This document shows positions 1 through 64,000 of a DNA stretch of 64,000 bases, one piece after another. The notes under the pieces are model-generated. The model saw nothing but the letters and a program-made list of their open reading frames with translations, made no database searches and was not told where the DNA came from. Position numbers and translations under genes: made by a program. Numbering within the stretch: the first letter of the stretch is position 1; every line of letters begins with the position of its first letter. The stretch lies in IMG/VR virus record IMGVR_UViG_3300044971_003552, positions 1-64,000 of that record. One strand, given 5' to 3'. The DNA is from a virus.

Positions 1-4
1 TCAT
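1..4 (-). CDS. Start codon of a gene that leaves the window on the left
   Basis: Only the ATG (complement of 2-4) and one further base are inside the window. It is supported by a complete sigma70-type promoter at 30-58 on the minus strand and by a purine-rich AAAGAGAGAG leader like those in front of the other small genes here. Nothing can be said about the product. Confidence 0.5.
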
Positions 5-29
5 TCTGCTCTCTCTTTCTTGTCCTACC

Positions 30-58
30 ATTCTATACCTATTATCGTCCAGTGTCAA
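30..58 (-). promoter_or_regulatory. Sigma70-type promoter P1
   Basis: On the minus strand TTGACA (53-58) and TAGAAT (30-35) are 17 bases apart. The spacer contains CGATAATA, the box shared by many promoters in this block. It reads toward the gene starting at position 4. Confidence 0.75.
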
Positions 59-79
59 CACCCATGAACAGGAAAGTTT

Positions 80-183
80 CCTTACAATATCGTAAGGTTG
101 TCGTAAAGTGTTGCAGCCTAAGCACTTACGCTTCGCGGGGCGGGCCGGGCTGGTCGTAAGTCCTTAGTAGTGAAGGAGATACG
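80..183. repeat. Multi-hairpin intergenic repeat, copy A
   Basis: Three hairpins in a row: CCTTAC/GTAAGG (80-97), CGTAAAGTG/CACTTACG (102-130), and CGTAAGTCCTT/AAGGAGATACG (155-183). A GC-rich core (131-150, including GCGGGGCGGGCCGGGC) lies between the second and third. The last hairpin overlaps the 3' end of the gene at 164-352. The element sits between that gene and promoter P1. Confidence 0.8.
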
Positions 184-352
184 TCAAGCCACACCCTAGA
201 ATGAAACACACCCCAAATAGAACATAATCACTGATTTTCATCATTTTCCTCCATATACATGATATTTGACATACTAGCATACAATACAATGCCACAAATA
301 TAACCGAAAGCAACACTAATAAAGTCGAACTGATACATCCGTGTATCTCCAT
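164..352 (-). CDS. Small two-helix membrane protein
   Basis: The 62-residue reading has two hydrophobic segments (about 9-30 and 42-60) joined by a short basic loop, so an inner-membrane hairpin is likely. The first ATG has no clear ribosome site. A much better one (GGAGGAAA) precedes an internal ATG at 244, which would give a 26-residue single-pass peptide. Both forms may be made. It follows the gene at 366-554 on the same strand after about 13 bases, so the two are probably co-transcribed. Function unknown. Confidence 0.5.
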   Translation of the reverse strand: MEIHGCISSTLLVLLSVIFVALYCMLVCQISCIWRKMMKISDYVLFGVCFILGCGLTYLLHY

Positions 353-365
353 TTTGTTTAAGTGG

Positions 366-554
366 TCAATCCCCGTACCCTACCCAGAAATCATCACCCT
401 TCTCATCCTGCATAAGAGTATAACCCCTAGACTTCATATTCTCATACTCATTTATCCTTTGCCATACTTCTCCCACAATAGTGAGAGAATAAGAAAAGAA
501 CAAAACACCACACATAGCCGCCACCCAGACCCATACCATGATAAAATCGCTCAT
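366..554 (-). CDS. Small protein with an N-terminal membrane segment
   Basis: 62 residues beginning MSDFIMVWVW. Residues 4-28 are strongly hydrophobic and aromatic; the rest is polar and charged, as in a small bitopic membrane protein with a cytoplasmic tail. The ATG at 554 is preferred over the upstream TTG at 560 because GGAGG lies seven bases before it. It starts two bases after the stop of the gene at 557-760, so the two form an operon. No family recognised. Confidence 0.65.
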   Translation of the reverse strand: MSDFIMVWVWVAAMCGVLFFSYSLTIVGEVWQRINEYENMKSRGYTLMQDEKGDDFWVGYGD

Positions 555-556
555 GT

Positions 557-760
557 TCAAGCCTCCGTTTCAGCAGGGATGGTGGTCAGATTCTCACACT
601 GTTCAAGGTAGCACGACCGATACTCAGTATGTCCAATCTTCACAATCATCAACTTACCCTTGGGCTTATCCTCAACCCTACGAACCTCACCACGGAAGTT
701 CTCACCCTTATAGGTAAACTCCACCCAATCATACCGCTGGGGCAACACAATGTTACTCAT
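557..760 (-). CDS. Small basic/acidic protein, hypothetical
   Basis: 67 residues beginning MSNIVLPQRY, with a compact mixed pattern (VEFTYKGENFRGEVRRVEDK) suggesting a small beta-barrel of SH3 or KOW size. The start at 760 is chosen because AGAGGAAAAG lies just before it; the ATG at 784 is only a few bases after a poorer site. First gene of a unit driven by the promoter at 807-835. It has two Cys residues but no metal-site spacing. Role unknown. Confidence 0.65.
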   Translation of the reverse strand: MSNIVLPQRYDWVEFTYKGENFRGEVRRVEDKPKGKLMIVKIGHTEYRSCYLEQCENLTTIPAETEA

Positions 761-806
761 CTTTTCCTCTTGGTTACTGGTCATCTTCCCTATACCTATT
801 ATCGAC

Positions 807-835
807 ATTCTACCACATCATCCGTTAGTCTGCAA
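807..835 (-). promoter_or_regulatory. Sigma70-type promoter P2
   Basis: TTGCAG (830-835) and TAGAAT (807-812) on the minus strand with a 17-base spacer. The shared TCGATAATA box follows directly downstream of the -10. Drives the genes at 557-760, 366-554 and probably 164-352. Confidence 0.7.
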
Positions 836-837
836 TA

Positions 838-938
838 CCTTACATTATCGTAAGGTTGCAAGTTGTTGCGTCATAAGGAGTTACATCAAATCGGGGCGGT
901 CGCGTTTTCCCTAAGTCCTTATAGGATAACGCTTTAGG
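838..938. repeat. Multi-hairpin intergenic repeat, copy B
   Basis: Contains CCTTAC/GTAAGG (838-855), a degenerate middle hairpin, a GC-rich core (about 890-904) and the hairpin CCTAAGTCCTTAT/ATAACGCTTTAGG (909-938). An extra ACTGCT/AGCAGT hairpin (942-965) follows. It lies between the stop of 972-1346 and promoter P2. Confidence 0.75.
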
Positions 939-971
939 TCAACTGCTATATGTTTGTGCAGCAGTGTGCAT

Positions 972-1346
972 TTATTCATCACTCTTGAAGCTGAACGGGC
1001 TGAGTTCCAAGTGAGCGACCGCACCATACTGTTTGGTCAGTTCCTCGACACGTTCACGCGAACCCGGCTTACCAACCGGAACGATCATGGTGTCATCACC
1101 ACCCACATAGCGGGGGTCAGCCTTTTCCTTGCGAGTCTTTCCAAGATTCTTCAAGGCAGTACGATTGAACTTGATAACCTTTTCACTCACGATATAACGC
1201 TTCTGGTCAGTCACACCGTAGACGTAATCGGTATCTTCTGTGATTCGATCATCTGGGATTTCCACGAACATCGGCACCGCGATACCCTTGAAGATCATAC
1301 GGGCTTGACGCTTGGCATTTTCGATGATGGGATACTTGGTTTTCAT
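972..1346 (-). CDS. 124-residue early protein, paralogue 1 of a tandem pair
   Basis: Begins MKTKYPIIENAKRQ and is nearly identical along its length to the product of 1852-2226; even the leaders match. The ATG at 1346 is used because it lies about 35 bases after the promoter at 1388-1415 and has an AGAGAGAAAAGAC leader; longer readings begin upstream of that promoter. The protein is charged, with no membrane segment, and looks like a small soluble factor that modifies a host process. No family recognised. Confidence 0.75.
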   Translation of the reverse strand: MKTKYPIIENAKRQARMIFKGIAVPMFVEIPDDRITEDTDYVYGVTDQKRYIVSEKVIKFNRTALKNLGKTRKEKADPRYVGGDDTMIVPVGKPGSRERVEELTKQYGAVAHLELSPFSFKSDE

Positions 1347-1387
1347 TGTCTTTTCTCTCTTAGGGTCTATCGTTTTCTTGTTCTTGG

Positions 1388-1415
1388 ATTCTATCAAAAA
1401 TTTTGTACTTGTCAA
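1388..1415 (-). promoter_or_regulatory. Sigma70-type promoter P3
   Basis: TTGACA (1410-1415) and TAGAAT (1388-1393) on the minus strand with a 16-base spacer. Sets the 5' end for the gene at 972-1346. Confidence 0.7.
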
Positions 1416-1431
1416 TCCCCTCTAATAGGGG

Positions 1432-1635
1432 TCACATTCTCCATTCCACAAACTTGAGAACGCACACCTTTCCAGGATACTTTGCATCGATATACTTCTG
1501 TGCAGTAGTCTTGCTATTGTCTGTAGCAGAGCAACACTGAACAATCGTACCGTCGATTGAAACGATCCAAATCCTACGCTTCCGAATCTTGGGAAGCGAA
1601 CCGATGAAACCATTCACACTCATAACCTTTTCCAT
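1432..1635 (-). CDS. Small early protein, hypothetical
   Basis: 67 residues beginning MEKVMSVNGF, basic in the first half (KIRKRR), with a pattern of short strands and a helix rich in Ala/Lys. The ATG at 1635 follows an AGAGAG leader shared with neighbouring genes. The second ATG at 1623 has AAGG before it and is a real alternative. ATGs further upstream lie in or before the promoter. The stop at 1432 lies just upstream of promoter P3 of the next gene. No family recognised. Confidence 0.65.
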   Translation of the reverse strand: MEKVMSVNGFIGSLPKIRKRRIWIVSIDGTIVQCCSATDNSKTTAQKYIDAKYPGKVCVLKFVEWRM

Positions 1636-1663
1636 TTTCAACTCTCTCTTTCTTTCTGTCACC

Positions 1664-1692
1664 ATTATACAAGTATTATCGTCATTTGTCAA
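1664..1692 (-). promoter_or_regulatory. Consensus sigma70-type promoter P4
   Basis: TTGACA (1687-1692) and TATAAT (1664-1669) on the minus strand, perfect consensus with a 17-base spacer that contains CGATAATA. Drives 1432-1635. Confidence 0.85.
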
Positions 1693-1714
1693 TAGCTTAG
1701 GCCAGAAAAACTTT

Positions 1715-1818
1715 CCTTACAATGTCGTAAGGTTGTCGTAAGTCATTACCCCACAAGTACTTACGCTTCGCGGGGCGGGCCGCGTTTGCCCTAAGTCGTT
1801 ATAGGGTAACGCTTTAGG
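1715..1818. repeat. Multi-hairpin intergenic repeat, copy C
   Basis: The most regular copy. Hairpins: CCTTAC/GTAAGG (1715-1732), CGTAAGT/ACTTACG (1737-1765) and CCTAAGTCGTTA/TAACGCTTTAGG (1790-1818). The GC-rich core (GCGGGGCGGGCCGCG, about 1769-1785) lies between the second and third. A further near-perfect 10-pair hairpin with a TTTT loop (1822-1845) follows. Confidence 0.85.
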
Positions 1819-1851
1819 TTAACTGCTGTACTTTTGTGCAGTAGTGATCAT

Positions 1852-2226
1852 TCATTCATCGCTCTTGAAGCTGAACGGGCTGATTTCCAGATGAGCAACC
1901 GCTCCATACTGCTTGGTCAGTTCTTCGACACGTTCACGACTTCCCGGCTTGCCAACCGGAACGATCATGGTATCCTCACCCCCCACATATCGGGGGTCAG
2001 CCTTTTCCTTGCGAACTTTGCCAATGTTCTTCAGTGCGGTACGATTGAACTTGAGAACCTTTTCCGAAACGACGTATCGCTTCTGGTCAGTCACGCCGTA
2101 AACGTAATCGGTATCTTCAGTGATTCGATCATCGGGAATCTCGACGAGCATCGGCACAGCGATACCCTTGAAGATCATACGGGCTTGACGCTTGGCATTT
2201 TCGATGATGGGATACTTGGTTTTCAT
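1852..2226 (-). CDS. 124-residue early protein, paralogue 2 of a tandem pair
   Basis: Closely matches the product of 972-1346 residue by residue, differing at scattered positions, so the pair arose by a duplication that included promoter, leader and the downstream hairpin element. Start at 2226 follows AGAGAGAAAAAGAAA and lies about 42 bases after the -10. Keeping two near-identical copies suggests a dose effect or slightly different targets. Function unknown. Confidence 0.75.
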   Translation of the reverse strand: MKTKYPIIENAKRQARMIFKGIAVPMLVEIPDDRITEDTDYVYGVTDQKRYVVSEKVLKFNRTALKNIGKVRKEKADPRYVGGEDTMIVPVGKPGSRERVEELTKQYGAVAHLEISPFSFKSDE

Positions 2227-2267
2227 TTTCTTTTTCTCTCTAGGGTCTATCGTTCTCTTGTTCGTGG

Positions 2268-2296
2268 ATTCTATCAACAATTCTTTTTCCTATCAA
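2268..2296 (-). promoter_or_regulatory. Sigma70-type promoter P5, overlapping a stop codon
   Basis: TTGATA (2291-2296) and TAGAAT (2268-2273) on the minus strand, 17-base spacer. The TGA stop of the gene at 2293-2502 lies inside the -35 hexamer, so gene end and promoter share bases. Confidence 0.7.
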
Positions 2297-2502
2297 CCCC
2301 CACTGTGGGTGGGTCGATAGGTGCAAGGATTGCCGTACACAAGAATTGCTAGAGTCAATTTATCGTCCGAAAAATATGCGTTCATGCTTTCGGTTACGGT
2401 GACTTCCCACACATTACCCTCATCGTACTCCCAGCCTACGATTTTTCCAACCTTTTGCTCTTTTCCCCACATGAACGATACCATGTCACCAATTTCAAAC
2501 AT
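2293..2502 (-). CDS. Small early protein with SH3-like pattern
   Basis: 69 residues beginning MFEIGDMVSF. The N-terminal pattern of a strand, then GKxxxGKIVGW, then a strand resembles small SH3-like beta-barrel folds used to bind DNA, RNA or protein; this is inference from pattern only. ATG at 2502 follows AGAGAGAAAAGA, 41 bases after the -10 at 2543. No upstream partner gene; it has its own promoter. Confidence 0.7.
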   Translation of the reverse strand: MFEIGDMVSFMWGKEQKVGKIVGWEYDEGNVWEVTVTESMNAYFSDDKLTLAILVYGNPCTYRPTHSGG

Positions 2503-2542
2503 TCTTTTCTCTCTTTCTTTCTTCTCTATCTCTTATATCGAC

Positions 2543-2571
2543 ATTATACCACAGCTTTCTTGAGTTTGCAA
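2543..2571 (-). promoter_or_regulatory. Sigma70-type promoter P6
   Basis: TTGCAA (2566-2571) and TATAAT (2543-2548) on the minus strand, 17-base spacer, followed by TCGATATAAG, a version of the shared box. Drives 2293-2502. Confidence 0.8.
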
Positions 2572-2658
2572 GAGAAATCCAGAGATTTTATTGTCAAGAG
2601 ATTTTGACAAAACTTTTCGTCATTTCTTTTGGGCTTGGCACACCATTTGCTAAGTTGT

Positions 2659-2741
2659 CGTAAAGTCTTATGTGGCAAGCACTTACGTCGATCCCGGCCC
2701 GCCCGCCTTGCCCTAAGTGCTTTAGGGTCAAGGACTTACGG
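2659..2741. repeat. Multi-hairpin intergenic repeat, copy D
   Basis: Lacks the first CCTTAC/GTAAGG module but keeps the hairpin CGTAAAGTCTT/AAGCACTTACG (2659-2687), a GC core (CCCGGCCCGCCCG, about 2693-2705) and the hairpin CCTAAGTGCTT/AAGGACTTACG (2712-2740). It abuts the stop codon of 2743-3060. Confidence 0.75.
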
Positions 2742-2742
2742 A

Positions 2743-3060
2743 TCAGTATACCAGATTCATATCAGCTACCGTTACCCCATCCGTATATGGTGTACCATCG
2801 TCCAGATACCATTCGCCCTTGCGTTGATACACACGTACAGGTGAATACTGATTGATTCTATCCTTAGTGGTACTCGTATACCATCCGCCCGTGTTGAGCG
2901 TAGCTGAGTTATCAGGATGAATCTTTACCACATAGGTACTATGCAGCATAATCCCTACGCTACCATCAGGAAGAATCTCTGCATAGGTATTGTTGCCAAC
3001 CTTGCGAGTATCCTTATTAGTCTTACCACGAACCATCTTTACTGCTTCGAAGTGTGTCAT
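2743..3060 (-). CDS. 105-residue early protein, hypothetical
   Basis: Begins MTHFEAVKMVRGKTN. It is rich in beta-strand pattern with Thr, Tyr and Asp, and ends with GVTVADMNLVY. The start at 3060 has AAGGGA seven to twelve bases upstream. It lies 21 bases after the 39-residue gene at 3082-3201, with no promoter between them, so the two share P7. No family recognised; a small all-beta soluble protein is the best description. Confidence 0.7.
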   Translation of the reverse strand: MTHFEAVKMVRGKTNKDTRKVGNNTYAEILPDGSVGIMLHSTYVVKIHPDNSATLNTGGWYTSTTKDRINQYSPVRVYQRKGEWYLDDGTPYTDGVTVADMNLVY

Positions 3061-3081
3061 GTCATTTCCCTTAATGTGTAA

Positions 3082-3201
3082 TTAGTCGTTGTCATGCAGG
3101 ATAGATTGAATAGCGTTACCAATCTCATGTGCAGTGTAGGATATGAAGCCAGCACCGCAAATCAAAGCAAACAGCTGAAAATATTCGATAGTCGTAATCA
3201 T
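3082..3201 (-). CDS. 39-residue membrane microprotein, paralogue of 4561-4674
   Basis: Begins MITTIEYFQLFALIC, with one hydrophobic segment (about 8-22) and a polar tail ending LHDND. A 37-residue relative with the same MITTIEYFQLFALI start and SYTAHE middle lies at 4561-4674. Similarity at the protein level with synonymous changes supports real coding. AAGGA lies upstream of the ATG. First gene after promoter P7. Likely a small inner-membrane peptide; role unknown. Confidence 0.75.
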   Translation of the reverse strand: MITTIEYFQLFALICGAGFISYTAHEIGNAIQSILHDND

Positions 3202-3229
3202 TGGGATTCCTTTTCTTTCTTGTGTTCTT

Positions 3230-3258
3230 ATTCTACACCTATTATCGACCAACGTCAA
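3230..3258 (-). promoter_or_regulatory. Sigma70-type promoter P7
   Basis: TTGACG (3253-3258) and TAGAAT (3230-3235) on the minus strand, 17-base spacer holding TCGATAATAGG. Drives 3082-3201 and 2743-3060. Confidence 0.75.
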
Positions 3259-3278
3259 GCTCTAGCAATAGTTTTCTT

Positions 3279-3380
3279 CCTTACAATATCGTAAGGTTCA
3301 TAAGCCTATATGAGATAAGGACTTACGTCAGATGCGGGCGCCCGGCCTCGCCCTAAGTGTTTATAGGGTAAGGCTTTAGG
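3279..3380. repeat. Multi-hairpin intergenic repeat, copy E
   Basis: CCTTAC/GTAAGG (3279-3296), imperfect hairpin ending GGACTTACG (about 3300-3327), GC core (GCGGGCGCCCGGCC, about 3334-3347), and CCTAAGTGTTTAT/GTAAGGCTTTAGG (3351-3380). It ends exactly at the stop codon of 3381-3596. Confidence 0.8.
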
Positions 3381-3596
3381 TCATGAGGCGTGAATGAAGA
3401 CCTTTTCGCTTACTGTACGGTTGGTCACCGTCACAATCCAATTCTTTCCACTACCATCCTCACGCATGATACCGTTGATAAGGCCCACATGAGAATTACC
3501 CCTTGGGTCGATCACACAGTGATACTTGCCAGCTCGCATAGCAGCGAAAATCTTGTCAAGGTTGTTCGTCACAGTTTTATAGTTAGTCTGAAGCAT
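3381..3596 (-). CDS. 71-residue early protein, hypothetical
   Basis: Begins MLQTNYKTVTNNLDKIF: an N-terminal helix (about 7-22), then strands (YHCVIDPRGNSHVGLI) and a C-terminal strand pair. GAGGAAAAAAG precedes the ATG at 3596. It has its own promoter (3621-3650). Small soluble protein without recognised family. Confidence 0.7.
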   Translation of the reverse strand: MLQTNYKTVTNNLDKIFAAMRAGKYHCVIDPRGNSHVGLINGIMREDGSGKNWIVTVTNRTVSEKVFIHAS

Positions 3597-3620
3597 CTTT
3601 TTTCCTCTTGGGTTGATTCT

Positions 3621-3650
3621 ATTCTACCGTATACGCTATGGTGGTGTCAA
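3621..3650 (-). promoter_or_regulatory. Sigma70-type promoter P8
   Basis: TTGACA (3645-3650) and TAGAAT (3621-3626) on the minus strand with an 18-base spacer. The -35 overlaps the stop region of the upstream gene (stop at 3647-3649). Confidence 0.7.
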
Positions 3651-3862
3651 TTCCAATATTCGCCAGAATCCAATTCCTCTTGAGAGACGAATTCATCTCG
3701 CTCCATCCAATTACGACATCTTTGCCCTTTATAGTGATTGTGATCTTCGACCAGATATCGTCCGTTGTTGATTTCCACCACCACACCAGACGAATCCGGG
3801 GAGTCGAAAACAAAATTGAAGTAAACCGTATCTCCAACATTCACAGAATTCACAGCATCCAT
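3647..3862 (-). CDS. 71-residue early protein, hypothetical
   Basis: Begins MDAVNSVNVGDTVYF; a run of beta-strand pattern (DTVYFNFVF, GVVVEINNGRYLV) suggests a small beta-barrel similar in outline to the product of 2293-2502. The ATG at 3862 is preferred over those at 3868 and 3871 because GAGGAG lies nine bases before it. C-terminus acidic. Own promoter at 3891-3920. Confidence 0.7.
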   Translation of the reverse strand: MDAVNSVNVGDTVYFNFVFDSPDSSGVVVEINNGRYLVEDHNHYKGQRCRNWMERDEFVSQEELDSGEYWN

Positions 3863-3890
3863 TTTCATCATCTCCTCTTGTGTTGGTTCT

Positions 3891-3920
3891 ATTATACAGT
3901 ATCGGCTATTCCGTTGTCAA
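3891..3920 (-). promoter_or_regulatory. Sigma70-type promoter P9
   Basis: TTGACA (3915-3920) and TATAAT (3891-3896) on the minus strand, 18-base spacer containing CCGATACT. Drives 3647-3862. Confidence 0.75.
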
Positions 3921-3924
3921 TACC

Positions 3925-4164
3925 TTAGTAGTAAAGAAAATCGTTGAGAATGTTTCCGTCCCGGTCAACGGTGATTCCCTCACCTTCGTCGCCCATCGGG
4001 AAAAAGTCTCCGATATGAAACCGTCCCGAATCATACTCGTCGTTCAGAGCCTCAGCGAGCAACTCGCCGCCGATACGAGCAATTCCAACCAAGGTATCGG
4101 GGCTGGTCGAATCAGCACCATAGAGGAAGTTTTCGAGTTCGTTGCGGTTGTTGATGGTGATCAT
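3925..4164 (-). CDS. 79-residue acidic early protein
   Basis: Begins MITINNRNELENFLY and is strongly acidic (many Asp/Glu, ending NDFLYY), a feature of some phage DNA mimics and inhibitors, although charge alone is weak evidence. The ATG at 4164 is used: GAGGACAAGAAA precedes it, while the longer reading from 4206 begins inside the -10 of its promoter and cannot be on the transcript. Function unknown. Confidence 0.7.
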   Translation of the reverse strand: MITINNRNELENFLYGADSTSPDTLVGIARIGGELLAEALNDEYDSGRFHIGDFFPMGDEGEGITVDRDGNILNDFLYY

Positions 4165-4204
4165 TTTCTTGTCCTCTTGTTGTCTCTTGTTCTCTTGTGC
4201 TTTC

Positions 4205-4232
4205 ATTATACAGTATTTATCGACGCTTTCAA
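4205..4232 (-). promoter_or_regulatory. Sigma70-type promoter P10
   Basis: TTGAAA (4227-4232) and TATAAT (4205-4210) on the minus strand, 16-base spacer including TCGATAAATA. Decides the start of 3925-4164. Confidence 0.75.
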
Positions 4233-4293
4233 GAGAAATCTTTGGAATTTTTGAAATATAATTTCATGCCAAACAAAATCTTTTTTATATTTG

Positions 4294-4376
4294 TTGTAAG
4301 TCTATACGTGGCAAGTACTTATGTCGAATTCGGCCCGCCCGGCAAATCGTAAGTGCTTACCTCATAAGGCTTTACG
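4294..4376. repeat. Multi-hairpin intergenic repeat, copy F
   Basis: Lacks the first module. Has TGTAAGTCTATA...GCAAGTACTTATG (4294-4322), the core CGGCCCGCCCGG (4331-4342) and CGTAAGTGCTTA/ATAAGGCTTTACG (4348-4376), ending two bases before the stop codon at 4379. Confidence 0.75.
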
Positions 4377-4378
4377 TC

Positions 4379-4528
4379 TTATAGAATCGTACCATCGCCA
4401 CGAATGCGATACATGATACCCCCGATACTGTACAGGCTTATACCCTCTCCCATGTGCTGTACAAACGTAGCAGAATAACCGTGTCGAGCAACTAGGCGGC
4501 GAATCGTGTTTTGAACTTGAATGGTCAT
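4379..4528 (-). CDS. 49-residue early protein
   Basis: Begins MTIQVQNTIRRLVARHG and ends IRGDGTIL; basic N-terminal helix followed by a Gly-rich strand region. AAGGACAAACC precedes the ATG. It follows the microprotein gene 4561-4674 after 32 bases, mirroring the order of 3082-3201 and 2743-3060, so the two microprotein operons look related in layout although the second genes differ. No family recognised. Confidence 0.65.
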   Translation of the reverse strand: MTIQVQNTIRRLVARHGYSATFVQHMGEGISLYSIGGIMYRIRGDGTIL

Positions 4529-4560
4529 TGGTTTGTCCTTGTTTCAGAGAGATAATTCTC

Positions 4561-4674
4561 TCAGTCGTGAAGAATGGAATAAACAGCATTACCCACTTCG
4601 TGTGCAGTGTACGAGACAAAACCAGCAAAAGCAATCAGAGCAAACAGTTGAAAGTATTCGATAGTCGTAATCAT
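4561..4674 (-). CDS. 37-residue membrane microprotein, paralogue of 3082-3201
   Basis: Begins MITTIEYFQLFALIAFAG, with a single hydrophobic helix, then SYTAHEVGNAV and LHD at the end. It aligns without gaps to the 39-residue product of 3082-3201 except for the two extra C-terminal residues there. GAGGACAAGAAA precedes the ATG at 4674, 49 bases after the -10. Likely a small inner-membrane peptide. Confidence 0.75.
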   Translation of the reverse strand: MITTIEYFQLFALIAFAGFVSYTAHEVGNAVYSILHD

Positions 4675-4722
4675 TTTCTTGTCCTCTTATTCTCTCTTGT
4701 TCTCTCTTATTCTTATATCGAC

Positions 4723-4750
4723 ATTATACAGAGTATTCTGTAGGTTGCAA
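4723..4750 (-). promoter_or_regulatory. Sigma70-type promoter P11
   Basis: TTGCAA (4745-4750) and TATAAT (4723-4728) on the minus strand, 16-base spacer, followed by TCGATATAAG. Drives 4561-4674 and 4379-4528. Confidence 0.75.
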
Positions 4751-4761
4751 GCGGAAAGTTT

Positions 4762-4899
4762 CCTTACGATTTCGTAAGGTTTCTAGAGCAAATATCATGC
4801 CAATTCGATAACTCGTCGTAAACCTTTACCATATAAGAACTTACGTTCAATCTGGCGGAGCATATTTACCCTAAGTTGTTACCATATATAGAGTTAGGG
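4762..4899. repeat. Multi-hairpin intergenic repeat, copy G
   Basis: Longest copy, with about 35 extra bases after the first module. CCTTAC/GTAAGG (4762-4779), CGTAAACCTT/AAGAACTTACG (4817-4845), a reduced core (CTGGCGGAG) and CCCTAAGTTGTTA/ATAGAGTTAGGG (4869-4899). The stretch 4675-4975 holds only promoter P11, this element and the hairpin at 4909-4941. Confidence 0.7.
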
Positions 4900-4908
4900 G
4901 GATTTTCT

Positions 4909-4941
4909 GTTTTAGAACTGCCATTTCGACAGTTTCCTAAA
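4909..4941. other. Inverted repeat downstream of the GIY-YIG gene
   Basis: TTTTAGAACTG and CAGTTTCCTAAAA pair with a two-base bulge around a CCATTTCGA loop. It lies between the stop of 4976-6127 and repeat copy G. It could be a terminator for the minus-strand operon, but there is no following T-run, so the role is uncertain. Confidence 0.45.
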
Positions 4942-4975
4942 ACCGCAGGGAGGTACCAACATACCAAGGACCAAT

Positions 4976-6127
4976 TTAATTAAATGTACTAGCTAAACCA
5001 TCCCTTTTGGCTTTCTTCTTTGCTTGTTTCTTTCGAAGCCTACTAATTCTCTTTTTAGATATTTCTGGATATTTGTTTCTTAAATCTAATTTCTTTTCCC
5101 AATCATATACGCTATAACTAACTTTCTTTCCGTTCCAACTTTGATTAGGGTTCCATCTACCCTCTTGTTTGAAATATTCGCTTATTTTATATAGTTCGCC
5201 CCTATACTCCAACCATATCTGCTCAAATTCTTCAGGAAAAGACCCTCGCCTATCTAACATATTATCTCTGTGTGTTCCTTTGGCTAAATGATCCGAATTA
5301 TAGCATCGAGCATTATTACATAAATGACGTACTAATTCTGGATACTCTCCATACTTTTCCCAATATGCAACTCTGTGTTTAGTAAAATATTTTCTTTCTC
5401 CGTTAACTGTGACATCCATTCTTCCATATCCGCTTTTATGATTGGTTAGTGTTTCTTTACAAGCAGATCCGTTATATGATTTATCGTTACTCAACGTAAA
5501 ATTTTTAATATAAGTATCTTTAGTAATGGCTTTTTCCAACCATAGTCTAATATTTTCCTCTTTCACAGGTTTCCAGTAGTTTAACAAAGACAAAAAACTA
5601 TACTTATTTAGATGCCAGCACTCCTTCTGCATAATACTATCAATCCCACACTCTTCTATTATGGCATAATGTACAGAGTATTTGCTATTGTTATATAAGT
5701 TTTGTAAATTTTTATTATAGTGTTTATTATTTTTTAATTCATTCTCATGAGCTGATAACCTATCGCCCATACTAACACTACTACCAATATAAATCTTTAT
5801 GTCATTTACTAATTTATGCTTATCAGGACTGGTTTTATTGTAGTTCCATATAAAATATATAGCGTATACTCCACTAATATTTTTAATTTTACTGAAATCT
5901 CTAATTTCTGTCCACGAAGATATTTGATTATGATTTATTTTAGAAGCTATATTTCTACGCCTTTTAATAGAATTTAACGTACTTTTTGTTATTCCATATT
6001 TTTTATACAGATCACGAGCAGCAACTCCTGCTTCATAATCTTTTATTAAGTCTCTTTCCTGTGTTCCTGTCAGGATAACTTTTCTTTTTCTTTTTTTCTT
6101 GTCTATGCTACCTTTTGGTCTACACAT
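4976..6127 (-). CDS. HTH / GIY-YIG / HNH composite homing endonuclease
   Basis: 383 residues with three recognisable parts. Residues 20-58 form a helix-turn-helix after a Lys/Arg-rich start. Residues 85-175 are a GIY-YIG nuclease: GVYAIYF (86-92), KIYIGSS (111-117), Arg123 and a candidate catalytic Glu169. Residues 248-292 are an HNH/zinc module with KHRVAYW, His268, Cys270, Cys275 and TH..N. Both nuclease types are typical of phage mobile intron or free-standing endonucleases; finding both in one chain is less usual. A Lys/Arg-rich tail ends the protein. It starts five bases after the subtilase stop, without a clear ribosome site. Confidence 0.85.
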   Translation of the reverse strand: MCRPKGSIDKKKRKRKVILTGTQERDLIKDYEAGVAARDLYKKYGITKSTLNSIKRRRNIASKINHNQISSWTEIRDFSKIKNISGVYAIYFIWNYNKTSPDKHKLVNDIKIYIGSSVSMGDRLSAHENELKNNKHYNKNLQNLYNNSKYSVHYAIIEECGIDSIMQKECWHLNKYSFLSLLNYWKPVKEENIRLWLEKAITKDTYIKNFTLSNDKSYNGSACKETLTNHKSGYGRMDVTVNGERKYFTKHRVAYWEKYGEYPELVRHLCNNARCYNSDHLAKGTHRDNMLDRRGSFPEEFEQIWLEYRGELYKISEYFKQEGRWNPNQSWNGKKVSYSVYDWEKKLDLRNKYPEISKKRISRLRKKQAKKKAKRDGLASTFN

Positions 6128-6131
6128 ACTA

Positions 6132-7730
6132 TTACGCTACTAGTAAGCCTTTCCATCCTGTTGAAATTTGTTTTGAGATAGGATCATATATCTGTATACT
6201 AATGTTGTTTGACCCTTTATGGAACCACGATCTATTTAAAATTATATTGAATCCGTGCCTAGCACTACCAAGAACAGGAACCAATGCTGGTCTATACAAA
6301 TTAGCCCACTGTCCAGTAACTACTTTTCCATTAATAACTATTCTAACTAGCACCGGAGAAGCTCCTGATCTTTCACTAAATGCCCATCCTGCTATTCTAT
6401 CTAATCTTAAATATCCTACCCTAACTATCGGAGCCGGAATATTAACAGTTGTTGATCCAATAGTTGTCCACGATCCTGTTTGAGAGTCTCTAGCCTCCAC
6501 TTTTATATCATGACTGCCTATAGTTAGACCCCCCAGATTAAAACTAAAAGCCCCACCAACCCCAGATGCAGCCACCTGCTTTTCTGCACCATTAATAATT
6601 AATCGTACAGAAATACTAGAGTTTGGAAAGTTAAGATCTTTAACCCATCCACTAATACTTCTTAGATTCTGAGATGTTATGGCTCCTGTTGGTAATATGT
6701 TGCCGTCATAAGCAACTCCCAATACATTAGATATAGCTGCTCCTACGTTCAACTTTCCTCCTGTTGCCACCTTTCCAAATAGTTCTGGTATTTTATCAAC
6801 GCTAGAGAATATAACATTTTTAACTTCTGATACCGTAATACCTGGCTTAACAGCATTTAGCAAAGCAACAGCCCCGGCCACAAAAGGAGATGCCATACTA
6901 GTACCACTTTTATATCCATAATTATTATATGGAATAGTAGACAATATTGTGCTACCAGGAGCGGCAATATCTACGGTATTAGCTCCATAATTTGAAAAGC
7001 TAGCTAAGCCATTAGTATAACTACTCAAAGCCCCCACACTAATAATATTATTCACATCAAAACAGCTAGGATAGCTTAAAGTAATATCATTATTGCTTCC
7101 TTTATTTCCTGCAGCTACGGTTAGCACTACCCCAGCATCATTTAATCTACCAATCGCCTCATACAACATATTGCTAAAACCAGTTCCTCCCCAACTAGCA
7201 TTAGCGGCCACCACATTCACCCCATAGATATTCTTCATCATACTAATATAATCCATGGCCCGAATAGCCCCACCAGTATCACCCACCCCCTTATCATCAA
7301 AAAATTTCAAACTCATCAAGCTCACATTCCAATTAATTCCCGCAACCCCCAAACTGTTACCCCCTTCTGCACCAATTATACCTGCCACATGAGTTCCATG
7401 ACCATATCGATCCTGAACATCATTATTATTGTTTGCAAAATTCCACCCATAAATATCATCTATATATCCATTCCCCTCATTATCTATTCCGTCTCCTGCT
7501 ATCTCTCCAGGATTAACCCATAAATTATTTTTTAAATCTTGATTGGTTAAATCAATACCGCTATCAATAATCGCCACAACAACACCCTTCGACCCTGTAG
7601 AATAAGACCATGCCTGATAAGAAGAAACGCTACCAAGCCCCCACTGGGAACCTGATAGCGTATCATTAGGAACTACAGATAATAAGGTTTTAGATTCTAA
7701 TTTTTCTATCGTCAGAACTTTTTTGTTCAT
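6132..7730 (-). CDS. Secreted subtilisin-like serine protease (S8) with planctomycete-type N-terminus
   Basis: 532 residues. Catalytic triad: Asp56 (AIIDSGID), His111 (YGHGTHVAG), Ser278 (SGTSMASPF), with oxyanion Asn209 (AAGNKGS). The insert after Asp56 (NPGEIAGDGIDNEGNG) is common in bacterial surface subtilases. The N-terminus MNKKVLTIEKLESKTLLS resembles the export-associated LE-x-R/K-x-LLS motif of planctomycete exoproteins rather than a classic signal peptide. After about 355 come two beta-sandwich repeats of about 90 residues. The ATG at 7730 is chosen for AGGAAG seven bases upstream. It could digest host surface or envelope proteins at entry or lysis. Confidence 0.92.
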   Translation of the reverse strand: MNKKVLTIEKLESKTLLSVVPNDTLSGSQWGLGSVSSYQAWSYSTGSKGVVVAIIDSGIDLTNQDLKNNLWVNPGEIAGDGIDNEGNGYIDDIYGWNFANNNNDVQDRYGHGTHVAGIIGAEGGNSLGVAGINWNVSLMSLKFFDDKGVGDTGGAIRAMDYISMMKNIYGVNVVAANASWGGTGFSNMLYEAIGRLNDAGVVLTVAAGNKGSNNDITLSYPSCFDVNNIISVGALSSYTNGLASFSNYGANTVDIAAPGSTILSTIPYNNYGYKSGTSMASPFVAGAVALLNAVKPGITVSEVKNVIFSSVDKIPELFGKVATGGKLNVGAAISNVLGVAYDGNILPTGAITSQNLRSISGWVKDLNFPNSSISVRLIINGAEKQVAASGVGGAFSFNLGGLTIGSHDIKVEARDSQTGSWTTIGSTTVNIPAPIVRVGYLRLDRIAGWAFSERSGASPVLVRIVINGKVVTGQWANLYRPALVPVLGSARHGFNIILNRSWFHKGSNNISIQIYDPISKQISTGWKGLLVA

Positions 7731-7795
7731 GTCGGCTTCCTTGCGAGTTTTGTGACAAACTTGATTTTCGCAATTTAGCAGAAAAATCTTTTTTG

Positions 7796-8089
7796 TCAAT
7801 ACTTTACTGGAACATAAACCGTTTGTGGAACTCTTACTATTTCGTATCGTTTAAATAAACACCAATATTGTTTTTCAACAACGGTATTTTGATATGTTGT
7901 TACGGGGGTATAATACTGATAAGGAACATTAATTATTACAACTTGTGGATTATAATAGTAATATGGTAAATATTGACCATATTGAATTGTTGGGGCAACC
8001 GGGGTTATTGCTTGAGCAGATACCCATTGATCAGCATAACTAACGGACCCGTATATCATCAACATTATAACTAATACTATATTTTTCAT
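7796..8089 (-). CDS. Small secreted Tyr/Pro-rich protein
   Basis: 97 residues. Residues 1-19 (MKNIVLVIMLMIYGSVSYA) form a clear signal peptide with a cleavage site near Ala19. The mature part is rich in Tyr, Pro, Val and Gln, with YYYYNP and a single Cys. AAGGAGT precedes the ATG at 8089. It is the first gene before the subtilase on the same strand, so both are probably exported together. Function unknown; a structural surface or carrier protein is possible. Confidence 0.75.
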   Translation of the reverse strand: MKNIVLVIMLMIYGSVSYADQWVSAQAITPVAPTIQYGQYLPYYYYNPQVVIINVPYQYYTPVTTYQNTVVEKQYWCLFKRYEIVRVPQTVYVPVKY

Positions 8090-8107
8090 ATTTAATTTAC
8101 TCCTTAT

Positions 8108-8141
8108 ATAAAAATAGTTCCTAGAAAAATCCAGGAACTAT
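8108..8141 (-). terminator. Rho-independent terminator for the AT-hook gene
   Basis: ATAGTTCCT (8114-8122) pairs perfectly with AGGAACTAT (8133-8141) around a 10-base loop. On the minus strand the stem is followed by TTTTTATAT. It ends transcription from the gene at 8170-8403, although readthrough would feed the secreted-protein operon, for which no separate strong promoter was seen. Confidence 0.8.
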
Positions 8142-8169
8142 ATTTAAAAAACCATTATTTTTATTAAAT

Positions 8170-8403
8170 TCAGCCAGCAGAAGAAACGTCATTTGAAACG
8201 TTGGATACTACCTTGTTCTTAACTGGACGACCTCTCGGCTTCTTTAGTGCTAGCTTGCGTCTTTGGCGACGAACCATAGCTGTTGTAACGTTTTGTCCGG
8301 TAATTTGACTAAGCTTTGCGGCTAGAGCCTCGTCACAAAGAATAGTATGATTTTCTCTAATAAAATCAGTTTCCGAACTTGACCATTTTTTGTAAGTTAT
8401 CAT
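8170..8403 (-). CDS. SANT/Myb-like DNA-binding protein with AT-hook
   Basis: 77 residues beginning MITYKKWSSSETDFIREN. Residues 6-50 have the Trp-led helical pattern of a SANT/Myb-like or HTH domain, and KKPRGRPVKNK (54-64) is a textbook AT-hook for minor-groove binding of AT-rich DNA. The ATG at 8403 follows GGAAAGTGAGAAA; the ATG at 8418 has no ribosome site. It lies beside overlapping divergent promoters, so it may repress or switch its own transcription and that of the plus-strand late operon. Confidence 0.8.
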   Translation of the reverse strand: MITYKKWSSSETDFIRENHTILCDEALAAKLSQITGQNVTTAMVRRQRRKLALKKPRGRPVKNKVVSNVSNDVSSAG

Positions 8404-8426
8404 TTTCTCACTTTCCATAAATAAAG

Positions 8427-8454
8427 TTGACTAAAAGTGTAAGAACTCTATTAT
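8427..8454 (+). promoter_or_regulatory. Plus-strand promoter for the sigma-factor operon
   Basis: TTGACT (8427-8432) and TATTAT (8449-8454) with a 16-base spacer. The -10 overlaps a TATAAT on the minus strand (8450-8455), which probably serves the AT-hook gene. The two promoters therefore exclude each other. Confidence 0.65.
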
Positions 8455-8489
8455 ACTAGTGTTTGGCAAGTTTTGTGCAAGGAGAAAAA

Positions 8490-8645
8490 ATGAACAATAA
8501 TCCAATAAATATTCTAGATTCAATATTGGAAGTTAAAGCATCGGGAGTCGATGTTACAGCAGACCTCTTATTAAACGAAGGCAAAAGCATAGCTCAACTA
8601 TTATATGACCAAGAAAAATCAGAAAATCCTCCAGAAAACTCCTAA
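8490..8645 (+). CDS. 51-residue leader protein of the sigma operon
   Basis: Begins MNNNPINILDSILEVK; mostly helical and acidic. The start is set by AAGGAGAAAAAA directly upstream; the ATG at 8463 has no such site. Its last 41 bases overlap the next gene in another frame, so the two are probably translationally coupled. No family recognised. Confidence 0.65.
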   Translation: MNNNPINILDSILEVKASGVDVTADLLLNEGKSIAQLLYDQEKSENPPENS

Positions 8646-9261
8646 ATTACCTCATGGGGTAACAGAAGAGCAATTTTTGACCGTATTAGATAATATTAGC
8701 AAAAGACTAGGTCATAAATTTAAATTTGGCTATCATAGTTTTGACGATATGAAACAGCAAGCTGCTGTTTTTGCTTTAGAAGGTCTAGAAAAATACGATA
8801 ACAAAAGACCTCTTGAAAATTTCTTATGGACCCACGTTAGAAATAGACTCTTTAATTACAAAAGAGACAACTACCAAAGACCAGATAAGCCGTGTTTAAC
8901 TTGTCCATTATATGATGCTCATTGCAAAGCTTCTACAAATCAATGCTTAGAATATTCTGACAAAAGCGAATGCGAATTATATTCGGCCTGGGAGAAAAGA
9001 AACAACAGAAAAAAGAATATTATGAAACCCGTAGGCATGGACGATCTTGCGGAAAAATCTACAAAATCAATTGTAGAACATGATATTCCAGAAAGTATTT
9101 TTAATCAACAAATCATAGACCTATTAGACAAGCATATTCCCGCACCATATCGTGAATCTTATCTAAGACTAAAATACGGAGAAAAGATTTACAAAGCAGA
9201 AATGAACAAACTACACGAAATTATACAAGATATTTTAAGAGAACATAATTACGAGTATTAA
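8605..9261 (+). CDS. Sigma70-region-2-like RNA polymerase sigma factor with Cys cluster
   Basis: 218 residues. Residues 46-90 read like sigma region 2: DDMKQQAAVFALEGLEKYD, then a core-binding and -10 recognition helix pair ending VRNRLFNYKRD. Five Cys (97, 100, 107, 114, 123) follow and may bind zinc. The C-terminal part (about 165-218) is helical, in the position of region 4. Phages often encode a late sigma (T4 gp55 is the classic case) to switch to structural genes, and this gene heads the structural operon. The ATG at 8605 lacks a ribosome site and relies on the overlapping upstream gene. Confidence 0.75.
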   Translation: MTKKNQKILQKTPKLPHGVTEEQFLTVLDNISKRLGHKFKFGYHSFDDMKQQAAVFALEGLEKYDNKRPLENFLWTHVRNRLFNYKRDNYQRPDKPCLTCPLYDAHCKASTNQCLEYSDKSECELYSAWEKRNNRKKNIMKPVGMDDLAEKSTKSIVEHDIPESIFNQQIIDLLDKHIPAPYRESYLRLKYGEKIYKAEMNKLHEIIQDILREHNYEY

Positions 9262-9263
9262 TC

Positions 9264-10076
9264 TTGAGTAAAAAAAGAGGACAATTAAGCCTAGATGAAG
9301 AAAAGTTTATAAGACAACATGTTTTAAACATGACCATAGAAAATATAGCTTCATCCTTAAATCGGTCAACCGCCCCTATAGAACGATATATAGAGGAAAA
9401 TCAACTAGCTCGTGATCCATTAGAAAAAAATGAAGAAAAAATATTATTACAGAAACTTCATAGTAAATCATTCTGGGGAGAAATAAAAAAACAGTTTGAT
9501 GCTGATAGTGGAGAATTAGAATATTTTGAAAATGTATGGATCAATTTAGTTAAACAATTTAGAGAAGATGTATTACCTGCCGAAGAGCTTCAGATCAAAC
9601 AATTTATTACAATAGATATTCTTATTAATCGCAGCATGAAAGAGCGCAAACGTCACATTGCAGAAACCGAAAAATTACAAAAGCAAGTTGATAAAGAATA
9701 TGAAAAAGTCGAATCTGAACGAGATATTCCAAAGCTTGCTAATCTTGAAACTCAATTATCTTTTGCTAGGAATAGTATTGCTAATTATACTAATGAATAT
9801 ACTAAACTATTAAATGAACAACAAAAAATTAGCAAAGATTTAAAGGCAACCCGTGAGCAACGAATTAAAAGAGTAGAAGATGGTAAAAGTAGTTGGGTAG
9901 GACTAATACGTATGTTAGAAGATGAAGAAATAAGAGAAAAAGAAGGACGAGAAATGAAAATACTAAGTTTAGCAACAGATAAAATTAAAGAAAAACTCTA
10001 CGACTATCATCAATATGCAGACAATACTCTTGATCTTCCCTTTTTAACTCCAGAAAGTGTAAAAAATAAATCATGA
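9264..10076 (+). CDS. HTH and coiled-coil protein, candidate small terminase or packaging factor
   Basis: 270 residues. Residues 9-45 look like a helix-turn-helix (EEKFIRQHVLNMTIENIASSL). A long charged coiled coil (about 125-215) and a basic tail follow. A DNA-binding head plus oligomerising coil, placed a few genes before the large terminase, fits a small terminase, but no signature proves it. The TTG start at 9264 lies two bases after the preceding stop. Its stop overlaps the next ATG (ATGA at 10073-10076). Confidence 0.55.
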   Translation: MSKKRGQLSLDEEKFIRQHVLNMTIENIASSLNRSTAPIERYIEENQLARDPLEKNEEKILLQKLHSKSFWGEIKKQFDADSGELEYFENVWINLVKQFREDVLPAEELQIKQFITIDILINRSMKERKRHIAETEKLQKQVDKEYEKVESERDIPKLANLETQLSFARNSIANYTNEYTKLLNEQQKISKDLKATREQRIKRVEDGKSSWVGLIRMLEDEEIREKEGREMKILSLATDKIKEKLYDYHQYADNTLDLPFLTPESVKNKS

Positions 10077-11050
10077 AAAAAGCTTTAGTTACAGGAATCA
10101 CTGGACAGGACGGTAGCTATTTGGCAGAATTTCTACTAGAAAGAGACTATAAAGTAGTAGGATTACATCGTAGATCCTCGTCAAACAATACCCAGCGAAT
10201 AGCTCATATTTTAGATCATCCTAATTTAGTAATAGAGGAATATGATCTGACAGATCCTAGTGGAACTAACAGGGTAATACAAAAATATGAACCAGATGAA
10301 TTTTATAATCTAGCTGCTCAGAGCCATGTTGCTACCAGCTTTGAACAACCAACAACCACGTTTGAGATTAATAGTGTTGGAGTAATTAATATCTTAGAAA
10401 GTATTCGTAATTTTAGTTCTCATACTAAATTTTATCAGGCTAGTACTAGCGAAATGTTCGGGCGAAATTATACTCTAAAAGATAATAAAAAATACCAAGA
10501 TGAAAATACAACAATGCTACCTCAGAGTCCTTATGGTGTAGCAAAATTAGCGTCTTATCATATGGTTCAAATTTATCGTTCATCATATAATATTTTTGGA
10601 TGTTCGGGCATACTATTCAATCATGAGAGTCCAAGGCGTGGAGAAAATTTTGTAACGCGAAAAATAACTAAATATTTAGCAGAATTAATTAAAGGCAAAA
10701 CTAAGAACAAGTTACATCTGGGAAATTTAGATGCTCATAGAGACTGGGGGCATGCTAAAGATTATATAGAAGCTATGTATTTGATGCTACAACACGACAA
10801 GCCTGATGACTATGTGGTTTCTACGGGCGAAACTCATTCTGTAAGGGAATTTTTAGAAGTAGCATTTGGGAGTTTTGATATGAATTATAACGACTATGTG
10901 GTGATTGATCCTAAGTTTTATCGTCCATGCGAAGTTGAATACTTATTGGGCGATTCCTCTAAGGCTCGCTCGGTTTTGGGATGGGTCAATAAAATTTCTT
11001 TTAATGAATTAATACAAGACATGATATCTAGTGATTTAAACAATGCTTAG
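10073..11050 (+). CDS. gmd: GDP-mannose 4,6-dehydratase
   Basis: 325 residues, full length for this short-chain dehydrogenase family. The NAD(P) site is TGITGQDG (7-14); the catalytic set is Thr125/Ser126, Glu127 and Tyr154xxxLys158 (YGVAK). NHESPRRGENFVTRK and HRDWGHAKDY are hallmarks of this enzyme. It converts GDP-mannose to GDP-4-keto-6-deoxymannose, the precursor of GDP-fucose, GDP-rhamnose and perosamine. No reductase or epimerase follows, so the product must be used by host enzymes or by the phage glycosyltransferase at 26391. It overlaps both neighbours by 4-8 bases, so it is an established operon member. Confidence 0.93.
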   Translation: MKKALVTGITGQDGSYLAEFLLERDYKVVGLHRRSSSNNTQRIAHILDHPNLVIEEYDLTDPSGTNRVIQKYEPDEFYNLAAQSHVATSFEQPTTTFEINSVGVINILESIRNFSSHTKFYQASTSEMFGRNYTLKDNKKYQDENTTMLPQSPYGVAKLASYHMVQIYRSSYNIFGCSGILFNHESPRRGENFVTRKITKYLAELIKGKTKNKLHLGNLDAHRDWGHAKDYIEAMYLMLQHDKPDDYVVSTGETHSVREFLEVAFGSFDMNYNDYVVIDPKFYRPCEVEYLLGDSSKARSVLGWVNKISFNELIQDMISSDLNNA

Positions 11051-11312
11051 AAACTTTAATGATCCACAATATAAAAAATGGAGAAAGGCCGTCTATAAAA
11101 GAGATGGATACAAGTGTCGTTGGCCTAATTGTAGCTTGAAACGAAAATTAAATGCACATCATATACGAACATGGGCTAATTTTCCCGGTTTGCGATTTGA
11201 TATTGAAAACGGAATTTCTCTTTGTTCGTACCATCATAATCTCATAAAAGGTATGGAAAACATTTATGAATCAACCTTCTTGAGAATCTTAGCAAATGAT
11301 AAACTACAATAA
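11043..11312 (+). CDS. HNH nuclease
   Basis: 89 residues. Core: YKCRWPNC (Cys25, Cys30), LNAHHI (His39/His40), FDIENGISLCSYHH (Asn56, Cys61, His64/His65). This is a zinc-stabilised HNH domain with little else. In several tailed phages a short HNH protein next to the large terminase assists DNA packaging. The tight overlaps with gmd and the ERCC4 gene favour a resident packaging or recombination role over a recent homing insertion. Confidence 0.85.
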   Translation: MLRNFNDPQYKKWRKAVYKRDGYKCRWPNCSLKRKLNAHHIRTWANFPGLRFDIENGISLCSYHHNLIKGMENIYESTFLRILANDKLQ

Positions 11313-11775
11313 TTTTGAAATCATAATAGACACCAGAGAGCAGCAGCCTTGGATTTTTGAACATCAGACTAAAGCTTGTGAAAAGCTTGATACGGGTGAT
11401 TATTCTGTTCGAGGATTAGAGCATCAACTTTGTATAGAGCGTAAAAAAAGTGTTAGTGAAATTGCAAATAATATTACGGAAAAAAGATTCAAAGATGTTG
11501 TGGCGCGTATGACACAATATAAATATTCATTTTTATTACTAGAATTTGATTTCGATAACGTACTAGCATATCCTGTAGGTTCTAATGTTCCTAAAAAAAT
11601 GTGGGACAAGCTTAAAATTACTCCAAACTTTTTAATTAAACACCTAGTGGAGTTACAAGTGTTTTTTAACATAAAAGTATTATTTTGCGGTTCAGCTTCT
11701 AATGCGGAACGCATGGCATTATCTATCATGAAAAAGGTTTACGAAATTGAACAACCAAGAAAACAAGATATTTGA
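11296..11775 (+). CDS. ERCC4-type (XPF/Mus81-like) nuclease
   Basis: 159 residues. IIIDTREQQPW (9-19), GDYSV (34-38) and IERKKS (47-52) are the metal-binding motifs of the ERCC4 nuclease fold, with Asp12, Glu48, Arg49 and Lys50. It consists of the nuclease domain alone, with no C-terminal helix-hairpin-helix pair. It probably cuts branched DNA, resolving replication or recombination intermediates before packaging. It overlaps the HNH gene (17 bases) and the terminase gene (29 bases). Confidence 0.85.
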   Translation: MINYNNFEIIIDTREQQPWIFEHQTKACEKLDTGDYSVRGLEHQLCIERKKSVSEIANNITEKRFKDVVARMTQYKYSFLLLEFDFDNVLAYPVGSNVPKKMWDKLKITPNFLIKHLVELQVFFNIKVLFCGSASNAERMALSIMKKVYEIEQPRKQDI

Positions 11776-13777
11776 TGACGCTTGGTTAAACCTAGGCGAT
11801 CTATCAAAAATAGTTATACCTTCAAATCCTATGATTCATAGGTCTAGAGAAGATATAGAAAATCCAGATCTTCATTTAATGAGACTATTAAAAAATCCTG
11901 ATAACGTAGGATATACATGTAAAATATTATTTAACATAGAATTGCATCCATTACAAATTGCAATCTTACAAGAATTATGGGTTCGTGCTTTTCCTATGTA
12001 TATAGCAAGTCGAGGTCTTGGTAAAAGTTTTTTATTGGCTTTATATTGTGTTTTAAGAATGACTTTTTATCCAGCAACAAAAATAGTGGTTGTTGGAGCA
12101 GCATTTAGGCAGAGTAAAATTATATTTGAATATATGGAAACTATTTGGCGTAATAGTCCTATATTGCGTAGTATATTTAATGGTAATGACGATGGTCCAA
12201 GACGAGATGTTGATAGATGTACTATCAGATTAGGAGATAGTTGGACCATTGCTGTTCCGATGGGCGATGGCAGTAAGATCAGAGGTTTAAGAGCACACAT
12301 CATCATAGCAGACGAATTTGCTGCTATTAGTCCTGATATCTACGAAACAGTAGTTTCTGGCTTCGCTGCTGTTAGCGCTAGTCCAATACAAAATGTAAAA
12401 GAACAAGCTAGAAGAGCAGCCATGGCAGAAGTTGGCTTGTGGAATGAAGAACTAGAAACCCTAAATTATAAAATGGGTAATCAGGCTATTATTAGTGGAA
12501 CTGCTGATTACGATTTTAAACATTTTGCAAGCTATTGGAAAAGATATAAAGCCATTATTGAAAGTAAAGGAGATATCCATAAATTATCAGAACTCTTTAA
12601 GGGAGAAGTTCCGGACAATTTTAATTGGAAAGACTATAGCATTATTCGTATTCCCTATGAATTAATTCCTAAGGGTTTTATGGATGATAAACAGGTCAGC
12701 AGAGCTAAGGCTACTATTCATACTGGTATATACAATATGGAATATGCTGCTTGTTTTACCATTGATAGTTCGGGATTCTTTAAAAGATCATTAATAGAAG
12801 GCTGTGTTGTTAATGATACTAATCCCATAGTTATTAATAATAAACCAATTATTTTTGATGCAAAAGTATCGGGAGATTCTAATTTACAATATATTTATGG
12901 TATTGACCCAGCTAGTGAACAAGATAATTTTAGTATAGTTGTACTAGAGGTTCATGCTGATCACTCTCGTATAGTATATGTATGGACAACTAATAGGGCT
13001 AATTTTAAAGAAAGACAAAAAACTGGTTTAGTTAAAGATCATGATTTTTATGGATTTTGTGCAAGAAAAATTAGAAATTTACTTAAAACATTTCCTTGTT
13101 CTAGAATCGGATTAGATGCTCAAGGCGGAGGCGTGGCGATTGAGGAAGCATTACACGATCCTTCTAAACTAGAGGACGGAGAGAATCTTATATGGCCAGT
13201 AATTAATTATGATAAATCCAAGGATACCGACTCTCAACCCGGATTACACCTAATAGAGTTGGTACAATTTGCCAAGGCTGATTGGACAAGTCAGGCTAAT
13301 CATGGTTTACGCAAAGATCTTGAAGATAAAGTTCTATTATTTCCTAGATTTGATAATCTTACTTTAGGACTAGCTTTAGAAAAAGAAGGTAAAGACATAT
13401 TAGAGTCAGAATTAAGTCCTGTTTATGATAGCTTAAGCGAATGTATTCTAGAAATAGAAGAATTAAAAAATGAACTTACTACAATAGTTATGACTCAAAC
13501 CAGCACAGGACCAAATGCTAGAGATCGATGGGATACTCCAGAAGTCAAGATGCCTAATGGAAAAAAGGGTAGACTAAGAAAAGACCGATATAGTGCACTT
13601 GTTATAGCTAATATGTTAGCTCGTCAAATGAATAGGACTTTAAAAAATATTGAATATGATATCATAGGAGATGACGCTAGAACAGCAGTAAAGCATAACG
13701 GTCAAATGTACAGAGGACCTGAATGGTTTACTAGCGGAGCTAATGATGACGATCTTTATACTGGAATTTATAGATAA
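11747..13777 (+). CDS. terL: Terminase large subunit
   Basis: 676 residues. ATPase: Walker A SRGLGKS (88-94) and Walker B IIIADE (185-190, Asp189 Glu190). RNase H-like nuclease: Asp386 (YGIDPASE), Asp456 (RIGLDAQGG), Asp612 (RKDRYSAL). It drives ATP-dependent packaging through the portal and cuts the concatemer. The TTG start at 11747 overlaps the ERCC4 gene, with AAGG about ten bases upstream. The first ATG in frame is only at residue 29, just before conserved sequence, so the TTG is plausible but not certain. Confidence 0.93.
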   Translation: MNNQENKIFDDAWLNLGDLSKIVIPSNPMIHRSREDIENPDLHLMRLLKNPDNVGYTCKILFNIELHPLQIAILQELWVRAFPMYIASRGLGKSFLLALYCVLRMTFYPATKIVVVGAAFRQSKIIFEYMETIWRNSPILRSIFNGNDDGPRRDVDRCTIRLGDSWTIAVPMGDGSKIRGLRAHIIIADEFAAISPDIYETVVSGFAAVSASPIQNVKEQARRAAMAEVGLWNEELETLNYKMGNQAIISGTADYDFKHFASYWKRYKAIIESKGDIHKLSELFKGEVPDNFNWKDYSIIRIPYELIPKGFMDDKQVSRAKATIHTGIYNMEYAACFTIDSSGFFKRSLIEGCVVNDTNPIVINNKPIIFDAKVSGDSNLQYIYGIDPASEQDNFSIVVLEVHADHSRIVYVWTTNRANFKERQKTGLVKDHDFYGFCARKIRNLLKTFPCSRIGLDAQGGGVAIEEALHDPSKLEDGENLIWPVINYDKSKDTDSQPGLHLIELVQFAKADWTSQANHGLRKDLEDKVLLFPRFDNLTLGLALEKEGKDILESELSPVYDSLSECILEIEELKNELTTIVMTQTSTGPNARDRWDTPEVKMPNGKKGRLRKDRYSALVIANMLARQMNRTLKNIEYDIIGDDARTAVKHNGQMYRGPEWFTSGANDDDLYTGIYR

Positions 13778-13788
13778 AGTGTATTAAT
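13778..13788 (+). promoter_or_regulatory. Candidate late promoter element (GTGTATTAAT)
   Basis: AGTGTATTAAT directly after terL and 57 bases before the portal ATG. The same word recurs at similar distances before four other late genes (20935, 27287, 31334, 32225). Inference only. Confidence 0.4.
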
Positions 13789-13834
13789 AATAAAGTAATC
13801 GAATTGTAGTTGTATTACCTTTAGAATAATAAAT

Positions 13835-16021
13835 ATGGCTAAAAGATATCCAAAAAGTGACGCTATTCAAGACGCATCAAATGATAACAGTCCCGCATAT
13901 GTAACGTGGGGTGATGATTTAGCCAGTAAACAAACTGCTCTTAATCAATCATCCGAGTCTTTGTCTGAATTTACATTAGTTAATAAAACTAGCGGAATGA
14001 GAAGATACGGATTAGATTATTCTAATCTTGATAAAAATACTAGTGGTCGTCCTGGCCTTAATCGCTCAGATTATGATTATTTTAGACCCGATGAAGCTGT
14101 TCCTCGTGAACTTAAATTAATATTAAAAAAAGCTGAAGATATTTATCAGAGAGTGGGCTTGGTAAAAAATGTTATAGATCTTATGGGTGATTTTTCAGTA
14201 CAAGGTATTCGACTTGTTCACAGAAATAAAAGAATAGAGCGTTTTTATAGACAGTGGTTCAAAAAAATACAAGGTAAAGATCGCAGTGAAAGATTCTTAA
14301 ATAATTTATATAAAACTGGTAATGTTGTTATTAATAGACAAACAGGAAAATTAAGCTTAAAGGCAGCCGATAAATTATATAAGACATTAGGTTCTCCCGA
14401 TATGCAAATACAGGATATTAATGATGTTGCTGTCGAGAAACGAGAAATACCTTGGAAATATACTTTTATGGATCCTTTCTATGTGGAAATAGCTGCTGGT
14501 CCACTAGCTTCCTTTTCTTCTAAAAAATCTTATCAATTAGTTTTACCAGCCCAATTACGAAAAATTATCAACAACCCAAAGACAGAAGCTGATAAAAAAA
14601 TTATTGCAGGGTTACCACCGGCTATTCTTGAAGCAGCTAAAACTAGACTTCCATACGACTTGGATGATGAGAAAACACTAGTATTTCACTATAAGAAAGA
14701 CGATTGGCAGAGTTGGGCTTTTCCTATGATATACGCCATCATGGATGATATTACAGTTATAGAAAAACTAAAACTAGCAGATATGGCAGCGTTGGACGGA
14801 GCAATATCTAATATTCGTATTTTTAAACTAGGTAGCTTAGAACATAAGATAGCTCCAACCAAAGCCGCGACAGCAAAGCTAGCTCAGATATTGGGTAATA
14901 ACGTTGGAGGCGGGACAATGGATCTTGTGTGGGGGCCTGATATAGAGCTAATAGAAAGCAATACTAATGTTCATCAATTTTTAGGTGAAGGTAAATACGT
15001 ACCTCATATGAATAGTATTTATGCTGGCTTAGGTATACCTCCGACACTAACAGGAACATTCGGGGCTGCTGGAACAACAAATAATTTTATTAGCTTAAAA
15101 ACTCTCACACAAAGACTACAATATGGTAGAGATATACTTGTTTCTTTCTGGGAAAAAGAAATAGAATTAGTACAAAAAGCAATGGGATTTAAATATCCAG
15201 CTAAAATTGAATTTGATAGAATGGATCTTAGTAATGAAGATACTGAAAAATCACTACTAATACAATTAGCAGATAGAAACATTATCAGTGACGAACTAAT
15301 ACAAACTCGATTTGGGTTTGACCCAGATATGGAAAAGAGCAGGCTTAATAGAGAAAATAGAGAAAGAGACTCTTCTAGAATGGTTAATAAAGCCGGTCCA
15401 TGGTTTGATCCAGATCCTGATGCAGCCTTAAAGAAGATAGCATTACAAACCGGTGTTGTTGCTCCTAGTCAGGTCGGATTGGAACTCGAAAAGAAAAAAA
15501 GTAGTGAAAAATCGGCTTTGGACATGAAAACTCCATCTTTGTCTGCACCTTCAACGAAGTTGGCAAATGATTCGCCAGAATCATTGCCAGGAGTACCAGG
15601 ACAAGGTCGCCCCAAAAATTCCAAGGATTCACAACAACGTAAAACAAAAGTTTTTAAACCACAGACTGGCGCTAAGCTTCTTTTATGGGCAAGTGATACC
15701 CAAGACAAGATTAGTCAAATAGTAAACCCGGTATTGTTACAGTTCTTTAATAAGAAAAACTTAAGAAGCTTATCTAATGAGGAAGTTAAAGAACTAGACT
15801 CTATCAAAACCAAACTACTATTTAATCTACAACCATTCACAACTATTAGCACAGATATTATTTTACAGTCTCTTAACGATATAGATAGTTCGCCCGAAAT
15901 AATTCAAGCTTACAGTAGCTGGTTAAAAGAACTAAAATTAGATCTTAATAAAGATTTAACAGTAGACGAGCTAAAACAAGCAAAAGCTTCATTCTATTGT
16001 ATGGTGTACTCCTTGGTATAA
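13835..16021 (+). CDS. Portal protein
   Basis: 728 residues, long for a portal. The assignment rests on position (directly after terL and before the protease and capsid) and on pattern: acidic/polar N-terminus, helices around 105-175 (LILKKAEDIYQRVGLVKNVI), mixed domain and a long helical crown region. The segment YAGLGIPPTLTGTFG resembles the conserved portal loop where a Gly/Pro stretch precedes the stem helix. The C-terminal 200 residues (Ser/Lys/Pro-rich linker then helices) extend past the usual core and may contact scaffold. It forms the dodecameric ring at the packaging vertex. Confidence 0.85.
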   Translation: MAKRYPKSDAIQDASNDNSPAYVTWGDDLASKQTALNQSSESLSEFTLVNKTSGMRRYGLDYSNLDKNTSGRPGLNRSDYDYFRPDEAVPRELKLILKKAEDIYQRVGLVKNVIDLMGDFSVQGIRLVHRNKRIERFYRQWFKKIQGKDRSERFLNNLYKTGNVVINRQTGKLSLKAADKLYKTLGSPDMQIQDINDVAVEKREIPWKYTFMDPFYVEIAAGPLASFSSKKSYQLVLPAQLRKIINNPKTEADKKIIAGLPPAILEAAKTRLPYDLDDEKTLVFHYKKDDWQSWAFPMIYAIMDDITVIEKLKLADMAALDGAISNIRIFKLGSLEHKIAPTKAATAKLAQILGNNVGGGTMDLVWGPDIELIESNTNVHQFLGEGKYVPHMNSIYAGLGIPPTLTGTFGAAGTTNNFISLKTLTQRLQYGRDILVSFWEKEIELVQKAMGFKYPAKIEFDRMDLSNEDTEKSLLIQLADRNIISDELIQTRFGFDPDMEKSRLNRENRERDSSRMVNKAGPWFDPDPDAALKKIALQTGVVAPSQVGLELEKKKSSEKSALDMKTPSLSAPSTKLANDSPESLPGVPGQGRPKNSKDSQQRKTKVFKPQTGAKLLLWASDTQDKISQIVNPVLLQFFNKKNLRSLSNEEVKELDSIKTKLLFNLQPFTTISTDIILQSLNDIDSSPEIIQAYSSWLKELKLDLNKDLTVDELKQAKASFYCMVYSLV

Positions 16022-16039
16022 CAAAAAGAGGTATAAATT

Positions 16040-17608
16040 ATGCAAATATTTAAACAAGAAATTGAAGACGGTCTAGAACACCAGATATCATCTTCTGCAT
16101 CATTTTCTTATGCTTCTATTGCAGAACCCTGCCTATTAAATAAACCTAATCTTACTAACATCAAAAGCCTTGCTTCTTTTAATGATTCTGACTTATATTA
16201 TGTTCAGTCTATTTTAGTAAGTTCGTCATGGAATAAAAATGACGATATTTTTGAAAAGGGTGAAGTCTGGATGGCTAGAAAAACACCAGAAGACAAACCT
16301 ACTAATCTTGAACATGATGAAGGAACAATTATAGGACATATTACTAGTAATTGGCCAATCACAGAAGATGGTAATATTATACCAGAAAATATAGATATTA
16401 ATAAGTTGCCAGAAAAATACCATATTTTAACAGGGTCTGTTATCTATAGAGCATTTACCAATCCTGAACTCAAAGATCGTGCAGAAAAATTAATATCTAG
16501 TATAGAGTCCGGTAATATGTTTGTTAGTATGGAATGCTTTTTTAAGGGATTTGATTACGGCATAACAGATAAAACTACAGGAAAATATAAAGTTTTAGCC
16601 CGTAATGAAAATACAGCATACTTAACAAAATATCTTAGATCATATGGTGGTGCTGGAGAACATGACAATTATAAGATAGGTAGAGTATTAAGAAATATAA
16701 CATTTTCTGGTAAAGGCTTTGTTGAAAAACCTGCTAATCCAGATAGTGTAATTTTTACAAAAGACATTATTGATAGATTATTAGATAAAAAAAATGATAA
16801 TTTGTCAAATTCAGGTGTATTTAACAATCAGTCAACCTCTAATGTGGAGAATAGCAATATGAGTGATAATACAGAAGCATCCGTACAAGCTACCGAAACA
16901 GCTCCTGAATTTAATGTTCAGGGTCTACAAGATCAAATTACAGAATTACAAACACAGGTAGCTGCTCAGGCAGAAACAATTAGAACTCTAGAAACAGAGA
17001 AGCAAGAAGCAGCAAAAAAAATTAAGGATGAAGAAGAGAAAATGAAAGAAGAAGCTGCTAAGAAAACTGCTGAAGACGAAGAAGAAAAGGCTGTAAAAGA
17101 AGAAGCAGCTAAAAAATTAGCTGAAGAAATGACCAATAAAGAAGAAGAAATGAAAAAGGTCAAATCTGAATTAAACACAGCTCTTGAAACTATTGCTGTA
17201 TATAAAATGAAAGAAGAAGAAATGGCGAAGAAAGCAAAGAAGATGTCAAGAAAAGCTTCTTTACTCTCTTACGGTTTTGACGACAATTCTGCTGAAGCTA
17301 CAGTGGAAAAGTTTGACAATCTTTCTGATGAAGCTTTTGATGCTATGACATCATTATTTGCTGGCAAAATGCCACCATGGCTCAACAAAGACAAGAAAGA
17401 CGAAGAAGAAACCGAAACCAAGAAGGAGTCAAAAAAGGCTTCTGTTGAGGATACGGTAGACGCTGCTGTTCTTGATAGTGTCGAAGTTGAACCAACTGTA
17501 AATCTTAGCGTTGGTAGCGATGAGGTTTCCTCAATCGATTCCACTCGCGCAGAATTAGTTGAATTTGTTTGTGCTAGACTAGGTAAAAAACTTAATAAGG
17601 GAGAATAA
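16040..17608 (+). CDS. Prohead protease fused to scaffold
   Basis: 522 residues. The first 245 form a prohead protease: candidate catalytic His92 (LEHDEGTIIGH) and Ser163 (FVSMECFF), with the late GFVEKPANP motif typical of these serine proteases. From about 275 to 400 runs a Lys/Glu/Ala-rich coiled coil, the scaffold, then a Ser/Glu-rich end. The protease frees itself and removes scaffold during head maturation. An internal ATG at 16859 with GGAG upstream could make scaffold alone. AGAGG precedes the main start. Confidence 0.88.
   Translation: MQIFKQEIEDGLEHQISSSASFSYASIAEPCLLNKPNLTNIKSLASFNDSDLYYVQSILVSSSWNKNDDIFEKGEVWMARKTPEDKPTNLEHDEGTIIGHITSNWPITEDGNIIPENIDINKLPEKYHILTGSVIYRAFTNPELKDRAEKLISSIESGNMFVSMECFFKGFDYGITDKTTGKYKVLARNENTAYLTKYLRSYGGAGEHDNYKIGRVLRNITFSGKGFVEKPANPDSVIFTKDIIDRLLDKKNDNLSNSGVFNNQSTSNVENSNMSDNTEASVQATETAPEFNVQGLQDQITELQTQVAAQAETIRTLETEKQEAAKKIKDEEEKMKEEAAKKTAEDEEEKAVKEEAAKKLAEEMTNKEEEMKKVKSELNTALETIAVYKMKEEEMAKKAKKMSRKASLLSYGFDDNSAEATVEKFDNLSDEAFDAMTSLFAGKMPPWLNKDKKDEEETETKKESKKASVEDTVDAAVLDSVEVEPTVNLSVGSDEVSSIDSTRAELVEFVCARLGKKLNKGE
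16859..17608 (+). CDS. Nested scaffold protein from an internal start
   Basis: In-frame ATG at codon 274 of the protease-scaffold gene, preceded by GGAGAATAGCAAT. It would yield a 249-residue product (MSDNTEASV...) containing just the coiled coil and tail. Lambda C/Nu3 is the known precedent for a scaffold translated from inside its protease gene. The Shine-Dalgarno placement is the only direct evidence. Confidence 0.5.
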   Translation: MSDNTEASVQATETAPEFNVQGLQDQITELQTQVAAQAETIRTLETEKQEAAKKIKDEEEKMKEEAAKKTAEDEEEKAVKEEAAKKLAEEMTNKEEEMKKVKSELNTALETIAVYKMKEEEMAKKAKKMSRKASLLSYGFDDNSAEATVEKFDNLSDEAFDAMTSLFAGKMPPWLNKDKKDEEETETKKESKKASVEDTVDAAVLDSVEVEPTVNLSVGSDEVSSIDSTRAELVEFVCARLGKKLNKGE

Positions 17609-17609
17609 C

Positions 17610-18065
17610 ATGGCTCTTAAAGCAGATCGTATTGAACTACTCACAGATATTTCCTTTTTCATGAACACAACTGCCGAACGAGGCGGCGTGGTATCTGCTG
17701 TAACAAGCGGTTCAGGCGTAGCTATGGACGACGCTAACAGCGTAGTTGCATATGCAGCCACCGTCAGCGGAGCCAAGCCTCTAGGCGTTTTGCTAAATGA
17801 TGTTGTAAACTATGACCTAACCAGACAGCACATTAACTGGCACAGAGACGAAGTGCAAGTTGGTGGCAAGGTTGTCCTATTGCGTCAGGGACAAGTAACA
17901 ACAAACATGCTTGTTGGTGGAACTACTCCAGCAGCTGGTGTTGATGCTTATGTTGGCGTTAGTGGTCTAGTTGGTACTTCCAGCACCAACAGTGTTAAGA
18001 TCGGCCAGTTCCTTGGTAGCAAAGATGCTGATGGTTATGTTAAACTATCTGTAAACATTACTTGA
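17610..18065 (+). CDS. Candidate head decoration or capsid-stabilising protein
   Basis: 151 residues, Gly/Val/Ala-rich and all-beta in pattern, with no coiled coil or signal. It sits between scaffold and major capsid genes, has a strong GGGAG ribosome site and uses GC-richer codons than its neighbours, as the capsid gene does; both suggest high expression. Small beta proteins at this place commonly cap capsomers. Motif evidence is weak, so function rests on position. Confidence 0.7.
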   Translation: MALKADRIELLTDISFFMNTTAERGGVVSAVTSGSGVAMDDANSVVAYAATVSGAKPLGVLLNDVVNYDLTRQHINWHRDEVQVGGKVVLLRQGQVTTNMLVGGTTPAAGVDAYVGVSGLVGTSSTNSVKIGQFLGSKDADGYVKLSVNIT

Positions 18066-18091
18066 TTAAAGCTTTAATAAGGGAGAAAAAA

Positions 18092-19102
18092 ATGTCAGCT
18101 AATACTAAAACTTTTACACCTACACCAGAACTAACTGATCTTTTGGTTCGCTCTGGCTCACCTAATAGGGAAGTAGCCCTAGCTGCTAACTCTGAGTTTG
18201 CTAAAGCTCTAGAGTTACCACTAAGGCAGGCTCTATTAAGTGGCGACATTCTAGATGGTATTTTTGAGCCAATTCAATTAGCTCAAAGTGCTACTCCAGA
18301 GTTTCCACTAGATTTCCTTGCTCCTGGCACCGAAAAAGACTTCGTTGCTTATACTATCCCTAATCACGGACAGATTCCAGAGCGTCATGTTGAAGGCGAT
18401 TACGTCATGGTTCCCACCTACGACATCGGTGCTTCAATCGACTATCTCCTAAAGTATGCTCGTGATGCTCGTTGGGACGTAGTTGGTCGTGCTATGGAAG
18501 TTCTTGAGTCTTCATTCGTAAAGAAGATGAATGACGACGGTTGGCACACACTAATGGCTGCTGGCGTAGATCGTAACATTGTTGTATACGACGCTGACGC
18601 TTCTAGCGGACTGTTTACAAAGAGACTAGTAAGTCTTATGAAAACAGTTATGCGTAGAAACGGCGGTGGTAACTCCGCTAGTAATAACCGTGGTTTGCTA
18701 ACCGATCTTTATGTTTCTCCAGAAAGCATGGAAGATATTCGTAACTGGGGTATCGATCAGGTTGATGAGACAACACGTAGAGAAATCTACACTGCTGCTG
18801 ATGGTACACTAAACCGTGTATTCGGCATCAATCTCCACGACCTTGACGAACTCGGTGAAGGCCAAGAGTATCAGCTATTCTATAGCGATATCCTAAGCGG
18901 CTCACTACCAAGTGGCAAGAACGAGGTTGTTGTTGGGCTCGATCTCCGCAAGAGAGACAGCTTCATAATGCCAGTTCGTGAACAGGTTCAGATCTTCGAG
19001 GATGATACACTTCATCGTCAGAAGAGAGCCGGTTTCTACGGCTGGGCTGAGCAAGGCTTCGCTGTACTAGATAATCGTCGAGTATTGCTCGGCGCCCTAT
19101 AA
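18092..19102 (+). CDS. Major capsid protein (HK97-fold expected)
   Basis: 336 residues beginning MSANTKTFTPTPELTD. The ATG at 18092 follows AAGGGAGAAAAAAA; the one at 18062 does not. A helical, Ala/Glu-rich first 60 residues (the likely delta domain, cut by the protease) leads into a mixed alpha/beta body with PNHGQIPERHVEGDY and a long spine-helix candidate (about 128-150). The C-terminus (RKRDSFIMPVREQVQIF...) resembles the closing strands of HK97-type capsids. Codon use is markedly GC-richer than in flanking genes, consistent with the most abundant protein. A strong terminator follows. Confidence 0.88.
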   Translation: MSANTKTFTPTPELTDLLVRSGSPNREVALAANSEFAKALELPLRQALLSGDILDGIFEPIQLAQSATPEFPLDFLAPGTEKDFVAYTIPNHGQIPERHVEGDYVMVPTYDIGASIDYLLKYARDARWDVVGRAMEVLESSFVKKMNDDGWHTLMAAGVDRNIVVYDADASSGLFTKRLVSLMKTVMRRNGGGNSASNNRGLLTDLYVSPESMEDIRNWGIDQVDETTRREIYTAADGTLNRVFGINLHDLDELGEGQEYQLFYSDILSGSLPSGKNEVVVGLDLRKRDSFIMPVREQVQIFEDDTLHRQKRAGFYGWAEQGFAVLDNRRVLLGAL

Positions 19103-19129
19103 TCTGCAGCCAAAAGTATCTTTTGAAAT

Positions 19130-19158
19130 AAGGGCTGAGAATTTCTCGGCCCTTTTTC
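19130..19158 (+). terminator. Rho-independent terminator after the capsid gene
   Basis: AAGGGCTGAGAA pairs with TTCTCGGCCCTT (one T-G wobble) around a single-base loop, followed by TTTTT. It isolates the capsid operon from the inserted endonuclease gene. Confidence 0.92.
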
Positions 19159-19182
19159 TTATACTTAACTAGATTTTATGCC

Positions 19183-19210
19183 TTGACTAAACAAGGTATT
19201 GCTATACAAT
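19183..19210 (+). promoter_or_regulatory. Sigma70-type promoter of the endonuclease gene
   Basis: TTGACT (19183-19188) and TACAAT (19205-19210), 16-base spacer, 21 bases before the ATG at 19231. Its host-type sequence differs from the late-gene element nearby. Confidence 0.6.
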
Positions 19211-19230
19211 AAGTAAACAAAGGAGCTTTT

Positions 19231-20934
19231 ATGATAAATGAAGAAAAAACTTTTGCAAAATACGGATACAAATCTAGTGATCTATCTGTAGGATCATCTA
19301 AAAAGATTATTGTTATTTGTGATTATTGTCAGGAATGTCTTGAAAAGCCATATAAAATGAGGCTAAATCAAAATAAAGAACTAAGCAAAGACTGCTGTCT
19401 AAAGTGCAAATTTAAAAAACGAGAAGAACTTAGTTTGTTAAAATACGGAGTTAAAAACTCATCTCAAAGAAAAGACGTTAAAGATAAATTATGCAACTAT
19501 AACATAGAAGACCATAAAGACGAGATACTTACTTTATTAGATACAAATTTTAGTATATCGAATATTAGTGAAAAAATTGGTATACCCATTACCTCATTAA
19601 ATAGATACCTTAAATCTATCGGCGTTGATACCAAAGGAGATTTACAAGAAAAAAAGAACAAAACTCTGGAGGAAAAATATGGAAAAGACCATCAGCAAAA
19701 AATACTAGCTAAGCGTATAGAAACCAACAATCAAAAGTTTGGATGCTCCAATCCTTTTGCTAATGAAGACATTAAAATTAAAATTACCGAAACTATGAAA
19801 GTAAAATATGGAACAGAGCACCATATGCAAAATCCAGAAAAAATTCAGCAAGTTAAGGAAACTAATTTAGATAAATACGGAGTAACTAATGTTAGTCAGG
19901 TTCCAGAGTTTAAAGATAAAATAAAAAATACCAACCGTAGCAAATACGGCTACGAACATGCTACACAAAATCCTGACATAAAAAATAAGATAGTTAATAC
20001 TATGGTTCTTAATGGTAATGCTAGATTGTTTGAAGGTAATAATGCGTATTTTTGGGCAGAAAAAACAGGCTATTGTCTAAGTAGATTTAATCAGCTGATT
20101 AGAGAATATGGTTTTGAAAATGCTAAAAATATGTATCGCACAGACAGTTATACTAGCTTAGAGATAAGATTTAAAAGTTTTCTTGATGAACACCAAATAA
20201 CCTACACTAATCATCAAAGATTAACTTTAAACCAAAAAGATAAATATTATATTCCAGATTTTACTATTGGTAATTTATTAATAGAAGTAGATGGATTATA
20301 CTGGCATAGCGATCAGTGCAGAATAGATAATTATCATATCGATAAAAAAAATTCGTATGAACAAGCAGGATATGATAGTCTTTTTTTTAGAGAAGATGAG
20401 ATACGCGATAAATTTGATATTGTAAAGTCTATTGTTTTGAATAAATTAGGTAAATCTAAAAGAGTATATGCTAGAACTTGTGAGTTAGGTACTATCGAAG
20501 ATAAGGCATCTGACATCTTTTTTGAAGCCAATCATTTAATGGGTAAGGGTCGTGGAACAACTTATATTTTAAAAGATAATGACCATATTATTGCAGCGAT
20601 GAGAATTAAAAGACTAAAAAATAATGATTATGAAATCAGTAGATTTTGTAATAAAACTGAACATAACGTCGTTGGAGGATTTAGCAGACTATTAAATTAT
20701 GCTCTTAAGGATAAGAAACCTTCCACATTGATAACTTTTATTGACAAGAGATATGGCCGAGGAGAGTATCTTGAAAATCTTGATTTTAAATATGCTCATA
20801 TTTATCCAAGCTTTAGATGGACCGATGGGTTCGTTACTTTTCATCGTCTCAAATTTCCCGGCAATACCGGTTACGACAACAATCTTTTTAAGATATGGGA
20901 CTGTGGACAGGCTAAATGGATATTAACTCCGTAG
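19231..20934 (+). CDS. Free-standing EDxHD (Vsr-like) homing endonuclease
   Basis: 567 residues. The N-terminus has Cys30/33/36 and Cys55/56/59, a probable zinc site. Residues 104-132 form an HTH. From about 145 to 265 come five repeats led by KYG or KFG with N/H-S/P following, the modular DNA-recognition units of phage homing enzymes. The nuclease core is Glu311 (SLEIRF), Asp343 (IPDF), Glu352-x-Asp354 (IEVDGLYWHSD) and His359, the EDxHD pattern. An extra C-terminal domain (about 405-567) follows. It has its own promoter, AAGGAG, and lies after a terminator, so it is an independent mobile unit. Its target is probably the capsid-tail junction of relatives. Confidence 0.88.
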   Translation: MINEEKTFAKYGYKSSDLSVGSSKKIIVICDYCQECLEKPYKMRLNQNKELSKDCCLKCKFKKREELSLLKYGVKNSSQRKDVKDKLCNYNIEDHKDEILTLLDTNFSISNISEKIGIPITSLNRYLKSIGVDTKGDLQEKKNKTLEEKYGKDHQQKILAKRIETNNQKFGCSNPFANEDIKIKITETMKVKYGTEHHMQNPEKIQQVKETNLDKYGVTNVSQVPEFKDKIKNTNRSKYGYEHATQNPDIKNKIVNTMVLNGNARLFEGNNAYFWAEKTGYCLSRFNQLIREYGFENAKNMYRTDSYTSLEIRFKSFLDEHQITYTNHQRLTLNQKDKYYIPDFTIGNLLIEVDGLYWHSDQCRIDNYHIDKKNSYEQAGYDSLFFREDEIRDKFDIVKSIVLNKLGKSKRVYARTCELGTIEDKASDIFFEANHLMGKGRGTTYILKDNDHIIAAMRIKRLKNNDYEISRFCNKTEHNVVGGFSRLLNYALKDKKPSTLITFIDKRYGRGEYLENLDFKYAHIYPSFRWTDGFVTFHRLKFPGNTGYDNNLFKIWDCGQAKWILTP

Positions 20935-20950
20935 AGGTGTAATAATAAAT
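20935..20950 (+). promoter_or_regulatory. Candidate late promoter element
   Basis: AGGTGTAATAATAAAT, 47 bases before the ATG at 20982; second copy of the GGTGTA(T)TAAT-type word. The TAATAAATA part also resembles the T4 late -10. Confidence 0.45.
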
Positions 20951-20981
20951 ATTAATATCCATATTTTAAGAGGGCTCATGC

Positions 20982-21380
20982 ATGGCAGCCAGCAAGTACG
21001 ATTTTTCTATCGAGCAAGGCACCTCGTTTAAGTTGTCATTAATATATAAAGATTCTGAGAGAAACCCAATTAATCTAACCAATTGGTGTGCCAGACTAGT
21101 ATGGAAAACCAATACCAATACTACTCAAGTATTTAGTTCTGAAAATACAGATCACAGTGTATATAAATTCGATGTTGATGATATTGCTGGCAAATTAACA
21201 TTAATGTTTCCAGCTCACACCACCAATAACTTTAATTTTACCACTGCTAAGTATGACTTAGAACTAAAGTCTCCAGATGATTTATATAATGGAGGAGGTA
21301 AATATACTACAAGAATACTTTTTGGAACAGTCAATATTGTTAAACGATTTAGTCAGAATAATAGCAATTTGGAGTGCTAA
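20982..21380 (+). CDS. BppU-like Ig-fold baseplate/tail protein, copy 1
   Basis: 132 residues. It matches the product of 32805-33248 across the whole length: YDFSIEQGTSF / YNFSIEKGTAF, TNWCAR, YDLELKSPDDLYNGGGK / YDFELQEPNDLYSGGGK, and RIL at the end. The pattern (short beta domain beginning with an energy of strand, 'NLTNWCARLVWK') resembles the N-terminal Ig-like domain of baseplate upper proteins. Probably an attachment adaptor for the fibres encoded next. It is the first gene after the homing endonuclease. Confidence 0.7.
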   Translation: MAASKYDFSIEQGTSFKLSLIYKDSERNPINLTNWCARLVWKTNTNTTQVFSSENTDHSVYKFDVDDIAGKLTLMFPAHTTNNFNFTTAKYDLELKSPDDLYNGGGKYTTRILFGTVNIVKRFSQNNSNLEC

Positions 21381-21632
21381 ATGAGCGATTTTATTATTGA
21401 AATTACTGATCCTACCACGAACTTATTGGAAATTGAAACCACATATGTTGATGTTGTTAATAATATAGAAATTGAGAGATCTGATTCTTTTAATATAGAA
21501 ATAGTGAATACTGAAAAGGTTCTTGTTGGAGATTTACCAGATAATATTCCTTTAACAAAAATCAAAAAAGCCGGAATAGATGGTTTAGACTATTACTTAG
21601 ATCATTATGAATTTGATTGCGGAACACCATAA
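21381..21632 (+). CDS. Small tail-fibre-region protein ending in GTP motif
   Basis: 83 residues, beta-rich, acidic, beginning MSDFIIEITDPTTNLL. It directly follows the previous stop. Its first third resembles the N-terminus shared by the 4189-residue protein (33245) and the collagen-like protein (45817): strands, then VVNNIEIER. The C-terminus DCGTP is close to those of three other tail proteins here. Likely a connector for a neighbouring fibre. Confidence 0.6.
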   Translation: MSDFIIEITDPTTNLLEIETTYVDVVNNIEIERSDSFNIEIVNTEKVLVGDLPDNIPLTKIKKAGIDGLDYYLDHYEFDCGTP

Positions 21633-21648
21633 CTTATAAGAGGGTATC

Positions 21649-23316
21649 ATGCCAGCACAAACAAAAATTCAGTTTCGTAGAGGCTCTAGTTCAGAGTGGG
21701 CAGCCGGTCTTGACCCATTATCCCAAGGTGAGGTTGGTTATGATTTGACGCTAAAAAAGATAAAGATCGGTGATGGTTCTACCCTATGGGATAGTTTACC
21801 TTGGGCTACAATCATAGGAACTGATCTTGTAGGAACAAGCGGAGTCAATATTTCTTATGCTTCAAGTAGTGGAATAGCAACAGTATCCGTAACAGGACTA
21901 AATTCTTCTTATATTAGCGATTTTGCTGGCGCTGTCAGCGGACTTCTACCTGTTAAAAATATCGTAGCTGGTACAAATATTGCTGTTAGTGGTAATGATG
22001 GTACTTTTACTATTTCTACTAATGGTTTAGATACTAATACTGTTAAAGATGTTATTGGTTCTAGCATCAGTGGAGTTAGTGGAGTTGCAGTTTCTTACGA
22101 CAATTCATCTAAGATTACTACTATAAGCTTAAGCGATCCTACAATACAAGTATCAGATATTATAGACTTTTCAGAAGGTGTTGACGACAGAGTAGCTAGT
22201 TTACTTACTGCTGGTACAGGTATTGGCTTAAATTATAATGATAATGCTAATAGTCTTCAGGTTTCAGTAACTGGCATTCCAACTTCTTTAATTACTAATT
22301 TTGCTAGTGGCGTTAATACTCTTATAGAAAATGCTGTTAGTGCTAGTATAGTTGGTGGCAGCGGTATTGATATTGTTTACAATAGTGGAACAAATACTCT
22401 TAGTATTAGTAGTGCTTTAACAGCAGGTAGTGGCATATCATTAACTCACAATAGCGGTAATTATACCGTTAGTTTGAGTGATCCTACTGTTCAGCTTGCT
22501 GATGTTACAGATTTATCCGCCGACGCTAGAACTTTCTTACTAACCCCTAGTAGTAGTAATTTAAACTCATTAGTTACTGATGAAACAGGAAGCGGTGCTC
22601 TGGTATTTGCTAATAATCCTACATTAAGTGGGATTACAGTTAACGGAACTTTAACAGCTGCTGGTGATTTGACTGTTGGTGGCAATCTAACCGTTCAGGG
22701 CACTACCACAACGGTTAACAGTACTACTGTTGAGATTGGTGACAATATTATTAGAGTTAACACAAGCGGACTAAGTACGGGTGGTCTAGAAGTTGTTGAT
22801 GGTGCTAGTACTCGTTCTCTTGTTTGGAACTCAGTTAATAATAGATGGGAATTTACTGGTGGTAATGTTTATACTAGTGGTGATTTTATTGCTAATAATT
22901 TGCAAGTATCTTCATCCGGACTTGTTTCAAATTTAAATTCTGATTTACTTGATGGTGAACATGGTTCTTATTATAGAAATTTCAATAACTTATCTGGTGT
23001 TCCTAGTCCAGTTATTAGCGGATCTCTTACTGGAGACGTTACTGGTTCAGCTAGCGTGACCTTAAATAGTTTAGGCAATGGCTTACTTAGTATAAGTACC
23101 GATATAGCTCCTAATACCATAGTCGATGCCGATATAAGTTCTAGCGCGGCAATTTCTGTTACCAAATTAGCCAGCAGTGGTATTTCATTAGGATCAACCA
23201 CAATTAATTTAGGTGGTTCGTCCAATATTATAGCTGGATTAAGCGCTATTAGTGGAACAGGCGCAAATAGTCCAACAACACTGTATTACTGCGTCATAGA
23301 CGGAGGTACTCCATAA
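21649..23316 (+). CDS. Tail fibre with Mtd-type N-terminal domain
   Basis: 555 residues. Residues 3-50 (IQFRRGSSSEW ... GEVGYD ... KIKIGDG) are the baseplate-binding domain known from major tropism determinants and many tail fibres. The body repeats Ser/Gly/Thr-rich strands (TAGSGISL, GSGIDIVYNSG, TNTLSIS), as in trimeric beta-helical fibres. Residues about 330-420 (GDLTVGGNLTVQGTTTTV ... NIIRVNTSG) resemble the usual pre-tip shaft. It ends in VIDGGTP. Confidence 0.85.
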   Translation: MPAQTKIQFRRGSSSEWAAGLDPLSQGEVGYDLTLKKIKIGDGSTLWDSLPWATIIGTDLVGTSGVNISYASSSGIATVSVTGLNSSYISDFAGAVSGLLPVKNIVAGTNIAVSGNDGTFTISTNGLDTNTVKDVIGSSISGVSGVAVSYDNSSKITTISLSDPTIQVSDIIDFSEGVDDRVASLLTAGTGIGLNYNDNANSLQVSVTGIPTSLITNFASGVNTLIENAVSASIVGGSGIDIVYNSGTNTLSISSALTAGSGISLTHNSGNYTVSLSDPTVQLADVTDLSADARTFLLTPSSSNLNSLVTDETGSGALVFANNPTLSGITVNGTLTAAGDLTVGGNLTVQGTTTTVNSTTVEIGDNIIRVNTSGLSTGGLEVVDGASTRSLVWNSVNNRWEFTGGNVYTSGDFIANNLQVSSSGLVSNLNSDLLDGEHGSYYRNFNNLSGVPSPVISGSLTGDVTGSASVTLNSLGNGLLSISTDIAPNTIVDADISSSAAISVTKLASSGISLGSTTINLGGSSNIIAGLSAISGTGANSPTTLYYCVIDGGTP

Positions 23317-23317
23317 T

Positions 23318-26107
23318 ATGAGAAACGGCAAAATATTTCTAGTCAATGGTGTTCCACGCACTCGACCTCCTGGACCAGCACCTACTCCATTAACTACTTT
23401 ACCGTCTATGACAGTTGGAGGATGGGGTGATCCTCATATGTATATTAGTGTTAGTTCAATGGACTCAAAAAATAGAACAACAACTAAAAATATAGCAACT
23501 TGGGGAGATAATAAGCAAGGTTCGACTGGCAATAATGAATTAAGATTATTGGATTTAGAAACATCTACTCATACTATTAAAGTTTTTTATACTAATAAAA
23601 CATGGGGCAATGGTGCTAAAGTTATTGATAACGTTCGAGTAGAACTTAATGGTGTTTCAACAACGTACACAAATACCGCTAAAGTTACTGCTGGACCAGT
23701 TAGCTTAAATATACTTAAAAAGGGCTCTGGAGCTAATACATTTTTAGCTTTTGAAATGAGTTGGAACACTATCAATAATGTTGTTAAACTAAGAGGAGCA
23801 TTAACAGTTATTCTTAAAAGAGTAGCAGCTAATAATGGAGTGCCGTGGAACGGAGGAGATGGTAGATTTTGGGATGGTTTTGGAAGAGCCTCATCTGTTT
23901 ACGGCTTAAGTAGAAGTGATTTTGAAACTGGAATAGGTATTCAAAACATTGAAGATGAATTAGAACTATCATCAAATGAAGCAGGATTTTTATCAACTAT
24001 TGGAGAAAATTTTATTCGGAATACCAGTATTTTTGATGATATAAATGATCTAGGAGAAAATGGTGAAGGAGATGGCGCTCCAGTACATGTGTGGGATGAT
24101 ACCACAGCAGAAGTATTGCAGGTTTTAGGGGATCCTGTTGGATTAGAGGGTGTTGTGGATCAAATAGTTGCATCGGGTACAACAACAACCACCACAACAA
24201 CCACCACAACAACAACGACAACAACAACTAGTACTACAACAACAACCACAACTCCGGCTCCTCCACCTTCGGGCGATCCCTATTTTTACAATGTTGAATT
24301 GTTACTACATTTTGATCATTATCTTGATGTTCAACAAGGCTCTGGAATGATCATTAATAGCGCCAATAGTGATATTGTGTCGTGGTCTCCGGCTGCTTTC
24401 ACAACTATTTCTATGGATCCCGCTGATCTTAGTCCCATTAGCTCTAGTGGAGGAGTTCTCAAAGGAGGAACAGCCAACGATAATAGTCCAAGTATCTTGG
24501 CTTTAGGTTATAATCTTAATACGTCAGGAGATTACACATTAGAGTGGCATTGGAAGAATCCAGCAAATAGCTGGTTTTTGACGGACGGATACGGATTCAA
24601 ACAAGATAAATATCATTTATTTGTCGGCAATTTGGATAGCGGAGGTAAGCACTTATCTTCTTTATATCTTCATCCAGATTTTGGTTATTATAATTTATGG
24701 TCAGTTGATATTACCTCACACACAGGGGTTTGGTCTCATATGGCCATAAGCGTAAATGATGGAGAGACTAGGGTATTTATCAATGGTCAGCAACAAGTAC
24801 TAGGTCTTAATTCTCCAGGAATAGGTGGCTATGGTATTAATTATGCTGACGGTTCTGCTTTTGCTGTAACTGGTAATGTTTACAGTGGAGTTATGCCGCT
24901 AGTATTTAGTAATTATCTTCTAGCTGGAGAGTTTAATACTAGAAAAAGTATGGCTTTCCAACATATTAGTAGTATAGATGAAATCAGGTACACTATTGGC
25001 GTTGGTAGATACCTCTCAAACTTTACGCCGCCAACAGGTAAATATCCAGATAGTGGTCCAATTATTGGCCCAGACGCTCCTAAAAATCTTAATGTTTTAA
25101 CAGGAAACAATCAACTAGGTCTTAGTTGGACAGCTCCTCTCAGAAATGGAGGATCAAATATTACAGACTATGTATTACAATACTCCTCTAATAGTGGAAC
25201 TACCTGGACAACATTTAATGATGGGATAAGCACATCAACATCTGGAACAATTACTGGATTAACAAATGGCTCCACTTATATTGCAAGAGTGGCAGCTATT
25301 AATAGTCAAGCTACTGGTAAGTATGTAACATCAAGTGGTTTTATTCCTAATCCTCCAATAGTTATTACTTCTCAACCATTAAATGATTACGCAACTACGA
25401 GTTCAGAAAACATAACATTTAGCACCACAGCAACCGGAGGAGGAGGTAGTCTAGCATATCAGTGGCAATATTATGGACAAGATTATGCTAATAGTGACTA
25501 TACCAATGCTTGGAGAGATTTGTCTGGAGCAACTTCTGCTTCTTTCGCTACCAGTGTTGATAATTTAGTTAATACATACGGATTATACGATTTTGATTCT
25601 AATGGCATCTTACAATTAAGATGCTCAATATCTGCTCCTGGAGGAACTCCAGCAACTACTAATGTTGTTAGATTTCTAAAAATATATTCACTACATTATC
25701 CATCAGCATACTGGTATGGTAGTAATGGAAGTTCTTCTAACGGAGGTTCTCCGCAAACCATATCTTTACAAAGTGGTGAAAATTTAGTACTAGACCTTTA
25801 TAATTTTAATAATTTTGTTGATACTTCATGGTATAGCGGAAATGATACTACAGTAAAGATTCAGGTAGCTACTACCGGCCCAACAGATAGCGCGGACTGG
25901 ACAGACCTATCCTCACAAGATTCTAGGGGCGGTTTTCAGATTAATGCATATAATATAACTCCATCTACTGGTACTAAATATTATAGAGCTATTGCTCTTA
26001 ATAAATGGCCTTATACAGCAAACAATGGATCAGGTTTCGCTAGTAAAAATTCTCAATATAGATACTATCACGCTGTTTCAGAAGTTATGCAGGTTACATG
26101 GCCATAA
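23318..26107 (+). CDS. Multidomain adhesin: vWD-like, poly-Thr, LamG, FN3, Ig
   Basis: 929 residues. Residues 33-45 (GGWGDPHMYIS) open a von Willebrand type D-like domain (to about 215). A linker of 17 Thr, one Ser and 7 Thr (288-312) follows, then Pro-rich sequence. Residues 325-570 form a LamG/concanavalin-like domain (VELLLHFD ... EIRYTIGVGRY). Residues 585-680 form an FN3 domain (PKNLNVLTGNNQLGLSWTAP), and 685-929 hold Ig-like material. All are surface-binding modules, so this is probably a receptor-binding tail protein. Confidence 0.8.
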   Translation: MRNGKIFLVNGVPRTRPPGPAPTPLTTLPSMTVGGWGDPHMYISVSSMDSKNRTTTKNIATWGDNKQGSTGNNELRLLDLETSTHTIKVFYTNKTWGNGAKVIDNVRVELNGVSTTYTNTAKVTAGPVSLNILKKGSGANTFLAFEMSWNTINNVVKLRGALTVILKRVAANNGVPWNGGDGRFWDGFGRASSVYGLSRSDFETGIGIQNIEDELELSSNEAGFLSTIGENFIRNTSIFDDINDLGENGEGDGAPVHVWDDTTAEVLQVLGDPVGLEGVVDQIVASGTTTTTTTTTTTTTTTTTSTTTTTTTPAPPPSGDPYFYNVELLLHFDHYLDVQQGSGMIINSANSDIVSWSPAAFTTISMDPADLSPISSSGGVLKGGTANDNSPSILALGYNLNTSGDYTLEWHWKNPANSWFLTDGYGFKQDKYHLFVGNLDSGGKHLSSLYLHPDFGYYNLWSVDITSHTGVWSHMAISVNDGETRVFINGQQQVLGLNSPGIGGYGINYADGSAFAVTGNVYSGVMPLVFSNYLLAGEFNTRKSMAFQHISSIDEIRYTIGVGRYLSNFTPPTGKYPDSGPIIGPDAPKNLNVLTGNNQLGLSWTAPLRNGGSNITDYVLQYSSNSGTTWTTFNDGISTSTSGTITGLTNGSTYIARVAAINSQATGKYVTSSGFIPNPPIVITSQPLNDYATTSSENITFSTTATGGGGSLAYQWQYYGQDYANSDYTNAWRDLSGATSASFATSVDNLVNTYGLYDFDSNGILQLRCSISAPGGTPATTNVVRFLKIYSLHYPSAYWYGSNGSSSNGGSPQTISLQSGENLVLDLYNFNNFVDTSWYSGNDTTVKIQVATTGPTDSADWTDLSSQDSRGGFQINAYNITPSTGTKYYRAIALNKWPYTANNGSGFASKNSQYRYYHAVSEVMQVTWP
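24179..24253 (+). repeat. ACA/ACC trinucleotide tract coding poly-Thr
   Basis: 25 near-identical Thr/Ser codons (ACA, ACC, ACG, ACT, one AGT) form a low-complexity tract. Copy-number slippage would keep the frame and change only linker length. A shorter Thr run occurs near 47636-47655. Confidence 0.9.
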
Positions 26108-26121
26108 AAAAGGATTAAATT

Positions 26122-26382
26122 ATGATATTAAATTATTCGGTTACTTTAAATACACACAATGAATCATCCATTGTATCCAGTTTAGAACCTGTAATTATAG
26201 ATGATATATCGAAAAAACTTGTTTTAGTTAGGCTCCTCCCATATTTGTCTCCTCTTGTATTATGGAGAGGTGATGATTATGATAATGCTGGAGATTACAC
26301 ACAAGCTCAGGTTGAAGAGAAAATTTTAGAGCTAATAGGAAGCAATCCACAAGAGAAGTTACAATCATTAGTTTTATACTAA
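26122..26382 (+). CDS. Small tail-region protein, hypothetical
   Basis: 86 residues beginning MILNYSVTLNTHNES, beta strands then a C-terminal helix (QVEEKILELIGSN). AAAAAGGA precedes the ATG. It sits between the adhesin and glycosyltransferase genes; perhaps a small fibre chaperone. No family recognised. Confidence 0.6.
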   Translation: MILNYSVTLNTHNESSIVSSLEPVIIDDISKKLVLVRLLPYLSPLVLWRGDDYDNAGDYTQAQVEEKILELIGSNPQEKLQSLVLY

Positions 26383-26390
26383 TCTAGTTC

Positions 26391-27242
26391 ATGAGCGAAA
26401 AAATACTGACTATTGGTATGAGTACATACGATGATTTTGATGGTGTGTATTTTACTATACAGTCATTAAGAATGTATCATAAGCTTGATAATATTGAAAT
26501 TATTGTACTAGATAATCATCCAGATGGATCCCACTCAGAGTCATTAAAGGGTTTTTTGAATTCATGGTGTTCTGGAGTAGCTAAATATATTCCAATTAAA
26601 GATAAGCCATGTTCATTTAATAAATATAAGATTGTGGATTATGCTAATGGGCAGTATATCTTGATCTTAGATTGTCATGTTTTATTAGTAGAAAATTCTT
26701 TAAAAAAATTATTAGAATATTACTCAACTCGCCCAGATTGCAAGGATTTAATTCAGGGGCCTTTACTATATGATGATTTAATTAGCTACGCTACAGAGTT
26801 CAAGGATGAATGGAGAGGAGATATGTATGGTACATGGTATACCAACAAAGAATCCTATGATAAAGGAGAGCCTTTTGAAATCAAAATGCAAGGAATGGGA
26901 TTATGTTCCTTTGAGAAAAAAAACTGGCCCGGTATTTGTCCATCTTTTAAAGGATTTGGGGGAGAAGAAGGATATATAGCCGAAAAATTTAGAAGAAACG
27001 GAGGTAAAAATATTTGTATTCCTCAATTAAAGTGGGTTCATCGATTTGGCCGACCCAACGGAGTTAAATATCCACTAATCTTAGAAGATAGAATATGGAA
27101 TTATTTTGTGGGATGGTTAGAAATTACTAGGGATCCAGACCATCAAATGATAGTTGATACTTATAATCATTTTAAAGGAAGAATTCCTCAAGATAGTTTG
27201 GATAATATCCTAGAAAGAGCTAAGAATAAGATTCTATCTTAA
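26391..27242 (+). CDS. Family 2-like glycosyltransferase (GT-A fold)
   Basis: 283 residues. The N-terminus ILTIGMSTYDDFDGVYFTI is the nucleotide-sugar binding strand-loop of GT2 enzymes. The metal motif is Asp94-Cys-His96 (LILDCHVLLVE), a DxH variant of DxD. FGGEEGYIAEKFRRNGGK (189-206) holds the Glu pair that binds the acceptor, as in GalNAc-transferase-like GT2/GT27 proteins; His217 may complete the metal site. It probably glycosylates a tail fibre or host glycan, perhaps using sugars derived from the gmd product. It starts nine bases after the previous stop. Confidence 0.85.
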   Translation: MSEKILTIGMSTYDDFDGVYFTIQSLRMYHKLDNIEIIVLDNHPDGSHSESLKGFLNSWCSGVAKYIPIKDKPCSFNKYKIVDYANGQYILILDCHVLLVENSLKKLLEYYSTRPDCKDLIQGPLLYDDLISYATEFKDEWRGDMYGTWYTNKESYDKGEPFEIKMQGMGLCSFEKKNWPGICPSFKGFGGEEGYIAEKFRRNGGKNICIPQLKWVHRFGRPNGVKYPLILEDRIWNYFVGWLEITRDPDHQMIVDTYNHFKGRIPQDSLDNILERAKNKILS

Positions 27243-27286
27243 CTATAAAATTAGCCATATTATAACTATTCATTTATCTTGCGGCC

Positions 27287-27298
27287 GGGTGTATTAAT
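27287..27298 (+). promoter_or_regulatory. Candidate late promoter element
   Basis: GGGTGTATTAAT, 62 bases before the ATG at 27349, in a 106-base gap after the glycosyltransferase gene. Confidence 0.4.
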
Positions 27299-27348
27299 TA
27301 TTATTATAGCTAATAATCGATAACATAGTAATAGGATTATATTTTAAG

Positions 27349-29166
27349 ATGGCCGTAAATGATTTGATCACATTTCGCAAAGGGACAGCTTCAGCATGGA
27401 CTTCGGCCAATCCCGTTTTAGCTAGCGGTGAACCAGGATATGATTTAACGAATGGTGTTCTTAAGATAGGTGATGGTGTTTCTAATTGGGTGGCTCTTAG
27501 TGGAATAGGATCGACTAGTGTTGGTGGGTCATCGTCCTCCTATGTTGGAGTTAGAGGAATAATAAGCACAACAGGAACATTGACCAGTTTTGCAGTATCG
27601 GGAGGCTATCCAGTCGGATATCTGGACCTGTTCCAAGATGGAGTTAAGTTAGTATCAACTTTAGATTTTTCTGCAACAGACGGATCTAATGTTACTCTCA
27701 ATAACAGTGTCCCATCAGGAACAGTTTTAGAATACTTGACAATGGCTTCTGGAGTTTCTTCTGGCGGCGGAGCTTTATCTGGTAGTGTGACGATACCGCA
27801 GCTTGGCGACTATGCATTTTCTTCCGTGTCACTACTACTTCATATGAACGGAAGCGGCAATACATTTACAGATTCTAGTGCTACACCCAAGGCAATCATG
27901 GCGTTTGGTAACGTCACGCAAAGCACGGAGCAGAGTAAATTCGGTGGCAAGGCGGCTTATTTTGATGGTACTGGCGACTACATTCAACTATCGACTCAGA
28001 ACCAGTCTTCACTCCAGTTCAGCACACAACAGCACACAGTCGAATTTTGGTTCAAAACAGCTATCATGCAGCAATACACATGTCTCTTTTATCGAGGCCA
28101 ACAGAGCGAGGCCGCGTACGACTACGTTCTGAACATAAACAACGCTTCTGCGAGCGCTGGCGACTTGGCCTTGTATTCGCTTGGCTTCGGCGGCGCGATG
28201 ACTACAACGTCTGGTGGCTGGAACGATAATGTTTGGCATCATGTTGCAATTGTTCGCGATGCTGGAAACGTGTTTCGTATGTATGTTGACGGCGTTCAGC
28301 AGGCGACTCGCACATACGACATGACTCAGTCTTACAGCAATAGCAGTGACTCCATTATCCGCATTGGCAAGGATGGAGCGTTGTCTGGGCGAGACTACTC
28401 GGGATATATCGATGAGTTACGAATCAGCACGGTATGTCGATATCCAAGTGGTACGTCGTTCGTGCCATCCGCCATTGCGTTCTCAGATGCAGCCGAAGCC
28501 ACGTTCCCCGTCACCATCACTGGCTCGGGAGGTGGAAGTTCTAGTTATGACTCTCGCTGGGACTTGTTTCTGCCACCAGCACCGACCGGACTGACGGCAG
28601 CCGTTGGCAACGCTCAAGCCACTCTCTCGTGGACTGCGCCGACCGTGTTGGCTCAGACGCCGATCACGGACTATGTCGTGCAGCATTCATCGAACAGCGG
28701 CTCGACATGGACGACGTTTAGCGACGGCACCTCGACCTCGACTTCAGCGACGGTCACTGGCCTGACCAACGGCACGGCGTATGTTTTCCGTGTGGCGGCA
28801 ACGAATGACATCGGAACAGGAAGCTATTCGGCGGCATCGAGTGCCGTGACGCCGAATTCGGCGAGCGTTCCTGATGCTCCGACTTCACTGCGAAATGCTG
28901 ACAACTACTGGGGATGTTCGTCTAACGACACTATGTGGAACGCACCAGTGTCTAACGGCGGCTCGGCAATTACGGGATATGTTTGGCGAATCGGTAGCGG
29001 AGCGACGACCAGTGTGGCTCCGTCCAGCGGAACCCGGCCCGCAGGGTCTTATACGGGCGGTTTTATCGACAATCACGCGCCCACCGGCTCGTTCCAAGTT
29101 GCTGCCGTCAATGCCGTTGGGACGGGGCCGTTTGCGTCAATCACTCTTCAACAGGACTGCAACTAA
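27349..29166 (+). CDS. Tail fibre: Mtd N-domain, LamG, two FN3-type domains
   Basis: 605 residues. Residues 4-48 (LITFRKGTASAW ... GEPGYD ... LKIGDG) form the Mtd-type domain. Residues about 160-350 form a LamG domain (SVSLLLHMNGSGNTFTD ... YIDELRIS). Two FN3-type domains follow (about 405-505 and 510-600). Base composition changes sharply inside the gene: the first 450 bases are AT-rich like the rest of the phage, while everything after about 27800 is GC-rich. This is a phage-specific attachment domain joined to an imported tip. Confidence 0.85.
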   Translation: MAVNDLITFRKGTASAWTSANPVLASGEPGYDLTNGVLKIGDGVSNWVALSGIGSTSVGGSSSSYVGVRGIISTTGTLTSFAVSGGYPVGYLDLFQDGVKLVSTLDFSATDGSNVTLNNSVPSGTVLEYLTMASGVSSGGGALSGSVTIPQLGDYAFSSVSLLLHMNGSGNTFTDSSATPKAIMAFGNVTQSTEQSKFGGKAAYFDGTGDYIQLSTQNQSSLQFSTQQHTVEFWFKTAIMQQYTCLFYRGQQSEAAYDYVLNINNASASAGDLALYSLGFGGAMTTTSGGWNDNVWHHVAIVRDAGNVFRMYVDGVQQATRTYDMTQSYSNSSDSIIRIGKDGALSGRDYSGYIDELRISTVCRYPSGTSFVPSAIAFSDAAEATFPVTITGSGGGSSSYDSRWDLFLPPAPTGLTAAVGNAQATLSWTAPTVLAQTPITDYVVQHSSNSGSTWTTFSDGTSTSTSATVTGLTNGTAYVFRVAATNDIGTGSYSAASSAVTPNSASVPDAPTSLRNADNYWGCSSNDTMWNAPVSNGGSAITGYVWRIGSGATTSVAPSSGTRPAGSYTGGFIDNHAPTGSFQVAAVNAVGTGPFASITLQQDCN

Positions 29167-29729
29167 TGAGCGTTATTCTTCTAAGCAATTTTGTTAGCGA
29201 GAGCGAACGAGCCTCACTGCTGGCGTGGTGCGACACCAATGAGGAGTGCCTTGGAAACGCAAGAACTGCGGACGGCGAGTCGTATTTGTTGCGTAAAATC
29301 TCAAACAGCAACGCGGTGGTGGAGGCTGGCGGATTCCCCGAAGTCGCCTATCAGGTGCATGGCCGTATCAGGGAGCGGTTCCCGATGCTGGGGGGCTCGC
29401 TTCAGCGATTCCTAGACGGTATGACGGTTGGTGTTCTCCTTCCCGGCGGAGAGTTTCCAGAACACGTTGACCATCATTTCCGGCAGGACGGTCTGGTGTG
29501 TGTCGGCGTGAACGCATTGCTTTCAGCTCCAGCGTCAGGCGGCGTAGTGAGCGTTGACGGCGTGGAGCGAGAGCAGCAGGAAGGAGACGCGCTGGTCTAT
29601 CTTCTGTCGGAACAGATTCATGGAGTCTCTCAGGTTGTTGGCAATGTAAAGAGAGTTGTTTGGTCGTGGCGATTTATGGTCGATCTTGCTACCTGGAACG
29701 CGATGCTAAGTACCTCCTCGAATTCCTGA
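29166..29729 (+). CDS. 2OG-Fe(II) dioxygenase, prolyl-hydroxylase-like
   Basis: 187 residues. Iron ligands His100-x-Asp102 (PEHVDHH) and His152 (QIHGVSQVV), with Lys162/Arg163 (VKRVVWSWRF) positioned to bind 2-oxoglutarate; GGVVSVDG between them fits the prolyl-4-hydroxylase core. It may hydroxylate residues in the fibres around it, of which two have collagen-like Gly-x-Y stretches. The gene lies wholly in the GC-rich island and overlaps the preceding stop by one base (TAATG), so it came with the imported fibre tip. Confidence 0.82.
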   Translation: MSVILLSNFVSESERASLLAWCDTNEECLGNARTADGESYLLRKISNSNAVVEAGGFPEVAYQVHGRIRERFPMLGGSLQRFLDGMTVGVLLPGGEFPEHVDHHFRQDGLVCVGVNALLSAPASGGVVSVDGVEREQQEGDALVYLLSEQIHGVSQVVGNVKRVVWSWRFMVDLATWNAMLSTSSNS

Positions 29730-29761
29730 AGAATTTTATACTTTAACAATCAACACATAAA

Positions 29762-30805
29762 ATGACAAAAGCATACGATAATTCAATACTAGCCCGAAAC
29801 ATAAACGTTAGTGGAGTTAATACTAATGTTAGTGGAGTTTTACAACTTAATAATATTAATGTCAGTATTAGTGGACATAATCATACATCATCTGATATTA
29901 CTGATTTTAATAGCTCTGTTAGTGGACTATTACCCACTATAGCTAATAGTGGAGATAATAGAATTCTTACCAGCACAGGATCAGCAGTTGGCATTAATGC
30001 CGAGTCCAATTTAACTTTTGATGGAACTAATTTAACAGCACCATATTTAGTGGCTAGTAATTCTTCTGGCGATGAAGGAGGAGAGATACAATTAGCTAAA
30101 CCTCCAAATGGAACATTATCTGGTGGAATAACCATTGATGCTTATCAGAATAGATTAAGATTTTTTGAACAAGGAGGTAGTGCTCGTGGATTTTATTTAG
30201 ATCTTTCATCTGCTGGTGCTGGTGCTTCTACAAACTTAGCTGTTGACAGGACCATTCATTCTACAAACACCGCTATTGATTGGCTTCCGAGAGGTCACGG
30301 TAGTATCGGTAATGCTGGCGCTACTAGTGGAGGTCTAATGCTAGTATTTTTTACAGCCCCGTACTCGTTCACTGCTACTACTCTGACGTTTGCGGCGGGC
30401 AACGCTGCCACATCTGGCCTGTCGTTGTGTCGCTTTGGGTTGTTTACTGTTTCCGAGACCATCACCGATAACATTACATTCACGACGCCTACAGTGACAC
30501 TGGTTGCACGAACAGCGAGCGACATGACAATCGGAAATTCCACAAATACCTTCTACTCTCGAACCTTTAACACTACCGGTGGCTATCCTGCCTCGTATAA
30601 TATTGTCGCCGGGACACGCTACGCGGCTGGACTAATACTTGTCGGCACAACGGCTGGCAATTGGCATGCTGCTACGCTTGGCATGGGCTCGATCATGCGA
30701 CTACCTCCTATGGTTGCTGGTTTGGTCACGTCTCTTAGTGATCTTCCAACATCGCCGACAAGCGTGTCTAATGGATCTTTCGTTCTATATGGGAGAATTT
30801 CATGA
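29762..30805 (+). CDS. Chimeric tail fibre protein
   Basis: 347 residues. The first half (AT-rich DNA) has Ser/Gly/Asn repeats (NVSGVLQLNN, SGHNHTSSDITDFNSSV) typical of fibre shafts. From about residue 197 (DNA position 30350) the sequence becomes GC-rich and the protein changes to a compact beta domain (YSFTATTLTFAAGNAA ... SNGSFVLYGRIS) resembling tail-fibre tip domains. The join is a second internal composition boundary. No clear ribosome site before the ATG at 29762. Confidence 0.75.
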   Translation: MTKAYDNSILARNINVSGVNTNVSGVLQLNNINVSISGHNHTSSDITDFNSSVSGLLPTIANSGDNRILTSTGSAVGINAESNLTFDGTNLTAPYLVASNSSGDEGGEIQLAKPPNGTLSGGITIDAYQNRLRFFEQGGSARGFYLDLSSAGAGASTNLAVDRTIHSTNTAIDWLPRGHGSIGNAGATSGGLMLVFFTAPYSFTATTLTFAAGNAATSGLSLCRFGLFTVSETITDNITFTTPTVTLVARTASDMTIGNSTNTFYSRTFNTTGGYPASYNIVAGTRYAAGLILVGTTAGNWHAATLGMGSIMRLPPMVAGLVTSLSDLPTSPTSVSNGSFVLYGRIS

Positions 30806-31152
30806 TCACCAATTATCTCGGCATTATCGATGGAATTCGCACTTGGGAAGTGCGTGACGAGAATGGCAATATCGTAGGCATGAATCAACAGGCCGTGGAC
30901 GAATCTGTCCCTACGAGCGTCTCCGCTCGCCAGATACGTCTCTGGCTCGTGCGGCATGGCATAAGCCTCGTGCAAGTTGAGACGGCCATAAACGCAATCC
31001 CCGATCAAATGCAGCGAGATCTTGTCAGAGTTGAGTGGGAATACGCTCCCTATGTTGAGCGCACTCATCCCATGTTAATTCCTTTAGCCACGGTGTTGGG
31101 TTTAACTGAAGCCCAAGTCGATCAAGCATTTCGTGAAGCGGCTTGGATTTAG
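30802..31152 (+). CDS. Tail-fibre-associated protein (phage tail assembly type)
   Basis: 116 residues. SARQIRLWLVRHGISLVQVE ... RVEWEYA ... LGLTEAQVDQAFREA matches a pattern common downstream of tail fibre genes in many phages: a helical protein with Arg-Leu-x-Leu and Glu-Trp-Glu-Tyr cores. GC-rich, the end of the second imported island. ATGA overlap with the preceding gene. Probably a fibre chaperone or cap. Confidence 0.7.
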   Translation: MITNYLGIIDGIRTWEVRDENGNIVGMNQQAVDESVPTSVSARQIRLWLVRHGISLVQVETAINAIPDQMQRDLVRVEWEYAPYVERTHPMLIPLATVLGLTEAQVDQAFREAAWI

Positions 31153-31160
31153 GAGTATTT

Positions 31161-31300
31161 ATGACACTTAAGAGCTTGTTAAAAACTATTACCTATTACA
31201 TTCCTCTTGGCTTTCTCCAGAAAGGAGTTTTTGTTCCCGTCTTCCCGGTGATGAATATGTTTTAGATGAGACTACTGGATTATGGATTATACAAAATTAG
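31161..31300 (+). pseudogene. Remnant of a small tail-assembly ORF
   Basis: GGAG and an ATG at 31161 open only a 34-codon frame. In another frame, without a start codon, the sequence ends SRLPGDEYVLDETTG followed by LWIIQN and a stop at 31300. Such PGDEYVxDE-W endings occur on small proteins beside tail fibre genes. The simplest reading is a frame-shifted remainder left at the right edge of the imported island. The whole 31153-31390 gap holds only this and the next promoter element. Confidence 0.35.
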
Positions 31301-31333
31301 CCACTTAATTTAAAATTTATCCCCTTCACTATA

Positions 31334-31345
31334 AGGTGTATTAAA
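31334..31345 (+). promoter_or_regulatory. Candidate late promoter element
   Basis: AGGTGTATTAAA, 57 bases before the ATG at 31391. Confidence 0.45.
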
Positions 31346-31390
31346 GACTACTAAGGGCGATATTTATATTAAACCAGTAAAGATTAATCG

Positions 31391-32017
31391 ATGACTTTAA
31401 TAACCGTACGTAAAGGAAATTCTGGTCAATGGCTAGAATCTAACCGTATTCTACAAACTGGTGAACCAGGATACGATCTCTCAAATAGTATACTCAAAAT
31501 AGGAGACGGAACATCGTCTTGGACTCAATTACCCCATTATGGCAGTGGACTATTTGCATCAGTTAATCATGTTCATAATACATCTGATATAATAAATTTT
31601 AATCTATCCATCTCTGGATATTTACAACCTGGATCAGGAATATTATTTAATTTTGTTAATGACAGATTAGTTATTAATGCTGTTAGCACAGGACAAGACT
31701 CTTCTTTAAGAGAACTATTTTTACCACCCGCTCCCACACTATTATATTCTAATATTCAAAGTAATGAAGTTAGCTTAGGTTGGATAGCTCCATCAGCCAC
31801 ATGGATACCACCAGTAAATGATTATGCTATACAGTATAGAAGTGGTCAAAGTTTATCATGGGTTAACTATACGGATTATGTCAGTCCTCTAACCAATGTT
31901 AGTATTAGTGGTTTAAGCTATAATATAGAATATCAATTCAGAGTAGCTGCTATAAATGGTGTCGGTCAAGGAACGTGGTCGAGTGGTTTGCCAATTACTC
32001 TAACAGAGCCAATTTAA
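31391..32017 (+). CDS. Short tail fibre: Mtd N-domain plus FN3
   Basis: 208 residues. Residues 3-48 (LITVRKGNSGQW ... GEPGYD ... LKIGDG) are the third Mtd-type domain in the window. A short shaft (VNHVHNTSDIINFNLSISGYL) and an FN3 domain (about 110-205, SLGWIAPS ... FRVAAINGVGQGTW) follow. It lacks a LamG or tip domain, so it could be an accessory fibre or a fibre cut down by recombination. Confidence 0.8.
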   Translation: MTLITVRKGNSGQWLESNRILQTGEPGYDLSNSILKIGDGTSSWTQLPHYGSGLFASVNHVHNTSDIINFNLSISGYLQPGSGILFNFVNDRLVINAVSTGQDSSLRELFLPPAPTLLYSNIQSNEVSLGWIAPSATWIPPVNDYAIQYRSGQSLSWVNYTDYVSPLTNVSISGLSYNIEYQFRVAAINGVGQGTWSSGLPITLTEPI

Positions 32018-32052
32018 GTATAGTATTTTTTCTTCTAATATCTAGAGTTTTT

Positions 32053-32220
32053 ATGTCTAAAATTACACAATTACCATTATCTAGTGGACTTAAAAATGAT
32101 ACTATTTTTGTAGTAGTACATAATAGTGGAGGAAATCTTGAAACTCAGCAAGTTTCAGCTTCTGGATTGTTACAATTTATATCTCAATATGTACCAGAAA
32201 TACACGGTGGCGAACCTTAA
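32053..32220 (+). CDS. 55-residue tail-region protein ending GGEP
   Basis: Begins MSKITQLPLSSGLKND, a common opening of fibre-associated phage proteins, and ends EIHGGEP. The ATG at 32053 is favoured; a longer reading from 31975 overlaps the previous gene. No family recognised. Confidence 0.6.
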   Translation: MSKITQLPLSSGLKNDTIFVVVHNSGGNLETQQVSASGLLQFISQYVPEIHGGEP

Positions 32221-32224
32221 AATG

Positions 32225-32240
32225 AGGTGTATATATTAAT
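32225..32240 (+). promoter_or_regulatory. Candidate late promoter element
   Basis: AGGTGTATATATTAAT, 48 bases before the ATG at 32273. Confidence 0.45.
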
Positions 32241-32272
32241 TAGTATACTATCTCTAACAAAAGGACCGTATA

Positions 32273-32788
32273 ATGTCTTGGCAAACAGAAATTCCTATTA
32301 TTGTACGTACTCTTGTGAATGATTGGTCAGATCAGCCGGTTTATAGTGACGACCGATTAATTCAAGTTATAAGTGTTGCAGCAAAATACGTTCAATTTGA
32401 TGTGGTTTTAGATCATCAATATTTGGTGGATGTTGTTAGTCCAAATATTACTCCCGATCCTACTGATGATAGGGATGAAATTTTTATTAGTTTAGTTTCA
32501 TTAAAGGCAGCTTGTTTAGTAGATCAAAGTACCTATCGAACAAAGGCCGCTACTGAAGGTATACGAGCGGCACTCGGTCCGGCTAGTTTAGCTGTTAACG
32601 GACAAAGTGGAGCCTGGAAAACAATACTAGAACAAGGACCTTGTGCATTATATGAAGAGTTAACTTCTCACTGGGATGTTAAAGATGCCAGTGCTATTGC
32701 TGCTGTTCTTAGTCCTTTCGTTGGCAATAAGTTTAACCCTCGATATTTACAAAATCACGACTATCGATCAAGATATTTTTACTCATAA
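32273..32788 (+). CDS. Candidate head-tail adaptor (neck) protein
   Basis: 171 residues, mostly helical: SWQTEIPIIVRTLVNDWSD, YSDDRLIQVISVAAKYV, DEIFISLVSLKAACLVDQ. The outline (short helices, an insertion with Pro/Asp, long central helix) resembles gp6/gp15-type adaptors that sit under the portal. Strangely, it is separated from the capsid genes by 13 kb of fibre genes. AAAAGGA precedes the ATG. Confidence 0.55.
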   Translation: MSWQTEIPIIVRTLVNDWSDQPVYSDDRLIQVISVAAKYVQFDVVLDHQYLVDVVSPNITPDPTDDRDEIFISLVSLKAACLVDQSTYRTKAATEGIRAALGPASLAVNGQSGAWKTILEQGPCALYEELTSHWDVKDASAIAAVLSPFVGNKFNPRYLQNHDYRSRYFYS

Positions 32789-32804
32789 GTAAAGGATACT
32801 CACA

Positions 32805-33248
32805 ATGCCAGCGGCTGAATATAATTTTAGCATAGAAAAAGGTACAGCTTTCGTCATCGCTTTTGAATATAGGGATGATCTTCAAATTCCTATCGATATT
32901 ACTAATTGGTGTGCCAGAATACGCTGGATAGAAGACCAGAATACAAATCCAACTATTAGAACATTCATAACGAATACTCAAACCAATGATTACTCTTTTG
33001 TTATAGATCCTAAGCTTGGTAAAATAATACTAAAAATACCAGCATCAGCTACAGCCGCTTATAATTTTAATAGTGCTCTTTATGACTTTGAACTTCAAGA
33101 ACCAAATGATCTTTATAGTGGAGGAGGAAAAAAGATTTTTAGAATCTTACAAGGAACCGTGTCATTGGTAGCCAGGAACGTACCTGGAAGCGATGCTTTT
33201 GCTTGCGATACCAATGTTCAGAATGATTGTGGAACATGTAGCCCATGA
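32805..33248 (+). CDS. BppU-like Ig-fold baseplate/tail protein, copy 2
   Basis: 147 residues, paralogue of 20982-21380 (same TNWCAR, DLYSGGGK and RIL blocks). The C-terminal extension carries four Cys (FACDTNVQNDCGTCSP includes three), possibly a metal site or disulphides. It overlaps the start of the giant fibre gene by four bases (ATGA), implying a fixed partnership, as copy 1 has with its downstream fibres. Confidence 0.7.
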   Translation: MPAAEYNFSIEKGTAFVIAFEYRDDLQIPIDITNWCARIRWIEDQNTNPTIRTFITNTQTNDYSFVIDPKLGKIILKIPASATAAYNFNSALYDFELQEPNDLYSGGGKKIFRILQGTVSLVARNVPGSDAFACDTNVQNDCGTCSP

Positions 33249-36200
33249 GTATTGTACGAGTAGAAGAAGATATACAGCCACTAAAATATTTAGTAGTTAC
33301 ACAACAAAGAGATCCAGAGAGTGTTATCACTACTAATGTAGTTATATCCGATACTCGTAATAATAGAATTAATCTTGTTTCCATTGAAAAAGGTCTCCAA
33401 GGAGATATTGGTCTCGTCGGCCCCAAAGGAGACCCTGGAAAAGATGGTGTTATTTTTGATGTATTACCAATTAACAGCGGTGGTACAAATAATACTATAT
33501 TTAGTAGTGGACACGTCATTTATTATGATGGGTCTAAATTATCTAGCAGTAATTATACCATACAAGACATATTAAATAATGCTGGTAACAGTAGTAATCT
33601 CACAGGTATTATTGCAGAGTCGGGTTTATATGTAAATTTAGTTAATAATAATGCTAGATTAGGAGTAAAAACTGGAGGAGGATTAACAATAAATGAACAG
33701 AATACTATTGTTGTTGATGATACAATAGTTAGAAAAGTTGAACTTAATTTAGGAAGCATCGAAGGAGTGGTTCCTATTGAAAAAGGAGGAACAAATAATC
33801 AACTATTCAATAGTAACAGATTGTTATATTATGATGGATTTAAGATAGCCTCGTTCCCCCTTGCAACAGGACGCATACTATTAAGTGGAACAACTATAGA
33901 TATAGTAGCGGGATCTGGACTAGTTGGAGGAGGATTAACATCTTTGCCGTCAGGTTCTGTTGTTTTAAATATTGGTGGATCTTCCGATATTCTGGTAGAG
34001 ACTAATTCCATATCTTTGAGCAATACCGGGATTGCAGGAACATATAATAAAATAACTACTGATGAGAAAGGACGTGTCGTATCTGGTTCTAATTTATCTG
34101 CTTCTGACATTATTAGTATTCTAAATTATACTCCTTGGCATATTGGTAATGATGGCGAAAACTCTGGTCTTGATGCTGATTTATTGGACGGTCAACAAGG
34201 ATCATATTATTTAGATTTATCAAATAGTACTGGTATTCTTAGTGCTGATAGTTTACCAGTACAATCAGCTCCGGGTCTATATACTAAAGTACAGGTAAAC
34301 AATAAAGGAATTGTGATAAATGGACAAGATATTAATTATGGAGACATAGTTAATGCTCTAGGGTATAGGCCAGTATCAGCTACAGGAGATATTATATACG
34401 GCCCACTAACTATTAATGGAAATACTACTCTTGATGGTAATGACCTAGTTGTTAAAGATAATTTACCATTACTGGGCACAAATTCCCCGTTTATACTACC
34501 TAATGAGCCTAGAGGCTTCAGTTTTATGTATGGGGGACTTACTCCTCAAACTGGTATATTGGCTTACTATCCCGGTGAAAGAGAATTAAGATTAATAACT
34601 AACATAGGAGCTACTGGTATAGTAGACGCTGGAAGTGGGGATAATTTTAATAATGAAGTAGATGGAGGAGACGCTAATTCTGTTTATGTGATTGGAAATA
34701 TTACTGGTGACATGAATATAGTACTACTTCGTTCAGTAGCAGATAGCTTATATGTTAGTCGATTTGCTGATCAAACCATTAGCGGTAATAAAACTTTTGC
34801 AGACCCTCTTGCTGTAAGAGGTCAAATTTCTGTAATTCCTAATATTAATCAATCAACTCCTCCATTTAATGTTGGAGCAAATACAAGAATGGTGGAGAAT
34901 CTTAATGTCGATCTTCTCCATGGCAAAAATTTAGATTATTATAATGATGCTTCTAACATGACTGGGCTTTTTAATTATGAAAAAGTTCAGTTTAATAGTC
35001 TCGAAGGAACCATTGGTTTTATACCTCGTTTTGATAATAGAACTAATAATCCCAGTAGAACTATTAGCGATTCTGTGATTCAGCAAACCGGACAAATTGT
35101 AAGAGTAAATAATAATTTTAATTTTTCTGTTGGAACTTCTAACACTGGATCATTTGATGCAAATCGTTCCGCTCTCATTGGACAAAACAACAGAATTATA
35201 GGAGATAACTCGCTTGCTGTCGGTTCAAATAATTTAGTTAATGCTAATAACAGCATAGCCCTAAATTCAAAATCACAAGCTCTCACTGATAATTCTATAG
35301 CTGCCGGGAATCATGGTTACACTTGGTCTGAAAATCAAGTAAGTTTTGGGTCTTTCAGAGAGCTTAATAATATATCTACAGCTCAAGGTCAACACTCTAC
35401 TATTACTCTGGGTCTTAGCGGAGTACAAACTGATGGAGCTTGGGTAAATATGAGCCCGTCCATCAATATTCCAAAAAATAAAACACTATCATATACATTA
35501 GAAGTATTGATGAACAAAGCTGCTGGCACGGGAGCTGCTTTATTTACATACGAAAGTGGTATTATTAAAAATTCAACATTCCGTAATCCAAACAACCCGT
35601 CTTTTCTAACTAATATTACTTCGATATTAAAAGATGCTACAAAAAGAGAAATATATAACGACTCACAAAGAAGAAGATATTATTATCATTTTAATTTAGA
35701 CAATAATAATTTTATACAGAACTTAGATGTTACAGCTCCAGACATTAAAACATTAGATATTAAACCATATAACACAGAATCTTTATACAAATATATTCCA
35801 CAGTATATTGAATCCTATGGAACATACGAAAAAACTAACGATGGAGAACTGGTCTTAAATATTCCTAAGCCAATAACATATGGTTGGTTCTATCAAAATT
35901 CAGGAAGTCCAGACATAATAGTTAAATCATACTTTCATGGTATGACTACGGGGTCTGTCTCACGCCTCAATTTCACTTCCGCAACAAAACACACCCCGTT
36001 TTCAAAGCAGTATCAAGTATCAAGCATTATCAGTGATACCCTCTTTTCTGTTAAAGAAACATCTTGGTCTGGAAGATTAACTAACGACGAACTAATACTA
36101 GATCCACAAGTCGTATCTGATATAGATTCTAAAAATAGTATAATAACAAATGCTGGATTTTTATATACTAATTCTCCGGATATCTATAATGTTCCAACAA

Positions 36201-39200
36201 ACATTACTAATGTTTTACATACTGGTATGTATGTCAGATATTATCCACACGGATCAGGCTATTCATATGTAGTTCCTCAAACTGGTAAAATTATAGCAAA
36301 AACTAGTAGTTCGATTACTTTTGATACTCCGTTTACAGGGCTTACAATATTTAATCAGTCTATTAACACTCAAGCAGTATTAGAATTTACACAATATACT
36401 AGACATGTTTTTGATTCGTCTAAAACAGTACATCTTAATATTTCTGGCTATGGACAGCAATCATTAACTAGCTTATCCGGAGCGTATGCGGCATCATACT
36501 GTGGACAACCAACATACTCTATTAAATTATCTGGAATACCTAATAATATATTTACTGATACTATAGCCACAATAAGGCCAGCCACAACTAATAGTGGAAC
36601 AGTTTCTTTGGTTTCTCATAGAAATATTAGCGGAACATATACTAGAGATGCAACTCAATACAAAAAATATGAAGGTATTTATATAAGACAACCTTCTATT
36701 AGTGGAAATAGCAGAATTTCTATTTATAACCAAAATTTAGAACCGATAGAGCTACCCTCTGTTCCATTCAACTATAGCTTTGTCTGTGGATACGGAGATG
36801 ATGATAACGGATCTTTTGAAATATATAAATCTGGACTATATAGCTATCTAAAATTTAAATCAGTATCAGGCATAGACATTTCTTTATCTTGCGGTCAAGA
36901 TTTTGATTATGTTTATAAAGTAGCTAATTTAATGGATGTTTCATATATTAAAAATTATTTATATGGAATAGATTATGATTTACAACAAAGTGGATGCTAT
37001 TTCTATAGTCAATATCCAGTAAATAGTGGTGCAGGATATGTGTTTTACCCAGATACTTTAGAAACTTCGGACCTTACAGCTCTGCCACTGGGTTTGCTTC
37101 CAGATAAAACATATTTTCCAGTTAATATAAAATTAGTTAATAGTTCATATATATTTGATTTAAGTAAATCGTCTGGTGGACAACCAATTACTATTATTAA
37201 TGACAATAATAGAAAGTCCTCATATAAAATTTTTCCAAGAATACGAGACGCTTATAATAAAGATATATACAATATACGTATTAAAGTTTTTGATATGTCT
37301 GGCAGAAATTATGAAAAACCATTCTCTATACACATAGATCCTGTTAACGTCAGAACTCACATCAGGAATTCTATACCAGACCAATCGGCAATAATAAATG
37401 AACTTTTTACTTATACTATACCTAATAATACTTTCCCTAATAAAACAAAAATTTCATCAGTTAGACTTTCTGATGGTAGAGTTTTACCTCAATGGCTTGC
37501 CTTTGATCAATCCAAACAAGCATTTAGCGGTACTCCTTTAGCTGCAAATTCTGGAACAATAGAATTATTAGTTAAGGCTACGGGGGTTGATCTGATTGTA
37601 TCTGATGTGTTTAAGTTGTCTGTCACAGATAGTTATCCATCGATTTCAAACTACATTGTTGATCCAGTATTATCATTTGATATAAAAAACATCTTTCTGT
37701 CTAGCATATCTGTTCCTCAAAATGCTTCTTATGATACACACGTTGGTAAATTATCTGCCGACGGAGGATATAATCCTTATTTAATTTTTAAAACCTCATC
37801 TAATAGTTTTAATGGATATTCTCATTTTGGAGGAAATGTTTTGACGGAATGTTCGGCATCTATTAGTCAGTTTTCCACCGTTACATTATCTGGTATTATT
37901 CCTTATCTATCTGGGCATAACATACTAGTTAGTGGTACGAATAATCAGTCTCAGCAAATAGTAAGTAAGATTGTACCGTCTTCTATTTTTAATATTACTG
38001 TGTCTTCTGGTTCTAACTTTTTATTATTTAATAATCCAAATAGTAATTATACTGGTATAATTTTTAGTGGTAATAAAATTTTTAGCAATATTCAAAATTG
38101 GGACAATAATTACTATGCTACAAATGTTACAACTACTGGTATTTATCTTAATAGAAATTTTACTAATCTTAATAGCGAATCAACAGGACTAACCTGTTTT
38201 ACTAGTGGTTATAATATACTGTTAAATTCTAATGTTAATTTTACAGATAATATTATTGGAATTTTTAGTACCCCAATTAATGAATCTGGTTTTTATTATA
38301 TTGATCAGCTCAAAAACTTTACTACAAATTATCAATCAGCTACAAGGTGTCCAGTTACATTATCTAATAATGATAATATTAAGGGTTTTGATACCGAAAC
38401 AAACGAATATATTATAGAAAAAGGATATTATTCTACTGGTTTAATTTCATTTTATACAGACGTTGGCTATAGTGATATTTCTATTAGCAGTCCAGAGCAT
38501 TTAAATTTCGAAAATGATGAAAGTAGCGTTTATTTAAGATTCTTATCAAGAAATACTGGGGTTTTACCCACAAGTCAGGGATATTCTAAGATAAGCGGAA
38601 TAGCTCGGTCATCTTTTAATGTTAATAATGGATACTTCTTCCCCAACTCCCAACCCTATGCAACAGGATCTGTGCTAGTTAATGTTGACAAAAATCATGG
38701 ATACAAACTCGCAAACAATAATATCATTAATCAGATACCTGTACAATTTTTAGATACTCAGGAAAATAATAGCAATCGTAAACCAAAGAATAATCTTTTT
38801 GACATAGATGATGTTGAAGGAAATACTATATATGTTAAAGATAAAAATAATTATCTATTAAAAGAAATTGGTAAACCAGATTATTTTGAACAAGCGATAT
38901 CTGGCATCTATACTACTAACGGTTTTGGCTTTAGTGCTGCTTTTGTACACAATGACTACAAAATTTATGACTTAGATTACGGAGGTTCTCCAATATGGCC
39001 TCAAGATAAAATAATAGATGTTAATTCCTCTCTTGGGTCATCTAGTTCGAGCTTTGTTTCTAATTCTAGATTACTAGATTTTACTCAGGGATTCTTTTTT
39101 AATGGAACAGTAGCTAGAAGCGGTTCTCACATAGTATACAATGGAACTTTTCCATCTTTAGTATATTCTGGATATGTTATGTCTGTATTTAGTACCGACC

Positions 39201-42200
39201 CGCTTTGGCCGACAACCGGAATAACAGTTGGGTATAACGGATACAATTATTCTCCATTAAGTGTTTCTTTTAATACCGGTATTCCTAAAGTTTTCAATAC
39301 CCACGGTCTTGGTTCAACAGTTAGTCCAATTAATATCCAGTGTACAGGATTGATTAGTCAGTCTACATACGGAGATATGAGAATAGCGTTACTAGGATAT
39401 GACTATCAAATAGTAAATATATCTGGTTCTTATTCTCCTCCGTCTGGTTCAAATTTTGTAATTTCAAAAACGAATCAAGACTCATCTGAAACAACATTAT
39501 TTTCTAGTTCTAATAACTCAAATATTAATATTCAGGTTACTGGTTGGCCCAAAGAAATTATTAGTTTAAAACTTTACAAAAACAATGATCAGCTAAACTT
39601 TTCTACCTTAAATATAAACATAAATTCTACATTTCATCCAATAAACATTGGTAAGAGACTTGATATACTTAATGCAATAGATAATATTAATACAGACTAT
39701 GTAGATGCTATGTTTTATTTTAAACCTATTATTACTCTTGATCAAAGAGTCTGTTTAAATAATAAATATCGACAACCAGATAATAGAGTATTTTTCAATG
39801 GTAATCAAATCACTATTCACAATCTGTCTACTCCTAGGTCTTATTTGAATACTAATGATCAAATTAAAATTTTAAGCTTGAATAGTGGTATTGATTTTAT
39901 TGATTCTGCAGTTAGTAGAAACTGTAGAGTAGTTGGCACAGGAGTAAACAATACAGCTATTTATTGTATTCCTAATAATGGTCCTAAAATAGTGTCTCCT
40001 AATTCTATATATAATAGTGATGATCTATGGAGAAGAAACTCATTAAGATATGCTCATTCTTTCGGAATTAGAGCCAATCAGGAATTACCAAATACAGGAA
40101 TTATATCATTTGTGGGAGCTGTTTCTGGATACTTTTCTATTCCGCAAACTAATAATTTGTACCACCATACCTATGGAGGATATACCGCTAATTGGCCAAT
40201 GGACCCTTACGGAAAGAGGGTGTCCGCTCCTCTAACAGGCGTCTTTTCTATACAAAGTAACTCTTCTCAATGTGTTTCTGGTACTTTGTGCTTAAGCATT
40301 AAGGGGTTCTCTAATACAAATTTCAACAGTATCCCGGACTTAACAAATAGATCAGGTATAGGAAAACAACCACATGCTATAGATACGGATGCTGTTAAAG
40401 GATATATTAGACCATGGGGAACAGCAAATAAAAAATACTATTTTGATTTCTCGGACAATGCACCAGAATTGAATGGATTATATTACATTAATGATAAAAC
40501 AGATCCATACAATATTACTATTAATATACCATACAATATTAATTACTTAGGTAGAAGTGGGTTGGTTTATATTATAGACAGCGATTATAATATAAAGTCT
40601 AATATAAATCCTAATATAGATAACTCTTTTGTCTTATCAGAATCTAATGCTTCGGTTGTTACGGATACGATTCCTCCACAGCCAGTAGCTTTAATTGATT
40701 ACAAAATCAATTCCTATAGTTTAAAATCAAAAAGATGGAAACATCTAGTACATTTTAATAATCCTACCAGCATACCATATAGTGGCTACAATATAACATT
40801 TGATTCTTCACAGCAGCAAGTTTCACAATTACTATATTTGAATCCAGATAAAATAAATATTTTAAATATAGATTATTCTATGGATTATGGCGAATCATAT
40901 ACTCAATTAGATCAAAATAAGATAAAAATAAAAACCACAGATGAAAACCCTATTTATCTTCGAATACAGACTAAAGACGGTTCTCAGAAATGGTCACAAT
41001 CCCTATTGTCTTCTGCTCCCAAAATTAATATTCATGGACTGAATACATATTCTATAGACACTAATACTATTTCTTATAATAATCAAAATAAAATATGGAC
41101 AATTACAGCTATTATTGATAATATAAAAAATATAACAACTAATAGAGACATTTCTGTTGTCGCGTCGGATGAAACTGGAACAGACAGTACAAACTTGATC
41201 ATTGATTTGACAAAAATTCCAGAAATAGCTGTTCCTAAAGTTACTTATACCTATGTTAATAGTCCTATTCCATGGTCCGTTAATTATGATATAAAATATC
41301 TGCCAGATCCATACTTAATTGTTATGTCGGGTTATCCTGGTCCTAGTTTTAATATAAATAATGAGACATTCAATAATAGCACAGGTGTAAAAATTCTTTA
41401 CGGAAATGCCGGATCAGTTACTGGGGTATTCAATACTACACTATCAGTTAAAGACTATATTACTGGTGAAAATTTATCATCTCAAACTGGAGTTATTAGA
41501 GTATTGGCTATGAACCAGACTAAGCCTGGCTATACCCTGGATCCCATAGGATTGCCTGATGATATATATCTAAATATAGATAACGACAATAGCTCTTCAT
41601 CATTTTATTTTTATGTGGATGCTATAAATACATCACAAACTAGTTTGCTAGTAACCTTAACACAAGATGTTGGATATACTAGAAATATTATAACAGAATA
41701 TAGTAACGTATCAAATAGATATAAAATCACGGTCAGTTTAGTTGGCTCAGCAGGATATTACTCCAATAAATCTATTACAGTATCATTATTACAACCACAA
41801 GTTAACAGTGAGGATGTAGAGGTCTGGGTTCCATACACCTATACAAAACTAGTTAATATTACTTTGTATAAAACTTTAACTATAGATCGTTATACTCTTC
41901 CTCAACCTTTGTCTTTCGATAAGCAAGATACTTGGTTTTTACAATTCTATTTATTAGGAGGTATTTTTTCTCATAGACCAGATCAAGCCCCGTCAGTTAG
42001 ATTATCAAACCTACCTAATAAAGGAACATATCCTAATGACCCATTAGAGTATAACATTAGATATGAATACGATAATGCAGATAAAAGATGGAAAGTTATT
42101 GCTACAGGAAGATCAGATAATTTTGCTAGAATGACAGATAGCTTAGGGGTTAAATCTATCAAGATTTTTGCTGAAGACAGTATCAACACTGCTGCCGACA

Positions 42201-45200
42201 CAATTAATCTTACTTTTACTCAAAATAGATATTTAACAAACTTACAACCAGTTACATATTCTATTCCTAATGAATTTTACCAAACGACTTTTGATGTCAG
42301 ACAAGCTTCCGCCAACAACAGTATTATGATTAGTCTTCCTGCTAACCTAAGAGAAGATACCATTGATTTAAGTCTGGTTAACCAACAATACGACCCGGAT
42401 CTACTGCTACATCAGTTTTCATACTCTGGTTCTCCGATTTATGATAAGTGGGATACTTCTATAAGTTTTGGTAATATTAATACTTCCTTAAATGATAATC
42501 AATTATCATCTATAACTGTGAGATGCAAGGGTATATCATCTGATAAAATATATGCCATAGGTAAACTTAGTTTGATGGAATTAGACAGTTTAACTTTACC
42601 AGGATTACCCATAAAGATCACAGGAGTAGCTCGACCCAACTATTCGGCAAAGGAAGGGTCTCCGTGGAGAATTACTTTTAAGACATTGCACGGTCTAGAA
42701 AATCCTAATTTTCCTCCTACAATTCTATTGTCTGGTTTGCCAACAGTATGTTCCGGATATTATCCTTCTTTACCTCTAGAACAACAAAATGGATGCTTAG
42801 AATCTAGAAATTGGAGTCCGTCAGATAAATCATGGAATTTTGCCTTTACCGGTTTTCCATTGTGTGGTATCGATGGAGTGAAACCATTTTCAATAACAGC
42901 CATAGACACAGATACTATTCAAAATATTTCCTTAAGTTTTGATACTATCAATGCTGCTATTGATTACACATCATTAGATGAGGAAGGATTTGTGCATCCT
43001 GTCCCTCAGATAGTGCCTGTGGGGCAGGTTGCGGATCCTATACAATTGTCTCCCCGTTGCTCAGAACCTCCCATAAATATTTCCTATCGTTTTGGACCTC
43101 AGAACAGAGCAACATGTCCTATACCAACAGGCATTACTGGCTGGATAGTATCAGCTTCCGGAGGAAATAATCTATTACCCTCGGGGCTATCCTATACTAT
43201 CAGTTTTCCTGGAGGTAGTCCAAAGAGACCATGGAATAATCTAGGCAGCGGCACTTTAACGATTACTGGAGATCCTTTATTTTTTGCTAGCGGTACAGAG
43301 TATGCTGAAAAGCTTATCTTGACTGTTTTTGACGCTAGAGGCAAGTCGATACAAAAAATTATTAAGTTTACAGATATATCGTCTCCTAATCCACCTTCTC
43401 CTATTGATCTTCCTATTTATTTTGATAGCGAAAAACCTATTTACACTCGTAGACTACCAGGACAAAATAATATAACAAACCCTAGTGGAACAACACCAAT
43501 AGATTGGCAAAGTTATCCAGATTTACCATTGGTGTATTGGCCAGCGGCGAATGCTAATAATTTAAAATGTGACAGTATATTACCACACAACCAGTGTCTC
43601 GTAACGTCTTTTGCTTATAGTGGGGCTAATTTTCAAACTTTTGACTTCAGAGTATTCATAAAACCAGAAAGACCTATTCTTAGTGCTGGAAGTACAGTGT
43701 ATGTAGAATTTGATAATAATCCCGGACATAACCGGAATAATAGATATCAATTATCCAGTCAGGGTAATTTTCCTAATATACAATATTTTATAACAGCAGA
43801 TGGTCATGATTTAGGAACGGGCATAGGCAGACTGGTTCAGGAAAGAACCCCAAGATTTAATACTCAAAATATCCAAAAGTTTTTAGGCAATACAGACATA
43901 ACAACAACAAGATCATTGCTAGGTTGTGGCAGCTTTGCTTCAAAGTCCAGTGTGCAGGAGGCTGGTTTTGGTCTCTTTGGAAGGATGTATCCAAGTATAC
44001 AGGCTACAATTCCTAGCGGAGAGGTATTTTCTTCACAGATAGAAGGAAATCCACCTCCTGTTCCTTTAGCAAATCTTTCTTTGTCTACATTAGATAATAT
44101 GTATACAAGTGGAGTTCCACAGATATCAACTGTTAAAACTTTTGATTGCTGGCAAACGGGTTACTTAAGAATAAGCGGAATACTTTTACCCTCTCCGTCA
44201 GTTGAACTAACAGACCCTGCTCCTGCCGCTGAGGCACCATTTGCATATAATGGACAACAATATTTTATTGGTAGTCGTTGCGTATATGGTAGTAATCCAG
44301 ATGATAGAAATTTAATAGGAAATAAAAGAGATGTTAATATAGACTATAAACTTAAAAATATACTGTCTAATTCTACTTATGCTCAGGGATCAGTAGGACC
44401 AAATCAAGCAATATCATTTAATCATACCGAAAACACAGGAACAGTATTTTCTTTATTTATTAATAATACTCCATCTATTTTTCCAACATATAGATCAAAT
44501 GCTATAAGATATGCTGAAAATGAGTACTTTTGGGTTCACAAGGGTGGAACAAAAAATCAAAGTATCACACAAAATAGTTTTCCTCCGGTTGTCATTGGTG
44601 GACTAAAAGATATTCATGCTCTAAGTGGGACAAGTATTTCTGGTTACAGTATTACAGCAGTAGGAGGATATATTCCTTTTAATGAGTATTCAACTCCAAT
44701 TCCTTATTATAGGTTGCCCGATGGATCAAACTGGTCAACATCTAACTATCCTCCATTTATTACAGGTGTTATACAGAGTAGAGTTGCTGTTGAAAACTCA
44801 ATAACTTACAGCCACTCTGGCTCGTCCAATTCTCAGTATCAATTCATACAGTCTAGCTTATTAAGTAATCCATATAATATAGAAGTGGGAGATACTATCT
44901 ATATTAGCTTCCCAGGCACAGACATTCCAGCACAAACTATTGCTCTGGGAGTGAACAACATAAGCAACAATACATTATTAATCCCGTACTCTAGAGTTGA
45001 TAAACCAGCTATCCTCAATGGAGCTGCGAAATTTTCATTTTTATCTAGCGTAACCGGTATAGAATCAAGCAGTATTTTTATTAAACACAAAAATTTACCA
45101 TTAGTTACGGGAGATAGTATTGATGTTGTTTGGAGTTCGGGCAGTTCTTTTAATAGTATTGCTCCTTTAACAAATTCTATGACAGTAAGTTCTTTTAATA

Positions 45201-45814
45201 GTACATCTGCTGTTGTATCTTATAATGGTGTCGGATCTTCTTTTTCCAGTGGATTATCTATTGGGCATTCAGTAGATATATATAAAAATTATCATAATGA
45301 AATTAATATTGGATCATTAACCTTTTCTAAAGAAGGCTATTGGTTATTTAGCTTATCAGGTATTCCAACTAATGTTTATAAAGACTATAGATACAAGATA
45401 GTTACTGTAGAAAATAGCGGTATGCCAGTATTTTCTGGTACAGATTTGGTTGCCAAGAAGTACGTTTCTTTACATAATACCTATATTAGCAAACCTATTA
45501 AAATATTACTCAATAATAATTATTCTATTCCAAACAACAACGGGGTATGGACATTGTCTTTTAGTGTAGATGGAGGAAGTAGACCAATTAAAAATAACAC
45601 CCCAGAAATTATGATTAACAATAGTATTTGCAATTTTAATAGAACACTAAATTCTCTTACTATGCAAGACTCTTACGATGTGGAAAATGATAGATGGAAT
45701 ATTACTATCGGAAATAATAATAATTATGATTGGAGATATGATGGCTCATTTGAATTGAAAGTTTTTGACGATACCGGATTTGATACTAAAACTATTCTTT
45801 TTAGTAATGGATAA
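33245..45814 (+). CDS. Giant tail fibre/adhesin, 4189 residues
   Basis: Largest gene of the window. The first 60 residues resemble those of the 45817 protein, then a short collagen-like stretch follows (GLQGDIGLVGPKGDPGKDG). Next come shaft repeats (GGTNNTIFSSG, GGTNNQLFNSN) and a YadA-like left-handed roll at about 640-700 (ALIGQNNRIIGDNSLAVGSN). A putative-Ig domain lies at about 1365-1465 (NSIPDQSAIINELFTYTIP). Beyond 2450 a domain of about 100-150 residues recurs several times (W..xF...GG ... P.ixLSxLP ... W.ixxTG ... G.xxIxAxD). No catalytic motif seen. It probably forms a long, flexible host-recognition fibre. Confidence 0.85.
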   Translation: MSIVRVEEDIQPLKYLVVTQQRDPESVITTNVVISDTRNNRINLVSIEKGLQGDIGLVGPKGDPGKDGVIFDVLPINSGGTNNTIFSSGHVIYYDGSKLSSSNYTIQDILNNAGNSSNLTGIIAESGLYVNLVNNNARLGVKTGGGLTINEQNTIVVDDTIVRKVELNLGSIEGVVPIEKGGTNNQLFNSNRLLYYDGFKIASFPLATGRILLSGTTIDIVAGSGLVGGGLTSLPSGSVVLNIGGSSDILVETNSISLSNTGIAGTYNKITTDEKGRVVSGSNLSASDIISILNYTPWHIGNDGENSGLDADLLDGQQGSYYLDLSNSTGILSADSLPVQSAPGLYTKVQVNNKGIVINGQDINYGDIVNALGYRPVSATGDIIYGPLTINGNTTLDGNDLVVKDNLPLLGTNSPFILPNEPRGFSFMYGGLTPQTGILAYYPGERELRLITNIGATGIVDAGSGDNFNNEVDGGDANSVYVIGNITGDMNIVLLRSVADSLYVSRFADQTISGNKTFADPLAVRGQISVIPNINQSTPPFNVGANTRMVENLNVDLLHGKNLDYYNDASNMTGLFNYEKVQFNSLEGTIGFIPRFDNRTNNPSRTISDSVIQQTGQIVRVNNNFNFSVGTSNTGSFDANRSALIGQNNRIIGDNSLAVGSNNLVNANNSIALNSKSQALTDNSIAAGNHGYTWSENQVSFGSFRELNNISTAQGQHSTITLGLSGVQTDGAWVNMSPSINIPKNKTLSYTLEVLMNKAAGTGAALFTYESGIIKNSTFRNPNNPSFLTNITSILKDATKREIYNDSQRRRYYYHFNLDNNNFIQNLDVTAPDIKTLDIKPYNTESLYKYIPQYIESYGTYEKTNDGELVLNIPKPITYGWFYQNSGSPDIIVKSYFHGMTTGSVSRLNFTSATKHTPFSKQYQVSSIISDTLFSVKETSWSGRLTNDELILDPQVVSDIDSKNSIITNAGFLYTNSPDIYNVPTNITNVLHTGMYVRYYPHGSGYSYVVPQTGKIIAKTSSSITFDTPFTGLTIFNQSINTQAVLEFTQYTRHVFDSSKTVHLNISGYGQQSLTSLSGAYAASYCGQPTYSIKLSGIPNNIFTDTIATIRPATTNSGTVSLVSHRNISGTYTRDATQYKKYEGIYIRQPSISGNSRISIYNQNLEPIELPSVPFNYSFVCGYGDDDNGSFEIYKSGLYSYLKFKSVSGIDISLSCGQDFDYVYKVANLMDVSYIKNYLYGIDYDLQQSGCYFYSQYPVNSGAGYVFYPDTLETSDLTALPLGLLPDKTYFPVNIKLVNSSYIFDLSKSSGGQPITIINDNNRKSSYKIFPRIRDAYNKDIYNIRIKVFDMSGRNYEKPFSIHIDPVNVRTHIRNSIPDQSAIINELFTYTIPNNTFPNKTKISSVRLSDGRVLPQWLAFDQSKQAFSGTPLAANSGTIELLVKATGVDLIVSDVFKLSVTDSYPSISNYIVDPVLSFDIKNIFLSSISVPQNASYDTHVGKLSADGGYNPYLIFKTSSNSFNGYSHFGGNVLTECSASISQFSTVTLSGIIPYLSGHNILVSGTNNQSQQIVSKIVPSSIFNITVSSGSNFLLFNNPNSNYTGIIFSGNKIFSNIQNWDNNYYATNVTTTGIYLNRNFTNLNSESTGLTCFTSGYNILLNSNVNFTDNIIGIFSTPINESGFYYIDQLKNFTTNYQSATRCPVTLSNNDNIKGFDTETNEYIIEKGYYSTGLISFYTDVGYSDISISSPEHLNFENDESSVYLRFLSRNTGVLPTSQGYSKISGIARSSFNVNNGYFFPNSQPYATGSVLVNVDKNHGYKLANNNIINQIPVQFLDTQENNSNRKPKNNLFDIDDVEGNTIYVKDKNNYLLKEIGKPDYFEQAISGIYTTNGFGFSAAFVHNDYKIYDLDYGGSPIWPQDKIIDVNSSLGSSSSSFVSNSRLLDFTQGFFFNGTVARSGSHIVYNGTFPSLVYSGYVMSVFSTDPLWPTTGITVGYNGYNYSPLSVSFNTGIPKVFNTHGLGSTVSPINIQCTGLISQSTYGDMRIALLGYDYQIVNISGSYSPPSGSNFVISKTNQDSSETTLFSSSNNSNINIQVTGWPKEIISLKLYKNNDQLNFSTLNININSTFHPINIGKRLDILNAIDNINTDYVDAMFYFKPIITLDQRVCLNNKYRQPDNRVFFNGNQITIHNLSTPRSYLNTNDQIKILSLNSGIDFIDSAVSRNCRVVGTGVNNTAIYCIPNNGPKIVSPNSIYNSDDLWRRNSLRYAHSFGIRANQELPNTGIISFVGAVSGYFSIPQTNNLYHHTYGGYTANWPMDPYGKRVSAPLTGVFSIQSNSSQCVSGTLCLSIKGFSNTNFNSIPDLTNRSGIGKQPHAIDTDAVKGYIRPWGTANKKYYFDFSDNAPELNGLYYINDKTDPYNITINIPYNINYLGRSGLVYIIDSDYNIKSNINPNIDNSFVLSESNASVVTDTIPPQPVALIDYKINSYSLKSKRWKHLVHFNNPTSIPYSGYNITFDSSQQQVSQLLYLNPDKINILNIDYSMDYGESYTQLDQNKIKIKTTDENPIYLRIQTKDGSQKWSQSLLSSAPKINIHGLNTYSIDTNTISYNNQNKIWTITAIIDNIKNITTNRDISVVASDETGTDSTNLIIDLTKIPEIAVPKVTYTYVNSPIPWSVNYDIKYLPDPYLIVMSGYPGPSFNINNETFNNSTGVKILYGNAGSVTGVFNTTLSVKDYITGENLSSQTGVIRVLAMNQTKPGYTLDPIGLPDDIYLNIDNDNSSSSFYFYVDAINTSQTSLLVTLTQDVGYTRNIITEYSNVSNRYKITVSLVGSAGYYSNKSITVSLLQPQVNSEDVEVWVPYTYTKLVNITLYKTLTIDRYTLPQPLSFDKQDTWFLQFYLLGGIFSHRPDQAPSVRLSNLPNKGTYPNDPLEYNIRYEYDNADKRWKVIATGRSDNFARMTDSLGVKSIKIFAEDSINTAADTINLTFTQNRYLTNLQPVTYSIPNEFYQTTFDVRQASANNSIMISLPANLREDTIDLSLVNQQYDPDLLLHQFSYSGSPIYDKWDTSISFGNINTSLNDNQLSSITVRCKGISSDKIYAIGKLSLMELDSLTLPGLPIKITGVARPNYSAKEGSPWRITFKTLHGLENPNFPPTILLSGLPTVCSGYYPSLPLEQQNGCLESRNWSPSDKSWNFAFTGFPLCGIDGVKPFSITAIDTDTIQNISLSFDTINAAIDYTSLDEEGFVHPVPQIVPVGQVADPIQLSPRCSEPPINISYRFGPQNRATCPIPTGITGWIVSASGGNNLLPSGLSYTISFPGGSPKRPWNNLGSGTLTITGDPLFFASGTEYAEKLILTVFDARGKSIQKIIKFTDISSPNPPSPIDLPIYFDSEKPIYTRRLPGQNNITNPSGTTPIDWQSYPDLPLVYWPAANANNLKCDSILPHNQCLVTSFAYSGANFQTFDFRVFIKPERPILSAGSTVYVEFDNNPGHNRNNRYQLSSQGNFPNIQYFITADGHDLGTGIGRLVQERTPRFNTQNIQKFLGNTDITTTRSLLGCGSFASKSSVQEAGFGLFGRMYPSIQATIPSGEVFSSQIEGNPPPVPLANLSLSTLDNMYTSGVPQISTVKTFDCWQTGYLRISGILLPSPSVELTDPAPAAEAPFAYNGQQYFIGSRCVYGSNPDDRNLIGNKRDVNIDYKLKNILSNSTYAQGSVGPNQAISFNHTENTGTVFSLFINNTPSIFPTYRSNAIRYAENEYFWVHKGGTKNQSITQNSFPPVVIGGLKDIHALSGTSISGYSITAVGGYIPFNEYSTPIPYYRLPDGSNWSTSNYPPFITGVIQSRVAVENSITYSHSGSSNSQYQFIQSSLLSNPYNIEVGDTIYISFPGTDIPAQTIALGVNNISNNTLLIPYSRVDKPAILNGAAKFSFLSSVTGIESSSIFIKHKNLPLVTGDSIDVVWSSGSSFNSIAPLTNSMTVSSFNSTSAVVSYNGVGSSFSSGLSIGHSVDIYKNYHNEINIGSLTFSKEGYWLFSLSGIPTNVYKDYRYKIVTVENSGMPVFSGTDLVAKKYVSLHNTYISKPIKILLNNNYSIPNNNGVWTLSFSVDGGSRPIKNNTPEIMINNSICNFNRTLNSLTMQDSYDVENDRWNITIGNNNNYDWRYDGSFELKVFDDTGFDTKTILFSNG

Positions 45815-45816
45815 CT

Positions 45817-46968
45817 ATGGCTACTATTAATATTACAAACCCATCTCCTAAATATTTAGTCATTAATCAGTCTATAGACGGGTCTGATAGTAAGAATGTT
45901 ATTACTACCAATCTAACTATAAATGATGGTTTCGATAATACCGTAGGAGTTGTATATATCGAAAGAGGTTTGCAGGGTTTGCAAGGAATCAGAGGAGAAG
46001 TTGGTCCTATCGGTCCAACCGGCCCTATTGGTCCCTCTGGTTTACGCGGATTACCCGGTCCGCCGGGTAGTGGCTTAACAAAACTGCAAGTCGGAAATCT
46101 AGAGATTAAAGAGAACGAAACTCTTAATATCGAAGGAGAGGGTGGAACAGAAGTTACATTTTATCCTTTAACTAAGACTATCAAAATATCATCAAATATT
46201 GTCGGACAGGACTATGCGGCAAAAAATCATACACACACATCACAGAACATAACTAATTTTAATGAAAGTGTTGATGATAGAATATCAGAATTATTGGAAG
46301 CTGGAAGCCATATATCTTTATCGTATAACGACCAGGATCTAAATGAATTAATTATAAGTACTACTGGATTAGAAATAGGCTTAGATATACAGGCTCACAG
46401 CAATAGATTAGATAGATTATCACAATTACCTGTTTATGGAAATAGTTTAATAGTAGGAACAGGAGTTGATCAATACGGAACAACGAACATCTCGAATCTA
46501 GGTAAAAATTTAATTAATGATGTTACTCCAGAAGCCATGAGATTAACTCTAGAACTAGGTACAGCAGCAGAGTACGATCATGAGGTATTCGCTAAGCTTG
46601 AAGGAGGTAATCTTTTTACTGGAACTCAGTCACTAGGAGATGGAGAGCTCACAAGATTTTCAGCATCATTATCCAATAAAACAAACAATTCCTATGTTAT
46701 TTCTCAATCAGATAATGGAAAAGTTTTAAGTTTTAATAATAATAACTCAGCCATTAATGTTAGTTTTAATGAAAATTTAAATGTGGGGTTCAACTGCTTG
46801 GTTGCTCAAGTTGGTTCTGGACAGGTTAGGTTTTCAGGAACACAAATTTACAATAGGGCTTTTCATAATAAATTAATAGGAAAATATTCTATTGCTACTT
46901 TAGTTAAAGTTTCAACTGATGTTATTATACTGACAGGAGATACCACAGATGCTAACGGAGGACCATAA
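45817..46968 (+). CDS. Collagen-like tail fibre protein
   Basis: 383 residues. After a 48-residue N-terminal part like that of the giant fibre come about twelve Gly-x-Y triplets (GLQGLQGIRGEVGPIGPTGP and on), with Pro often in the Y place. A shaft with HTHTSQNITNFNESVDDRI and a beta C-terminal domain follow, ending NGGP. Trimeric collagen-like stretches occur in many phage fibres. Pro at Y positions makes it a candidate substrate for the 2OG oxygenase at 29166. Confidence 0.8.
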   Translation: MATINITNPSPKYLVINQSIDGSDSKNVITTNLTINDGFDNTVGVVYIERGLQGLQGIRGEVGPIGPTGPIGPSGLRGLPGPPGSGLTKLQVGNLEIKENETLNIEGEGGTEVTFYPLTKTIKISSNIVGQDYAAKNHTHTSQNITNFNESVDDRISELLEAGSHISLSYNDQDLNELIISTTGLEIGLDIQAHSNRLDRLSQLPVYGNSLIVGTGVDQYGTTNISNLGKNLINDVTPEAMRLTLELGTAAEYDHEVFAKLEGGNLFTGTQSLGDGELTRFSASLSNKTNNSYVISQSDNGKVLSFNNNNSAINVSFNENLNVGFNCLVAQVGSGQVRFSGTQIYNRAFHNKLIGKYSIATLVKVSTDVIILTGDTTDANGGP

Positions 46969-47966
46969 TGATATTACCTCCATTTTTTGGACATAAAACA
47001 CCATCAAATGATGGAGAACCGTATCGTATACATTATTCATACATTGGTGAAGATGCTTTTTCATATGACGAGTACCCAAAGAGCGTAAATAAACACACCT
47101 ACATAGGTACTGATGTTCTCACCTATAAGATAAGGTTTTTACCTCCCCTATTAATTCATACCTACTTATCTCAGGACGCTTTATCTTACCAGAAATTAAC
47201 AAAAACAGCCCTGATTTCCTACTGCTCCATAGACTGTTTGAGTTTTCAAAAAAGATATCCTCCAGAAGCTCCATTTAATATATTGGCCGTTCCTGGTAAC
47301 TCTGAAGTATACCTTAGTTGGAGTGCTCCAGAATCTTATCAGTTACCAATTAAAGATTATATTATTAAATACACATTAGCTAATCCTTATGCTATTATGA
47401 CTGAAAATGATAGCATCTTAAGATCTGAAAATGGAGAACCGCTTACTTTAGAAAATGCTCAGTCATTTAGTGAAAATTGGATTTTATTTAAAGACAAGAG
47501 AAATCCACTAACTAGTATTACAGTTACTGGTTTGGTTAATAATAATACATACTCATTTAAAGTTGCTGCCGTTAATGCTGCTGGAAGAGGAAAGTATGGA
47601 TATAGTAATAATGTTACTCCTCAAGCTACCAGTTCCACTACTACTACCACGACATCAGTTCCTGTTTTAAATGGTTATTCTATAATAGATTCGTATGGTA
47701 TGGACGGATTATTCTGTCCAGTAGATACCTATAATGGAAAGCCATTCTACAAACACACAAGTACTAACGACTGGTTTATATGGCACGATAGCCATGATTG
47801 GCTGTATGGAGATAGAACAGGTGGTTCTTATGACCCAACGAATCCTACCAGCATTGTGGACAATCTTAGGTGGACGGCTTCTAATTTTAGCAATAGTCTA
47901 ACACCCCCTACCATAAATTGGAACGGAGATCTTGCGGGAGCAACTATCACCATGGTTCAGTGCTAA
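46968..47966 (+). CDS. Tail protein with YIG-type repeats and FN3 domain
   Basis: 332 residues. Residues 17-100 hold about four repeats of about 28 residues built around Y(I/L)xxDxLSYxK (HYSYIGEDAFSYDEY, HTYIGTDVLTYK, HTYLSQDALSYQK, SYCSIDCLSFQK). Residues 105-220 form an FN3 domain with an insertion. A Ser/Thr linker (six Thr in a row) and a small Trp/Asp-rich end domain (DWFIWHDSHDWLYGD) follow. It overlaps the preceding stop by one base. Confidence 0.7.
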   Translation: MILPPFFGHKTPSNDGEPYRIHYSYIGEDAFSYDEYPKSVNKHTYIGTDVLTYKIRFLPPLLIHTYLSQDALSYQKLTKTALISYCSIDCLSFQKRYPPEAPFNILAVPGNSEVYLSWSAPESYQLPIKDYIIKYTLANPYAIMTENDSILRSENGEPLTLENAQSFSENWILFKDKRNPLTSITVTGLVNNNTYSFKVAAVNAAGRGKYGYSNNVTPQATSSTTTTTTSVPVLNGYSIIDSYGMDGLFCPVDTYNGKPFYKHTSTNDWFIWHDSHDWLYGDRTGGSYDPTNPTSIVDNLRWTASNFSNSLTPPTINWNGDLAGATITMVQC

Positions 47967-48055
47967 AATTTTTGGCCCTTTAAATCAAATTTCATCAACC
48001 TTATCGGTAAGAATAAGCTATTGGGGTATAATTATGTACAATACAAGGAGATAAA

Positions 48056-51000
48056 ATGGCCACTTTATTTTTCGAAGGCTTCGACAAAGGAATAATATTT
48101 AATCAGCTTGACCCTAATTATTGGTCAACTCAGTTTAAGCAGTATCCCAAATATGCTTTTGGTGGATATTTACCAGACGATCTCGGTTATACATATAATT
48201 CTCCTAATGGAGGATTTTTACCATCGGGTTCTTATATCACCAATGTCAGTGAGGTGGGAAATAATGCTTATCCTGGTTTTGGTTCTCCTCCTGGGTTTTT
48301 AGCATTTAGTAATATTGAGATCGAAAATACTAGTAGTGTTGAAATACCTACATACTTACAGTGTAGTGGTTTTCCTTTATCATCAGGAAATACTACGTAT
48401 TTAGCTATGAGATGTTTGGGCTTAGAGTCAAAACATACTGAATATTCTAATTATCCATATAGACATACCTTTTTTAGTTATAATAGCGGAGATTTACCGC
48501 AATTAACAGTCAATATAGTTAAAATAACAGGCTTAACTAACTTAATATCAATTAATGGTAAAAATGAAACACTAGCACTAGAGGTACAACAGAACGATAC
48601 CACATTAGGCTATTTTGATTTAAATATAGTTAATAACATAACAGGATACAGAATTGCTTCAGTATATAATACTAACAATACTATATTAACGCCAGCTCAT
48701 ACTATTTCTAATAGAGGATACTCTTCTATTATGAGTCGCTGGGTACATTTGGAGTTTAGTGTAGATGAATCCCAAGAAGAGCCAACTCTATTTATTAATG
48801 CTGAAGATATTAATTTGCCAGTAGTAAATTTTAATAATGAAATAAATAGAGAAGACTGGGAAATAGGATTACCAATAAGCGGATTTAAATTTAATAATTT
48901 ACGATTCTATAATAGAACTTACTCTAGTAGTATTATTAATACAATGACAGACTTTGGGTTTCAAGGACAAATAGGGCCACAGGTGGGTCAATCATTTTAC
49001 TATATGTTTGGGAAAAATTGGCTCTTAGACGATTTGGTATTGATCGACAGTGCTGTGCCAGAACCATCATATTGGCTTGGATCAACAGCTAGAGTTTCTC
49101 AATTAGCTCCTGGTGTATCTGGACAAGTATTTATTAATAACGTTATTGGTACTGTACCAGCTCGTTTAATAGATGATGTTCTTAGAGCCGATGGTATAAA
49201 AGATTGGACCACAAACTCTACTACGAGATTAGGTAATTCATCTGTATTTGTTACTAGTCATAGAAAAGCATTGTCTTATCTAGATAGCGATCTTAATAGT
49301 ATTGAAGCCATTAATAGCGGAGCTATAGATGCTGTGGCTTTTTCTTCAAGACAGCTTTATATTAATGTTGATGGAGGTAATAGTCCAATTTATAGTTTCC
49401 CATATGATAATAACTCTATCTGGAGAGAAACTCTTAACGAAGCAGTGGGAGGAGTGAAGATTTATAATAGTGCTCGAAAGAAATTTTTAGATACTAAATT
49501 TGTAAACGTTTTTAGGTCGGGTGTTAGTGATCCTCTGGAAAGTAGCGTTTCATTATTATTGCACGGAGACGCTACTCCCATAGTAGACAGTACAAAAATT
49601 CCAAAATCTATTACTAATAATAATGTTATAGTAAGAGGTAATAACACTAAATTTAGTAATGGTAGTTTATATTTTAATGACACTAGTTCTTATCTTAGTA
49701 TAAACCACAGCGATCTAGCTAATAATCCATTTACTATTGAATGTTGGATTTATTTTAATAATCATAATCAAAGTATATCTTTATTTGAGAGAACTCCCAA
49801 TGTCTTTGAACAACGACCAACGAGTTGTGCAACTAGTTATTATAAATTTTTGGCTAGTACTACTGGAGTCTCATTTGTTAGAGGAAATAATTGTGACAAA
49901 ACATTACTGTTTCCTAGTGGCGCTCAGACCGGAGTATGGAATCATTTGGCGGTAGTAAGAACAACAGGAAATGCTTTTAGATGTTTTTTAAATGGGGTAG
50001 CTAATACAGGATATATTATTAGCGACTGCGACAATAGATTATGTTACAATGAAGATGGTAATATGAATTTTCAAAGAGAAACTCAAGGAATATTCCAAGG
50101 AACTTATAATTTAAATTTTCTCAACAATGCCAATATTATAGCAAGTTCGGAATACTGGAATGGAAACACCACCATTAGTATGCCAAGTCCAAAAATTGGA
50201 CAACCCAAACCACTACAAACATCAGATGAATATTTTAATAATGTGTCGCTTTTAGTTCAGTCTAACAAACCATCTATTATTGATTTGTCTTCCAATCCTA
50301 AAACTATAAACAATAATGGTGTGGTATTTAGCAATAATCGATCAAGATTTGGACACAAGAGTTTATACTTTACTGGTGGGAAAACATTATCTTTCGCCAA
50401 TAGTAGTGATTTTGATTTTGGTTCTGATGATTTTACTATAGATTTTTGGTATTATTTAAATAATACAAATTCTAATACGACTTATAATATTTTAACTAGT
50501 AATAATATTACTCTCCAAGCATTAAATGGAGGAGCGACTATACGAATATATGTTACAGACTCGAACAGCATTTCTTACAATTTCAGAACGACCAACGGCA
50601 ATACTGTACTCGGTACTGGTAGTTCGTATTCTATATCTTTGGATAAATGGTATTATGTGAATATAACCAAGTATGCTGGTGATATGTTCTTATATTTGGT
50701 TCCGAGTCAAGACTCCGTTACTCCCTTTTTTAGTTGGCCATTATATCTATTTAAAAATGAGTCGGTATCTAGTCCATTTGGAGGGTTTAATACATATAAT
50801 AATTTTCCGATCAATTTTAATGGTTTCACTATTGGAGATAGTAATACAAATTTAACTCATAATCTATATATAGACAACTTCAGAGTTACCAAAGGACTAG
50901 CTAGAATAGTAACTAGACTAAATGCTCCAGTTTCAGCTCCTAAAGAAACATTTGGAATTTCATTACCGGATGAAAATTTTGATAGTTCAGTATATATTGA

Positions 51001-51229
51001 TGAGTTTAGAATAACATATGGAGCCAATAGATACAATAGTAATTTTACTCCGCCAACTCAACCGTTTAAAACCGAAAGAGACGACTATTATCAGCTAGGG
51101 CCGGAGTATAATGTTAGTAAAACGAGCTATAAAACATTTCAGCATTATGCCTTGAAAAATCCTGCTACCAATCAAGCTTGGACATTGCCAGAAATTAGTG
51201 GGATGACACTTGGGGTTAAAAAATTATGA
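48056..51229 (+). CDS. Adhesin with repeated LamG-like domains, 1057 residues
   Basis: The N-terminal half (MATLFFEGFDKG ... about 1-320) is a jelly-roll-like domain found on phage tail proteins. Two LamG/concanavalin-like domains follow: about 500-700 (SVSLLLHGDATPIVDST) and about 740-1000 (VSLLVQSNKPSIIDLS), each ending in a YIDEFRIT or YIDNFRVT strand. The protein probably binds host glycans. AAGGAG precedes the ATG; GGGGTATAATTATG 33 bases upstream is a possible promoter word. Confidence 0.78.
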   Translation: MATLFFEGFDKGIIFNQLDPNYWSTQFKQYPKYAFGGYLPDDLGYTYNSPNGGFLPSGSYITNVSEVGNNAYPGFGSPPGFLAFSNIEIENTSSVEIPTYLQCSGFPLSSGNTTYLAMRCLGLESKHTEYSNYPYRHTFFSYNSGDLPQLTVNIVKITGLTNLISINGKNETLALEVQQNDTTLGYFDLNIVNNITGYRIASVYNTNNTILTPAHTISNRGYSSIMSRWVHLEFSVDESQEEPTLFINAEDINLPVVNFNNEINREDWEIGLPISGFKFNNLRFYNRTYSSSIINTMTDFGFQGQIGPQVGQSFYYMFGKNWLLDDLVLIDSAVPEPSYWLGSTARVSQLAPGVSGQVFINNVIGTVPARLIDDVLRADGIKDWTTNSTTRLGNSSVFVTSHRKALSYLDSDLNSIEAINSGAIDAVAFSSRQLYINVDGGNSPIYSFPYDNNSIWRETLNEAVGGVKIYNSARKKFLDTKFVNVFRSGVSDPLESSVSLLLHGDATPIVDSTKIPKSITNNNVIVRGNNTKFSNGSLYFNDTSSYLSINHSDLANNPFTIECWIYFNNHNQSISLFERTPNVFEQRPTSCATSYYKFLASTTGVSFVRGNNCDKTLLFPSGAQTGVWNHLAVVRTTGNAFRCFLNGVANTGYIISDCDNRLCYNEDGNMNFQRETQGIFQGTYNLNFLNNANIIASSEYWNGNTTISMPSPKIGQPKPLQTSDEYFNNVSLLVQSNKPSIIDLSSNPKTINNNGVVFSNNRSRFGHKSLYFTGGKTLSFANSSDFDFGSDDFTIDFWYYLNNTNSNTTYNILTSNNITLQALNGGATIRIYVTDSNSISYNFRTTNGNTVLGTGSSYSISLDKWYYVNITKYAGDMFLYLVPSQDSVTPFFSWPLYLFKNESVSSPFGGFNTYNNFPINFNGFTIGDSNTNLTHNLYIDNFRVTKGLARIVTRLNAPVSAPKETFGISLPDENFDSSVYIDEFRITYGANRYNSNFTPPTQPFKTERDDYYQLGPEYNVSKTSYKTFQHYALKNPATNQAWTLPEISGMTLGVKKL

Positions 51230-52221
51230 GTGATTATACTCGAATTAAATTAAGAAGATCATCCTCCAACGAGTGGAGCGGATCGAACCCCACTCTTGCT
51301 CTCGGAGAAGCCGGATATGAAACGGATTCTCGCAGACTCAAAATAGGAGATGGATTAACTGCGTGGTCAGGATTAGATTATGTCAAGGTTCATCCATCAT
51401 CGATAAGTCATCCACAAGTTACTTTAAGAATTGGTGATGGTTTTGATCAAAGAATAGGAATTAACCTTTCTAATAATGAACTATTTAATATAGCTGCTTC
51501 GGGTGATACCACACTAGTTTATGACGATTCTTCAAAGACATTAGTATTTAATACTCAAGCCGGATCATCTTTTATAACACGTAATAATATCGTAAATGCT
51601 TTAGGATATGTTCCTCAAATTAGTGGTAGCTATAGCGCAATATCTCATAACCATTCTATAGCTCAAATTTCTGGACTTCAAACTATATTGGATAATAAAC
51701 AAGCTTCAGGAAGCTACTCTTTGTCTAATCATACCCATAACCTGAAACTTAGCGTTGGAGATGGTAGGGTTTTGAATTATGAAGTTAATGATTTTTTAAA
51801 TGTTATTGGTAGTGGCTATACTAATGTTGATATTGATGATTATACAAATACTCTTATTATCAGTTCTTTAGGCAATAGCGGAGTGTTGACTTTTAATAAT
51901 AGAAGCGGGGTTGTTAATCTAAATTATCCTGACATAACAGGAGCATTGAGCTATGTTCCTCAACCAACCGGCAACTATGCTCTTAGTGGCCATACTCATA
52001 GCGTAAACCAAATAGTCGATCTTGATAAATTAGGTTGGACATTCAATAACTCTACTAATCAATGGAGCTTTGCTTATCCTATTATCACTAACATAGATAG
52101 AAGAACACCGTTGTCATCATCAGATTCTGGTAATCCAGGAGATGTATGTTGGGATATATCTTATTTGTATCTTTGTGTGGGTGTAAATTTATGGCGCAGA
52201 TTACCTCATAGTTCATGGTAA
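51226..52221 (+). CDS. Tail fibre with Mtd-type N-terminal domain, fourth copy
   Basis: 331 residues. Residues 4-50 (RIKLRRSSSNEW ... GEAGYET ... LKIGDG) match the other three Mtd-type domains. The shaft repeats FVPQxSGxY/HNHSIAQISGLQ-type units twice (NALGYVPQISGSYSAISHNH and later SYVPQPTGNY), as is usual for trimeric fibres. C-terminal domain short, ending SDSGNPGDVCWD...RRLPHSSW. ATGA overlap with the preceding gene. Confidence 0.82.
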   Translation: MSDYTRIKLRRSSSNEWSGSNPTLALGEAGYETDSRRLKIGDGLTAWSGLDYVKVHPSSISHPQVTLRIGDGFDQRIGINLSNNELFNIAASGDTTLVYDDSSKTLVFNTQAGSSFITRNNIVNALGYVPQISGSYSAISHNHSIAQISGLQTILDNKQASGSYSLSNHTHNLKLSVGDGRVLNYEVNDFLNVIGSGYTNVDIDDYTNTLIISSLGNSGVLTFNNRSGVVNLNYPDITGALSYVPQPTGNYALSGHTHSVNQIVDLDKLGWTFNNSTNQWSFAYPIITNIDRRTPLSSSDSGNPGDVCWDISYLYLCVGVNLWRRLPHSSW

Positions 52222-52234
52222 ATATGGAGCTAAT

Positions 52235-52759
52235 ATGAATATATTTAGTAATTTAATTAATCCCGAATTTAAGGGCTTGTATGACCAAGCTATAGATGCC
52301 TTATTGGAAAATAATGCTCTCACAGTACCATGTTCAATCTCTTATAACACCCCCAACGACACCTTGTGTAATAATTGTTTATTTGATCCTATAAACAATA
52401 GATCATTGAATATATATAATAATACCGGACCTGTTCCATTCCCAGAGAATGGTATTTGTTCAATTTGTAATGGATATGGTAAGGTCGAAAAATCTAAGTC
52501 CGAGATAGTTTATCTGGCTGTAATTTTTGATAGTAAGTACTGGTTTAATTGGGGGCACAAAACAGTAAATGTTCCTGATGGTATGGTGCAGACGGTTTGT
52601 AAGATAGAATTGTTGCCCAAAATTAGAAATGCTCAATACATGAAGATTGATACTAATGTTCAATCATATGGAGATCATTCGTATGCTTTAGCTGGAGATC
52701 CTTCTCCGTGTGGATTGGGTAGTAATAAATATATTATAACAATGTGGTCAAGAGCATGA
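52235..52759 (+). CDS. Zinc-binding neck protein, candidate head-closure factor
   Basis: 174 residues. Two Cys pairs, CNNC and CSICNGYGKV, spaced like a treble-clef or rubredoxin-type zinc site. The rest is beta-rich with a conserved-looking GLGSNKYIITMWSRA end. In many phages the gene before the tail-completion protein encodes the head-closure stopper, and zinc-stabilised versions are known. Position, between fibres and tail-completion genes, supports this but sequence evidence is limited. Confidence 0.6.
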   Translation: MNIFSNLINPEFKGLYDQAIDALLENNALTVPCSISYNTPNDTLCNNCLFDPINNRSLNIYNNTGPVPFPENGICSICNGYGKVEKSKSEIVYLAVIFDSKYWFNWGHKTVNVPDGMVQTVCKIELLPKIRNAQYMKIDTNVQSYGDHSYALAGDPSPCGLGSNKYIITMWSRA

Positions 52760-53400
52760 ATATTAACTTAAAATTATTAGAATCTGATGCTGAGATAGTT
52801 GATCAGATATTATCTGCAATGAAAGAGGTATTAGATAATAGTTTCTCAAAAGCTCTTAAAAACTTAAGAAACACTATACCACAAGAAGTTAAGAAAGCCA
52901 TAAGTTCTGAACCAGAATATCAGTCTTTAATGGGTGGCAAACTACAATATGAATTTGGAATACCTAATCCTTCTAGTTCAGTAGACAGTATTATAAACGC
53001 TTGGTCTAATAATATAGTAATAAATACTACTCCGGTAACAATATCAGGCAATACCTTAAAGGGTGGATTTAGCTTAAATATGATAAAAGATGATTACGGA
53101 GATGTATTAAGTTTAGCTGGAGCGACCGTTAAGGATTCAAAAAGTGGAGCAATACTACCTTGGTTAGAATGGTTGTTATTATATGGTGGGCAAATTATTA
53201 TTAAAAATTATAGGGTTCAAATTGGAGCTAATCCAAACTCACGAACGGGCATGGCTGTTATGGTAAGCTCCAAACAGAATTGGAGAGTTCCACCAGAATT
53301 TGCAGGCACCAAAACTAACAACTGGGTCACGAGAGCATTAACAAGACTAGACACTATTATACCCAATCTTATACAAAAAGAAATAGAGAATAATATATGA
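52756..53400 (+). CDS. Candidate tail completion / neck protein
   Basis: 214 residues from the ATG at 52756, which shares ATGA with the preceding stop; a GTG at 52744 is an alternative. An N-terminal coiled helix (about 10-60) is followed by a beta domain with SRTGMAVMVSSKQNWRVPPEFAG and a C-terminal helix (RALTRLDTIIPNLIQKEIE). This order, helix-beta-helix, is that of HK97 gp10-type tail completion proteins. It overlaps the next gene by four bases. Confidence 0.6.
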   Translation: MNINLKLLESDAEIVDQILSAMKEVLDNSFSKALKNLRNTIPQEVKKAISSEPEYQSLMGGKLQYEFGIPNPSSSVDSIINAWSNNIVINTTPVTISGNTLKGGFSLNMIKDDYGDVLSLAGATVKDSKSGAILPWLEWLLLYGGQIIIKNYRVQIGANPNSRTGMAVMVSSKQNWRVPPEFAGTKTNNWVTRALTRLDTIIPNLIQKEIENNI

Positions 53401-54359
53401 GTTGCGAAAATTATACAAGATTTAATAATGTAACATCTCTTAATGATCATCAATTAATTAGTCAATTAGAAGAGAATATAAAGACGTTTTTAGATTGGGG
53501 ATTTTTGAATATCGGAGGGTTTGTTAATGTTAAGATTCCTAATAGTGGTCTTTTTGGCGGAAATTTTAGTGATCTAAAGAGTAGCGACCAGCCCGGATAC
53601 ACACCGGGACAAGTGTGGCAAGCTCCAAAGAAAGAGTGGGTTTGGGAAACAGGAGTATCATATAACGGCACTTCCCCCAATCGAATCTCGGGAGTTTATG
53701 TTTCCAATACTTTTTATCCGTCCCCAACAGGTTCCGGTACGATTGGTTATAATATCAATTATCCATTAGGACAGATAGTGTTTAATAAGCCTTTAGCAGC
53801 TTCCACACCGGTTAAATTAGAATATTCATATCGATGGTGCCAAGTTTTAAAAGGTGGATCCAATGAGTTTTTAACACAACTCCAGGGTGAATCATATTCT
53901 CCGGTACCAGATATTAATCTAAAGAATAAGGGAGACTATCAAGTATCATCAAGTCACAGAATCCAGATGCCCTGCATAATAATAGAACCAATTGCTAGAA
54001 GCTATTCTAAACCATGGCAAATGGGATCTCATGATTTTGCTGTTGATCAAGATATTTTATTACATGTTTTTGCTGAAAATTATCATGATAAGATTAAAAT
54101 TACAGATATAATTAGATTTCAAAAAGAAAAGGTGATTAGACTATATGATAGTTTAAAAGTGGTCAAAAGCGGAGCTAATCCTTTAGATCACAAAGGAAGT
54201 CTTAATATTAATGGTAAAAATTACAGTGATTTAGTGAATAATCCAGAATATTTATGGAATAAATGCTTTTTTAAAGAAATATCCATATTGGATATGGAAA
54301 CCACAAATAAAAATTTATATTGGTGTACTTTAAGATTAACCGCAGAAGTTATTTTATAA
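53397..54359 (+). CDS. Candidate tail terminator or neck structural protein
   Basis: 320 residues. N-terminal helix then mostly beta, with WxxxxxVWETGVSYNG and PVKLEYSYRWCQV. Placed directly before the tail tube gene, where tail terminators usually lie, but longer than typical terminators. No clear motif; the call is from position. Confidence 0.55.
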   Translation: MSCENYTRFNNVTSLNDHQLISQLEENIKTFLDWGFLNIGGFVNVKIPNSGLFGGNFSDLKSSDQPGYTPGQVWQAPKKEWVWETGVSYNGTSPNRISGVYVSNTFYPSPTGSGTIGYNINYPLGQIVFNKPLAASTPVKLEYSYRWCQVLKGGSNEFLTQLQGESYSPVPDINLKNKGDYQVSSSHRIQMPCIIIEPIARSYSKPWQMGSHDFAVDQDILLHVFAENYHDKIKITDIIRFQKEKVIRLYDSLKVVKSGANPLDHKGSLNINGKNYSDLVNNPEYLWNKCFFKEISILDMETTNKNLYWCTLRLTAEVIL

Positions 54360-54383
54360 CCATATTCGACAGGGAGAGCTAAC

Positions 54384-55430
54384 ATGGCCAATCGTCTATT
54401 TTATGCCGTTCAATCAGTACAAATTGCTGGACCATCAGGCACTAAATTAACAAAAAATCCGGACTTCGACACTGTTCAAGGTCTACAAAGCGTTGGTATG
54501 AACACCAACTTTAATCTTGAGCCAGTTTATCAGCTTGGTCAGCTAGAACTATACGACAACTATGAAGAGATCCCTGAAGTAGAAGTTACTCTTAATAAGG
54601 TTTTAGACGGACAGCAGACCATTTATGCTATGACCATGGGAAGTGGTAAGCTTGTTAATTTAGCAAATAATCGTTGCGGCGTTAAACTCAATCTTTATCC
54701 AGACACTAATGAGAGTGCTACCGGTATTCCATTAGCTAGTGTTCAGTGTAATCCTTCCTATCTATCATCTGTTAGTTATAATTTCCCAACAGAAGGCAAT
54801 TTTACAGAAGAGGTTACTCTAGTTAGCAACGACAAGGTTTGGCTAACAGGATTGTCCGCTGCCAATACGCAACCTACTCTAGCATCAACAACTGGTGTGG
54901 GTATTCTTCGTCGTGGCTTGTGGAGCAAGTCTTCGGTGCTACCAACAGGAGCAGGTGATGGAGTGACTGGCTCCAATAAGGGTGGTATTCCTTCGGGCGC
55001 CAAGATTAATAGCGTCAAAGTTAGTATGCAGCTTGGTCGTGAACAGATTCGTGAACTTGGTAGTAGAACCCCATACTATCGTTATATCAAGTTTCCTGTT
55101 GAGGTTTCAACAGAAATCGAAGTAACAGCAACAGAGGGTGATATGGTAGGAGCTGATGGGGCAGCAAACACAGCTTGCAGCAACCCCAAAGCTCTTAACA
55201 ACAAAGAAATCAAGATTGTTCTTTGTGATGGTACAGTTATTGACCTTGGAGCCAAGAACAAGCTAACAAGTGTTAACTTTACTGGTGGAGATACTGGCGG
55301 TGGTAATGCTACAATCACTTATAGCTACAGAACCTATAACGATTTTGATTATACTCCTCCAACAGGAGCTGGTCAAACATTTGCAGATGTAGTTGAAGCT
55401 GGTCTACCAGTGCCCAGCACAGATTACTAA
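54384..55430 (+). CDS. Major tail tube protein
   Basis: 348 residues, beta-rich, with ALxxxQSVQIAGPSG at the start and a tube-like core (YQLGQLELYDNYEEIPEVEVTLNKVLDG). An inserted Gly/Ser-rich domain (about 150-300) may decorate the tail. GGGAGAG precedes the ATG, and codon use is GC-richer than in neighbours, as for the capsid gene, in line with high expression. No separate sheath gene was seen, so a siphovirus-like non-contractile tail is likely. Confidence 0.8.
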   Translation: MANRLFYAVQSVQIAGPSGTKLTKNPDFDTVQGLQSVGMNTNFNLEPVYQLGQLELYDNYEEIPEVEVTLNKVLDGQQTIYAMTMGSGKLVNLANNRCGVKLNLYPDTNESATGIPLASVQCNPSYLSSVSYNFPTEGNFTEEVTLVSNDKVWLTGLSAANTQPTLASTTGVGILRRGLWSKSSVLPTGAGDGVTGSNKGGIPSGAKINSVKVSMQLGREQIRELGSRTPYYRYIKFPVEVSTEIEVTATEGDMVGADGAANTACSNPKALNNKEIKIVLCDGTVIDLGAKNKLTSVNFTGGDTGGGNATITYSYRTYNDFDYTPPTGAGQTFADVVEAGLPVPSTDY

Positions 55431-55451
55431 TAAATAGTCGAGAGGAAACTT

Positions 55452-55604
55452 ATGGATGATATATTTGCCGTAATTGGCAAGATGTATCTGGATCTAATAC
55501 AGAGTCAGAAAATTATAGAAAGCCTGCAAAAGAAACTAGAAGATCGAGAAAAAGATATTTCTAGCTTGCAGGCTTCTATTATTTCTAAAGATAATGTAAT
55601 GTGA
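55452..55604 (+). CDS. 50-residue coiled-coil protein
   Basis: Begins MDDIFAVIGKMYLDL; the whole chain is one amphipathic helix with heptads (LIQSQKIIESLQKKLEDREKD holds most). GAGGAAACTT precedes the ATG. Its TGA overlaps the GTG start of the next gene (GTGA at 55601-55604). Probably a small tail-assembly helper. Confidence 0.75.
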   Translation: MDDIFAVIGKMYLDLIQSQKIIESLQKKLEDREKDISSLQASIISKDNVM

Positions 55605-56635
55605 ATGAATCCAGGAACAATGAAAAATTAATACACAGAATATTATCTGGCAAATTAATATTTGTTTTTGATGATATCTTTTATGAGCTTAGGAAACCAT
55701 CTCTAGAAATTAAGATGGAAGCAGATTTTTTATATTCTTCAACATATGAAGATAATTTATATAATAATAATTTTTTATCACTAGAAGATGTAGAAAATTT
55801 ATTAATTGAATTAAATATACTATATTATGATAGTAAAAAAATATTACAAAAAATTGAGAAAAGTTTAGAAAATGCTAAAGTTGATCTTTTTCAAAATTAT
55901 TTTGATACAACCAAACGAGCTAAGATAAAAAATCGTTTAACTAATCTAAAGAGTGATATTGATAGCATATATTCCAAGCAACACAGCTTAGATTTCTTGA
56001 CGCTGGAGCACTATTGCGATAATAGTAGACATGAATTTATTATTAGTCATACATTATATAACAAAAATAATGAGCTAATATTTCAATATAACAATATTGA
56101 CTATTTAAAATTTAATAATATTGTGTCTACAATTTCTAAACATATGATAGATGTATCCACATATAAAAAATTAGCAAGATGTGATTATTGGAGAAATTAT
56201 TGGAGCAATAATAAAACTAATGTTATAAGTGGTACTGTTAGCGAATGGTCAGAAGAACAAAAAAGTTTGGTAAATATATCTTGCATGTATGATAAGATAT
56301 ATGAACATCCAGAGTGTCCTCAAGACGATATTATTAATGATGACGACGCTTTAGATGGCTGGATGATCTTTCAAAAACAAAAAAATGATCTTCAAAAGAA
56401 GGAAAAAGGTGTAGATAGTATGTTGACAGGAAAGATTAAGAATTCCAGCGAAGTATTCTTGATGGCTGGCAACAAGGATCAAGCACAGGATATTTTGGGA
56501 TTAAATAATAAGGAATCTTTGAATATAGTAAAAACTAAAGTTGATACTGTTATGACAAGAGGAAATGTAAGAGACGGCGAATTGCCAGATGTAAAACAAA
56601 GACTTATGCAACAACTTAGGGAAAAAGGAAGATAA
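55601..56635 (+). CDS. Candidate tail assembly protein, 344 residues
   Basis: GTG start overlapping the preceding stop. Largely helical with a coiled coil (about 85-130) and a region with five Cys spread over the chain. The segment DDALDGWMIFQKQKNDLQ and a basic C-terminus (QRLMQQLREKGR) stand out. Genes between tail tube and tape measure usually encode tail chaperones, which this may be; no motif proves it. No slippery site linking it to the next gene was found. Confidence 0.6.
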   Translation: MNESRNNEKLIHRILSGKLIFVFDDIFYELRKPSLEIKMEADFLYSSTYEDNLYNNNFLSLEDVENLLIELNILYYDSKKILQKIEKSLENAKVDLFQNYFDTTKRAKIKNRLTNLKSDIDSIYSKQHSLDFLTLEHYCDNSRHEFIISHTLYNKNNELIFQYNNIDYLKFNNIVSTISKHMIDVSTYKKLARCDYWRNYWSNNKTNVISGTVSEWSEEQKSLVNISCMYDKIYEHPECPQDDIINDDDALDGWMIFQKQKNDLQKKEKGVDSMLTGKIKNSSEVFLMAGNKDQAQDILGLNNKESLNIVKTKVDTVMTRGNVRDGELPDVKQRLMQQLREKGR

Positions 56636-56638
56636 TTT

Positions 56639-56938
56639 ATGTATGAACCAGAACGATTAAAATTTTATATGGAGCGTCGAATTGAAACAACAATGATAGG
56701 CGCTCTTGCTAGGATAGAACAAAACTTTGGATTTCTGTGGGGCTACGATAAAGATGGAGAACTAACTCCAGAGGAAGAAAAGTTTGCAGATATTTGGGAT
56801 TTTACTCGTAACGAGATTTTAAATCATGGAAATAAACAAATTAGAAACTTAGATGTTGATTTTAATCGTTATGGTGGAGTTTTTAAGAGTAACTACCACT
56901 ATAACTTTAAAGTAAACAAAAACAATAATCAAAACTGA
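56639..56938 (+). CDS. 99-residue tail-region protein
   Basis: Begins MYEPERLKFYMERRIE; helical first half, acidic middle (DKDGELTPEEE, resembling an EF-hand-like loop by chance or function), and a Asn/Lys-rich end. It follows the previous gene after three bases. Unknown; a tail-assembly partner by position. Confidence 0.6.
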   Translation: MYEPERLKFYMERRIETTMIGALARIEQNFGFLWGYDKDGELTPEEEKFADIWDFTRNEILNHGNKQIRNLDVDFNRYGGVFKSNYHYNFKVNKNNNQN

Positions 56939-56958
56939 AACCCAAAAAGGATATTAAT

Positions 56959-57849
56959 ATGAAAACAGAAAATTTTAGTGTTGTTGTAGATGGCGTTGAA
57001 AAGCATTATGCTGTTCGTTCACCCTCATTAAATGATCAAAGGGAAGCCCAGAAAGCATATAATCAAGCTTTCACTGATGCTATTAAAAGCAAGAGTATAG
57101 TGAGAGCTAAGATGGATGACCTTCTAGAAGAACAGGGTTTATGGAATAGCGAAAAACAGGCCAAGTTCACCACTCTGCAACAAGAATTGCTAGATGGAGA
57201 AAAGCGTCTGGCTAAGGGTGGTTTCAGCTTAAATGAGGCTAAAAAGCTAGCTCTAGAAATGAAAAATGTTAGAGCAGAAATTAGAGACCTTATTAGTGTT
57301 CGCACAAGTCTAGATAACCATAGTGCAGAAGGTCAAGCAGATAACGCCAGATTTAACTACCTAGTATCAGCTTGTGTGGTGTATAAAGATAGTAATGATC
57401 TATACTTTAAAAATTTGGAAGACTATCTTAATAAGGCTGACGACCCAGTAGCTCTATTAGGTGCTCAAAAATTGGCTAACATGATTTATGGACTGGATAA
57501 TAACTTTGAAAAAGGCTTACCAGAAAATAAGTTTTTACAGAAGTATAAGTTTGTTGATGAAAAACTTCGCTTGATTGATAAGAAGGGTCGTTTGGTGGAC
57601 GCCGACGGCAGACTTATTGACGAGAGAGGACGATACATCGACGAACAAGGTAGTTATGTTGATAAGTATGGCAATAGGGTAGATGCTGATGGAGATTATG
57701 TTGTAGAATCAGAACCGTTCCTTGATGACGAAGGTAAACCAGTTGTTTTGGATGAAGAAAAACCAGTTACGGAAGAAAAGAAAACTGATGAAACTAAAAC
57801 ACCAGAAACTTCACCGCAACCAACAACAGAGACTCCCAAGACAGAGTAA
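56959..57849 (+). CDS. Candidate tail chaperone with heptapeptide repeats
   Basis: 296 residues. The first 200 are helical (long coil about 15-115). Residues 204-259 contain eight repeats of seven residues with consensus (R/S)(L/Y)(I/V)DxxG: RLIDKKG, RLVDADG, RLIDERG, RYIDEQG, SYVDKYG, NRVDADG, then two weaker. A Pro/Glu/Thr-rich tail ends the protein. The repeat resembles a stack of beta-hairpins or Ca-binding turns. AAAAAGGA precedes the ATG. A strong terminator follows, before the tape measure gene. Confidence 0.65.
   Translation: MKTENFSVVVDGVEKHYAVRSPSLNDQREAQKAYNQAFTDAIKSKSIVRAKMDDLLEEQGLWNSEKQAKFTTLQQELLDGEKRLAKGGFSLNEAKKLALEMKNVRAEIRDLISVRTSLDNHSAEGQADNARFNYLVSACVVYKDSNDLYFKNLEDYLNKADDPVALLGAQKLANMIYGLDNNFEKGLPENKFLQKYKFVDEKLRLIDKKGRLVDADGRLIDERGRYIDEQGSYVDKYGNRVDADGDYVVESEPFLDDEGKPVVLDEEKPVTEEKKTDETKTPETSPQPTTETPKTE
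57568..57735 (+). repeat. Coding repeat, eight 21-base units
   Basis: Eight in-frame units encoding the (R/S)(L/Y)(I/V)DxxG heptapeptide of the preceding gene. Six are clear and the last two diverged. Codons differ between units, so the array is old or selected at the protein level. Confidence 0.8.
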
Positions 57850-57879
57850 TTTTCTATATAATTTGAGTTTCACAATCTT

Positions 57880-57920
57880 GAGCACCATGCGACATAGCGT
57901 TTGCATGGTGTTCTTTTTTT
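57880..57920 (+). terminator. Rho-independent terminator before the tape measure gene
   Basis: GAGCACCATGC (57880-57890) pairs with GCATGGTGTTC (57903-57913, one wobble), followed by seven T. It would cut down transcription of the tape measure gene relative to the tail genes upstream, useful for a protein needed in few copies. Confidence 0.9.
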
Positions 57921-57932
57921 AGGATATAAAAT

Positions 57933-60900
57933 ATGAGCAAAGGATTTAATCTAACAGCAGAGCTGAATCTACGTGGTCCCTCTAATATTAGGACAGTAGT
58001 AGCAGATATTCGTAGACAAGTAGGATCAGTATCCGTAAACATTACTCCAACAGTCAATAGACAATCTATTCGTACTATTGCTAGTACAATTAGGAGTCAA
58101 TTATCTAATATAACTTCTGATGTTAAAATAAGAGCTAATACAGCATCATTAAGAAGTATTGGTGCTGATATAAGACGACAATTAGGAGGGGTTACAGCTA
58201 ATGTTAATGTAAGAGCCAACCAATCTTCAATACGAGCAGTAGCTTCTGATATCAGACGTCAATTAGGATCAATCAATACCAATGTTAACGTTAGATTTAA
58301 TACTGCCGCAGTTACAACTTATGGTAATAACTTAAGAGCTTTAAATAATAACCTTAATCAGATAACAGCATCAGCAACTAATGCCACAGCAGCAATTAAT
58401 GCTCTTACAGCAGCTATGAGAGGAGCATCAACAGCTGCAGCCAGTATTAATAATGCTTCTGTGAATGTTGGCAATCTTGGAAGAGCCGCTGGTGGGGCTA
58501 GGAATAGTATTGCTCTAGCTAGCAATGAGATGATAGAATTTGGTCGTCAGTCAGGATTGGCTTTTAGAAGATTTTCAGCTATTACAACTGTTACTGGTAT
58601 TGTTTACGGACTAACTAATGCTATTAGGCAAGGGGTTGCATCCTTTATAGACTTTGATTTACAGATGACAAGAATTGCTCAGGTTACTGGAGATGCAAAA
58701 AATGAGTTGGGAGCTGTTGCCAACACTATTACTAATTTATCTACTACATTAGGTGCTAGTTCGGCTGAACTAACCAAAACTACGGTAACATTAGCTCAGG
58801 CTGGTTTAACAGCAAAAGATACTGCAACGGCACTTAGGGCTCTAGCTCTTAGCGCATTGGCTCCGTCTTTTGACGATATGAATCAGACGGTAGAAGGTTC
58901 TATTGCTCTTATGAGACAGTTTGGTATTGGAGCAAATCAATTAGAGATGGCTCTGGGCAGCGTCAACGCAGTATCTGCTAAATTTGCTGTAGAAGCTAGT
59001 GATATTATTACGGCTATTCAGCGTACTGGTGGTGTGTTTGCTTCTGCCAGCAAAGGAGTTAGTACTGGTACAGATGCTCTTAACGAGTTTATTGCTGTAT
59101 TTACTAGTATACGAGCTACTACTCGCGAAAGCGCCGAAACTATCGCTACCGGCCTAAGAACTATTTTTACTCGTGTTCAACGAGCAGAGACTATTGAATC
59201 TCTCAAAGAATTTGGCGTTACTCTTACTGATCTTGAGGGTAAATTCGTAGGTCCCTATGTTGCTGTTCAGCGTTTAAGTGAGGGTTTATCAAGACTAGAT
59301 CCACGAGATCTTAAATTCTCACAAATTGTTGAGGAGCTTGGAGGATTCAGACAGATTGGTAAAGTACTCCCTCTTATCCAACAGTTCGCTACTGCGCAAG
59401 ATGCTCTAAGCGTTGCTCAACAAGGTCAAGGATCGTTAGCGGCAGATGCTGCTAAAGGACAACTAGCTTTAGCCGTTCAAATTCAAAAGGTTCGTGAAGA
59501 ATTTCTTGCTCTTATTCGTAGCATTGGTGAAACTAGTAGTTTTCAAAATATGGTTAAGGTAGGTTTAGACTTAGCTAGCGCTCTTATTAAGGTTGCTGAT
59601 GCTACTAAAGGTATTATTCCTTTATTGACTATGTTTGCAGCTTTTAAAGGCATTAGTACTGCTACTCAATATATTAGTGGTTTTGGTCAGGGTATACGAG
59701 GTCGTGCAGCAAGAGGATCGGCAGAAGGCGGAAGAATTTATGCTTTTGCTAGCGGCGGTTTGGTTCCAGGTAGCGGAGATAGAGATACCGTATCAGCTCG
59801 CTTAACTCCAGGTGAGTTTGTAATGAGAAAGAGCGCTGTAAAGAGTATTGGAGCTGGTAATCTCTATTCTTTAAATAGAAATAGTGGAGGCATTATTCCT
59901 AGTTCCTCAGATATACAAAGATTTAGCCAAAGAAATCCTACCAATGAATCAGGAATAGTAAAAAGCGTAAAATCTAAAAATAAGAAAACACCACCAGATA
60001 ATGCTCTTGAATCATGGACAAATAATCCTACTCCCCAAAACTTAGCTTTGGCTCATTTTGGCTCAGAAATGCCAATGACACCGACGCATTTCAGACAATA
60101 TATAAATAGACCGACAGCAGTAAGGGGTATTCCTACAAAATCTAATCAGCTTGCTCCTAGTCTGAAGATAGCACAAGGAAATATCTCTAGTTTGAGCAGC
60201 GCTAGTAGCTCGCAGATACAATATATTATCGATACTCTTGGGCTTAATCAAAAGCCACCAATTTTACTAAGTATTCCAAGATTAACAAATAATGCAATGA
60301 GGGATAGCGGACAAGGAGCGTTTAGTGCTGCTTTGGCTAGCTGGATCAAAGCAAATCCAGCACTTCTGGTATCTGATGGTAAAAGAAGAGGTGCTGATAG
60401 AATAAAGTCTACAGACCTAGTAAATAGTCCACAGAATTTTGCTAACACTATCTCTGCAAAAATACCAAAGCAAACTGTAATACACGACTCTGATCTTTCA
60501 TCTTTGACCACCGATATATGGTCTCTACTCTCAGAAGAGAAGAAACAATTTCTTTCTGATAGAGCTGATATTATATGGAAAAGATTAGTAAAAGATAAGA
60601 GAGCAGGCGTTCAACAACGACAAGAAGGAGCATATAAAGTAGGTTCAATAGACCTGATAAATAGACGATCTATGGGTGGATCTATTCAGAGATTTCCTGT
60701 TGGTGGAGAAGTAAAACCAGTTATTCGCACTGTTGGAGTTATTGATTCTGATGACTGGAAAGAAGACCCGGTTGTCGCTGCTCAAATGAAAATGATGGGT
60801 ATTACTAAGCTCGACGAATATAAAGTTCATATGTCTAATTTAGTAGCAGAAAAAAGAAAATCTGGAGGTATTCGAAGACTAAGAACAGTTTTTGGTGCTG

Positions 60901-63900
60901 CAGCAAGTGGTAAGACTACAGCGGCTTACGGTGGTGCAAGATCTCAAGAAGCAGATAACGCCAGGCTACGTAAAACAACTAGACGAGCCATACGAGTTCC
61001 CAGTGACTTAGAAGGATTAGATGAAGTCATTGATACAACTTCAGTACTGGGTCCTCGAAATACTACCTCTTTAAGAGCATCTGATAGAATACGAAATCTT
61101 TCTAGCAGATCTAAAGCTAGTCAAGAAGCAGTTGTGTCCAGAAGAAAAGACAGAGACAGACTATCAGAATCTGGAGTACCCGATCCATCTGGACGTAATT
61201 ATGGATTATTTAATCGTAGACCCGGAGCTACGGACGGTGCTCCAGTTGATACCGGAATAGACGAAGCATGGCTAGCGGCTTCCGAAGTTTCTGGTGTTGA
61301 TCCCAAAAAAGTGATAACTACTGATGTTGCAACCGGAAGAAGAATTGGTGCTCCAACCGTAAGAACCCCGGAAAAAACAACAGTCTTTTCTGGTAATGTT
61401 GGGCCAATGACATCTGGTCATGTTGAGGCGATTATGAAAGGATCGAAGAAAGCTAAGACTCGTCCAGAAGACACCGTAATATATGTTGCTGGAAATACTC
61501 CCATAGATCCATTTACACGAGATGATCAGAGAGAAAGAACAGCTATTTTCCCTCAAAAATCATCTAGCGGACCATCAAGAGTAGGAATGGCTCAAGCGGT
61601 ACTTGGATCGAAAGGATTTAATATCTCTGCTGCTCCAAAAGGAATTGCTCCTGGGGCTTTTCCCAAAGCTTTCAAAATTGAAGGACAAGAAGATTCTTAT
61701 ATTGTCCCAAACAGTACTGGTAATTTTGCCATAATAGGAAATGATAAGCCAGACTCTACCATAGAGAGAAATCGTTCACAAGGTTACGAACCAATAAAAA
61801 TAGCCAGAAATGGAATTAGTGGCACTGATGCTAGAGCGGCCATTATGAGTAATGATCTTGAAGCCATGGAAAGGCTTTTGACTCCAGAAGGAATAGCTTA
61901 TTTAAAGCCTCATATGGCTACATTACAGAAAAGACCAAAACTATTAGATAGTATTCTTGCTAGAATTCAAGAAAATGCCCAAAAAGGAAAAGGAAGGGCA
62001 GGAAGATATTTCTCAAGCCTTGCTGAACTATCAACACTTCCAGCTCGGGTTACTGCAAAAACACCAACTGATGTTGCAACAAGAGTGAAAAATCTAAGAG
62101 AACAGAGAGATATAGACGAAGCGGTCTTAGGACGAAGAGCAGCCAGAATGCTTCCTAGACTTGAAGGACTGGGAAGGTCTTCTGGTGGGACTATTCAAAA
62201 ATTCTTGGATGGTGGATGGGTTCAAAGAATGCAAACAAAACCAGACAGTATCTTACGAGATGAAATGTCGTTATTATCATCTAGTATTATGATGATGGAT
62301 GTTGGAGAAAGAAAAGGATCTGCTAGCACATTTAATACCGGAGCAATCTATGAGGATGTTGGCAAACGAGAAGCTAAAGAAAGACTCGCTGCCATACAAA
62401 AATTCTTACAAGAAAGAACTACAAAAACAGTTGCTAAACTAAAAGAAAAAAAAGGAGCTGGACTAAAATCCACACCCCAATATGACGCTCAAGAGCAATT
62501 AGATGCTATCATCTATTATCAGGGCGGTTCTGGGCCACTCATTAAGGCTATGGCTGCTGGTAAAAAAACTTTCTCGGATAGAGAGAGTAAATATCAAACG
62601 GCTGATGTTGTTGGTAGACTAAATGCTGCTACTCAATTTAAAGCTCCTAAAAAACTTTATAGCGGATTAGGTCCCAGCCAACTAAGAGAAATTATTAAAG
62701 ACACTGGAGTTTCTATTGATGAACTATTGGACAGAAGCGGTGTTGCTTTTACAGCGATGTCTGGTAAAAATGTAGATTTCCCAACCTTCGTTTCTACAAC
62801 AGACAAGAAACAGCAGGCTTTGCGATTTGTTGGCAATCCAGGAGCTATGTTGAACATAGACTCAGCCAATGCCAAAACTAAGGTTATAGATCTACTAAAA
62901 GCTAAAGGTAAAACAGATACGTCTTCTTCAAAACCACAAAGTAGTAGAAGACTTAGTGGTCTTAATAAAATAGATCCTAAAAAATTAGACGTATATGATA
63001 GTGAGAGAGAGTTTATTTTACCTCCGGGTGTAAAATTCAAACTTAATAAAGTTAGTGGTTTTGTCGGTGAAGATTTTAAAGAAACCATCAAACCCGGCAA
63101 AAAGAAGAAATTTGCAGATTCTTATGAAGACTATCTTAATGATCAGTTCTTTGAAAAAACTAAATTAGATATTCAGGCTCAAATGCTCAACTCAGGAGGC
63201 CGAGTTCAACGACTTATGGCTGGTGGAGTAGCAGAAGAATCCGATGTAACCACGTCCACGAAAGCTTCAGTCGGAGAAATTATTAAATTATTAGGATTAC
63301 AAAGAGCAGCTGCTGCTGGAGGCATTAGTTCAACAGATGTATATACAACATTAAATAAACGAACACCAACTCCACAACAAGCAGCAAGTAAAGCTGCTAT
63401 TCTAGCAGAATTTACCAAACAAAAAACAGCACTAGCAAGTAAAGCGGCAGCTAGCCAAACAAGAAAACAAAATAAGGCAACGGCTAAAGGACTAGTATTT
63501 GGTGCCGCTGGATTATTTGGAAGTGCCTTTGCAACCCAACCAGTAATTCAAACTATACAAGACAGTAGATTAAAAGACCCAAATAAACAACATACTGTCA
63601 GTATTTATAGTGGAGTATATAAAAATCAAAAAAGAGCAAGTAGCATAGATGCTAGTTTTGATAAGGCTGTTGACACAATACCAATGCAACAAGCTCAAAA
63701 GGAAAAAAGAGCGGAAATGGTTGCTCAAAAGAAAAAAGCTGCAACCATATTGGGAGGACTTGAGTCTGGCAGAGAATTGAACTTAGACTTTGACAGAACA
63801 TTAGCCTTTGGTGCTGACAAAATTTTAGCAGATCCAAAACAACCAAGATTTAGTGAATTTTCTGATACTACCAAAGTAACCGAGGCTCTGAGCAAAGCTA

Positions 63901-64000
63901 AACTAAGCGTACTAGGTCGTCGGTTAGCTTCTTTAGTGGCTAAAAAACCAGATTTATTAAAAAACATACGAGTCATAACAGCTAGACCAAAAGTAACGCT
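57933..64000 (+). CDS. Tape measure protein carrying enzyme domains (incomplete at right edge)
   Basis: At least 2022 residues, open to the window end. Residues 1-130 hold four repeats of about 37 residues (IRRQLG motifs). Residues 190-560 are the tape-measure core, and GGLVPGSGDRDTVSARLTPG (about 609-628) is a typical tape-measure turn. Gly-Gly spacers with IQRF or VQRL recur at 914-925, 1418-1428 and 1755-1765. Between them: a P-loop (GAAASGKTT, 988-996), a nucleotidyltransferase (PMTSGH 1158-1163, ISGTDAR 1295-1301), an ADP-ribosyltransferase fold (LYSGLG 1575-1580, FVSTT 1619-1623, SEREFILPPG 1690-1699) and a HAD start (DFDRT 1952-1956, ITAR 2015-2018). A hydrophobic segment lies near 1851-1870. 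Confidence 0.9.
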   Translation, partial: MSKGFNLTAELNLRGPSNIRTVVADIRRQVGSVSVNITPTVNRQSIRTIASTIRSQLSNITSDVKIRANTASLRSIGADIRRQLGGVTANVNVRANQSSIRAVASDIRRQLGSINTNVNVRFNTAAVTTYGNNLRALNNNLNQITASATNATAAINALTAAMRGASTAAASINNASVNVGNLGRAAGGARNSIALASNEMIEFGRQSGLAFRRFSAITTVTGIVYGLTNAIRQGVASFIDFDLQMTRIAQVTGDAKNELGAVANTITNLSTTLGASSAELTKTTVTLAQAGLTAKDTATALRALALSALAPSFDDMNQTVEGSIALMRQFGIGANQLEMALGSVNAVSAKFAVEASDIITAIQRTGGVFASASKGVSTGTDALNEFIAVFTSIRATTRESAETIATGLRTIFTRVQRAETIESLKEFGVTLTDLEGKFVGPYVAVQRLSEGLSRLDPRDLKFSQIVEELGGFRQIGKVLPLIQQFATAQDALSVAQQGQGSLAADAAKGQLALAVQIQKVREEFLALIRSIGETSSFQNMVKVGLDLASALIKVADATKGIIPLLTMFAAFKGISTATQYISGFGQGIRGRAARGSAEGGRIYAFASGGLVPGSGDRDTVSARLTPGEFVMRKSAVKSIGAGNLYSLNRNSGGIIPSSSDIQRFSQRNPTNESGIVKSVKSKNKKTPPDNALESWTNNPTPQNLALAHFGSEMPMTPTHFRQYINRPTAVRGIPTKSNQLAPSLKIAQGNISSLSSASSSQIQYIIDTLGLNQKPPILLSIPRLTNNAMRDSGQGAFSAALASWIKANPALLVSDGKRRGADRIKSTDLVNSPQNFANTISAKIPKQTVIHDSDLSSLTTDIWSLLSEEKKQFLSDRADIIWKRLVKDKRAGVQQRQEGAYKVGSIDLINRRSMGGSIQRFPVGGEVKPVIRTVGVIDSDDWKEDPVVAAQMKMMGITKLDEYKVHMSNLVAEKRKSGGIRRLRTVFGAAASGKTTAAYGGARSQEADNARLRKTTRRAIRVPSDLEGLDEVIDTTSVLGPRNTTSLRASDRIRNLSSRSKASQEAVVSRRKDRDRLSESGVPDPSGRNYGLFNRRPGATDGAPVDTGIDEAWLAASEVSGVDPKKVITTDVATGRRIGAPTVRTPEKTTVFSGNVGPMTSGHVEAIMKGSKKAKTRPEDTVIYVAGNTPIDPFTRDDQRERTAIFPQKSSSGPSRVGMAQAVLGSKGFNISAAPKGIAPGAFPKAFKIEGQEDSYIVPNSTGNFAIIGNDKPDSTIERNRSQGYEPIKIARNGISGTDARAAIMSNDLEAMERLLTPEGIAYLKPHMATLQKRPKLLDSILARIQENAQKGKGRAGRYFSSLAELSTLPARVTAKTPTDVATRVKNLREQRDIDEAVLGRRAARMLPRLEGLGRSSGGTIQKFLDGGWVQRMQTKPDSILRDEMSLLSSSIMMMDVGERKGSASTFNTGAIYEDVGKREAKERLAAIQKFLQERTTKTVAKLKEKKGAGLKSTPQYDAQEQLDAIIYYQGGSGPLIKAMAAGKKTFSDRESKYQTADVVGRLNAATQFKAPKKLYSGLGPSQLREIIKDTGVSIDELLDRSGVAFTAMSGKNVDFPTFVSTTDKKQQALRFVGNPGAMLNIDSANAKTKVIDLLKAKGKTDTSSSKPQSSRRLSGLNKIDPKKLDVYDSEREFILPPGVKFKLNKVSGFVGEDFKETIKPGKKKKFADSYEDYLNDQFFEKTKLDIQAQMLNSGGRVQRLMAGGVAEESDVTTSTKASVGEIIKLLGLQRAAAAGGISSTDVYTTLNKRTPTPQQAASKAAILAEFTKQKTALASKAAASQTRKQNKATAKGLVFGAAGLFGSAFATQPVIQTIQDSRLKDPNKQHTVSIYSGVYKNQKRASSIDASFDKAVDTIPMQQAQKEKRAEMVAQKKKAATILGGLESGRELNLDFDRTLAFGADKILADPKQPRFSEFSDTTKVTEALSKAKLSVLGRRLASLVAKKPDLLKNIRVITARPKVT

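What the first reader, a model, noticed from the sequence alone, without database searches (positions are those of the whole stretch)
57933..64000. Tape measure protein loaded with at least four enzyme-like domains
The sequence directly shows one uninterrupted frame in which an ordinary tape-measure region is followed by motifs of a P-loop NTPase, a CoaD/NMNAT-type nucleotidyltransferase, an ADP-ribosyltransferase and a HAD phosphatase. Tape measures are ejected through the tail before DNA; multi-effector 'polyvalent' proteins that enter with DNA are known from phages and conjugative elements. A tape measure that doubles as carrier of a nucleotide/NAD-directed toolkit would be a notable delivery system. 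Together the domains could rebuild, use or strip NAD or nucleotide groups in the host at entry. That last step is inference.
Basis: partly seen in the sequence, partly recalled or inferred. Interest (0 to 1): 0.95.

Follow-up and report, generated by a model that had tools for sequence, protein, structure and literature searches.

The report
Tape measure carrying swappable enzyme cassettes
A family of large, uncultured water-borne phages stitches a changing set of enzyme domains into the middle of its tail tape-measure protein, the protein thought to leave the tail ahead of the DNA, which suggests (not yet shown) that the tail ruler doubles as a delivery vehicle for proteins that act on the host at entry.

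Summary
Confirmed and extended. The ORF at 57933->63998 is one open frame (2,022 aa; 2,228 aa at the contig end), truncated only by the assembly. Relatives in other viral contigs have the same gene intact at 1,565-7,794 aa. All share an N-terminal tape-measure core and, where the contig is long enough, a downstream block of near-constant length (1165 +/- 49 aa). Between them lies an elastic zone (410-2,313 aa) holding P-loop+adenylyltransferase, ART-fold, HAD, PD-(D/E)XK-like and zincin-like modules in changing number and order, bordered by GG..Q.F..GG linkers. Cassettes have been exchanged: the closest tape-measure relative (90% identical core) carries a very different HAD (44%), while more distant ones share it at 88%; AU tests reject one shared history. 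Structure prediction supports the adenylyltransferase (Z 15 to NadD/CoaD) and the ART fold (Z 14.7). HAD catalytic motifs are kept in 30-31 of 31 copies, but the ART lacks the canonical arginine in 18/18. I read it as a polyvalent effector platform built into a phage tape measure. Delivery into the host is inferred. New variant of a known kind, not found in the held literature in this form.

The parts
57933..63998 (+). giant tape measure ORF (2,022 aa in window; open; 2,228 aa to the end of the 64,617-bp contig)
   Evidence: intact relatives 1,565-7,794 aa
58521..59714 (+). conserved N-terminal tape-measure core, residues 197-594
   Evidence: PF10145 1.8e-21 at 265-469; phrog_28 2.5e-28; found in 76 distinct relatives
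59727..59903 (+). first linker GGRIYAFASGGLVPGSGDRDTVSARLTPGEFVMRKSAV, residues 599-657; recurs many times in the C-terminal half of relatives
   Evidence: also in a tail-region protein of cyanophage S-SM2
59910..60647 (+). uncharacterised segment, residues 660-905 (slot occupied by a PD-(D/E)XK-like domain in several relatives)
   Evidence: no Pfam match; relatives
60675..60707 (+). linker GGSIQRFPVGG, residues 915-925
60699..61301 (+). P-loop NTPase-like domain, residues 923-1123 (Walker A at 60894-60920)
   Evidence: motif GK[ST] in 28 of 29 relatives; AF2 model
61359..61970 (+). adenylyltransferase (HIGH-superfamily) domain, residues 1143-1346; TSGH at 61410-61421, ISGTDAR at 61815-61835
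   Evidence: AF2 model; VIA Z 15.3 to NadD 5deo, Z 15.0 to CoaD 3pxu
62184..62216 (+). linker GGTIQKFLDGG, residues 1418-1428
62610..63074 (+). ADP-ribosyltransferase-fold domain, residues 1560-1714 (LYSG at 62655)
   Evidence: PF03496 3.1e-15 in relative G003; AF2 model, VIA Z 14.7 to 8za7; canonical Arg absent
63195..63227 (+). linker GGRVQRLMAGG, residues 1755-1765; junction where identity to relatives G001 and G005 jumps
63741..63998 (+). HAD-like domain, residues 1937-2022 in the window (continues to 2105 on the contig); DFDRT at 63786-63800
   Evidence: PHROG polynucleotide kinase 8e-5 and 5'(3')-deoxyribonucleotidase 1.4e-4 in relatives
54384..55430 (+). candidate tail tube gene (by position only)
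   Evidence: gene order conserved in L003; no family match to its counterpart there
56959..57849 (+). gene in the tail-assembly-chaperone position directly before the tape measure
   Evidence: conserved order in relatives; no family match

Best explanation
It is a phage tape measure protein with a built-in, swappable effector-cassette zone. Shown: a constant N-terminal core and, in relatives long enough to contain it, a constant-length downstream block bracket a zone of very variable length. That zone holds enzyme-fold modules separated by short glycine-rich linkers; modules come, go, change order and are exchanged between phages, with junctions at the linkers. Sequence divergence shows purifying selection on the modules. 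Inferred: the constant blocks set tail length and form the tail-tip/membrane part, while the cassette zone travels with the tape measure out of the tail ahead of the DNA. The domains would pass largely unfolded (a tail tube is narrow), refold in the host, possibly be cut free at the linkers, and act as early anti-host or anti-defence enzymes: nucleotide/nucleic-acid phosphatase (HAD), adenylyl transfer (P-loop+NTase), ART-fold protein, nuclease and peptidase. In mechanism this is a polyvalent protein that uses the tape measure, not the head, as its carrier.
For: Single open frame in many contigs, up to 7,794 aa. Family and fold evidence per domain. Fixed block 1165 +/- 49 aa against an elastic zone 1365 +/- 571 aa in 24 relatives. 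Twenty-five detectable module arrangements among 70 tape measures long enough to judge, 59 with at least one module. 238 linkers in the zone, none inside a module, 50.5 expected at random. Module exchange: window vs G003 core 90% but HAD 44%; window vs G001/G005 core 78% but HAD 88%; dS lower in the most similar shared modules (0.24-0.78) than in the core (1.41-1.63); dN/dS 0.10-0.22 in those close pairs. AU test rejects one history: p 3e-76 and 3e-9. HAD catalytic residues kept in 30-31 of 31 copies. Module hits lie almost only inside tape-measure ORFs: no other ORF; 57 of 58 HAD ORFs.
Against: No virion proteomics or ejection data. The window's own gene is cut off, so its C-terminal half is unseen. 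The ART fold lacks the canonical arginine in 18/18 copies, so at least one module may not be a conventional enzyme. How folded domains fit in a tail tube is unsolved. No host is known (one search gave only mixed metagenome bins). The linker test is partly circular, because the module profiles were seeded between linkers. 11 of 70 tape measures show none of the modules tested.
Confidence: 0.68

Rival explanations
1. Polyprotein: the giant product is cut at the linkers by a phage or host protease during assembly, and the enzyme modules act inside the producing cell or in virion maturation rather than being injected.
For: Regularly repeated linkers border the modules; very long polypeptides are awkward to thread as one piece; a protease-like gene is present in the window (phrog_3677).
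Against: No cleavage site is demonstrated. Module copies are almost never free-standing genes, which would be simpler if they acted separately in the cell.
Confidence: 0.15
2. The modules are enzyme folds reused as inert bulk or protein-binding parts of the tail (pseudo-enzymes).
For: ART lacks the canonical arginine in all copies; rapid sequence change in several modules.
Against: HAD DxDxT/T-S/K/DD residues and the adenylyltransferase T/H-x-GH and final R of ISxTxxR are kept in nearly all copies across deep divergence; bulk would not need conserved active sites.
Confidence: 0.1
3. A NAD-directed toolkit: the domains act together to rebuild, use or strip NAD at entry.
For: The NTase fold is close to NadD, the P-loop+NTase pair recalls NadR, and the ART fold uses NAD in known relatives.
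Against: Modules do not travel together as a set; no NAPRTase gene in six large related contigs; the NTase is equally close to CoaD; relatives carry unrelated nuclease and peptidase modules.
Confidence: 0.05
4. Assembly or gene-fusion artefact.
For: Metagenomic contigs; unusual length.
Against: The same architecture in many contigs from different metagenomes, always in frame, with dN/dS well below 1.
Confidence: 0.01

Closest known systems
Polyvalent proteins of phages and conjugative elements (Iyer et al. 2017, PMC5512222)
   Same: Several unrelated enzyme domains (ART, metallopeptidase, nuclease, kinase-like) in one long phage protein thought to enter with DNA; domain shuffling.
   Different: There the carriers described are capsid-packaged proteins, MuF/portal fusions, or T4SS-linked proteins; the words 'tape measure' do not occur in the paper. 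Here the carrier is the tape measure and the cassettes sit between two constant blocks.
Tape-measure-related effectors of contractile injection systems, Tme and Sle1 (PMC11126660, PMC13277306)
   Same: Tape-measure-like protein carrying an effector domain, reconfigurable between species.
   Different: Bacterial injection systems, not phages; a C-terminal functional domain rather than several internal cassettes.
Tape measures with cell-wall hydrolases (e.g. SPbeta YomI, mycobacteriophage TM4)
   Same: Enzyme domain in a tape measure; SPbeta-group tape measures are the nearest in isolated phages over residues ~192-582.
   Different: Hydrolases there breach peptidoglycan; no intracellular-type enzyme set and no cassette exchange is described (own knowledge, not tested here).
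crAss001 cargo proteins stored in the tail (PMC10172136)
   Same: Proteins stored in the tail and thought to be ejected partly unfolded ahead of DNA.
   Different: Separate proteins in a wide tail barrel, not fused to a tape measure.
T4 Alt / MuF-ART fusions (reviewed in PMC9503650)
   Same: Virion-carried ARTs delivered with DNA.
   Different: Packaged in the head; single enzymes; canonical ARTs.

Membership tests
Phage tail tape measure protein | Tape-measure sequence family match | tested here: met
   PF10145 77 bits vs cut-off 33; phrog_28 2.5e-28
Phage tail tape measure protein | Largest tail gene, after tube and chaperone genes and before tip genes | tested here: inconclusive
   Order conserved but neighbours have no clear family match
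Phage tail tape measure protein | Length of the protein sets tail length | not testable with these tools
   No virions; total length varies widely while one block is constant
Polyvalent protein | 2-15 domains of unrelated activities in one polypeptide | tested here: met
   definition
Polyvalent protein | Encoded by a phage with a portal/terminase system, in structural gene context | tested here: met
   terminase and portal in the window, tail genes around the ORF
Polyvalent protein | Packaged in the virion and delivered with DNA | not testable with these tools
   needs virion proteomics
CIS tape-measure-related effector (Tme/Sle1) | Encoded in a contractile injection system locus, functional domain at the C-terminus | tested here: not met
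   phage contig with terminase, portal and capsid genes; no sheath family match; cassettes are internal in complete relatives
R-S-E ADP-ribosyltransferase | ART fold | tested here: met
   Z 14.7, 2.3 A over 153 residues to 8za7
R-S-E ADP-ribosyltransferase | S-T-S and E-x-E motifs | tested here: met
   E.E in 18/18; STS or a close variant (S.S/S.T) in 18/18
R-S-E ADP-ribosyltransferase | Arginine after the conserved aromatic of strand 1 | tested here: not met
   Ser/Thr/Ala in 18/18
HIGH-superfamily adenylyltransferase | H/T-x-G-H and ISxTxxR motifs, Rossmann-like fold | tested here: met
NMNAT/NadD/NadR or CoaD | Substrate specificity | tested here: inconclusive
   NadD and CoaD tie at Z about 15
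HAD phosphatase | DxDxT, S/T, K and DD motifs | tested here: met
   DFD 31/31, DxDxT 30/31, [TS]AR 31/31, K 31/31, DD 31/31
HAD phosphatase | HAD fold | not tested
P-loop NTPase | Walker A | tested here: met
   GK[ST] 28/29
P-loop NTPase | Walker B and family assignment | not tested
   the domain was barely covered in the structural comparison

The most novel reading that the evidence does not exclude
A general tail-borne delivery platform: in a large lineage of uncultured phages the tape measure is a fixed-length ruler interrupted by an elastic effector-cassette zone. The repeated glycine linkers serve as recombination junctions (and perhaps cutting sites), so that phages trade anti-host enzymes by swapping cassettes within one structural gene.
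Probability: 0.5. Interest if true: 0.93.

Novelty: new variant of a known kind. Interest (0 to 1): 0.86.

Why it matters
Tape measures are textbook rulers. If one lineage uses them as a modular carrier of several enzymes, the set of proteins a phage injects at entry is larger and more changeable than assumed, and the cassette zones become a mineable catalogue of early anti-host and anti-defence enzymes. It also raises a testable physical question: how multi-domain enzymes pass a narrow tail tube. It separates the probable length-setting part of a tape measure from its cargo, and it could suggest a natural scaffold for protein delivery by phage tails.

Tried and rejected
Direct Pfam and PHROG scans of the cargo region gave almost nothing above cut-off, so assignment rests on relatives, motifs and structure. 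A joint ART+HAD alignment (A11) was misaligned and dropped. HAD against T4 polynucleotide kinase by profile comparison: no usable match; the P-loop matched only over the Walker A. PD-(D/E)XK-like module: no PDB profile match, assignment by motif E...PxD...ExK only. Sheath protein search negative in seven contigs, which hints at a non-contractile tail but proves nothing. NAD-salvage search negative. Host search in bacterial genomes gave only mixed metagenome bins. Isolated-phage relatives: only the tape-measure core and a short linker match; the large terminase is distantly like Slash-type and SPbeta-group Bacillus phages. The portal has no match. No held paper describes a phage tape measure with such a cassette zone; the library lacks most subscription journals and preprints, so prior description cannot be excluded.
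Full report
The ORF at 57933-63998 is a single open frame that starts with ATG and contains no stop. The window lies in a 64,617-bp virus contig, and the frame is still open at its end, 2,228 aa. The N-terminal third is a tape measure: Pfam PhageMin_Tail 1.8e-21 at residues 265-469 and PHROG tape-measure families down to 2.5e-28. Nearest isolated phages are the SPbeta group (YomI) and match only this core; cyanophage S-SM2 and a marine virus match only the short linker at residues 604-657.

The gene is not an oddity of one contig. A scan with the ORF returned 22 loci; a scan with the conserved core found 439 stretches encoding a relative, of which 80 were kept. After joining neighbouring stretches, complete genes of 1,565 to 7,794 aa were read in one frame; the longest are G003 (7,794 aa) and G001 (7,733 aa). 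In total 76 distinct tape measures were collected.

Anatomy. Seven profiles (core, P-loop, adenylyltransferase, ART, HAD, HAD C-terminal part, PD-(D/E)XK-like) plus a profile of a downstream conserved block were run over all ORFs. The pattern is: core; a zone with 0 to several enzyme modules; a conserved block. In 24 relatives where both ends of the block were covered, the block is 1165 +/- 49 aa (1003-1234) while the zone is 1365 +/- 571 aa (410-2,313). So a near-constant part and an elastic part can be told apart. Beyond the block, the largest genes continue with long segments separated by near-identical copies of GTDTVPAMLTPGEFVVN (six in G001, eight in G003), with EF-hands in G003 (5.3e-8). 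The window is cut before the conserved block, so for the window itself this part is inferred from its relatives.

Modules. P-loop and adenylyltransferase always occur together and in that order; HAD is nearly always followed by its C-terminal partner, which also occurs alone; ART and PD-(D/E)XK-like modules come and go. Among 70 tape measures long enough to judge, 59 carry at least one module, in 25 detectable arrangements such as A-ART-HAD (the window), A-HAD-ART, ART-A-HAD, ART-HAD-A and nuclease-ART-HAD-ART. The set was enriched by searching with modules, so these are not population frequencies. A zincin-like HExxH module (LYHEMTHQLF) recurs in about a dozen relatives. Linkers of the type GG..Q.F..GG lie between modules: 238 in the zones, none inside a module, 50.5 expected if placed at random; this test is partly circular because module profiles were seeded between linkers.

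Exchange. The window and G003 are sister in the core (90% identity, support 100), but their HAD modules are only 44% identical. The window and the more distant G001 and G005 (78% in the core) share HAD at 88%. Synonymous divergence agrees: core dS 1.41 (G001) and 1.63 (G005), HAD 0.57 and 0.54, HAD C-terminal part 0.24 and 0.37. Forcing window+G003 together in the HAD tree is rejected (p 3e-76), and forcing window+G001+G005 together in the core tree is rejected (p 3e-9). The high-identity stretch with G001 spans residues 1754-2200, from one linker (1755) to the next (2187). dN/dS of the closely related module pairs is 0.10-0.22, so modules are kept under purifying selection.

What the modules are. 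Adenylyltransferase: AF2 model of the P-loop+NTase segment, mean pLDDT 84.8, pTM 0.80; closest solved folds NadD (Z 15.3, 2.5 A over 155 residues) and CoaD (Z 15.0), a tie; x-GH of the T/H-x-GH motif in 28 of 29 and the final R of ISxTxxR in all copies. Substrate unknown. P-loop: Walker A GK[ST] in 28 of 29; family unknown. ART: pLDDT 81.6, pTM 0.77; best match a bacterial ART toxin effector, 8za7, Z 14.7, 2.3 A over 153 residues; PF03496 at 3.1e-15 in G003; E.E in 18/18, but the arginine of the canonical triad is Ser, Thr or Ala in 18/18, so activity is doubtful. HAD: DFD 31/31, DxDxT 30/31, [TS]AR, K and DD in 31/31; nearest phage families are polynucleotide kinase (8e-5) and 5'(3')-deoxyribonucleotidase (1.4e-4), each for four members, which points to nucleotide or nucleic-acid phosphate removal; fold not predicted. 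PD-(D/E)XK-like: E...PxD...ExK-type residues with E, D and K invariant in the alignment; no PDB match.

Context. The contig carries large terminase, portal-like and capsid-like genes. Gene order before the tape measure is the same in L003, with a weak tail-terminator hit and no sheath match in seven contigs, so a long non-contractile tail is likely but unproven. The large terminase is distantly like Slash-type and SPbeta-group Bacillus phages. Hosts are unknown; hits in bacterial genome collections are mixed metagenome bins.

Do the modules live elsewhere? In the loci fetched, none of the module profiles hit an ORF lacking tape-measure segments. A further scan with the HAD family gave 57 ORFs with tape-measure segments and one stand-alone homologue. 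The searches find fairly close relatives, so remote free-standing homologues are not excluded.

Mechanism. Tape measures leave the tail before or with the DNA (established knowledge; discussed in PMC11126660). Folded domains are unlikely to fit a normal tail tube, so passage would need unfolding, as proposed for crAss001 cargo (PMC10172136). I therefore infer: constant blocks act as ruler and membrane/tip parts, the cassette zone rides along, refolds in the host and works early. Delivery, refolding, cutting at linkers and targets are all inferred.

Comparison. Polyvalent proteins (PMC5512222) share the logic; the carriers described there do not include a tape measure. Injection-system effectors Tme and Sle1 join one functional domain to a tape-measure-like protein. 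The present case combines both ideas inside a phage and adds a fixed-ruler/elastic-cassette layout with documented exchange. No held paper describes this layout, within the limits of that library.

Noticed in passing
window 33245-45814 (+): A second giant ORF, 4,189 aa, in which Pfam finds only an Ig-like He_PIG domain (1.2e-8); probably a giant fibre or adhesin.
   Followed up: partly
window 21649-23316, 27349-29166, 51226-52221: Three separate genes share a short N-terminal domain seen in tail fibres (Mtd_N, PF18454, found by Pfam in the first; shared fibre PHROG hits in all three).
   Followed up: no
window 6132-7799 (-): Protease-like gene (phrog_3677, 5.8e-60) on the strand opposite to the structural genes; a candidate for processing, untested.
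   Followed up: no
window 19231-20934: Homing/HNH endonuclease gene sitting directly after a weakly capsid-like gene (18062-19102).
   Followed up: no
L025 12291-18992 and L026 620-9004 (C-terminal halves of G001 and G003): Near-identical linker GTDTVPAMLTPGEFVVN repeated 6-8 times per protein, separating long segments of unknown fold, with EF-hands in G003.
   Followed up: partly
G004 residue ~1142 (L007) and G003 residue ~6903 (L026): Kinase-like motif D.H..N[IV]G with an upstream G-rich loop; no Pfam match.
   Followed up: no
L131, L148, L150: A second metallopeptidase-like cassette (AHE[TS]FHDIQG) distinct from the LYHEMTHQLF one.
   Followed up: no
L247 7677-8576: The only stand-alone homologue of the HAD module found (299 aa), in another virus contig.
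   Followed up: no
L187 5002-7302 (Synechococcus phage S-SM2): The same linker GG.VPG.G..DTVPAMLTPGEFV occurs in a tail-region protein of an isolated T4-like cyanophage, so the linker itself is a wider tail-protein motif.
   Followed up: partly
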